This document shows, one piece after another, positions 1 to 34,849 of a stretch of DNA of 34,849 bases. The stretch lies in NCBI GenBank assembly GCA_029862185.1, contig JAOTXX010000043.1:1-34849 (forward strand), read 5' to 3'. A program made the position numbers and the translations under genes. The notes beneath the pieces are model-generated. The model was given only the letters and a program-made list of their open reading frames with translations, ran no database searches and was not told where the DNA came from. Origin of the DNA: Myxococcales bacterium (GTDB taxonomy: Bacteria; Myxococcota_A; Polyangia; Polyangiales; Houyiibacteriaceae). How positions within the stretch are numbered: position 1 is the first letter of the stretch; each line of letters begins with the position of its first letter.

Positions 1-557
1 CTGGTGATCAAACGCGCCCGGTGACCTAACGATGTGAAGCTGAATGATAACCAGAGCTGATCAGTTTCTCTCTTCGTTTGTGTTCGGTTGTCGCGCCTCG
101 GTGCCGTGAGGGTGCCGTGGCGATCTTTGATCATGTGAGATCGAGTGACGTGACGTGAACATGGCGACGCGTGTACTCGTGCATGATTACTAGGGAAGTA
201 TTGTTTTCGTTGGCGTTTTGCGAGACCGCGAAACGGACCATTGGCGTCCGTGCCGGGTCGCCCCTTTTCTTATGGGGCGTCGGCGATTGGTTTGTGGTTT
301 CGGGTTGTTGCAGCATTCGCGTCGCCTACCGGTTTCCCCTCGTTGACCTGAGGTTGACGTGAGGCGGCGCGGAGGGCTCGAGCGCCTCTACCAGTCGGAG
401 CTGGGCCCGCTGCCCGAGATGGGCGTACTGGTGCGTGCCCTTGGCTGACTTGTGCCCGAGCTGGGCCTGAATCGCCTTGATGGAGTGACCCCCGGTCGCG
501 GCTTGGCTGGCTACCGAATGCCGACCGACCTGATGGTGACCGATCTCCCGGAGGCCC
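1..557. repeat. Decayed mobile-element copy A (left part)
   Basis: This stretch is repeated, with scattered substitutions and a few small indels, at about 27029-27585 in the same orientation. The similarity already exists at base 1, so the element probably continues to the left of the window. It contains the C-terminal remnant of a tyrosine recombinase on the minus strand and a GC-rich hairpin (CGCCCC, 9-base loop, GGGGCG, near 271-291) just past the recombinase stop. In both copies the similarity to the right stops at the same GGAGGCCC sequence. Here the IS91-like right end follows at once. In the second copy about 250 bp of transposase remnant comes first. I read it as a fossil of an IS91-like element carrying an accessory recombinase gene. 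Confidence 0.8.
326..553 (-). pseudogene. Tyrosine recombinase, C-terminal remnant (copy A)
   Basis: The minus strand reads as the last ~75 residues of a phage-integrase-family tyrosine recombinase. Visible parts are GRHSVASQAATGG (HxxR-box region), then QLGHKSAK with the conserved LGH, then THQYAHL with the nucleophilic tyrosine (codon at 425-427), then a stop at 326-328. The catalytic domain's earlier part and the N-terminal DNA-binding domain are missing, so this is a fragment. IS91-family elements with an extra tyrosine-recombinase gene are known, and this fragment sits beside an IS91-like end. The frame is intact here, whereas the second copy has lost the tyrosine. Confidence 0.75.
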
Positions 558-622
558 CTTAGCCCATCGGGCTCAGGATGAGCGCCGAATTGCGCGGTAC
601 TGAATGTTATGTCGCCTGGGAC
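558..622 (+). repeat. IS91-like right end, copy 1
   Basis: The segment contains the hairpin AGCCC-ATC-GGGCT (561-573) followed by a conserved tail ending GAATGTTATGTCGCC. The same end occurs at 27833-27890 in the same orientation, directly after an IS91-type transposase remnant, and at 2552-2625 in inverted orientation. With the 2552-2625 copy it forms an inverted pair around the GH79 gene. The first codons of the frameshifted ORF that follows may be read from this end. Confidence 0.75.
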
Positions 623-957
623 GTGAATCTGAAAAGGCGTTTATCTCGACTACGCTCCGACGAGCGCGAAATCTACGACGGCCAAATCGTCCCGCAGATC
701 CCAAAGCACGTCGCTCCACACACCACGTACGTCGCCGCGATGTGGGCCGTGCTCACCCGGCTTCAAAAGTCCGACGCCTCGCGTTTCTCGGAAAGCGAGC
801 TCGGCACCATTGCGGCGTCACTGAGCCCCATCGAAAAGGCGACCTCCGCGAGTCGGCGCAACAAGCCCTCCAGGTCCTCATCGGCGTCTACGGCTACGAA
901 CGCTCGAGCGCCAAAGCCGCCATCGGTGCCCTAGTCGACGCGCGGTACCACGATTGA
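578..957 (+). pseudogene. Frameshifted hypothetical ORF, 5' truncated
   Basis: Two overlapping frames look like one protein. The first (from 578, or GTG at 623) reads LKRRLSRLRSDER and later PHTTYVAAMWAVLTRLQ and SLSPIEKA. It then turns into a Ser/Ala-rich tail typical of a wrong frame. The other frame from 841 continues smoothly as DLRESAQQALQVLIGVYGY to a stop at 957. Restoring one base near 840 would join them as ...SPIEKADLRESAQ.... The coding similarity begins at the inner edge of the IS91-like end, so the 5' part was probably lost there. There is a loose resemblance to the C-terminal part of PrkA-type serine protein kinases, which I cannot confirm. A sequencing error is the alternative to true decay. 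Confidence 0.5.
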
Positions 958-964
958 GGAGTCG

Positions 965-2497
965 CTACTGACAGGCCGGCGCGTCTGCGAACGGGTAGAG
1001 GACGAACGCCATGGCGCGTGGCGGAATGTCTGCCGGGCCGTCCGTGATCTTGGGCTCGAGCGGCGGGAGGACGCCGTTGTCGTCGCGCAGCACCGTGCCG
1101 TTGAGCAGGATGTCTTTGGAATCGAGCGCGTCCGAGGTCAGTACGTAGATCTCTTTGCGAAGGCTCGTGATGCCGTCGACTTTGATGCGCACGTTCTCGT
1201 CTTGAAGCAGGTTAATGACGAGCACGGCCACAGCGCCGGGAGGACCCTCGGTGCAGTGCGCGTACACGCGCACGTAGTCGTCGACTGCGGTGCGTGTCAC
1301 GTCGAGCACACGCTCTCCCATCAGCCGTCGCCAGAGCACCGACGCCCAGTAGTCGGGTCGTGGGTCGAGCGTCACATCGTCGATGAGCCCGTAGTTCGAG
1401 CCGGAGAGCGTCTGACGAACGGAAATCTGCACGTTGCGGCGCGCAAATGCGCCGAGCTGGTCGAGCCACCAGAACGTGCCTTCAAACGAATCCGAGGCGC
1501 TGGGCTGTCCACCAAACTGCGCGTGTCCCGACTCGCCAAGCCAAATTGGCGTCTCCGGTGCGTGCATGTCGCGATGAGTCGCGACCTCGTCTGCCCAAAA
1601 CAAGCCGACATCGAGGTTCTCGGGGTCGAGAAGGATGCCGCGCTCCCAGGGGTCGGTGCGAAGAATGCCGCCACGCTCAGACTGGGTCGGGTAGTAGTGC
1701 CACGTCACGACGTCGATTGAATCGGCGCCACCCATCTCCATGAAGGGGCCGTACATCGGGACGAGCTCGCCAATGCTGGGCCAGTACGCGCTCGATGGTC
1801 CCCCGAGCTTGAAGTCGTCGTAGAACTCGTCGAGCAGGGTCCGCGCCTTGGCGAAGTCCGTCACCGCGAGCTCCGGCGTCGCAGGAATGCCGAGGATGAT
1901 CGAGAAGCGATCCCACTCGTTCCCGAGCTCCCAAAGCGTCACCTCGTACTCTTTGTCCGAGACGTATTCGAGGAGCGATCGCGCCATGTCCGGTGTCCAC
2001 TCGTCGCTTTCGTTTCTCGCACCGGGGCCAGCGCTCAAGGTGAACATCACATCCAGGCCAAGCGCTTCGGCAAACTCGAAGATGCCGTCGACCTGTCTTG
2101 CGGTCAGCACGAACTCGTATTCTTCGCTGAGCTCCTCTTCGCTGACGGGATCCTCGCTCATATCGTAGAAGACACGGTCGGCGTCGCTTCCGCCGATTCG
2201 CAAGAAGGCTGGCGCGAGCTGGCTGGCAAGCGCCCGAAGGCGGGGGCGCGAGAAGTCGTAGACGGGCTGCCGTTCTTGCCCGATCAGCTGGGCAACGGGT
2301 TCTGCGGACCAGAACAAGCCGCCGACGACCTGGGCCGTATCGACCGCGAACGAGAGGTAGCGTTCATCGACCGTCGCGACAGGAGCCGAAATGTCGATGC
2401 TCACCTCGGCGGTCGTGTCCGCCACCGTGATGTCCGTCTCGCTGCTGCACGCTGCAGCGAAGCCCAAAACCAAGCATGCGTAAGACGAGGTCTTCAT
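965..2497 (-). CDS. Heparanase-like glycoside hydrolase (GH79 family), lipoprotein
   Basis: Predicted secreted retaining beta-glycosidase of the heparanase/beta-glucuronidase type acting on uronic-acid glycans. The order of motifs follows heparanase: LSFAVDTA near residue 48, FLRIGGSDAD near 98, WELGNE at 189-194 with the acid/base Glu194, DVVTWHYYP near 262, and WLGESG near 319 with the nucleophile Glu322, followed by FWWLDQLG and DYWASVLW. I chose the ATG at 2497, not the upstream in-frame start at 2533, because it begins a short hydrophobic signal ending in AAAC (Cys17), a weak lipobox. The mature protein would be an anchored, Ser-linked lipoprotein of about 495 residues. The gene lies between inverted IS91-like ends, which suggests acquisition as cargo. 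The exact substrate is unknown. Confidence 0.85.
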   Translation of the reverse strand: MKTSSYACLVLGFAAACSSETDITVADTTAEVSIDISAPVATVDERYLSFAVDTAQVVGGLFWSAEPVAQLIGQERQPVYDFSRPRLRALASQLAPAFLRIGGSDADRVFYDMSEDPVSEEELSEEYEFVLTARQVDGIFEFAEALGLDVMFTLSAGPGARNESDEWTPDMARSLLEYVSDKEYEVTLWELGNEWDRFSIILGIPATPELAVTDFAKARTLLDEFYDDFKLGGPSSAYWPSIGELVPMYGPFMEMGGADSIDVVTWHYYPTQSERGGILRTDPWERGILLDPENLDVGLFWADEVATHRDMHAPETPIWLGESGHAQFGGQPSASDSFEGTFWWLDQLGAFARRNVQISVRQTLSGSNYGLIDDVTLDPRPDYWASVLWRRLMGERVLDVTRTAVDDYVRVYAHCTEGPPGAVAVLVINLLQDENVRIKVDGITSLRKEIYVLTSDALDSKDILLNGTVLRDDNGVLPPLEPKITDGPADIPPRAMAFVLYPFADAPACQ

Positions 2498-2551
2498 GGC
2501 GCTTTGTGTACCGTGCGAGCGTAGGAAGAACAAACGCCCTGTCCGCGTGGC

Positions 2552-2625
2552 GTCCCCGGCGACATAACATTCAGTACCGCGAAACTCGGCTCTCGGCCTG
2601 AGCCCGATGGGCTAAGAGAGCAAAC
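2552..2625 (-). repeat. IS91-like right end, copy 3 (inverted)
   Basis: This is the reverse complement of the end at 558-622. It has GGCGACATAACATTCAGTAC at the inner side and the hairpin AGCCC-GAT-GGGCT at 2601-2613. Weaker similarity runs to about 2625, into the region that in the 27.8 kb copy encodes the last transposase residues. It lies just upstream of the GH79 gene, and its outer edge coincides with the 5' break of the channel-like gene that follows. Confidence 0.7.
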
Positions 2626-2626
2626 G

Positions 2627-3289
2627 TTGCTTGCTCGCCACGATGGCGACCTCGAGAGGATCGAGCTATCGCACATTGAGGCCGACTACACGGCGCCGAA
2701 GGACCTCAGGCGACTGCGCCCCGAAACCTACAACAACATCATCATGATGGGAAACGACTGGATTGCGTCTGGGGAGGAGTCGGACGCGCGTACCATCGTG
2801 GGTTACTTACTGCTCCAAAACGTTCTCGACGATCATCCACGTCCGCAGATCTTGATCGAGCTCCTCGACCAGGAGAACGTCAGCCTGCTCGGCAACCGAC
2901 CCAGTGAGGTTCTGATAAGCCCGCTCATCCTCAGTCACATGCTTGCGCAGGTGGGACTTCGTCGGGAGCTCGCGCCGGTATTCGAGGAGCTTTTTGCGGC
3001 TGGCGGCACGGAGTTCGCCTTTCGGTCGGCGTCAGACTTCGGTCTCACGGGACGAGTCGTCACCTTTCTTGAGGTGCAATCTGCAGTCCTCGCGCGCGGT
3101 GACCTCGCCATCGGATTGCGTATCGGCGAGGTCACGGAGGACGCTTCCGGCTTGGAGTTGAATCCGCCCAAGACGCGACAGTATTCGTTGACCTCGCAAG
3201 ACATAGTCGTGCTGATTTCCTCAGCCGTGATGAGAGACCCCGTGCGCCCCAACGAAAGCCGCGACATCGCAAGATCGCCAAGCCGTTGA
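2627..3289 (+). pseudogene. CASTOR/POLLUX-type ion channel-like protein, C-terminal fragment
   Basis: The ~220 residues match the C-terminal regulatory region of bacterial CASTOR/POLLUX/SYM8-like channel proteins. They read SDARTIVGYLLLQNVL, then ILIELLDQENVSLL, then EVLISPLILSHMLAQVGLRRE, then ELNPPKTRQYSLTSQD near the end. Such proteins are normally around 600 residues, with N-terminal membrane helices and an RCK/TrkA_N domain, and all of that is missing here. The reading frame has no convincing start (TTG at 2627) and begins where the IS91-like end stops. I therefore interpret it as a gene beheaded by element insertion or deletion. It might still be expressed as a soluble fragment, but no ribosome-binding site supports that. 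Confidence 0.65.
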
Positions 3290-3409
3290 AGTGCTCAGCG
3301 GGCGCTGAGGGACTCGCTTGCAGCTGGTGTCGCGAGACCGGCGCGAGACACTCTTTGGCATGATCCCTGGGTGTGGTGACCGAGCCGTGGAAGCCGTGGC
3401 CTTGGCCCG

Positions 3410-4612
3410 TTATCGGGGTGGGCACCCTGGCAGAGTGGCCCGTGGCACAACGAAGCTCACGTTGCCGCCGGTGTCTTCGGCGACACCGTCGTGCCCGTTA
3501 CCGCTGTCGTCGACCAATGTTCCAGTCTCGAAGCCCCAGTACGCCAGCAGACCCGTCTCGTCTCCCGTCAGTCTGCAGCTCATGTTGGCAGCGACCTGCT
3601 CGGCGCTGCGCGCGTGGTCCCAGATGCGCACGTCGTCGATGACTCCGTCGAAGCGTCGGTAGAAGCCCAGAGCGAAGTTACCTGCGCCAATCAACACGTC
3701 GTCGTCGCCGTAGTACACGCCGTCCCAAGAGAAATCGGCCGTGCCTACGAGGGAGCCATCGACGTAGAGGACGAGGCTGTTACCATCGAACGTGCCGGCG
3801 ACATGAACCGTCGAGCCGGCAGGAACTGCGCCATCGGGGGTCCTCACGTTTGCGGCTTGCGAGCTATTCGCCTGGTGGACGACGCTGAAGTAGACCGCTT
3901 CGTTGACCGCCGACCAGGTCATTGACCAGGAGCCGAGGTTGACGCCTGTTTGCCCTTCGATGGACTTACCGATGATGATGTTTCGGTAGATATCGGCTCC
4001 TCCGAAGCCTGCTCCCTCAGGCGTGATCCATGCCTCAAGTGTGAACACTTGGGGCTCGAGGCCCGGGTCATCGGCGATCCGGACGTATCCGCTTTGCCCG
4101 AGGTCGACATTCGTGAGGTCGAGCGCGACCTCTCCAGCGACCAGGGTGTAGTCCCCTTCAAACGTCGTGGTCGCGTCGGCGGTTACCGCCTTCGTCTCAC
4201 TGCCAGGGCTTGGGCCGTCGTATCCCGATACCGCGCCCCAGGTGATGGTGTAGTCGCCGGGAGCGAGGTCGAGCAGCATCTCGTCACCCATACCCTCGCG
4301 GCTATAACCGTCGGGGCCGGTCAACTGCCATGGCGCATCGATGCTGTCGGGTGCCGCATCGACCGCTATCGCTCCAAGTGGGATCGTTTGCTCGGTGTAG
4401 GTGCCGCTGAAGGTGATGGTCCCGCCATCGGCTACGGTTTGCGTCTCGCTGCTCGGATCGGGAACGCTCCAGCCTGCCACTGCACCCCAGGTCAGCGTGT
4501 ATTCGCCAGGGGCGCGGCCGGTCAGAGTCTCATCACCGGTGCCGTCGCGCCTGTAGCCATCAGGGCCCGTCAGTTGCCAGGGACTGTTGATGCTGTCTGG
4601 ACTACCGTCCAC
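3410..4612 (-). CDS. LamG/concanavalin-like lectin domain protein, 5' truncated
   Basis: The protein has two tandem ~75-residue repeats (each with PDSI..PWQLTGPDGY, APG[ED]YT[LI]TWGAV and a G.YT ending) that resemble PEGA-type stalk repeats. A LamG jelly-roll domain of about 210 residues follows (FTLEAWITP, HVAGTFDGNSLVLYVDG, FDGVIDDVRIWDHARSAEQV, GLLAYWGFETG, DDSGNGHDG). Such domains usually occur in secreted or surface carbohydrate-binding proteins. There is no signal peptide and no ATG. The frame is open only back to a stop at 4664-4666, and the annotated start is a GTG inside the first repeat. Directly upstream lies the beginning of an IS3-family transposase gene, so the real N-terminus was lost at that junction. 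Confidence 0.65.
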   Translation of the reverse strand: MDGSPDSINSPWQLTGPDGYRRDGTGDETLTGRAPGEYTLTWGAVAGWSVPDPSSETQTVADGGTITFSGTYTEQTIPLGAIAVDAAPDSIDAPWQLTGPDGYSREGMGDEMLLDLAPGDYTITWGAVSGYDGPSPGSETKAVTADATTTFEGDYTLVAGEVALDLTNVDLGQSGYVRIADDPGLEPQVFTLEAWITPEGAGFGGADIYRNIIIGKSIEGQTGVNLGSWSMTWSAVNEAVYFSVVHQANSSQAANVRTPDGAVPAGSTVHVAGTFDGNSLVLYVDGSLVGTADFSWDGVYYGDDDVLIGAGNFALGFYRRFDGVIDDVRIWDHARSAEQVAANMSCRLTGDETGLLAYWGFETGTLVDDSGNGHDGVAEDTGGNVSFVVPRATLPGCPPR

Positions 4613-4626
4613 GACGATGGTGGCCT

Positions 4627-4780
4627 CCGGCGCGTCTTGCGACGGATGTCGCGCACGGCGGCTTCACTCGATTGGTTCTTTGTTCTTGGCATGGGACACT
4701 CCTCAGCAGGGCTCTCGCCCTCGGCAAAGTGTCTCTTAACTCAGAGCCCTTTTGTATCCGAGTTCAGCTGACGGGATACA
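4627..4780 (-). mobile_element. IS3-family element remnant: left end and start of orfA
   Basis: Reading the minus strand from 4780 there is an element-like end, TGTATCCCGTCAGCTGAACT, then a leader. A good ribosome-binding site (GAGGAG) stands 6-7 bases before an ATG at 4692. The 22 codons MPRTKNQSSEAAVRDIRRKT plus RR match the typical N-terminus of IS3-family OrfA (commonly ...VVRDIRRKTRKxYSAEEKIRIVLEG). After that the similarity stops and the frame of the LamG protein takes over in a different phase. The first bases also form an inverted repeat, TGTATCC...GGATACA, at 4753-4780. Only about 150 bp of the element remains. Identification rests on the characteristic N-terminal sequence. Confidence 0.65.
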
Positions 4781-5200
4781 GTCACCGAACACTTCGAAAT
4801 GGTAGGGTCCGAAGAGCCCCTGACCTACCTCGTAGTGGTCGCTCGGCCCCTGAGCTACCGTAACGTCGACTGGACGCGGCTGGTCACTGCCTCGGTGACT
4901 ATCGATCCCGGGTTGGTCCACGGGGCAATGGATACGTTCAACGTCGACATGACCGGCGCTCCTACAGTCATCGGTCCGTTCTCGATGATCGAAGGCCAAC
5001 GGGCCTGGGTCGGGCTTTCCACGGAGGCCGATCTCGCGGCTATCAAAGATGTCCGCACGAAGCACAAGAGTGCAATCCACTACGAAATCACCGTCATGCA
5101 GATACGCCCCGAAGGACGGGACCTAGTCAGGAACCTCTCTGATTTGTTCAGTAGCAAGGCGCTGCTCGGCGGCACCAGTTACATCCTTCGGATCCCCTAG
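4781..5200 (+). CDS. Hypothetical protein, 5' truncated at the IS3 end
   Basis: The frame is open from the IS3 end at 4780 through an ATG at 4799 to a stop at 5200 (133 residues from the ATG). Codon use looks like real coding DNA, with segments such as EPLTYLVVVARPL and IGPFSMIEGQRAWVGLS. I do not recognise a family. No ribosome-binding site precedes 4799, and the open frame continues back to the IS edge, so this is probably the 3' part of a gene cut by the insertion. Its last 78 bases overlap, tail to tail, the end of the DUF2147-like gene on the other strand. Confidence 0.4.
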   Translation, partial: VTEHFEMVGSEEPLTYLVVVARPLSYRNVDWTRLVTASVTIDPGLVHGAMDTFNVDMTGAPTVIGPFSMIEGQRAWVGLSTEADLAAIKDVRTKHKSAIHYEITVMQIRPEGRDLVRNLSDLFSSKALLGGTSYILRIP

Positions 5201-5650
5201 GTGCGGCAGCTGGCGGTTGAACTGCACGGACTTGCGAATGAACAATACCCGGAGACTTATGACGAACCGGTTTGGATCAGGAAGCGTCATCTCTATCGAG
5301 AACTCGCGGTCGCGTGCCATCGAGTACACTCGGCCGTGCCAGCAGCGACGTTCGGGGTCGAACCGCAGCGACTTGAAGATCTCGGTTCCAATCGTCTCTG
5401 GGCGGCGCTCGCTCGCCACGATGACGCCGTGGTAGTGGTCCGCTCGCCTCCGGATCTCGACGACGGCCTCGCCTTCACCACGTTGCCAGTAGCCGACAAT
5501 CGCGTCCGGATGAGCCCCTGTCGCGCGCGCCAGTGGCGTGCAGGTTTGTAGCGTGATGGCCGTTGCGAACACAGCTGCAGCGATGGGCGAAATCTTGAGC
5601 GAGGGCCTTCCCCTTCTGCCGCGGCGCGCGGCGTGACTATTCAGCGGCAT
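5123..5650 (-). CDS. DUF2147-like exported protein
   Basis: The 175-residue protein has a basic N-terminus (ARRGRRGRP), a hydrophobic stretch near residues 22-37 that looks like a signal peptide, and then a compact domain. It starts AIVGYWQRGEGEAVVEI and continues with HGVIV, FDPERRCWHGRVYSM and FSIEMTLPD, the pattern of DUF2147 (Pfam) beta-barrel-like periplasmic proteins. Function is unknown. The start overlaps the end of the RND transporter gene by 14 bases, so the two are translationally coupled and should be co-transcribed from the sigma-54-type promoter upstream of the pump. The last ~30 residues, after FNRQ, overlap the opposing ORF and look less conserved. Confidence 0.65.
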   Translation of the reverse strand: MPLNSHAARRGRRGRPSLKISPIAAAVFATAITLQTCTPLARATGAHPDAIVGYWQRGEGEAVVEIRRRADHYHGVIVASERRPETIGTEIFKSLRFDPERRCWHGRVYSMARDREFSIEMTLPDPNRFVISLRVLFIRKSVQFNRQLPHLGDPKDVTGAAEQRLATEQIREVPD

Positions 5651-8600
5651 GACTCGACACGTTTCGGATGGGTGCTGGGATGATCGTCGGTCGCTCCCGC
5701 AGGTGAGTGGCGACGCTGCGGGTGGCGGCGATCAGGTCTTCGAGGATGAGGTAACAAGAGGGCACGATCAGCAGCATGATGAACGTCGCTGCAAGGATGC
5801 CGAAGCCTAATGAAACTGCCATGGGTACTAAGAAGCTCGCTTGCGCGGACTTCTCGAGGATGATCGGTGCGAGCCCGAAGAAGGTCGTCAACGAGGTCAG
5901 GACGATTGGGCGAAAGCGACGGGTACATCCTCGAATGACCGCGTCGATTGGGGCCATTCCTGCTTCGCGATTCTGATTGACGGCATCGATCAAGATGAGC
6001 GAATCGTTGCAAACGACTCCCGAAAGCGCGACGAGACCCATCAGACTCACCAGGCTAATCTCGACGCCCATCAAGGCGTGCCCCCACACTGCGCCGATCA
6101 TGCCAAACGGAATGGCTGACATGACTAGCAGGGGCTGCAGGTAGCTTCGGAAAGCGACGGCCAGAATCGAGAACATGACGATGTGTGCCATCACGAACCC
6201 GATAAACAGCGACCCCATCGCGTCCGCCTGACGCTCGAGCTCGCCACCTGGACGGTATTCGAGCCCAGGGACCGCCGCGAGGAGCTTTGCCAGCTCGTTC
6301 TCGAGGATGCTGCCGGTGATCGAACCTGCGTTCGCTCTTTCGTGGGCCAGTCCGGCCGTGACGGCAATGGTCCTCCGACCGTTCGAGCGGTGGATGACCG
6401 TGTGCGCCCGACCTCGCGTGACGTCGGCCGCACGTGCAACCGGCATCTCGCCCCCCGCGGGTGTGCGGACCATGAGCCGCTGCACATTGTAGAGGGATCG
6501 TCTCTCCTCGAGTGGCAGACGGACGTAGGTACGCACCTCGTCTCGCCCGCGCTGCTGTCGCACGGCCTCCGCGCCGAAGAAGGCGCCGCGCACCTGTCGG
6601 GCCAGGTCCAGCTCGGTCAGTCCCTGGGACCGCCCAAGGTCGGTTAGTCGAAAGTCGAGTTGCTCTTTGCCTCGGGCCACTCCGCTTTCGATGTCGCCAA
6701 GCCCCCGGTAGACGCTGATGTCTCGGGCGAGGCGAATTGCGGCCGTCTCGAGCGTGTCGACATCGTCGTGCATGAGGTCGATGTGAATGGGTCGCCCCGC
6801 CCGGATTCCTTCGCCATGCGAGAACACCATCGATTCCACGCCCGCGATCTCGCCGGCCACCGTTCGCCACCTTCGAACGAACTCGTCCGTCGCGATGTCG
6901 CGGTCATCGGCGTCGACCAAGTACACCATGACGGTGGCCAGGTGACTGCCCTCCTTGCCAGCTGGACCGTTCGAGTCGGGCCCGACCGAGACCCTGGCTC
7001 CGACTTGGGTGAACAGTCCGCGGGACACGCCCAACAGGTCCTTGCTGTTCGCCCGCTCGACTTCCATGATCAAGCGTGCCGAACTCGCCACACGGTTGGC
7101 GGCCCGTTCGGTGTCCCAAGCGGGGGTGCCCGGCGGCATCCGCAGCTGCACCGTGATCAGATCCCCTTCGAGGTTGGGGATGAATCGGAGCGGTACGCGA
7201 CCGATCGCGAAGCCGGCCGTCAGAATGAAGAGGGCGACTCCAGCTGAAACCGTGAAGTACCTCCAGTCGAGCACCTTTGCGAGCAGGGGCGCATAGACAC
7301 GCTGGACATGTCGCTCCAGCCGACGCGGCATGTCGAGCTTCGCAAGGAGCTGCATCAAACAGAGGTACGGGGCGAGGACTACTCGCAAGAGCCAGGGCAT
7401 CGGGTGCGAAAGGTGGGCGGGCAACACGAACAGTGACTCCGCCAGTGACATCAGGAGAACGGAAATGACCACGAGGGGCACGACTCGAAAGAACTTCCCC
7501 GCAACGCCGGGGACGAAAAGCATTGGCATGAAGGCGACGCAGGTCGTGAGCACGGAGAAGACGACCGGCTTGGCGACTTCTCTAGCCCCATCAATCGCCG
7601 CCTGGAGCCGAGGCTTTCCATCGGCCCGGTGTTTGTAAATCGCCTCGCCGACGACAATCGCGTCATCGACCACCATGCCGAGCGCCAAGATGAAGCCGAA
7701 GAGCGACAACATGTTGATCGATACGTCGGCGATCGGAAAAAGCAGGAGCGACCCCGCAAATGACACCGGGATACCGAGCGTGACCCAGAACGCCAGACGC
7801 GCCTGAAGGAAGAGCCCGAGTATCAGCAGGACGAGCAACAGGCCTATCAATGCGTTGTCGAGCAGGAGCTCGATGCGTCCCTCGTACATCTCGGAGCGAT
7901 CCACCCAGGTCGCGACGCCGAGGCCTTTTGGCAAGCGTCGTTTCAGCTCGCTCACGTGCTCTTTGACCGCTGCGGCGATCTCGAGCGGAGTCTGGTCGCC
8001 GACTCTGAATACGTTGATCATTGCGGCCGGCTTGCCGTTGAACGTGGCGTTTTGATGGTTGTCGCGGAAGCCGTCTTTCACCTGAGCGATGTCCCGCACG
8101 CGTACCCGTGAGCCGTCGGGACGACTGAGAACCACGATGTCGGCGAACTCTGGACCTTGGTCGCGTCTCTCGGCGGTTCGGAGGAGTAGCTCGCCGGACT
8201 CTGTTTGTAGCGCGCCGCCCGGAAGCTCGACCGAGGCCTCACGAATTCGTCGTGCGATTCCCGTCAGGGTCAAGCCGTGTTTGCGCAGACTGGCTTGAGG
8301 AACCTCGACGCTGATCTCGAGGGGGCGAACGCCGGAGAGCTCCACGCTCGTGATCCGCTCGTCACGGAGTAGTGCATCTCGTGTGCGATTCGCGGCGGAA
8401 CGAAGGGTCGTCTCGGCGACATCGCCGTAGAGCACGAGCGAGATCACCTGCCGCCGGGTGGAGACCAGTCGGACGTTTGGGCGTTCGGCGTCGGCAGGGA
8501 ACGACGAGATCCGGCCCACGACGCTCTTGACGTCGCTGAACGCCTGCCGCGTGTCGCTACCGAGGAGAAGCTGAAGGATGACCGTCGCCGAACCCTCGGC

Positions 8601-8873
8601 TGCGACCGAGCGCACGTCCTTGACACCATCGACGCCCTGGACGGCTTCCTCCACGACCAGCACGATTGCCTGCTCGACTTCCGCGGGGCTGGCGCCTGGA
8701 TAGGGCACGGTCACGACAATCTGCTCGAGCTCGACCTCTGGGAACACTTCCTGCTTGATCCCAGTGCCGAGCGTGACGACGCCACCGACGACCAAGATCA
8801 GCATGAGCACGTTCGACGCGATTCGGTTCTTTGCCATCCAGGCCAGCGGCCCGTTTTCCTCGTTGCCCGTCAT
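5637..8873 (-). CDS. RND-family efflux permease (AcrB/HAE-1 type)
   Basis: 1078-residue inner-membrane proton-driven pump subunit. It has an N-terminal helix (NVLMLILVVGGVVTLG), PYPGASPAEVE near residue 57, a first membrane bundle near 335-560 and a second near the C-terminus. The proton-relay aspartates are present in GMVVDDAIVV (Asp403/Asp404). The second-bundle motif reads GVVCNDSLILID, so the AcrB lysine (K940) is not conserved, as in other permeases of the NDSL subgroup. I chose the ATG at 8873 because GAGGAG lies 6-7 bases upstream and the alignment starts there. The open frame extends to 9167 but the extra part is not pump-like. No membrane-fusion protein or TolC-type partner is adjacent. 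The promoter at 8903-8918 and operator at 8972-9006 suggest sigma-54 control. Confidence 0.92.
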   Translation of the reverse strand: MTGNEENGPLAWMAKNRIASNVLMLILVVGGVVTLGTGIKQEVFPEVELEQIVVTVPYPGASPAEVEQAIVLVVEEAVQGVDGVKDVRSVAAEGSATVILQLLLGSDTRQAFSDVKSVVGRISSFPADAERPNVRLVSTRRQVISLVLYGDVAETTLRSAANRTRDALLRDERITSVELSGVRPLEISVEVPQASLRKHGLTLTGIARRIREASVELPGGALQTESGELLLRTAERRDQGPEFADIVVLSRPDGSRVRVRDIAQVKDGFRDNHQNATFNGKPAAMINVFRVGDQTPLEIAAAVKEHVSELKRRLPKGLGVATWVDRSEMYEGRIELLLDNALIGLLLVLLILGLFLQARLAFWVTLGIPVSFAGSLLLFPIADVSINMLSLFGFILALGMVVDDAIVVGEAIYKHRADGKPRLQAAIDGAREVAKPVVFSVLTTCVAFMPMLFVPGVAGKFFRVVPLVVISVLLMSLAESLFVLPAHLSHPMPWLLRVVLAPYLCLMQLLAKLDMPRRLERHVQRVYAPLLAKVLDWRYFTVSAGVALFILTAGFAIGRVPLRFIPNLEGDLITVQLRMPPGTPAWDTERAANRVASSARLIMEVERANSKDLLGVSRGLFTQVGARVSVGPDSNGPAGKEGSHLATVMVYLVDADDRDIATDEFVRRWRTVAGEIAGVESMVFSHGEGIRAGRPIHIDLMHDDVDTLETAAIRLARDISVYRGLGDIESGVARGKEQLDFRLTDLGRSQGLTELDLARQVRGAFFGAEAVRQQRGRDEVRTYVRLPLEERRSLYNVQRLMVRTPAGGEMPVARAADVTRGRAHTVIHRSNGRRTIAVTAGLAHERANAGSITGSILENELAKLLAAVPGLEYRPGGELERQADAMGSLFIGFVMAHIVMFSILAVAFRSYLQPLLVMSAIPFGMIGAVWGHALMGVEISLVSLMGLVALSGVVCNDSLILIDAVNQNREAGMAPIDAVIRGCTRRFRPIVLTSLTTFFGLAPIILEKSAQASFLVPMAVSLGFGILAATFIMLLIVPSCYLILEDLIAATRSVATHLRERPTIIPAPIRNVSSHAAE

Positions 8874-8902
8874 GCGATCTCCTCGGTTCGCAGCGAAGAG
8901 GA

Positions 8903-8918
8903 AGCAGAGTCCGTGCCA
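8903..8918 (-). promoter_or_regulatory. Sigma-54-type promoter for the RND pump
   Basis: The minus strand reads TGGCACGGACTCTGCT, which differs from the consensus TGGCAC-N5-TTGCW at one position and has the required GG-N10-GC spacing. The predicted transcription start is near 8892, about 19 bases before the RND start codon and about 97 bases from the centre of the operator pair at 8972-9006. Confidence 0.75.
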
Positions 8919-8971
8919 ATGAGGAAGCCGTGGAGTTCCGCGGGTTCGGTCTGTCGCGCGTATGAATTCGG

Positions 8972-9006
8972 CGACGAGCGTCGTCATTCTTCGACGGGAG
9001 TCGTCC
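8972..9006. promoter_or_regulatory. Paired palindromic operator (enhancer site 1)
   Basis: Two 15-bp palindromes, CGACG-AGCGT-CGTCA (8972-8986) and CGACG-GGAGT-CGTCC (8992-9006), have a 5-bp spacer and centres 20 bp apart. The same arrangement occurs at 11179-11213 and 17835-17869. The spacing puts two dimers on one helix face, as expected for an enhancer-binding protein of the NtrC type. It lies in the 293-bp divergent region between the RND and PEGA genes. On the RND side a sigma-54 promoter lies at the expected distance. On the other side I found no convincing one. Confidence 0.75.
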
Positions 9007-9094
9007 CGGCGGTCGAGCAGCGACCCATGCGGTGCGCCGGGCTCTACAACCGGGCTGACTGCGAAGTCACTCTGACGCAAATCCGTTCGCGAGA

Positions 9095-9115
9095 TGCACG
9101 GTTCGCGTCCGTGCA
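9095..9115. repeat. Perfect inverted repeat upstream of the PEGA gene
   Basis: TGCACGG, a 7-base spacer and CCGTGCA form a perfect 7-bp inverted repeat about 52 bp before the likely start at 9167. It could be an operator or a leader hairpin. It does not match the GACG-N5-CGTC operators. The role is unknown. Confidence 0.4.
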
Positions 9116-9166
9116 AATAGAACTGGCCGCTTGCCATCGATTCCCAAAGCGCAGATAGTCGGCGCA

Positions 9167-10879
9167 ATGCGATTGGTGGCGACCGTAGCGGCCCTGTGGC
9201 TGTGCGCCTTGCCGAGTGCGCAGGCGCAGTCCGAGGACTGGCTGATCCTGCCGACGACGGTAGAAGATGAGGCGCCCTGGATGCAGGCGACTGCGACGAA
9301 ACTCAATCGTGGGCTTCGAAGGCAGGGGGTCGGGGTCTGGTCGGCGGACCGAGCTGCATCTGCTTTCCGGGCGCGGGGCTCGGCTTCGCCCCCGCTTGTC
9401 TCCGACAGCAGAGTGGAAGTCTGGGCAGCACGCTCGCAGCAAGCCCTCCGCGAGCTCGCTCTCGGCAATTACGCGACTGCACTCGGGGGGCTCGAGGCAG
9501 CACAGGAGTTCGCTCGGACCAACTTGGTGACCTTGAATCGCGATCCGACCCGCGCGCAGACTGTGCTCGATACGTGTCTCTACCTGCTGCGCGCGCTGGT
9601 CGAAGCCGGTGATCAGGAGGTGGCGGCTCGCCAGGCCCAAGAGTGCGTGCGAATGGTCCCCTCCGGAACGCCGACTCGCCAGATGCATCCACCCGCCGTC
9701 GTCGAGCTCTACGACGAGGCTCAAACACACGGTCCTGCGCGCGCGAGCACCTTGCTCGTCGAAAGCGAACCGTCGAAGTGCCCGCTTCGAGTCAACGGGG
9801 TTCTGGCTGGAAAGACGCCGTTCCAACTGACGGACCTCTATCCCGGTCGATACGCTGTACAGGTCGAGTGCGAGCCCAATACGCCGAGTCCAGTGCACGC
9901 GGTGGAGGTGCCGCGAGGGTCCACGAGTCTCTTCGTCTTCAGTCGATTCGACCGTTCCGTGAAGACAACCCCGCTGTTGCACCTTCGCTACGAAGACCCT
10001 CCGGAACCCTTGCGGCTCGCGCGAGACGCTCGCGAGGTCGCCCGGGCGCTCCCGGCCTCGGCAGTCGTCGTCGCGTCGGCGACCACCCTCGATGTATTGG
10101 AGCTGCGGGTCGTCACCGGAATGCAGGCCGAGTCAGCCGTGGTGCGCATCGCCATGTCCGCGACGGGGCCTAGCGACGATGCCGTGATGGAGGCCATTGT
10201 GGCGCTGCTTGCGGGCGAATGCTGGGACTTCACCGATGACGATCCTGTCCAGCTCGACTGCCGTACGGGGCAGCCGATCGTTGCCGGTGCCCGAAGGGCC
10301 GACGAGAAACCAGCGCGCGCGCGCCCACCTCGTGGCCAGTTCATCGCGGGCCTGACGCTCGCTTCGGCTGGCACTGCTTCCCTTCTGTCGGGCTACGGCG
10401 TGCTCATTGCGAGACGCGCGGCGGGCGACGATTGGCTCGCCGACCCCGGGAGTCTCGATGCGCACAACAAATGGTTGAATCTGGGGGTGGGCCTAGTCAT
10501 CACGGGCAGTGCGGGCTCGGCCATGCTCGTGACCGCAATGCCACTGGTGCTCCCGTACAAGGAGAAGACCCCCTGGTGGGGATGGCTGAGCGGCGGGCTG
10601 GGGCTTGGGCTTGCCGCGGCTTCGATTGCCACCGCAGTCACGGCGGACCCCAGGCCTACTCAGTCATGCGTCGTCAACAATCTGAACCCCGAGCCGTGCA
10701 CCCAGCGTGCGAAACGGACCGATCTCGCCATCATGCTGGGGGTCACGGCGGCCCCACTGCTCACCCTCCCTTTGGTCTACTTGTTCAGGAAGGGCGAAAA
10801 GAAGGTCTCAGCTGAGCTCTCGCCGAGCATCTCTGTCAACCGCTCTGGCGCAGCGATGGGCGTGCGGGGCGTGTTCTGA
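9167..10879 (+). CDS. PEGA-domain envelope protein with C-terminal membrane helices
   Basis: I chose the ATG at 9167 because it starts a clear signal peptide (MRLVATVAALWLCALPSAQAQ). The in-frame ATG at 9131 would put 12 extra residues before it. The export region is followed by an alpha-helical, TPR-like part (ALRELALGNYATALGGLEAA) and then a PEGA domain (STLLVESEPSKCPLRVNGVLAGKTPFQL...YPGRYAVQVEC). A middle domain of unknown type comes next, then three or four hydrophobic segments in the last 170 residues (FIAGLTLASAGTASLLSG, GVGLVITGSAGSAMLV, WLSGGLGLGLAAASIATAV, MLGVTAAPLLTLPLVYLF). Myxobacteria have many such proteins of unknown function. Divergent from the RND pump and sharing its control region. 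Confidence 0.8.
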   Translation: MRLVATVAALWLCALPSAQAQSEDWLILPTTVEDEAPWMQATATKLNRGLRRQGVGVWSADRAASAFRARGSASPPLVSDSRVEVWAARSQQALRELALGNYATALGGLEAAQEFARTNLVTLNRDPTRAQTVLDTCLYLLRALVEAGDQEVAARQAQECVRMVPSGTPTRQMHPPAVVELYDEAQTHGPARASTLLVESEPSKCPLRVNGVLAGKTPFQLTDLYPGRYAVQVECEPNTPSPVHAVEVPRGSTSLFVFSRFDRSVKTTPLLHLRYEDPPEPLRLARDAREVARALPASAVVVASATTLDVLELRVVTGMQAESAVVRIAMSATGPSDDAVMEAIVALLAGECWDFTDDDPVQLDCRTGQPIVAGARRADEKPARARPPRGQFIAGLTLASAGTASLLSGYGVLIARRAAGDDWLADPGSLDAHNKWLNLGVGLVITGSAGSAMLVTAMPLVLPYKEKTPWWGWLSGGLGLGLAAASIATAVTADPRPTQSCVVNNLNPEPCTQRAKRTDLAIMLGVTAAPLLTLPLVYLFRKGEKKVSAELSPSISVNRSGAAMGVRGVF

Positions 10880-11055
10880 TCGATCTCGACGGCTATCGGT
10901 GCCGAAGGACCCCACTGGACTTGCGTCAGCAGGAATGGAATCGAGACCAGAATAAGGGCGGCCACTGGGTGCTTGCGGATTGACGTTCCGATGAACTCTG
11001 CACGCTGTTGCTTTGCCTGTTCGATGATTCGGTGGATGTTTGCCTGGTCGGTCAT
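10777..11055 (-). CDS. Small single-span membrane protein
   Basis: 92 residues: a polar N-terminus (MTDQANIHRIIEQAKQQRAE), a conserved-looking SIRKHPVA and one hydrophobic segment (VAALILVSIPFLLTQVQW, about residues 31-48). A GAGGAG ribosome-binding site stands 7 bases before the ATG. The last 34 codons lie antisense to the end of the PEGA-protein gene (103-bp tail-to-tail overlap), so the C-terminal third is unusually constrained. I do not know a function. It is preceded by a sigma-54-type promoter at 11112-11127 and the operator at 11179-11213, which supports it being a real, regulated gene. Confidence 0.65.
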   Translation of the reverse strand: MTDQANIHRIIEQAKQQRAEFIGTSIRKHPVAALILVSIPFLLTQVQWGPSAPIAVEIDQNTPRTPIAAPERLTEMLGESSAETFFSPFLNK

Positions 11056-11111
11056 GGTGCGGCTCCTCGTGGATGGTTCCGTTGAAATCTGGCGAACGTG
11101 GCCGCAAGAGC

Positions 11112-11127
11112 AGCACGTACTGTCCCA
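11112..11127 (-). promoter_or_regulatory. Sigma-54-type promoter for the small membrane protein
   Basis: The minus strand reads TGGGACAGTACGTGCT, with GG-N10-GC spacing and two departures from TGGCAC-N5-TTGCW. The predicted start is near 11101, 46 bases before the gene and about 95 bases from the centre of the operator pair. Confidence 0.6.
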
Positions 11128-11178
11128 AGCCGAATAGGCCGTGATCTCCTTGCACCGGTCCGCCTAAATCCGAGAGAT

Positions 11179-11213
11179 CGACGATGAACGTCATCTTCTG
11201 ACGGCGCTCGTCA
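11179..11213. promoter_or_regulatory. Paired palindromic operator (enhancer site 2)
   Basis: CGACG-ATGAA-CGTCA (11179-11193) and TGACG-GCGCT-CGTCA (11199-11213) are separated by 5 bp, with centres 20 bp apart. The layout equals that of sites 1 and 3. The site sits midway between two outward-facing sigma-54-type promoters, about 95 and 99 bp from their predicted starts. Confidence 0.78.
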
Positions 11214-11268
11214 GTATTTCGAGGCGATGGGGGATCGGCGAGGCCGGTGAATTCGCGAGTTTCGTCGT

Positions 11269-11284
11269 TGGTACGAACTCTGCA
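11269..11284 (+). promoter_or_regulatory. Sigma-54-type promoter for the 11350 lipoprotein gene
   Basis: TGGTACGAACTCTGCA has GG-N10-GC spacing and two departures from the consensus. The predicted start is near 11295, 55 bases before the ATG and 99 bases from the operator centre. Confidence 0.65.
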
Positions 11285-11349
11285 TTGCTTCCCCTGCATC
11301 GGCTGCCGTCCTCCACAAACCCGGCCAGTCCGCTGAAAAGGAGCCCGCC

Positions 11350-11961
11350 ATGAAGAAAAACGCACACGCAATACTACGAGCCTGTTCGTCCCTTGTTTTC
11401 GTATGTGCACTCGGCCTCTCGGGCGGTTGCCTCTACATGGGCGACCCCGGCCACGTCGAAGCGGACCCAAGCGCGATCGTGGGCATGGAAGGTGCGCGAC
11501 TCGAGCTCATTCGTCACTCGACGGGCTGCGGCTCCGGCGAATCGGAGGGGCTCATCGCGGAGGTTGGACCGTGGGTCGAGTACAGCGCCGACGCGGTGAG
11601 CGCGCTCAAGGCCAATTGCGAACGTGCACCGCACCCCGGCGTCGAGGTGCACGTTGACGGCAACGCTGTCGTTTTCGACTTCTCGAACGTCGCAGCGCCG
11701 GGACGCTTTCCCGCCAACGAGTTTGAAGGCTACATCCTCGACATGGTTCGCACCGCCGACGCTCCGGTTCTGATTGCAGCGCTGGTCGATTTGAAACTGA
11801 CTACGCTGGATCTCGTTCAAGACGACCTGACGTACGACCGGGACCGACTGGCCGTGAACCTGGCGGGTCTACGCTTCGATTCGAACAGCTTCATCCGATT
11901 GGAGCTGTATTTGGACGAGGTCTCCGAACCGACAGACGAGGACTCATCCGAGTCCATGTGA
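11350..11961 (+). CDS. Hypothetical lipoprotein
   Basis: 203 residues with a lipoprotein signal peptide (MKKNAHAILRACSSLVFVCA, then LGLSGGC with the lipidated Cys27). A strong AAAAGGAG ribosome-binding site precedes the ATG by 6 bases. The mature part contains a few cysteines (STGCGSGE, KANCERAP) and acidic segments, and ends in an acidic tail (EPTDEDSSES). No family was recognised. It sits divergently from the small membrane protein, and both appear to be driven from the same operator by sigma-54-type promoters, so it should be envelope-located and co-induced with the pump and the P450 operon. Confidence 0.8.
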   Translation: MKKNAHAILRACSSLVFVCALGLSGGCLYMGDPGHVEADPSAIVGMEGARLELIRHSTGCGSGESEGLIAEVGPWVEYSADAVSALKANCERAPHPGVEVHVDGNAVVFDFSNVAAPGRFPANEFEGYILDMVRTADAPVLIAALVDLKLTTLDLVQDDLTYDRDRLAVNLAGLRFDSNSFIRLELYLDEVSEPTDEDSSESM

Positions 11962-12071
11962 GATACGACAGATGCCGACTTGCCTGTTCGCTACCCAAGC
12001 GATGAATTTCGCCGTAGAATGCTGCGCATGGTCCGCCCGAATGGTGGAGCGCGGGCCGCGATTGCGAAATC

Positions 12072-13667
12072 ATGGCGACGGCTGGCGCGGACAGACCTCT
12101 CATTCGCCCCATCGGGCGAGACTTCGGTCCCTACAAGATCGTCCGACGTCTTGGCGTGGGCGGGATGGCCGAGACCTTCGAGGCCGTCCGCACCGGGCCC
12201 AGCGGGTTCTCCCAGCGTGTCTGTCTCAAGGTCGTGCTGCCGTTCTTCCGGGACCGGCAGGATTTCCGGGACCTCTTCGAACGCGAAGCGCGCCTCGCCG
12301 CCAAGCTTCGTCACAGCAACGTCGTGGGCGTCATCGATTTCGGCCAGATTGACGGCGTCACGTACATGGCCCTCGAGCTCGTCGACGGAGTCGATCTTGC
12401 TTCGCTCTTGGACGCGCAGCCGAACGGGCGGCTTTCGCACGAGTACGTCGCACTTGTCGGGCACGAGCTTGCAGCCGCGCTCCAGCACGCCCACGATCCC
12501 CGCCGAGAGGGCTCGTCCGGTGGCCCAGAAAACAACGCGATCATTCATCGCGACCTCTCCCCATCGAATGTGCTCGTGAGCCAGCGCGGCGAAATCCTTC
12601 TGACCGATTTCGGCGTGGCCAAAGCCATCACAGGAACGGCACGACAGCAGAGCGCGGTCAAAGGGAAGGTCCCTTACATGTCGCCCGAGCAGCTTCGCGC
12701 CGACAAGCTGGATGGCCGCGCTGATCTGTTTGCGCTCGGCGTCTTGCTCTTCGAGGCGCTTTCCGGTCAGCGTCCGTTTCAGGGCGAGCACGATCCGGCG
12801 ATCATCATGCAAATCCTCGACGGTCGGCATGCCTCGCTCCACGGTCTCGTTCCCGGCGCGCCGCAGGGGCTCTGCGATGCAATCGAGTCGCTTCTGAAAA
12901 CCGACCGCGGCGAACGGCCCCAGGACGCCGGGGCTGTGCTCGAGCTCCTCGATCCCTTCGTGCCCTCTCCGCGCATGCGCCGAGAGCTTGGGAACATGGC
13001 CGCGGAGCTCCACGCGCTTCAGCTTTCCCGTTCTTCGGAGCCCCCGATAAGCGGCACTGAGGCGACTGATTTCCCGCCGAGCCATCCGGGCGAGGGAAGC
13101 GGGGTCAGTTGGACCAGCGGCTCGTTCGCCTCCGATGCGGAGACAGCACTGGGGCGGCCGGCGCCGGACGTCGCTGGTCGGCCGCGATCTCGCAAGGGGA
13201 TCTTATGGGCGCTCCTGGCGCTTGTCGCGGCCCTCGCAGCCATCACGCTCTGGCCTAAACTGCCTGGCGATCCGCAGCATGAGGCCGCCACAAGTCCAGT
13301 CGAGACGGCCGCTGCGGTTCCAAAGGAAACAAGCGAACTGGCCGAAGAAGGTCGGCCGACAACACCATCACCTACGGACCGAGAACGCAACGACGTCGCC
13401 GTTGACGCCGCCTCCGAGACGGCGTCGGCAGAGCAGCCGCCACCCGCAATCCCTTCGGTCCGGCCCGCATCATTGAGCGTCGTGGTATTTCCTTGGGGCG
13501 ACGTCTGGATCAACGGCAGGCGTCGCGGAACGGCCCCGCTCAAGAACATCTCGCTCAAGCCAGGCCGCTACAAGATCAGCGCTGGCCGAGGAAAGCCTTC
13601 GAAGACAAAAGCCGTCCGTCTGCGTGAAGCTCAGCGCAAGACCGTTGAGTTCGACCTGACGAAATGA
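12072..13667 (+). CDS. Transmembrane Ser/Thr protein kinase with PEGA-like extracytoplasmic domain
   Basis: 531 residues in the order kinase, linker, one membrane helix, Pro/Thr-rich spacer, PEGA-like domain. Visible kinase elements are the glycine loop LGVGGMA (27-33), catalytic lysine in VCLKVV (Lys53), HRDLSPSN (159-166), DFG (179-181) and SPEQL (204-208). The membrane helix is ILWALLALVAALAAITLW (377-394). The PEGA-like region (VVVFPWGDVWINGRRRGTAP) is at the C-terminus and would face the periplasm. The gene ends 2 bp before the end of the EBP gene on the opposite strand. This proximity makes the EBP a possible phosphorylation target, which is an inference only. No strong ribosome-binding site was found. 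Confidence 0.9.
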   Translation: MATAGADRPLIRPIGRDFGPYKIVRRLGVGGMAETFEAVRTGPSGFSQRVCLKVVLPFFRDRQDFRDLFEREARLAAKLRHSNVVGVIDFGQIDGVTYMALELVDGVDLASLLDAQPNGRLSHEYVALVGHELAAALQHAHDPRREGSSGGPENNAIIHRDLSPSNVLVSQRGEILLTDFGVAKAITGTARQQSAVKGKVPYMSPEQLRADKLDGRADLFALGVLLFEALSGQRPFQGEHDPAIIMQILDGRHASLHGLVPGAPQGLCDAIESLLKTDRGERPQDAGAVLELLDPFVPSPRMRRELGNMAAELHALQLSRSSEPPISGTEATDFPPSHPGEGSGVSWTSGSFASDAETALGRPAPDVAGRPRSRKGILWALLALVAALAAITLWPKLPGDPQHEAATSPVETAAAVPKETSELAEEGRPTTPSPTDRERNDVAVDAASETASAEQPPPAIPSVRPASLSVVVFPWGDVWINGRRRGTAPLKNISLKPGRYKISAGRGKPSKTKAVRLREAQRKTVEFDLTK

Positions 13668-13669
13668 TT

Positions 13670-15253
13670 TTAGCCGGACCCTCCCCGAGTCTTGAAGCGC
13701 TCGGGGTCGATGGCGAGAGTCGCCATCCGGCTGATGAGCCCGGTGCGCGGGACGGAGAGCATGCGGGCGGTTCGCGCCACGATGCCGTGGCATGCCGTGA
13801 GTGCGTCTTCGATGATCGCTTTTTCGAGGGCGTCGACATCTGCCTTCTGGTCACCGAGCTGCTGCCAGCGTTCCTGGATTCCACCTTGGGTGCGTGGGTC
13901 GGGAGACATCGACGCGGCGCGCGACGATTTCGCGTCGACCGATCCTGCGCCGCCAAGGCCCAGGTGCTGCGCCTCGATGACCGAGTCTTCCGGACCGTTT
14001 GCGCGGGCGCGGTTTCTGGCGCGCTCTAACACGGCCTCGAGCTCGCGGATGTTGCCGTCCCAGGCGAGATGTGGCGCGGTGAGCAGCTCCACGGCACTGC
14101 CGTCGAGCTCCCAGTCGGTTTGTCCGTCGGTCCGCCGCAAGTAGCGGACCGCAATGGCGGGAATCTCGTAGCGCCGCTCGCGCAGCGGCGGTAACACGAT
14201 TGGCACGGTCGCGAGGCGATAGTAGAGGTCCTGCCGGAAGCGCCCCTCCGCAACCGCCTTGTCCATGTCACCGTTGGTCACCGAGATGAGCCGAAGATTC
14301 GCCGTCTTTGGCTCACGACCTTGGTAGCCGAGAGGCCGGTACGTGCCGAACTGGGTGAAGTCGAGCAAGAGCTGCTGCGCATTCGGGGGCAGGTTCAACA
14401 CCTCGTCGAGGATCAGGGTTCCGCCGTCGGCGTATTCCACGAGCCCGTTGCGTTTGGACACGGCGCCAGAGAACGAGCCCCGCTCGTGCCCGAAGAGCTC
14501 CGAGGTAATGGTGTTGAGATCGTCCGCCATGCCGAGCGTGGCGCGAACGATGGGCTCTTGGTTGCTCGCGCGCGCAAACGCGGTGGCGAGTTGAGTCTTC
14601 CCCGTGCCCGACTCGCCCAAGATCATGATCGACGCCTGGCCGGCAGCCGCTCCCCGAAGCTCCTCCCGGATGCCGCTCATGCTATCGGAGCTCAATAAGT
14701 CGTCGAGGCTGAGGTAGTGCTCGTTTCGATCTTTGGCACGCTCGACACGAAGGTCTTCCTTTGTCGCCTCCATGAGCGACTGCTGTGCGATGACCCCGCC
14801 AAGGAGCGACCCTACGCACTCGATGAACTCCAGGACGTCTTTTCTCGTCCCTTGGTCGCCCGGAAACTCGAGATACATGGCACCCACCAAGCTGCGGCCG
14901 CGCCCGGAGGCGCTGGGATGCGACCAGAGCGGGAGGGCGGTGAACGAACCCTCGGATGCGTACGGAACCGGGCCTGCGATCGTCTTGAGCTCGGTTTGAG
15001 CCAAGCTTAGCAACTCGGTCACGTGCTGGGCGAGCACGGCCGGCGGTACTCCGCTGAAGCTTGCCGTGCGAGAGCGGTGCATCGGGCCCCCGCCCTTGGT
15101 CTCGAGGGTGCTCCAGGCCGAGGACGCGCCAACCTGCACACAGAGCGCTTCGAGGGTCTCCTCGATGAAGCGACCCACGTGAAGCCCCGCGACGACCGCG
15201 GATACGATTTCGCGCATGCGCGGCCAAGGATTCGTGATCTCGGTGCGGCCCAT
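13670..15253 (-). CDS. Sigma-54-dependent enhancer-binding protein (GAF-AAA+-Fis)
   Basis: 527 residues that activate sigma-54 RNA polymerase by ATP hydrolysis. The N-terminal ~160 residues resemble a GAF sensor (ALPLWSHPS, SLVGAMYLEFPG). The AAA+ domain has Walker A GESGTGKT (213-220), the sigma-54-contact loop as GSFSGA (259-264) in place of the usual GAFTGA, Walker B GTLILDEV and the arginine region FRQDLYYRL (339-347). The C-terminus has a Fis-type helix-turn-helix (ALTACHGIVARTARMLSVPR). It is the third gene of the P450-LuxR-EBP operon, 14 bases after the LuxR gene. Paired palindromes upstream of this operon and of two neighbouring divergent promoter pairs make it a likely autoregulator and master activator of the block. 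The T-to-S change in the loop is conservative. Confidence 0.93.
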   Translation of the reverse strand: MGRTEITNPWPRMREIVSAVVAGLHVGRFIEETLEALCVQVGASSAWSTLETKGGGPMHRSRTASFSGVPPAVLAQHVTELLSLAQTELKTIAGPVPYASEGSFTALPLWSHPSASGRGRSLVGAMYLEFPGDQGTRKDVLEFIECVGSLLGGVIAQQSLMEATKEDLRVERAKDRNEHYLSLDDLLSSDSMSGIREELRGAAAGQASIMILGESGTGKTQLATAFARASNQEPIVRATLGMADDLNTITSELFGHERGSFSGAVSKRNGLVEYADGGTLILDEVLNLPPNAQQLLLDFTQFGTYRPLGYQGREPKTANLRLISVTNGDMDKAVAEGRFRQDLYYRLATVPIVLPPLRERRYEIPAIAVRYLRRTDGQTDWELDGSAVELLTAPHLAWDGNIRELEAVLERARNRARANGPEDSVIEAQHLGLGGAGSVDAKSSRAASMSPDPRTQGGIQERWQQLGDQKADVDALEKAIIEDALTACHGIVARTARMLSVPRTGLISRMATLAIDPERFKTRGGSG

Positions 15254-15267
15254 CTCGCGGGCCTAGC

Positions 15268-16311
15268 CTACAGCGTTGAGGCGCTTTCGACCAGCAGCGT
15301 TCTCATCTTGATCACGAGTTGCCCCGTGGTCTGAACGCCGAGCTTTCGCATCGCCTGACGAAGTAGCTCCGAGACCCGCGATCGGCTGACGCCGAGACGG
15401 TAGGCGACCAGCTTGCTGCTCTCCCCGGCGCCCACGTGGGTGGCCACCTGAAGCTCGCGTTCGGTGAGGCCACGCGGGTCGCGAAGGTGGGGTGCGTTGG
15501 GCAAGGCCAGGATGAAGCGCCGGCCGTCGGTATCAAACCAGTCGACGATCGAACATCGGCCCCTGAGCACACCTTCCCAAAGCCGCAGCGCTTCGCACGT
15601 CTCGCCGCTTCGGAGTTGGGCTCGGGCCAGATCTACGCCAATTGCGACCCTTCGAATCTCATCGAGCGCGCGATCGCTCTTCGCCTCGCCTGCCGCCTCG
15701 GCGACCGAGCAGTGCTTCGGGTCGAGCAGCGCCACCGCGTCGAGCGGGATCTGGGTCACCGGCGTGCCTCTCGGAGTCTGACCCAACCTTCGCCGCAAGC
15801 GATGACCCGTCGCGATGTGAACCGAGAGCATGTGCCAGCGCTCGCGTGCTTTTCGGCTTGGCTCAATCTCCGTTGCGCAGGGGATGTGAATCCCTACCCC
15901 GTGCTGGTCCGGTTCCATGGCCCACAGTGAGAGGATGTCCTTACAGCCAAGATGCTTGGTCAGCGCATCGTGCGCTTCTGGGTGGCGACCCCTGGCTTGA
16001 GCCAAGGTTTGGACGCGAGGCTCGCCTGGCACTGGGGCGGCTCTTGCAAAGTCGGGGTCGAGCTCTTGTGCGGCGCGCGCGAACCGCATCGCGAGGTCCG
16101 GCGGCCCGCTCTCCGCGTGGAGCTGAGAAACGAGCGGCTCGCCATCGCTGGAGGTTCCGGCCCAGAGGGTCGCGGCGCAGCCCTGCCCAAGGTCTAAGAT
16201 GCCTGCGCCTGCCCGCAGCAGGTTCGGCAGCCATTCCGCGGGACCGAGCTCGAGATTGTAGGCTGCTTCTACCAGAGCGATAGAGCTGATCGAGGCTCGT
16301 TTCATCGTCAC
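15268..16311 (-). CDS. LuxR-type helix-turn-helix regulator
   Basis: 347 residues (345 from the ATG at 16305). The last ~60 residues form a LuxR/GerE DNA-binding domain (LTERELQVATHVGAGESSKL, then LGVSRSRVSELLRQAMRKLG). The long N-terminal part is of the kind found in myxobacterial stand-alone HTH proteins (ALVEAAYNLELGPAEWLPNL, a possible sensor) and has no recognisable receiver or autoinducer domain. The GTG start at 16311 overlaps the stop of the P450 gene, so translation is probably coupled. It may modulate the same operon or a separate set of genes. The ligand is unknown. Confidence 0.85.
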   Translation of the reverse strand: MTMKRASISSIALVEAAYNLELGPAEWLPNLLRAGAGILDLGQGCAATLWAGTSSDGEPLVSQLHAESGPPDLAMRFARAAQELDPDFARAAPVPGEPRVQTLAQARGRHPEAHDALTKHLGCKDILSLWAMEPDQHGVGIHIPCATEIEPSRKARERWHMLSVHIATGHRLRRRLGQTPRGTPVTQIPLDAVALLDPKHCSVAEAAGEAKSDRALDEIRRVAIGVDLARAQLRSGETCEALRLWEGVLRGRCSIVDWFDTDGRRFILALPNAPHLRDPRGLTERELQVATHVGAGESSKLVAYRLGVSRSRVSELLRQAMRKLGVQTTGQLVIKMRTLLVESASTL

Positions 16312-17708
16312 ACCGCCTCGACGATCAGCTCGACCTTACCGGAGACCGAGCCGAGCGGTTTGAACTCGTGCCGCGCTGGATACGGTCGGGCGAGCTTGAA
16401 ACGCGCCTTGCCGAGCAGGGTGTGCCAGAAGGCTTTGGCTTCGAGGGCCGACAGCTGCGCACCCACGCACGCGTGTGCACCTGCGCCAAAGGGCATGTAC
16501 GCGCCGTGGCTCTTCTTGCCTTCGCTACGTTCGGCACCGAAGCGCTCCGGGTCAAAACGGTCTGGCTCGGTCCAACACGACGGGTCGCGCAGCGCTGCAC
16601 TGAGCACGACGCCGACGACGGTGCCCGCGGGAATGTGATAGCCGCCGAGGGTGACGTCGCGCAAGGCTTGCCGCGGGATGGATGGCGCCACGGGGTAGTA
16701 GCGAAGCGTCTCTTTCCACACCAGGTCGTGGAGCTCGAGCTTCTTGATCTCGTCGTAGCGGATCGGCTCGGTGGTCACATGGCGGGCTTCGGTTCGAAGC
16801 CGCGCCTGCCATTCCGGGTGCGCTGCCAGGAGGTACGCCATGCTCGTGACGCCGGCCGACGTCGTATCGAACGCGGCGCTCATGACCGCCAAGAACATGC
16901 GCACGAGCGCGTCGTCATCGAGCCAATCGACACTGTTGTTCGTTCGGCACAGGCGGCTGAACAGGTCGGGAGAGTCGCTGGCCCGACGCTCGTCTACCTG
17001 CCCACGAAAGTGTTCGAACAGGTGTCGATACGCGCGACGCGCACGGCGCCAGGTTGGGCTGAGCCACTCCCTCTTCGACAGCGCCAGACCCCCAGCCCAG
17101 TAGTCCGACATCGCCCTGTCGAGCCGAGCTCCCTCCACCGGGTCATCGACACCCATGAAGACCTTGGCCGAGACTCGGGCGAAGAGATCGCGGACGTGTG
17201 CTTTGAAGGCTACTTCGCCCTGCTCGAGCCACTGCGCGACGGCCGACTCGAAGAGTGGGACCGCGGCATTGACATAGCTCTCGAGCGCTTCCGCCTTGAA
17301 CGCCGGTTGGAGGAGCTTTCGCACGTCTCGGTGGGGCCCGAAATCGAGCGTGACGGGCGAGTCCATCGGCCCGTCGGTGATTCCGCCGAACTGAACCAAC
17401 CATCCAAGCGCAGTCGACCACGCCTTGTCACCGTTGCGGAGCACTTCGCCCGCGAGCTTCGGGTCCGAGACGAAGACGAACCTGTCGGTGCCAACCTGCC
17501 CACGGTAGATCGGCCCGTGTTCTTTGGCCTGCGTCTGAAGGTGCGCGTGGCCACGCTTCATCCAACCCCGAAGGCTCGCGAGCCCGGTGAGTAACCCGTC
17601 GTTTCCCGGAATGTGCCGAGTGTCGGTCGGTATCTCGTAGGCGCGTTCGGGCCGGCCCACGTCGCCCACCACATGTAGAATCGCTGGGTCCACCGCAGTA
17701 CTGCTCAT
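16308..17708 (-). CDS. Cytochrome P450
   Basis: 466-residue heme monooxygenase. Diagnostic motifs are the I-helix AAFDTTSAG (278-286) with the acid/Thr pair, KETLR (332-336, ExxR), FDPERF (385-390) and the heme loop FGAGAHACVG (407-416) with ligand Cys414. I chose the ATG at 17708, preceded by GGAGGTG at good distance. The in-frame extension to 17873 would translate across the promoter. The N-terminus is not a membrane anchor, so the enzyme should be soluble and need external ferredoxin or reductase, neither of which is encoded nearby. It is the first gene of an operon with the LuxR regulator and the EBP and has its own sigma-54-type promoter. The substrate is unknown. Confidence 0.93.
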   Translation of the reverse strand: MSSTAVDPAILHVVGDVGRPERAYEIPTDTRHIPGNDGLLTGLASLRGWMKRGHAHLQTQAKEHGPIYRGQVGTDRFVFVSDPKLAGEVLRNGDKAWSTALGWLVQFGGITDGPMDSPVTLDFGPHRDVRKLLQPAFKAEALESYVNAAVPLFESAVAQWLEQGEVAFKAHVRDLFARVSAKVFMGVDDPVEGARLDRAMSDYWAGGLALSKREWLSPTWRRARRAYRHLFEHFRGQVDERRASDSPDLFSRLCRTNNSVDWLDDDALVRMFLAVMSAAFDTTSAGVTSMAYLLAAHPEWQARLRTEARHVTTEPIRYDEIKKLELHDLVWKETLRYYPVAPSIPRQALRDVTLGGYHIPAGTVVGVVLSAALRDPSCWTEPDRFDPERFGAERSEGKKSHGAYMPFGAGAHACVGAQLSALEAKAFWHTLLGKARFKLARPYPARHEFKPLGSVSGKVELIVEAV

Positions 17709-17763
17709 CGCCACACCTCCGTCGTTCACGCCTGCCCGTCTCGCGGACTTGGTTGCCGAGCGG

Positions 17764-17779
17764 TGCACGCTGTGTGCCA
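17764..17779 (-). promoter_or_regulatory. Sigma-54-type promoter for the P450-LuxR-EBP operon
   Basis: The minus strand reads TGGCACACAGCGTGCA, one mismatch to TGGCAC-N5-TTGCW, with GG-N10-GC spacing. The predicted start is near 17753, 45 bases before the P450 start codon and 99 bases from the operator centre. Confidence 0.72.
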
Positions 17780-17834
17780 CCGGGAAAAGCGATGAGATTT
17801 CGCGTCGCAGGCTGGGGGGCCGGGTACTCAAAGA

Positions 17835-17869
17835 TGACGGCCGTCGTCGTTCAGCGACGACGCTCGTCA
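17835..17869. promoter_or_regulatory. Paired palindromic operator (enhancer site 3)
   Basis: TGACG-GCCGT-CGTCG (17835-17849) and CGACG-ACGCT-CGTCA (17855-17869) have a 5-bp spacer and centres 20 bp apart. The whole site is also one large imperfect inverted repeat (17834-17870, 16-bp arms, two mismatches). It is equidistant (about 98-99 bp) from the predicted starts of the two outward-facing sigma-54-type promoters. Confidence 0.82.
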
Positions 17870-17923
17870 TCAATTCAGGTGGAGCGATCGACTAGCTACC
17901 CCGGAACTCGTGCGTTTTCGCGT

Positions 17924-17939
17924 TGGCACGTCCGCTGCA
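17924..17939 (+). promoter_or_regulatory. Sigma-54-type promoter for the 17998 lipoprotein gene
   Basis: TGGCACGTCCGCTGCA has one mismatch to the consensus and GG-N10-GC spacing. The predicted start is near 17950, 48 bases before the ATG at 17998. This promoter position argues against a start codon at 17923. Confidence 0.72.
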
Positions 17940-17997
17940 CCAGGCGGTGCGGACACGCGGTCGAGCAATCGGCCCCGCATTGCGAACGGAAAAGCAG

Positions 17998-18738
17998 ATG
18001 GTGTTTCAAGGCTTCAGCAGAGTTCGTACCGCAGCGACGGCGCAGATGCTTCTAACGCTCGGCGCTGGATGTGGCTCCGAGCTCCCGGAGTACTCTGGGC
18101 CTCTGTGTGAGAAGGCCGCAAGCGGTGATTGGTCGCCCGCTGGGATGCGCGCCGAGCTCGATCACGTCGACTACGCAAAGTGGATTGACGATCCCGAGCT
18201 CGAAGCTCAACTGCTCACCTACGGGATGGATGACCAGTGGGAGCATCTGTCTGGAAACGACGTCAACGAGGATGGGATCGTGGTCAGCCCATACGGAAAG
18301 ACCTTGAACGCGTACCAGCTGATCGTCACGACGCCCGACCTAGAGGGATGGGGAGACTACATTCGTCAGCATACCTATCCCGTGCACGGCTCCTGTGGGC
18401 AAATGAAGCCTGGCGTGGTGGCGCACACGTACTCTGGGAGGAGCGGACACCGGACCGATGTCTTCGAGTTGTTCTATGACCGAAACGTCGTCTCCCGGGC
18501 GGGCTTCCTGATTCACGAAGTTGGTCATGCCGCCGGCCTACCGTGCCACGTCGGAGAGCAAGATCGAAGTTGGGACGAAGGCGGTGCGTATCGGCTGCAG
18601 CTCGAGTTTCTCGCCGCCGTCTACTACGCCGAGGGGTTGTCGGAGGCGCATCGAGAGGCGGCCAGAACCGAGTTTACCCGGATCATGCGGAACAAGTTTG
18701 TCGAGGCCAGCGAGCTGACCTTGCAGGATTTCGAGTGA
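17998..18738 (+). CDS. Lipoprotein with a zinc-metallopeptidase motif
   Basis: 246 residues from the ATG at 17998. The N-terminus gives a lipoprotein signal (GFSRVRTAATAQMLLTLGAG then Cys25, Ser-Glu following). The mature part contains FLIHEVGHAAGLPCH, an HExxH zinc-binding motif followed by a glycine and a nearby Cys/His. Downstream is WDEGGAYRLQLEF, whose acidic residue could be a third ligand. The preceding part includes HGSCGQMKPGVVAHTY. The protein may be an outer-membrane-anchored metalloprotease, but the overall family was not recognised and catalysis is unproven. It is divergent from the P450 operon and shares its operator with a matching sigma-54-type promoter. Confidence 0.75.
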   Translation: MVFQGFSRVRTAATAQMLLTLGAGCGSELPEYSGPLCEKAASGDWSPAGMRAELDHVDYAKWIDDPELEAQLLTYGMDDQWEHLSGNDVNEDGIVVSPYGKTLNAYQLIVTTPDLEGWGDYIRQHTYPVHGSCGQMKPGVVAHTYSGRSGHRTDVFELFYDRNVVSRAGFLIHEVGHAAGLPCHVGEQDRSWDEGGAYRLQLEFLAAVYYAEGLSEAHREAARTEFTRIMRNKFVEASELTLQDFE

Positions 18739-18932
18739 CCTCAGCGCAGCGCGCCAAACCCTAACGGCCGGGAGCAACGACGTCGGGTCGTTTGGGCACA
18801 ACGGGGGCGCTTATCGGTCTTGATCATCGGCCGTTGCGTAACATTTCAACTTTCTGCTCAACCTGGGTCAGATCTTTTTTCAGATCTTTGTGCATCTGGG
18901 CTGGCGCATCCATAGAATGTCAGGGGAGTAGG

Positions 18933-20696
18933 ATGAGGGCGTCGTGGAGAGAACTGTCGGGAGCCACCGGCATTGAGCCGATTCCAATGGATTCTCGGGC
19001 TCCCAAAGAGATGGGCCTGACGCAGGTCGGCCGGTATCGACTCTGCTTTGAGCTCGCGTCTGGCGGCATGGCGACCGTGTATCTCGCACGGATGGAGGGG
19101 CCCCACGGCTTCGAAAAGCTCGTCGCTCTCAAGCGTGTCCATCCACATCTGGTCAGCGAGCGTCGCTACGTTGAGATGTTTATGGATGAGGCGCGGATCG
19201 CCTCCGGGATCACCCACCCCAATGTTTGTAGTGTGTTCGACTTCGGTGAGTCCGACGGCGAGTACTACCTGGCGATGGAGTATCTCGTTGGAGAACCCTT
19301 GGCCCGGCTATACCGGCGCGCCGCCGCCAACCCCGAGCAGCGCGAGTCTACGTTGCTCGCGGTGAAAATGGCCCGGATCATCGAAGAAGCGTGCGAGGGC
19401 TTGCACGCGGCACACGAGTCGAGAGAGGCCAACGGACAACTGCTCAACGTCGTGCATCGCGATGTATCCCCGAGAAACCTCTTCATGACGTACAGCGGTG
19501 TCGTCAAGGTCGTCGACTTTGGAATTGCGAGCGCACGGCAGCGTGTGCATCGCACAGCGACCGGGAACCTCAAAGGCACGATGCCCTACATGGCGCCCGA
19601 ACAGGTCACGGGCGGGGAAGTGGATCGGCGGCTCGACATTTGGGGTCTGGGGGTCGTGCTCTGGGAGTTGCTGACGCTCGAGCGGCTGTTCCGTCGTGAA
19701 ACCGAAGTCGAGACCATGTACGCCGTGCTGGTGGGCGATATTCCAGCGCCGTCGGACCGGAGACAGGGCATTCCGCCTGAGCTCGATGCAATCGTCATGA
19801 AAGCGCTCCAACGCGACCCGGAGAAGCGCTGGCAGACCGCGAGAGAGATGGGCCAGGCCTTGAGCGCGTTCGCGTCGGAACAGTCGGCGCGCGTCGGCGC
19901 AGCGGATCTGTCCAACTGGATGGAAGAGCTCTTTCCCGACGGTGAAGTCGAAAAGCGTGAGCTGATGGAGCTTGCTCTGAGCCGGGGGGTTCAAGCGCCG
20001 CCATCCCCACAGGACTTGGACGGGGAGCTCACTGGAGCCCGGACCGTCACCGCAGAGGTCCGGCCGGAGACCGCGTCCAAATCGAGGCTGATCTGGAAGC
20101 GGGTCGGCCTAGCGATTGGGCTTGGAGTGCTACTCGCTTCGATCGCTGCCGTTTGGAGTTTTCAGCAGCATGCACTCGAAGAGCCGCCATCGGCTGAGTC
20201 CCCTCCATCGATGATCGAGCCTGCAGTCGCGCCAAGCGAGGTTGAGCCGGCGGAACCTCCTTCGGAGCTTACCGCCGGGCAGGAGATGGCAGTGAACCCA
20301 GGCTCGGACGAGCCGGCGTCCAAGACACCTGAGCCGGGGTCGATCGACGCCAAGCCCGAGCCGCCCAAAGCCGACCAGCCCGGAGCCGAAGAGCCCAAGT
20401 CCCAGAAGCGAAGAACCGCGGCGAAAAATGTACGCCTACGAGAGAGGCCAATCACGCAGGCCCAGCCGCAACCGGCTGCCGCGGGGCTACCAGGGCAGGT
20501 CAAGATCATCACCAAAGGCCACTCGATCGAGATCTACGAGGGCAGCAAGCTGCTCGGCAAGGCGCCCGCGCTGCTCACGCTACCCGCAGGTCGGCACAAA
20601 TTGAGGCTGAAGTCTACGGAAAGCGGGGAGTCGATGACGCTGCCGGTCAACATCGTCGCCAACGCGACGAAGACCATTTCGCTCGACGTGGATTGA
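18933..20696 (+). CDS. Transmembrane Ser/Thr protein kinase with PEGA-like tail
   Basis: 587 residues from the ATG at 18933, which has an AGGGGAG ribosome-binding site. The longer open frame to 18792 lacks support. The kinase domain starts at GRYRLCFELASGGMATVYLA and has catalytic lysine in VALKRV, VVHRDVSPRNL, VVDFGIAS and MAPEQV. After a linker there is one membrane helix (VGLAIGLGVLLASIAAVW), a long Pro/Glu-rich spacer with repeated PPS/EPP, and a C-terminal PEGA-like beta domain (EIYEGSKLLGKAPALLTLPA). It is the same architecture as the kinase at 12072 but the sequence is clearly different. It converges on the OmpA gene. Substrate unknown. Confidence 0.9.
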   Translation: MRASWRELSGATGIEPIPMDSRAPKEMGLTQVGRYRLCFELASGGMATVYLARMEGPHGFEKLVALKRVHPHLVSERRYVEMFMDEARIASGITHPNVCSVFDFGESDGEYYLAMEYLVGEPLARLYRRAAANPEQRESTLLAVKMARIIEEACEGLHAAHESREANGQLLNVVHRDVSPRNLFMTYSGVVKVVDFGIASARQRVHRTATGNLKGTMPYMAPEQVTGGEVDRRLDIWGLGVVLWELLTLERLFRRETEVETMYAVLVGDIPAPSDRRQGIPPELDAIVMKALQRDPEKRWQTAREMGQALSAFASEQSARVGAADLSNWMEELFPDGEVEKRELMELALSRGVQAPPSPQDLDGELTGARTVTAEVRPETASKSRLIWKRVGLAIGLGVLLASIAAVWSFQQHALEEPPSAESPPSMIEPAVAPSEVEPAEPPSELTAGQEMAVNPGSDEPASKTPEPGSIDAKPEPPKADQPGAEEPKSQKRRTAAKNVRLRERPITQAQPQPAAAGLPGQVKIITKGHSIEIYEGSKLLGKAPALLTLPAGRHKLRLKSTESGESMTLPVNIVANATKTISLDVD

Positions 20697-20767
20697 CCGA
20701 TCCGATCCGAGCTCGCGGCGTCGGGTACGCGGTTGAGCCTTCTTTGGACGGTGGTTGTGCCGAACGT

Positions 20768-22483
20768 TCAGTAGACTTTGTGTCGCGTGGGGTCGTCGAC
20801 CTGTTCGACCTGCCCCGTCGCGCGCGCGAAGATCTTGAACTGCACGCGGCGATTGGCCTCGTGTTCCTGGTCGGTGACGGCGTCAGGGCGTTCCGGCGCA
20901 GTTTCTCCGCGCTCCTTGGCGAGCAGTCGATCTTCGGCGACTCCCCTGCGAACGAGATAGGCCACCACCGCGACCGCGCGCCGGTGTGAGAGCTTGAGAT
21001 TGAACTCTTCGCTTCCACGCGGGTCCGCATGGCCCTCCACCTTGACGAGTAGGATCTCGGGATGGGCTTGCAGAACTGCCGCGATGTTGTCGAGCAAAGC
21101 GAAGGAGCGCTTCTGAATGCGGCTCTTGCCGGTTCCGAAGTAGACCTTCTTGCTGATCCCGAGACGATCGTAGTGGATCTCCACCAGCTGTGGCTTGAGG
21201 CAACCCATGTTCACGCGAAGACCGGCTTCATTCGGACAATTGTCGATGCGGTCGGGCACGCCGTCTTCATCGGTGTCCGGATCCGGACAGCCCTTGGTTA
21301 CAGCAACACCGGGCACGTTGGAACAGCGATCGTCCGCGTCGAGGATTCCATCCCCGTCGTTGTCATAGTCCGGTACGCCGTCTTCATCTTCAAAGCCGTC
21401 CAGGTCCTCCGCTTCGTTCGGAGCGCGGTCATCGGCATCGAGGATGCCGTCTTGATCGTTGTCGGGATCAGGACAGCCATCGTCATCCTCGAAGCCATCA
21501 AAATCCTCGGGCTCCTTGGGGCAGCGGTCGTCTCCGTCCGGCAAGCCGTCCTCGTCGCGGTCTTTGACGCGGGGTGGCCTGACCTTCTCGGGCATCGTGT
21601 AGCCAAGCATGCCGAGGAGGCGGTAGTCCGGCGCCCCGATTCCGCCGTACACGCCAGCGCCACCACCCAAGCCTGCGGTGAAGCCGACCTTGTGGTGATA
21701 CTTAGCGCCGGCAAGCACCTCTAGCGGGGTTTCCTGCCGGCTCCCGAACCCGGTGCTGCCAGAGAATTCAGCGATCAGTGCAAGCCGGTCGTCCAGTAAC
21801 TCCCAGATCGCACCAAGACCAAAGGTGAACGCATCACCGACCTTTGCATCGGGCGGCAGGACGACGTCCTTTCTGAACAGGTAGCCGAGGTTGGTCGAAA
21901 GATGCACTTCGTCAGTGAGATTGAAGGTCGCGAGGAGCTCGATATCTCCACCGAGACGCGGACTGCCCGTCGGTCCGCCACGGTAGTTCTGATCACCGTC
22001 GGCCATCGACGCGGCGTGAACATAGAGCGCGCCCTGCGCGGCGATTTGAACGAGGTCTTTCTCTTCGCCCCAGGCTCGAACCCGCGCACCGATCCGTAGA
22101 TCCCCCAAACCAGCGCCGGTCGGAACGAGCGCCTGCAATGGTCCGAGTGGTAGTCCGCTCGCATCACCTCGAAGCATCAAGTGATAGCGAAGCCCGGCGA
22201 ATACAACCAACCGATCCCAAAGCCCCAAAGACGCGATTAGCTCGCCCGTAAGATGCTGATGAACGACGTTTGAGCCGGCGAAAAGAAGAGGATTGTCAGA
22301 ATAGTCCAGGTACACTTGCGCACCAAAGCGCAGATGGCCCTGGTCCGCCGCCGTGCTGACAGCGAAGCCATCCTGAGTCGTTTCGGAAGCGCGGAACTGG
22401 TTGAGGTCGAACTGTTGAGCGTGCCCATGGCTGCTCGGCCCCAGGACACTGACCAGGCTGACGAGGAGCAGCAGCAACTTCAT
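20768..22483 (-). CDS. OmpA-family outer-membrane protein with thrombospondin type 3 repeats
   Basis: 571 residues from the ATG at 22483, preceded by GGAG. The signal peptide is MKLLLLLVSLVSVLGPSSHG-HAQ. A predicted beta-barrel domain of about 270 residues follows. Next come calcium-binding type 3 repeats rich in Asp (DRDEDGLPDGDDRCPKEPED, DNDQDGILDADDRAPNE, DNDGDGILDADDRCSN, DTDEDGVPDRIDNCPNE). The last domain is OmpA-like and peptidoglycan-binding (VYFGTGKSRIQKRSFALLDN, VEGHADPRGSEEFNLKLSHRR). The protein should link the outer membrane to the cell wall. It is divergent from the LRR surface protein across an AT-rich 160-bp gap. Confidence 0.92.
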   Translation of the reverse strand: MKLLLLLVSLVSVLGPSSHGHAQQFDLNQFRASETTQDGFAVSTAADQGHLRFGAQVYLDYSDNPLLFAGSNVVHQHLTGELIASLGLWDRLVVFAGLRYHLMLRGDASGLPLGPLQALVPTGAGLGDLRIGARVRAWGEEKDLVQIAAQGALYVHAASMADGDQNYRGGPTGSPRLGGDIELLATFNLTDEVHLSTNLGYLFRKDVVLPPDAKVGDAFTFGLGAIWELLDDRLALIAEFSGSTGFGSRQETPLEVLAGAKYHHKVGFTAGLGGGAGVYGGIGAPDYRLLGMLGYTMPEKVRPPRVKDRDEDGLPDGDDRCPKEPEDFDGFEDDDGCPDPDNDQDGILDADDRAPNEAEDLDGFEDEDGVPDYDNDGDGILDADDRCSNVPGVAVTKGCPDPDTDEDGVPDRIDNCPNEAGLRVNMGCLKPQLVEIHYDRLGISKKVYFGTGKSRIQKRSFALLDNIAAVLQAHPEILLVKVEGHADPRGSEEFNLKLSHRRAVAVVAYLVRRGVAEDRLLAKERGETAPERPDAVTDQEHEANRRVQFKIFARATGQVEQVDDPTRHKVY

Positions 22484-22647
22484 GCAGCTCCGCCCGACTC
22501 GGCGGGCCGAGTGCCCAGCCTGTGGCAATGCGGAAATCGAGCCCCAACAAAAAAGCATGTCTAGGTTACAGTATTGTAAAATTACCGTAGTGACGCATCT
22601 AATATCCGTGTAACATAAGAATGCACATATAACGGATTTTTGTACTG

Positions 22648-25600
22648 GTGGTTTCTAGAGACGAACGAGGGACGGCGACGCGGACGATTCGATCGATCCC
22701 CGTCCTCAACGCCGATGAGGTTTGTGACGACGGCAACCTGACCAGCGGCGATGGCCGCAGCCGGTTGTGCACCCTCAAGAACGAGCGGCGCTGCAGAGCT
22801 GGCTGCGCAGCGAGTCGAGACTCGGAGAGCGGCGGACCGCTGCCCCCGATGCTGGCGTTGTTGTTGCTGCTCGCCAGGCGCCGGTGCTTGCGTCAACCCC
22901 GGCCGCATGCTTGCGGTTTGCTGTTTCTGGCCACGGTCGGTGTTTGTCTATCGGCGGGCGTCGCACATGCGCAGGTGGATTGTTCGGCGACAGGCACGAC
23001 AGGGGTTCCGCAGATCGAGTGCGAAGCGTTGATGGTGCTCTACGTCAGCACCAATGGAGCGAGCTGGATCGACAAGAGCAACTGGGACACGGCGAGTGCA
23101 GTCGGCACTTGGTTCGGCGTGGCCGTAACCGGTGGGCAGGTCACAGGGCTTTCGCTCGGCACTAACCGGCTCAGGGGGACGATGCCGCCTGAGCTCGGCA
23201 ACCTCTCCAACCTGACTACGCTGCACGTATCGAATAACCAGCTCACGGGCCCATTTCCTCCTGCGCTCCCGACTTGCCCAACAACGTTCAAGGCGGTCGA
23301 CACCGCGGGAGGCTATTTCGCGAGCGGAACCTCGTTTGCCGTGCCGGTGCCCGCCGGAGTCATTACCGGTGACCTCCTCATCGCACAGATCGGATACAAC
23401 GCTGCCGGCACCATCACTCCGCCCGCCGGTTGGAATCTCATCGACGTCACCACCAACCCTTCGAAGCCCATCATGCAGGGTCTGTACTGGCGGGCTGCGT
23501 CGGCGAGCGAGCCGACGCACTACAACTTCGGCCTCTCGAGCGGAAAAGACGACACGGCCGTCGGTGCCATCGCCGCGTACCGCGGGATCGATCTGACCGA
23601 TCCGATCGATGCGGTCGGCGCTCAGACCGATATCGGCTCGACCGACGTCGTTGCCCCTTCGATCACCACAACCACGGCGAATACCCCCCTGATCTCATTT
23701 TTCAGCGTTCGTGACGACGGCACCGTCACGCCGCCGCCCGGCACGACCGAACGATGGGACGTCAACAGCGCCGCGGGCGTCGGAGCCATCGGCGAGACGT
23801 TGCTCGCCGCCGCCGACGAGGTCTTTACCACGATCGGGGATACCGGCACCCGGGTTGCGAGGGCGCAGAACAGCGACGGCAGCGTCGGTCATCTCGTGGC
23901 TCTGCGGCCCGCACAAGACCCATTCGTCGACCCGATCGCCAACCAACTCACGGGCCCGATTCCGCCCGAGATCGGCAACCTCTCCAACCTGACGGCACTG
24001 TACCTGTCGGGCAACCAGCTCACGGGCCCAATTCCGCCTGAGCTCGGCAACCTCTCCAACCTGACTACGGCGTGCTTGCACTCCAACCAACTCACGGGCC
24101 CGATTCCGCCCGAGATCGGCAACCTTTCCAGCCTGGATACGCTGTACCTGTACAGCAACCAGCTCACGGGCCGAATTCCGCCTGAGCTCGGCGACGTTTC
24201 CAACCTGACTTCGCTCGAGCTGTCCAGCAACCAGCTCACGGGCCCGCTTCCGCCTGAGCTCGGTAACCTCTTCAACCTGGATTCGCTGCACCTCTATGGG
24301 AACCGGCTCTCCGGCGACATCCCGGACTTGACTTCGTTGCCACTGTCCTCGCTTCGCTTCGGCAGCAACGCGTTCGTATTCGCGGATTTTGAACCCGAGT
24401 TCGTCGCCTACAACGACGGCGCACCCGCAACCTTTCAATACAGTCCCCAGGCGATGGTCGACACCGCGCGCACCGTGAGCTTTCCGAGCGGCGCTCCTGC
24501 TGTGCTCCCTGCCGCCGTCGCGATCAACCCTTCGGGCAACGATCAATACCAGTGGTATAAAGACGGCGCGCCAATCGCAGGCCCGTACGGCACCAGCCGT
24601 GATTTGGACGTCACGCTTGGGGGCGGTAGCGTGGCGCCAGCAGACGCGGGCAACTACCAGTACACGATCAGCAACGCCGTCGTGACAGGCCTCGCCTTGG
24701 CCTCGCGGGTGATGACGTTGGCTGTCTCTGCAACTTGCGGCGACGGCTTCGTAAACGATCCAAGCGAAGTCTGCGACGACGGAAACCTGAACACGGGCGA
24801 CGGATGCGACGCCGCATGCCTGCTCGAAGTGGGCGAGCCCTGCACCGGCGACACAGACTGCGCCACCAATCGCTGCAACCTAGCCACCGTGCCACCGGTT
24901 TGTGCGCCCCCCGTGGGCTGCGGCAACGGCTTGCTCGAAGCGGGCGAGGCGTGCGACGACGGCAACAACATGAACGGAGACGGGTGCACAGCTGCGTGTG
25001 AAATCGAGGACGGAAACCCGTGCACCGCCCATGCCGAATGCTCGAGCGGCGTCTGCGACATGAACGAGGCGCCTCCGCTCTGTGAGCCCGCTGGTTCTTG
25101 CGGCAACGGAGTACTCGACGTCCCAGAGAGCTGCGACGACGGCAACGTGATGACCGGGGACGGCTGCAGCAACATCTGTCTCTTCGAGGACGGAGAGCCC
25201 TGCGCTGACAACGCACAATGCGAAAGCACGATCTGTGACGCCTTGGACAGCAACACCTGCGAGCCGGTAAACACCTGCGGCAACGGTGCGGTTGAAGCGG
25301 GCGAGGCCTGCGACGACGGCAACGCCGTGGCAGGCGACGGCTGCGGCCCGGAGTGCCTCTTCGAGCTGGGCGCCGGGCCCTGCACCGACGGAAACCAGTG
25401 TGGCAGTGGGGTCTGCAACGAGCTAGCGGCAATCCCGGTGTGCGCGGTGCCCGTCGGCTGTGGAAACGGCGTTCTCAACGACGATGAAGCCTGTGACGAC
25501 GGCAACCTGCTCAGGGGCGATGGCTGCGGCGAGTCCTGCACCCTCGAAAACGGTTGGCGCGGCGGGGGCGGCTGCGCCGTCAGCTCCGGCACCGAGAACG

Positions 25601-25680
25601 GTGGCGGCCGATGGCTCCTCGGGCTGCTCATCGCGGGGCTTGCCCGTTGGCGCGGGCTGCGACCTATGAGGAAGGGGTAA
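22648..25680 (+). CDS. Secreted LRR/Ig-like/DUF4215 protein with MYXO-CTERM-like tail
   Basis: Up to 1010 residues. The order is a decayed DUF4215 and C-terminal tail remnant (about 18-85), a second hydrophobic signal-like stretch (CGLLFLATVGVCLSAGVAHA), plant-type LRRs (NLSNLTTLHVSNNQLTGP) and a non-LRR domain inserted at about 210-430 (VGAIAAYRGIDLTDPIDAVG). Five more 24-residue LRRs follow (432-551), then an Ig-like domain (near 595-690, YQWYKDGAPIAG). Five Cys-rich DUF4215 repeats (CGNGVLxxxExCDDGN) and a tail with GGGGC, a hydrophobic helix and basic residues end the protein. The tail fits MYXO-CTERM sorting, with cleavage and anchoring at the Cys. The true start is unclear: no good ATG stands before the mature signal peptide. 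The GTG at 22648 reads through the remnant, and alternatives lie near 22849-22891. Confidence 0.85.
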   Translation: MVSRDERGTATRTIRSIPVLNADEVCDDGNLTSGDGRSRLCTLKNERRCRAGCAASRDSESGGPLPPMLALLLLLARRRCLRQPRPHACGLLFLATVGVCLSAGVAHAQVDCSATGTTGVPQIECEALMVLYVSTNGASWIDKSNWDTASAVGTWFGVAVTGGQVTGLSLGTNRLRGTMPPELGNLSNLTTLHVSNNQLTGPFPPALPTCPTTFKAVDTAGGYFASGTSFAVPVPAGVITGDLLIAQIGYNAAGTITPPAGWNLIDVTTNPSKPIMQGLYWRAASASEPTHYNFGLSSGKDDTAVGAIAAYRGIDLTDPIDAVGAQTDIGSTDVVAPSITTTTANTPLISFFSVRDDGTVTPPPGTTERWDVNSAAGVGAIGETLLAAADEVFTTIGDTGTRVARAQNSDGSVGHLVALRPAQDPFVDPIANQLTGPIPPEIGNLSNLTALYLSGNQLTGPIPPELGNLSNLTTACLHSNQLTGPIPPEIGNLSSLDTLYLYSNQLTGRIPPELGDVSNLTSLELSSNQLTGPLPPELGNLFNLDSLHLYGNRLSGDIPDLTSLPLSSLRFGSNAFVFADFEPEFVAYNDGAPATFQYSPQAMVDTARTVSFPSGAPAVLPAAVAINPSGNDQYQWYKDGAPIAGPYGTSRDLDVTLGGGSVAPADAGNYQYTISNAVVTGLALASRVMTLAVSATCGDGFVNDPSEVCDDGNLNTGDGCDAACLLEVGEPCTGDTDCATNRCNLATVPPVCAPPVGCGNGLLEAGEACDDGNNMNGDGCTAACEIEDGNPCTAHAECSSGVCDMNEAPPLCEPAGSCGNGVLDVPESCDDGNVMTGDGCSNICLFEDGEPCADNAQCESTICDALDSNTCEPVNTCGNGAVEAGEACDDGNAVAGDGCGPECLFELGAGPCTDGNQCGSGVCNELAAIPVCAVPVGCGNGVLNDDEACDDGNLLRGDGCGESCTLENGWRGGGGCAVSSGTENGGGRWLLGLLIAGLARWRGLRPMRKG
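22699..22890 (+). pseudogene. Decayed DUF4215 plus MYXO-CTERM tail of a lost gene
   Basis: The encoded NADEVCDDGNLTSGDGRSRL then CTLKN...GGPLPPMLALLLLLARRR closely mirrors the real tail at 25480-25660, which reads NDDEACDDGNLLRGDGCGES then CTLEN...GGGRWLLGLLIAGLARWR. Cysteines are lost (SGDGRSRLC instead of GDGCxxxC). It appears to be the 3' end of a former paralogous gene. It is now in frame with the signal peptide of the LRR protein, which hides the start of that gene. Confidence 0.6.
23941..24300 (+). repeat. Five tandem 72-bp LRR repeat units
   Basis: Units at 23941, 24013, 24085, 24157 and 24229 each encode 24 residues beginning NQLTGxxPPExG and are highly similar at the DNA level. This is typical of recent unequal duplication in an LRR array and a probable site of length variation between strains. 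Confidence 0.85.
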
Positions 25681-25685
25681 GGAGA

Positions 25686-26612
25686 ATGTCACGGTTTAGA
25701 CTTCGATATCAGTCGACCCATCTCGAGCTGCCACTGGGCGAGTTTTCGATTGGCCGTAGCTCGAAGTGCAGCCTCTCCATTGCGGACGAGTTGGCGTCTC
25801 GGCGACATGCCGTGGTTCACGTGGGGCCGACGGCCGTCTTCGTCGAAGATCTAAATAGCCGCAACGGCGTCGTGGTGAACGGTGCAGTCGTCGAGAACCG
25901 ATGCCGCTTGACCCACATGGACCGCATCTACATCGGCTCGCAAGAGCTTGTTCTCATCGATGCGGCCAAGATGACCGATCAGCAGGAGACCGCTCCGCAT
26001 GTTCTTTGCGCCGCCTGTGGGGCAGTGAATGGAACGGCCAAGCGTCACTGCGGGGAGTGTGGAAAGCGGCTCAAATCCGCCGCTGGGGCGACGTTCAAGG
26101 AGCCGTCGCCCAGCGGCGCGACTTCACGACCCACCTGGGACGACCCTGAGGACACCTGCACGGCGCAGACTCGCGACGTCATCGGGGGCATCGCGGACAA
26201 AGCAATCAACATGGGCCGATATGAGGAGGCCGAGCGCATATTGCTGCCGCATTTGCATGGGCTCCTCGAGCGCGCGTTGCGCCAACAGCCTCTGAACAGC
26301 TCCAAAGATGACGACCCTGACAGTGTCTTCGCCATCGCAATTGGCCATGCACTCGGGCTAGCGAAGGGTCTTCGCGAGCCGCAATGGATCGACTGGGTGT
26401 TTCGGATGCACATGGCCACCGCTCGCCTGATGAGCGCAGAGACCATCGAGACGCTGCACGACCTCGTGCGCAGCCAAGAGTACAAACGGCGAAGGTTTGT
26501 GGGCCCATACCTGCAAGCAATCCAGAACCAAGCGCAAGCCTATGGCCCGGCGGAGCGTTTTCTGGCCCAGCGTCTGGAGGGCCTCGCGCAGGTCATCTCG
26601 GCCCGACACTGA
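25686..26612 (+). CDS. FHA-domain protein with zinc ribbon
   Basis: 308 residues from the ATG at 25686, whose AAGGAG ribosome-binding site overlaps the stop of the LRR gene (5-base gap). The upstream in-frame start at 25554 lies inside that gene. The FHA domain is at about 1-95 (FSIGRSSKCSLSIADELASR then RHA, EDLNSRNGVVVNG), which binds phosphothreonine peptides. A four-cysteine zinc ribbon follows (CAACGAVNGTAKRHCGECGK, near 107-126). The C-terminal ~150 residues are helical and TPR-like. It is likely an adaptor for one of the nearby Ser/Thr kinases, which is inferred from domain knowledge. Translation is coupled to the LRR surface protein. Confidence 0.88.
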   Translation: MSRFRLRYQSTHLELPLGEFSIGRSSKCSLSIADELASRRHAVVHVGPTAVFVEDLNSRNGVVVNGAVVENRCRLTHMDRIYIGSQELVLIDAAKMTDQQETAPHVLCAACGAVNGTAKRHCGECGKRLKSAAGATFKEPSPSGATSRPTWDDPEDTCTAQTRDVIGGIADKAINMGRYEEAERILLPHLHGLLERALRQQPLNSSKDDDPDSVFAIAIGHALGLAKGLREPQWIDWVFRMHMATARLMSAETIETLHDLVRSQEYKRRRFVGPYLQAIQNQAQAYGPAERFLAQRLEGLAQVISARH

Positions 26613-27028
26613 CAAAAAACCTATTCACTAATCTTCAACCAGCGCCGCGCAACCAAGAGCCATGAACCGCGTGACCCCGTATGGTTCTCGTGTTTCTTCG
26701 CGTGGGCGCTTCGTCAGAAAGTCCCGTTCCACGGAGACGGACATCCTGTCCCCTCAGCTGCCGCGGGAGGTTCCTTTTCATGCGGCGGCTCCCGCGCTCG
26801 AAGCCATCGGCGGCCGGTCGCTCCCGCTCCTTCATCAGCTCGGCTGAACCTTCGAACATCGCGCACTCCGCGATCTCAGCCCTCGTCCACCCGTGGCGGC
26901 GAGCGCTTACGCATTTAGCCGCTCGGGGTCCGGTGAGCGCGTACACGCACCTAAGACCAGCAAGCACGTTGCCGCTGCCAGCGCTAATTTCATCTGCCAT
27001 TCGCCCAATGAGTCCGACACGTCGCGCA
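26613..27028. other. No convincing gene
   Basis: Between the FHA gene and the second element copy I see no ORF with coding character, RNA gene or terminator. A minus-strand frame (134 codons from 27039) has no recognisable motifs and runs into the repeat. The stretch may be decayed DNA next to the element. Confidence 0.5.
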
Positions 27029-27585
27029 TGGGCGATCAAGCCCGCCCAGTGACCTCACGACGTGAAGCCGAACGATAACCAGAGCTGATCAGTTTCTCTC
27101 TTCGTTTGTCTTCCGTTGTCACGCCTCGGTGCCGTGAGGGTGCCGTGGCGATCTTTGATCATGTGAGATCGAGTGACGTGACGTGAACATGGCGAAGCGT
27201 GTACTCGTGCATGATGAGTAGGGAAGTATTGTTTTTGTTGACGTTTTACGAGAGCGCGAAACGGACCATTGGCGTCCGTGCCGGGTCGCCCCTTTTCTTA
27301 TGGGGCGCCGGCGATTGGGGTTTGGTTCTCAGTACTTGCAGCCTTTGCGGCGGCTACCGCTTTCCGCTCGTTGACCTGACGTTGATGTGAGGCGGCGCGG
27401 AGGGCTCGAGCGCCTCTACCAGTCGGAGTTGGGCCCGCTGCCCGAGATGGGCTTACTGGTGCGTGCTCTTGGCTGACTTGTGCCCGAGCTGGGCCTGAAT
27501 CGCCTTGATGGAGTGACCCCCGGTCGCGGCTTGGCTTGCTACCGAATGCCGACCGACCTGATGGTGACCGATCTCCCGGAGGCCC
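27029..27585. repeat. Decayed mobile-element copy B (left part)
   Basis: This is the second copy of the 1-557 repeat in the same orientation, about 27 kb away. It carries long identical runs (for example around 27140-27185 and 27450-27580) and diverged patches near 27310-27360. Here it continues into an IS91-type transposase remnant and the right end. The order is recombinase remnant (minus), transposase remnant (plus), right end, so the 5' halves of both genes have been removed at the central junction. Confidence 0.8.
27354..27580 (-). pseudogene. Tyrosine recombinase remnant, copy B, with stop at the catalytic Tyr
   Basis: Same fragment as 326-553 (GRHSVASQAATGG, QLGHKSAK). The codon for the nucleophilic tyrosine is TAC in copy A and TAA here (27453-27455, minus strand), so the reading stops at the active-site residue. 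The downstream 32 codons to the original stop at 27354 are still recognisable. This copy cannot encode an active recombinase. Confidence 0.78.
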
Positions 27586-27856
27586 AGGGCTCGTTGCACG
27601 ATCCGCAAGGGCCGAAGACCGCTTGTCCTTTGCGCCGGATGGCAGTGTGCTCCTCCGCCTCAAAACGCCATGGCGCGATGGGACGAGCCACATCGCCCTT
27701 CAGCCCGTGGAGCTACTCGCAAAGCTCGCAGTGCTGATTCCGCGCCCCTACGTTAACCTCATCGTCTATCACGCTGTTTCCGGCCCTTCGGGAGCCGAAC
27801 ATGGTGCTCGGAACGCGTTTGTTTGCCGGTCTCTTAGCCCATCGGGCTCATGTTGA
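27586..27856 (+). pseudogene. IS91-family (Y2) transposase, C-terminal remnant
   Basis: The frame ending at 27856 reads DRLSFAPDGSVLLRLKTPWR then DGTSHIALQP, LLAKLAVLIPRPYVNLIVYH and AVSGPSGA. The KTPWRDGT(T/S)H and LIPRP..NL..YH blocks are the hallmark C-terminal region of IS91/ISCR-type rolling-circle transposases. The catalytic Y2 region and everything N-terminal are missing. The fragment is followed directly by the conserved right end at 27833-27890. Confidence 0.8.
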
Positions 27857-27890
27857 GAGCACAATTGCGCGGTGCTAGATGTTATGTCGC
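27833..27890 (+). repeat. IS91-like right end, copy 2
   Basis: The hairpin AGCCC-ATC-GGGCT and the tail ending GATGTTATGTCGC overlap and follow the transposase stop. This copy shows which gene the ends at 558-622 and 2552-2625 belong to. Its position after the transposase gene fits the origin end (oriIS) of the IS91 family, which is an inference. Confidence 0.72.
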
Positions 27891-27946
27891 GTGACTCACA
27901 GCGCTGACAGGGCCTTTGAATTCGCTATGCTCCAGCGTCGGGCCTT

Positions 27947-28840
27947 ATGGAAAACCGGACACCAAACTGTGGCGCTTCCGGTGAGCGCCTGACGCGATTC
28001 GTTGTGATTGCAGTATTCGGGATGCTCGGTGCTCAGGCAGCAACCGCGGACCCGGCCGAAGTCGAAGAGGCTGCCGCGGCCGTTGCCGAGGAGGAGGCCG
28101 CGACCGAGGCGGCCGCAGCGAAAAAGGAAAAGAAGTGGAGCTTCACGATCGCTCCTTACGTCATGCTTCCTTTCATGACGGGCTCGCTGACGCTTGCGAA
28201 CCAGCAGGTCGACGTCAATCGGAACACCGACGAAGCGAACGCTGTTGTTCTCAACACGCTCGACGCCAGGAACTGGGGTCTGATGTTGTACTTCGAAGCG
28301 AGGCACCCCAAGTTCTCCGTTATTGCGGACCTGGTCTACATGAACCTCGGCCGTGGAGGAGTGCTTCCGCTGAGCGGCCGCAGTGCCGGGCTCACGATGC
28401 AGCAGCTGATGGCCGAGGCCGTGTTTCTTGGTCGGATCACTAGCTGGCTTGAGCTTGGCGGTGGGGGTCGAGTCAACTTCGTCCAAGCCGACCTCAGGGC
28501 GCCGGCAGGTATGCTCTTACAGCCAATTGATCTCGATGCTCGAACGACGTGGTTTGATCCGCTGATTGTACTGCGGTTCTCGGTCCCCTTCAAGAACGAC
28601 GATTGGCGACTCGGGCTGCGCGGTGACGTCGGCGGATTCACCGTCGGCTCGACCTACGCTTGGCAGCTGTATCTGTACGGAGGGTACAACTTCGACGGGA
28701 TCAAGGACCGCCGCGTCGTCGAGCTTGCTCTAGCCTTCCGCGCCATTGGGATGAAGTACGAGACCGGAAGCGGCCTCAATCGCTTCGTCTACGACTTGAT
28801 CATTTACGGTCCGGAGCTCGGCCTCCTGTTTCACTTCTGA
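27947..28840 (+). CDS. Outer-membrane beta-barrel protein
   Basis: 297 residues with a signal-like N-terminus (LTRFVVIAVFGMLGAQAATA), an Ala/Glu-rich helical spacer (EEAAAAVAEEEAATEAAAAK) and a beta-barrel domain. The barrel begins WSFTIAPYVMLPFMTGSLTL, has alternating strands (LMLYFEARHPKFSVIADLVY, WRLGLRGDVGGFTVGSTYAW) and ends in the aromatic LGLLFHF, the usual BAM-recognised C-terminal Phe. Function is unknown. No clear ribosome-binding site precedes the ATG at 27947. The start lies only 56 bp from the IS91-like end, so the native promoter may have been replaced or lost. Confidence 0.78.
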   Translation: MENRTPNCGASGERLTRFVVIAVFGMLGAQAATADPAEVEEAAAAVAEEEAATEAAAAKKEKKWSFTIAPYVMLPFMTGSLTLANQQVDVNRNTDEANAVVLNTLDARNWGLMLYFEARHPKFSVIADLVYMNLGRGGVLPLSGRSAGLTMQQLMAEAVFLGRITSWLELGGGGRVNFVQADLRAPAGMLLQPIDLDARTTWFDPLIVLRFSVPFKNDDWRLGLRGDVGGFTVGSTYAWQLYLYGGYNFDGIKDRRVVELALAFRAIGMKYETGSGLNRFVYDLIIYGPELGLLFHF

Positions 28841-28920
28841 CCCGGTTGTCCGATCAACGAATCCCTGGGCTCTCAGAATGGTCCCAATGGCCCAAGAGAG
28901 CCTTCGGCGGCGCTTGGGGT

Positions 28921-29118
28921 CTACTCGAGGTCTCGCATGATGTGGCGAACGGCTTCTTTCACGCCCCGTATGCGTGCGGGCTGGTCGGTTCCGACATCTG
29001 CGATCGAGCGGGTGTTTCCTGCACCCGATCCGAACAAGAGAAGTTCGCTACTAGCCGGGTCGACAATGTCGATGAGCCGCGGGTCTTCGGTCTCGTATCG
29101 CCCCTGCTGACAAGACAC
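28921..29118 (-). pseudogene. Possible remnant of a DUF4136-like lipoprotein
   Basis: The minus-strand frame reads RYETEDPRLIDIVDPASSEL then LLFGSGAG, a gap, and GVKEAVRHIMRDLE before the stop. This recalls the C-terminal part of DUF4136 proteins (xLxIDIVDaxxxxLvWxG...AVxxilxxfP). The N-terminal part and signal peptide are absent upstream. The remainder of the 28841-29284 gap shows nothing else. Confidence 0.3.
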
Positions 29119-29284
29119 GAAGCGGCGGGGTATTGTCGCGTGGGGCTACGCACGTTTGATCGTCGCGTGGCGCCGCATGTGCGAGCGCTTTGCATTGGCG
29201 CTCGCGGGCGCTAGAGATGTTGCAGGATGCCGCTCGCTTGATCTAATTTGACACCCTTGGCGGCCCGCTCCCTGGAGGTCGCCA

Positions 29285-31441
29285 ATGGCTCGCCCGGTCA
29301 AAATCGCCCTATACGTGGTGGGCGCCGTCGTCGCGCTGATCATCATCGCTGCGGCCAGCTTCGCGCTACTCTTCGATGCCAATGACTTTCGCGACCGGAT
29401 CGCCGAGCAGACGAAAGAGAGGACGGGCCGCGACCTCGTCATAGAAGGCGATCTCGAGGTCAGCTTTTTCCCCTGGCCCGCGATCAGTGTCGGCAACACC
29501 AGTCTCGGCAACGCGCCGGGCTTCGGCGAGGAACCGTTCGCGAGCTTCGAGCAGGCGCAGCTCAGCGTGCGCCTGCTGCCGCTGTTGTTGCGGCGCGAGG
29601 TCTTGATCGGCACGGTCGAGCTCGATTCTCTGCAACTGAACCTGGCGGTCGCGCGCACCGGCCGCAACAACTGGCAGGACCTGTTGCGGGGCGAGGAGGA
29701 GGAAACGGAGAGCGCGGGCGCGACATTCAACATCGCGAGCATCGACGTCAGCAACACGTCGCTGAGCTACAGTAACGCGCAGAGCGGCGACACATACCGC
29801 CTGACCGACGTCAACATGAAGTCGGGTCGCATAGCGGTGGGCGAGGGGGTGCCGGTCGAAGGCGGGCTGAAGTTCGACCTGCAGCCGGCAGGTGTCTCGG
29901 GCAACATCGAGCTAGAGACCGTCGCCACGTTCGATCCCGACGCCGGAACGGTCACGCTAAACGACCTCGAGATCGACGGCGTCGTCGAAGGCTTCGCCGA
30001 CGTGCCGACGACGCTACGGTTTGCGGCGCCGCGGCTCGAGGCGAACACCGCAGAGAAGGTCGTGACGCTCGGCGATGTTGAGATCTCGTTGCTGGGCATC
30101 GACATCGATGCGAGCGTCGAGCCGTTCTCCTACGCCGGGGACCTGACGCCGGCAGCGACGATCAGCGTCGCGGCGTTCTCGCCGCGCAAGCTGATGCAGC
30201 GGCTGAACATCCAGGCACCGGCGACCGCGGACCCGAACGCGCTCGGCAAGGCAAGGCTCGATGCGAAGGCAAAGTTCACCCCAAACGCGCTAGCGCTGAG
30301 CAGCGTCAGGCTGACCTTCGACGAAACCAATCTGAGCGGCAACCTGTCGATCCCGCGCCGTGCGGGCGGCAGGTATCGCTTCGATCTGCAGGCCGACCGG
30401 ATCGACCTCAGCCGGTACATGGCGCCGGCGGACCCCGACGCGGCCAAGGCCGATCCGGACGTAGCGTCGGTCGAGATCCCGGCCAAGCTGATTCGCCTGC
30501 TCAAGGCGCACGGCAGGCTGAAGGTTGGCGAGGCGCTGCTCGGCAGCATGCGCTTCAAGAACGTCAAGGTTGGCGTCAACAACGCGAACGGCAGGCTGCG
30601 CATCCATCCGGCCTCCGCGACGCTGTACGAGGGCACGTACAGCGGCGACGTGCGCATCGATGCGTCGGGCGCGACGCCCGTGCTGTCGGTCAAGGAGAAC
30701 ATCAGCGGCGTGGAGCTTCGCGCGCTCGCCAAAGCGATGTTCGACGAAGAGCGGGTCACGGGCACGATCAACGGCTCGTTCCGGCTCACGGGCCGCGGCG
30801 ACGACTTCGGTGCGGTACAGCGGAGCCTCGCGGGCAACATGTCGTTCGAGCTTATCGAGGGCGCGTTCGAAGGCGTCGATATCTGGTACCAGCTGCGCCG
30901 CGCCTACGCCCTGGTGAGACAGCGCCCGGTGCCCGAGCCCGTGCTGCCTGCGCGGACCCGATTCAGCAGGGTCACCGCGTCGGGGCCCGTAACCGACGGC
31001 GTGTTTCGGAACGACAACCTGCTCGCCGAGCTGCCGTTCATGAGCATCACGGGCAAGGGCAAGGTCGACCTCGTGGCGGCGACGCTGGATTACGGGATGA
31101 GCGTGCGTGTGCTCAACAAGCCCGAGCTGGCGACGGGCGTCAGCGCGGATGGGCTCAATGAGCTGACGCGTGCGGCCATCCCCCTCAGGATGACGGGCCC
31201 GCTGGCCAAGCCTTCGATCAAGCCCGATGTCGAAGGCATGCTCAAGGAGCGAGTCAAGGAGGAGCTCGAGACGCGCGTGTTCGACGAGCTGCTCGGCGGC
31301 AGCGACAAGCAAGAAGCGCCGGAAGCAGCAGAACAACCCGCTGCGGGGGAAGAGCCGGCGGCGGAAGAAGAGCCGAAAGAAGAAATAGAAGACGTCGAGG
31401 ACAAGCTCGAGGACGCCCTGAAGGACATCTTCAAGTGGTAA
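29285..31441 (+). CDS. AsmA-family protein
   Basis: 718 residues with an N-terminal membrane anchor (IALYVVGAVVALIIIAAASF), then the typical AsmA start (FRDRIAEQTKERTGRDLVIE, FFPWPAISVGNTSLGNAPGF). The long beta-rich body ends in the AsmA C-terminal domain (GNMSFELIEGAFEGVDIWYQ, DNLLAELPFMSITGKGKVDL). A highly charged Glu/Ala tail follows (EEPAAEEEPKEEIEDVEDKL). AsmA-like proteins are bridge-type lipid-transfer or outer-membrane assembly factors. A GGAGG ribosome-binding site precedes the ATG. The sequence reads much like gammaproteobacterial AsmA, so transfer is possible but not shown. Confidence 0.9.
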   Translation: MARPVKIALYVVGAVVALIIIAAASFALLFDANDFRDRIAEQTKERTGRDLVIEGDLEVSFFPWPAISVGNTSLGNAPGFGEEPFASFEQAQLSVRLLPLLLRREVLIGTVELDSLQLNLAVARTGRNNWQDLLRGEEEETESAGATFNIASIDVSNTSLSYSNAQSGDTYRLTDVNMKSGRIAVGEGVPVEGGLKFDLQPAGVSGNIELETVATFDPDAGTVTLNDLEIDGVVEGFADVPTTLRFAAPRLEANTAEKVVTLGDVEISLLGIDIDASVEPFSYAGDLTPAATISVAAFSPRKLMQRLNIQAPATADPNALGKARLDAKAKFTPNALALSSVRLTFDETNLSGNLSIPRRAGGRYRFDLQADRIDLSRYMAPADPDAAKADPDVASVEIPAKLIRLLKAHGRLKVGEALLGSMRFKNVKVGVNNANGRLRIHPASATLYEGTYSGDVRIDASGATPVLSVKENISGVELRALAKAMFDEERVTGTINGSFRLTGRGDDFGAVQRSLAGNMSFELIEGAFEGVDIWYQLRRAYALVRQRPVPEPVLPARTRFSRVTASGPVTDGVFRNDNLLAELPFMSITGKGKVDLVAATLDYGMSVRVLNKPELATGVSADGLNELTRAAIPLRMTGPLAKPSIKPDVEGMLKERVKEELETRVFDELLGGSDKQEAPEAAEQPAAGEEPAAEEEPKEEIEDVEDKLEDALKDIFKW

Positions 31442-31445
31442 GCGG

Positions 31446-31571
31446 ATGCGCACGGTGCTCCTGAGCCTGCTGCTCCTGCCATTCGCGGCCGGAGCCCCCG
31501 AGATGCGCAGCTCTCGGGGGCGATCGAGGAGGCGCGCAACATCGAACCGGAGAGTGCGCGCGCACATTAGA
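31446..31571 (+). pseudogene. Short broken ORF with signal peptide
   Basis: The ATG at 31446 starts MRTVLLSLLLLPFAAGAP, a clear signal peptide, 4 bases after the AsmA stop. A shifted frame then gives LSGAIEEARNIEPESARAH, which looks like one TPR helix pair, before a stop near the end of the convergent kinase gene. The two pieces fit one frameshifted and 3'-lost TPR protein once co-transcribed with AsmA. Confidence 0.35.
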
Positions 31572-31577
31572 CTCGGC

Positions 31578-33221
31578 TCAGGATGCGAGACGGCGACGTG
31601 CTTTCAATAGCCTAGCGCGCATGTCGACCCCGATGCTGACTCCGGACAACGAAACCTTGCTCTGGTCCCGGCGCTTCCGGATGGCGGAGCCGTATCGCGC
31701 CCACCAGGAACGTGCGTCGGCCTCGGTCCACTCGCCGACACCCGCGCAAGAGGCCAGGGCCACGCGCATCTCGTCCGCACTCTGAGGTCGATCGTCGGGG
31801 TTTTTGGCTAGGCACGACATGATCAGGGCTTCGAGCTGCCGGGGGATCGCGCGCCCGACTCGTTCGGAAGGTGGCACCGGTTCCGTGTGCAGATGGTTCG
31901 AGCACACCTCGATTACGGTGGCGCCATCGAAGACGTGCGATCCTGTCAGCAGGAAGTACCCCACGGCCCCAAGCGCATAGATGTCTGCGCGTGCGTCCAC
32001 GCTGCCCGCAGCGGTGATCGATTCGGGCGGGAGGTATTGCGGGGTCCCGGCGATCGCGCCGGCTTCCGTGGGAGAATAGCCATCGGCGTGCTCTAGCTCT
32101 TTCACGAGACCAAAATCGAGCACCTTGACCATGTCCGCGTGGCTGTCTTCCTTCAGCAACATGATGTTCGTGGGCTTGATGTCTCGATGAACGAGGTTGA
32201 GCGCGTGGGCCTCCGACAATGCGGCGGCTGCTTGTCTCAGAATCCACACGACGCGCGCAGGAGGTTGCGGCCCGTCTACGTCCACGACGTCGGCTAACGT
32301 GGCTCCGTCGAGGTGCTCCATCGCGTAGTAAAACATACCTTCAGGGGTGCGCCCGAAATCGAAGATGGTCACCGTGTTCGGATGGGTGAGCATCGCAGTC
32401 ACTTGCACCTCCGTCTCGAAGCGCGCGATGGCACTCGTGCCGGCCTTTGCAGCAGGCAAAACCTTCAGCGCGGTCGGCCTTCGCAGCATGGCGTGCTCCG
32501 CGCGGTAGACGATGCCCATTCCACCTTCGCCGAGCTTCTCGATCAACGTGTATTGGCCGAGCTCCCTGGCGTCGTGCACTTCCCGGCGAAGGCCGTAGAT
32601 GACGCGGGAGGCGCTTGTGCACACGACGACGGTGCACGTCCACCAAACCGCAGTCCAGAAAACGGCGTGCCTCACGATAGCTCGGTTACTTTCGCCCGCA
32701 ATTGCCGGAAATACTTCCTCCCACGGCGCGAGATCCATGGTGAAGTAGATGTGGTAAGTGACGATCAGCAAAGGGATGCCGCAGACTGCGGTGAGGATCC
32801 CGGTGCGCCCCGACGAGCTCGGGACGTAGATTGCGCGCGCGGTGAGGCCAAAGCTCAACACGAGGAGGATGACGAGATTTGGCTGGATCCCTGCAGGCAG
32901 GGAATGGCCCATGATGGCGTAGAACATGCAAGCCAGAAAGGTCCCCAGGACGTCCGTGGTCCTGATGAATGCCATTGAACGCGTGCGCCGACGGCAGACC
33001 AGCCAGATCAAGAGCAGAGCGGACGCGCCGAGCACGTGGAACACCATCGAGGGATGCGTGGGCGACCGGCCTGGGTCGGGACTCGCGATCCAGTCGACCA
33101 CGCGAGCCGCGACGAAGAAGAACCCGAGGCTCGCTCCGAAAAAGCCGTACGACGCTACGCGTCTTTGTAGGAACTTGCGGCCCGCCTCAGACCGATCTAC
33201 CCATGCGCTCGAGAGGACCAT
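31578..33221 (-). CDS. Polytopic membrane Ser/Thr protein kinase
   Basis: 547 residues. The N-terminal ~210 residues hold six hydrophobic helices (YGFFGASLGFFFVAARVV, VFHVLGASALLLIWLV, LGTFLACMFYAIMG, NLVILLVLSFGLTA, LTAVCGIPLLIVTYHIYF, FWTAVWWTCTVVVC). The cytoplasmic kinase domain follows, with LGEGGMGIVYRAEH (from 230), Lys253 in TALKVLP, LVHRDIKPTNIMLL, VLDFGLVKE and LPPESI. Unlike the other two kinases of this window it has the sensor-like membrane part first, no PEGA tail, and a classical HRDIKPTN loop. The membrane module suggests sensing in or at the membrane. It is divergent from the nucleotide-transporter-like gene across 61 bp. Confidence 0.9.
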   Translation of the reverse strand: MVLSSAWVDRSEAGRKFLQRRVASYGFFGASLGFFFVAARVVDWIASPDPGRSPTHPSMVFHVLGASALLLIWLVCRRRTRSMAFIRTTDVLGTFLACMFYAIMGHSLPAGIQPNLVILLVLSFGLTARAIYVPSSSGRTGILTAVCGIPLLIVTYHIYFTMDLAPWEEVFPAIAGESNRAIVRHAVFWTAVWWTCTVVVCTSASRVIYGLRREVHDARELGQYTLIEKLGEGGMGIVYRAEHAMLRRPTALKVLPAAKAGTSAIARFETEVQVTAMLTHPNTVTIFDFGRTPEGMFYYAMEHLDGATLADVVDVDGPQPPARVVWILRQAAAALSEAHALNLVHRDIKPTNIMLLKEDSHADMVKVLDFGLVKELEHADGYSPTEAGAIAGTPQYLPPESITAAGSVDARADIYALGAVGYFLLTGSHVFDGATVIEVCSNHLHTEPVPPSERVGRAIPRQLEALIMSCLAKNPDDRPQSADEMRVALASCAGVGEWTEADARSWWARYGSAIRKRRDQSKVSLSGVSIGVDMRARLLKARRRLAS

Positions 33222-33282
33222 CTAGCGGCCTATAGCACCCGCGCGGCGGGACAGCCCGACAAACATCGGCTACACTCGCGCC

Positions 33283-34849
33283 ATGAAGCGAGCGCGTGAG
33301 CGTGCCGCCTCGATCGCCATCCTGACGACGATTCCGATGATGGCGCAAGCCGTGGCCGGGCGAGCGGTTCGTGACACTCTTTTCTTGTCGGCGAACGACG
33401 CCTCGCGCTTGCCTGAGGCGATGCTGGGCGCGGCTGGGCTGTCCCTGGCGACCGCCTTTTCGATCTCCCGCGTCATGCCGCGCTGGGGGCCGCGAGCGAC
33501 CGCCGTCATAGTCTCCGGCATAAACGGCACGCTATTCGTCGTCGAAGGGGCGTTGGTGGACGTAGCGCCGAGGGCGATAGGCGCGCTGGCCTACATGCAT
33601 GTCGGCGTGGTCGGGGCTCTCGTATCGACCGCGTTCTCGTGCGTGGTGAACGAGCGATTCGATCCCTACTACGCGAAAGCCGTCGTCTCACGCGTCCACA
33701 CGGGGGCTGCGCTGGGTGGGGTGCTTGGAGGGATCGCCGCGCTCATTCTGAACGAAGTTTTCGAGCTCGCCACTCTGTTCTATTGCCTCGCATCCCTCAG
33801 TGCGATCGTCGCCGTTGGGGCTTGGAACGTGGGCGGGTCGACGCAACCTCCGCGTACCACCGACATCGACACGCGGACGGGGCTCCGAACCATTCGTGCG
33901 GACGGCTATTTGAGTCAAGTCGCAGTCACCGTGACGCTGCTTGGCGGTGTTGGCGTCTTCGTCAGCTATGCGATGAAAACTGAGGCGAGCCTTCGCTTCG
34001 GTGACGCGTCAAGCCTGCTGTCGTTCTTCACGGCGTACTACACGGCGACCGCCGTGTTGACGTTCCTGACGCAAGCGGGCGTCACGAAACCGCTGCTCGA
34101 GAAGGTCGGCCTCGGCCGCACCATGGCGCTCTTGCCACTGGCCGTTGGGCTGAGCGCTGCCTTCGGCGCGGCATGGACGCGGCTATGGACGGCCACGTTG
34201 GCGCGCTGCTCACAGGAAGTCCTTTCGAGCTCAGTCTTTCGTTCGGGCTACGAGCTCCTCTACCTGCCGCTTCCCCTGCGCAAGAAACGGGCGACGAAGG
34301 CGCTCATCGACATCGCGTGCAATCGAATCGGTTACGTTGCCGGGAGTCTGATCGTGATGGGGATCGTCGGAATGACGGCGACGTTGGAGGTCGCAACATC
34401 GTGGATACTCGGGATCGCGGGCGTCATGGCGTTCGTTGCCGTTTGGTTGATAAATCGATTGCACGATGGCTACGTCCGTGAGCTTGCGAGGAGTCTGCGT
34501 GTTGGCACCGTCGTGCCCGAGTCCGACGAGATCGTCGATGCCACCACGCTACACACGCTTGCGCAGAGCGCTACCGTATTGGATCGCGAGGAGCTCCTCG
34601 AAGGCATCGAAGCGTTCGAAAAGACGCGTGACGCCAAGGAAACCAGGAGTCGCAGGGCCTTGGCCGCTCAGCTTGCCGACCTGCTCTCCGACGACCCACA
34701 ACGAGTGCTGAACGTCTTGTTGTATGAGTCTTTGAGCTGGCGCCTCGCCCCGCATCTCATCGATCGGCTGGGAACAGACGCCTACGCCGGCCCGGCGCAT
34801 CGTGCGCTCGAGCGAATGTGCACCCGAATCACGGGCCAACTGGTTGATG
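33283..34849 (+). CDS. ATP/ADP-translocase-like (Npt1/Npt2) membrane protein, runs off window
   Basis: An open frame from the ATG at 33283 continues without a stop to the window end (522 codons seen). It contains about ten hydrophobic segments. The start (GRAVRDTLFLSANDASRLPE) resembles the NTT/Npt1-Npt2 nucleotide transporter family, as does the middle (FFTAYYTATAVLTFLTQAGV, SSVFRSGYELLYLPLPLRKK then RATKALIDIACNRIGYVAGS). After about residue 400 the protein becomes soluble and helical (REELLEGIEAFEKTRDAKET). Many free-living bacteria have such NTT-like proteins fused to HEAT-repeat domains, and transport of ATP is not implied. No strong ribosome-binding site was seen. Confidence 0.75.
   Translation, partial: MKRARERAASIAILTTIPMMAQAVAGRAVRDTLFLSANDASRLPEAMLGAAGLSLATAFSISRVMPRWGPRATAVIVSGINGTLFVVEGALVDVAPRAIGALAYMHVGVVGALVSTAFSCVVNERFDPYYAKAVVSRVHTGAALGGVLGGIAALILNEVFELATLFYCLASLSAIVAVGAWNVGGSTQPPRTTDIDTRTGLRTIRADGYLSQVAVTVTLLGGVGVFVSYAMKTEASLRFGDASSLLSFFTAYYTATAVLTFLTQAGVTKPLLEKVGLGRTMALLPLAVGLSAAFGAAWTRLWTATLARCSQEVLSSSVFRSGYELLYLPLPLRKKRATKALIDIACNRIGYVAGSLIVMGIVGMTATLEVATSWILGIAGVMAFVAVWLINRLHDGYVRELARSLRVGTVVPESDEIVDATTLHTLAQSATVLDREELLEGIEAFEKTRDAKETRSRRALAAQLADLLSDDPQRVLNVLLYESLSWRLAPHLIDRLGTDAYAGPAHRALERMCTRITGQLVD

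Follow-up and report, generated by a model that had tools for sequence, protein, structure and literature searches.

Local EBP regulons, comprising one to six operons and multiple UAS sites, are the rule in the Clostridiales (PMC6615313). The locus described here resembles them in having its EBP gene beside the predicted targets, multiple UAS, sigma-54 promoters and a regulator with a Fis-type HTH. It differs from them in its operator, GACG-N5-CGTC, two evenly spaced copies of which would serve divergent promoters, in targets that are envelope and signaling genes rather than genes of metabolism, and in an operator that lies somewhat closer than the usual 100-250 bp (PMC6615313). Single-component EBPs of Desulfovibrio vulgaris are likewise co-localized with their targets and use palindromic sites, with GAFSGA and GSFTGA among their loops; the operator GACG-N5-CGTC was not met among the D. 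vulgaris motifs in the consulted parts of that study (PMC4641369). Nla28 and other EBPs of Myxococcus xanthus share with the present locus its predicted autoregulation and tandem sites upstream of sigma-54 promoters (PMC9765219). However, the regulon of Nla28, a two-component EBP, is large and dispersed, and its tandem half-sites take the form CT[CG]CG[CG]AG, whereas here the regulon appears local and the sites are palindromes (PMC9765219). More generally, sigma-54 has been broadly tied to envelope functions (PMC3162934).

The window, by which we mean the whole stretch of 34,849 nucleotides analyzed, very probably carries a local, positively autoregulated bEBP/sigma-54 regulon in which the bEBP encoded at 13670-15253 binds the operators. 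The operators, their spacing, the promoters and the conservation of the arrangement are established at the level of sequence. The original prediction knew of no described system of this composition; as far as we found, the composition is indeed new, but the kind of system is not (PMC6615313), in that the design is well known while the regulon and some of its target families are new. Our literature search found nothing joining SG8-38 with Myxococcota. The locus offers a precise operator for an uncharacterized myxobacterial EBP family, would tie the undescribed families LP203 and AKQQRA SMP to one regulator, and may be used in annotating sigma-54 control in uncultured Myxococcota.

Paired operators and the predicted sigma-54 promoters

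Three intergenic regions each contain two GACG-N5-CGTC palindromes, with all eight core bases conserved in all six palindromes and with centers exactly 20 bp apart in every pair, as had been claimed. The pairs (no strand assigned) are GACGAGCGTCGTC and GACGGGAGTCGTC at 8973..9005, GACGATGAACGTC and GACGGCGCTCGTC at 11180..11212, which has a near-identical counterpart in the related genome G016, and GACGGCCGTCGTC and GACGACGCTCGTC at 17836..17868. The places are those originally given, but each position had been one base off, the true starts being 8973, 11180 and 17836. By pattern search, the method behind all genome-wide counts given here, the strict pair occurs three times in the 4,285,816-base genome, always at this locus, and its reversed control has no match in the same 4.29 Mb. 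Under a first-order Markov model of the window, approximately 348 single palindromes but only 0.03 pairs are expected per genome; the three pairs seen, together with the empty control, rule out a chance origin. A genome-wide regulon can likewise be rejected at this motif stringency, because the relaxed search of the window's own genome finds no other locus: both the strict and the relaxed combination of palindrome and sigma-54 element match here only.

All five predicted GG-N10-GC sites are present around these operators, four of them being the top-scoring four of 588 in the window and the fifth being weak; correspondingly, four are near-consensus to the TGGCAC-N5-TTGC-type -24/-12 element. 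The best in the window is the predicted promoter of a metalloprotease-like gene (TTGGCACGTCCGCTGCA, 17924..17939, plus strand, start at ~17950), which diverges from that of the P450-LuxR-EBP operon (GTGGCACACAGCGTGCA, 17764..17779, minus strand, start at ~17753). The predicted promoter of an RND gene (TTGGCACGGACTCTGCT, 8903..8918, minus strand, start at ~8892) ranks third of the 588 and has palindromes 68.5 and 88.5 bp upstream, and that of the LP203 gene (TTGGTACGAACTCTGCA, 11269..11284, plus strand, start at ~11295) is kept in G016. These top four sites lie 78.5-80.5 bp from the operator centers, each directed outward to a gene. The fifth, a weak predicted promoter of a small membrane protein gene (TTGGGACAGTACGTGCT, 11112..11127, minus strand, start at ~11101), lies at 76.5 bp with a lower score, and the aligned G016 site is canonical (TTGGCACAGCACGTGCT). 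The predicted starts fall 95-99 bp from the operator centers, in agreement with the original prediction, and the predicted leaders run 19-55 nt to the start codons, most with a recognizable ribosome-binding site; the RND gene has an GAGGAGAT site, with its ATG 19 nt past the predicted start. RpoN is encoded elsewhere in the same genome (contig C74). A promoter directed from the first operator toward the neighboring PEGA protein gene (9167) was considered and rejected, the sole candidate, at ~9100-9114, having an N11 spacer and being too distant.

Genes behind the operators

To the left of the first operator lies an RND-family permease gene (AcrB/AcrD/AcrF; 5637..8873, minus strand; PF00873, E 5e-162), whose operon probably includes the gene for a small, weakly DUF2147-like protein (5123..5650, minus strand; PF09917, E 3e-5, under the curated cut-off). 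The second operator separates the small membrane protein with its AKQQRA motif (SMP; 10777..11055, minus strand), homologues of which stand behind operator-sigma-54 promoters at several other loci, from LP203 (11350..11961, plus strand), a predicted lipoprotein with an invariant cysteine at the lipobox position in the alignment and found in 13 of the 19 genus genomes. The SMP matches NCBIfam RSP_7527, but below the threshold (E 4.5e-4). LP203 has no Pfam or NCBIfam match, and a fold search with its model returned no Foldseek hit with E <0.1 and a best Z of 5.4 over 102 residues at 4.2 A; since its fold matches stayed at noise level, we give it no function. The serine/threonine protein kinase gene downstream (12072..13667, plus strand; PF00069) is likely transcribed by read-through from LP203.

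The third operator faces an operon on the minus strand that begins here with a cytochrome P450 (16308..17708; PF00067), continues with a LuxR-type HTH protein (15268..16311; PF00196, the GerE HTH), of which there are several paralogues per genome, and ends with the bEBP (13670..15253). On its other side lies a gene for a predicted lipoprotein with a HEVGH zinc-protease-like motif (17998..18738, plus strand), which has no Pfam match and no significant sequence match in the PDB, and which has a homologue in G008 beside a palindrome and sigma-54 site. A second serine/threonine kinase gene (18792..20696, plus strand; PF00069) is possibly read through from it. The list of targets in the original prediction had omitted the two Ser/Thr kinases downstream of two of its members.

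Recurrence of the arrangement within the genus

By its named matches, the window belongs to a genus of uncultured Myxococcota, one member of which is Myxococcales bacterium SG8_38; the members come mainly from sediments, as we read the isolate names. EBP orthologues (63-87% identity, up to five per genome) were found in 11 of 19 genus genomes. Over these 19 genomes, the pattern GACG-N5-CGTC, 49-79 bases, TGGCA-N7-TGC gave 48 matches against two for its reversed control, though a few of these reflect palindromes that overlap, near-identical contigs (G015 and G017) or likely chance matches, G003:C125 among them. Operator-promoter sites are more numerous in genomes with the EBP (n = 11) than in those lacking it (n = 8; Mann-Whitney p 0.003, uncorrected for relatedness and with several genomes incomplete). 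The layout of operator and sigma-54 element recurs beside orthologues of the EBP and its targets across the genus, and the two computational checks suggested with the original prediction, this one and the scan of the genome for further pairs, were thus both positive. Between SMP and LP203 in G016, for instance, 45 of 48 operator and sigma-54 bases are identical to those of the window, vs. 169 of 246 in the remainder of that intergenic region. Outside the genus, an order-wide motif scan remained near background, with few plausible matches in the same family, among them G023 and G029.

On the EBP tree, operators occur in several subclades and are absent at L049, L050, L051 (the window genome's own paralogue) and the single row L052. 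One to three operator-promoter sites were also found in each of G003, G008 and G010, where no close EBP was detected; the last two assemblies are fragmented, and the sites of G003 are atypical. At L061:6178-6289 (G003) and L184:4260 (G008), both in genomes that lack a close EBP orthologue, a palindrome and sigma-54 element are set about one helical turn further apart (77.5 bp), and the G003 site adjoins an LP203 homologue. Among 36 aligned genus promoters, palindromes fall either 64.5-71.5 or 86.5-90.5 bp upstream of the center of the sigma-54 element, and four sites lie outside these two bands. Most of these promoters also have an AA block ~18-19 bp and a TT block ~7-8 bp upstream of the T in the -24 TGG, perhaps reflecting an upstream polymerase contact or bending.

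The genes that recur behind operators at the genus loci are LuxR-EBP, LP203, SMP and the RND pump, and from sequence we regard the LP203 lipoprotein, the SMP, the RND pump and the EBP operon as the probable conserved targets. A like operator-promoter layout precedes RND orthologues in L045 and L048 and LuxR-EBP in L045, L046, L048, L053, L056 and L057. LP203 is followed by a downstream kinase in several loci, and PEGA lies downstream of SMP in the same direction in other genomes. The EBP operons of other loci contain no P450 orthologue, and the metalloprotease-like gene stands behind an operator in one further case, in G008; both look like accessory members rather than parts of the conserved core. 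The family of the LuxR-type protein is expanded, with one to 11 copies in 18 of the 19 genomes, and a copy lies near an LP203 homologue in G002, G007, G011 and G012, the first three of which have no close EBP.

Probable binder of the operators and a candidate mechanism

The regulator has an AAA+ sigma-54 domain (PF00158, E 2.4e-42) that is present in 16 of 16 family members, Walker-type sequences GESGTGKT and GGTLILDE, and a C-terminal Fis-type HTH (PF02954, E 3.7e-8). No Pfam family matches its sensor-like first 160 residues, and no GAF match was listed for the 16 members; in a low-confidence model (pLDDT 69), helices and strands succeed one another there as in a GAF domain, and the fold matches listed look AAA+-dominated, as judged by description and length. 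The sigma-54 contact loop reads GSFSGA rather than GAFTGA, and the intact relatives in the alignment have G[AS]FSGA. Sigma-70 promoters are acted on by some EBP homologues whose loops are disrupted (PMC3162934), and the altered loop throughout the aligned family could mean that this EBP binds but represses, or works in a sigma-70 mode. We consider this extremely unlikely, given near-consensus sigma-54 promoters at a fixed operator spacing and the listing of GAFSGA and GSFTGA as loop variants compatible with activation; GSFSGA itself was not found among the variants given in the consulted parts of that source (PMC4641369).

The original assignment of the operators to this EBP gains strength from co-occurrence, from the conservation of the recognition helix and from loci without the LuxR gene; binding is still something that we infer from sequence. 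The recognition helix is almost invariant across the orthologues aligned, most changes falling at its far end, and this, with the larger number of sites in genomes that have the EBP, favors the EBP as the binder. The LuxR-type protein might instead bind the palindromes and recruit or block polymerase while the EBP acts elsewhere, a suggestion that draws on its GerE HTH, on its place in the same operon and on the recurrence of LuxR-EBP in many loci. However, perfect operators are kept beside EBP genes at the G016 and G018 loci, where the 20 kb read contain no LuxR gene, and this too favors the EBP. Moreover, LuxR homologues occur in EBP-less, operator-free genomes (G002, G013, G014), and the N-terminal half of the protein is missing in several operon copies, so that we rate a LuxR-type binder as very unlikely.

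The binder could also be a paralogous EBP, encoded on contig C85 of the same genome, acting as the main binder or together with the local EBP and placing the regulon under control in trans. This paralogue is 68% identical to the local EBP, has nearly the same recognition helix and has no operator nearby. On the other hand, the essentially complete G016 has a single EBP of the family, the local one, and retains the operators, and operators track local EBP loci; we therefore hold control by the paralogue to be unlikely. That it could also bind nevertheless counts against the reading of a regulon run by the local EBP, as do the sites in G003, G008 and G010, the GSFSGA loop and the one weak promoter. 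The local EBP is, on our reading, the presumptive binder of the UAS and the putative activator of the targets.

In the mechanism that we propose, dimers of the local bEBP would bind both adjacent palindromes through the Fis-type HTH. The two sites are about two helical turns apart, and dimers bound there would lie on one face of the DNA, which may aid assembly of the AAA+ ring. The ring would contact sigma-54 polymerase ~80 bp away on either side; with such a reach, one pair of operators could activate divergent sigma-54 promoters on both sides, each at nearly the same distance. The output would comprise the RND pump operon, the SMP, LP203 with its kinase, the metalloprotease-like lipoprotein and, by autoregulation, the P450-LuxR-EBP operon. 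Input to the EBP probably comes through the N-terminal sensor-like domain, the adjacent Ser/Thr kinase or both. Since nearly every locus of sufficient length has a kinase homologue beside the EBP or in its vicinity, kinase input is a plausible guess; an envelope-related role and the identity of the signal are likewise guesses. An undescribed envelope signaling or stress module of SG8_38-like myxobacteria, in which LP203, the AKQQRA SMP, PEGA and a Ser/Thr kinase would make up a sensory relay acting on a GSFSGA-type EBP without a histidine kinase, is a tentative and rather doubtful extension of this scheme.

Elsewhere in the window, a 300-nt direct repeat (92% identity) spans positions 3-302 and 27031-27330, with shorter related copies at 553-618 and 27828-27893 and inverted ones near 2512-2619, these dispersed repeats flanking the region. 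The gene at 22648-25680 encodes a large protein containing leucine-rich and DUF4215 repeats, and 72-nt direct repeats lie within it at 23939-24357.
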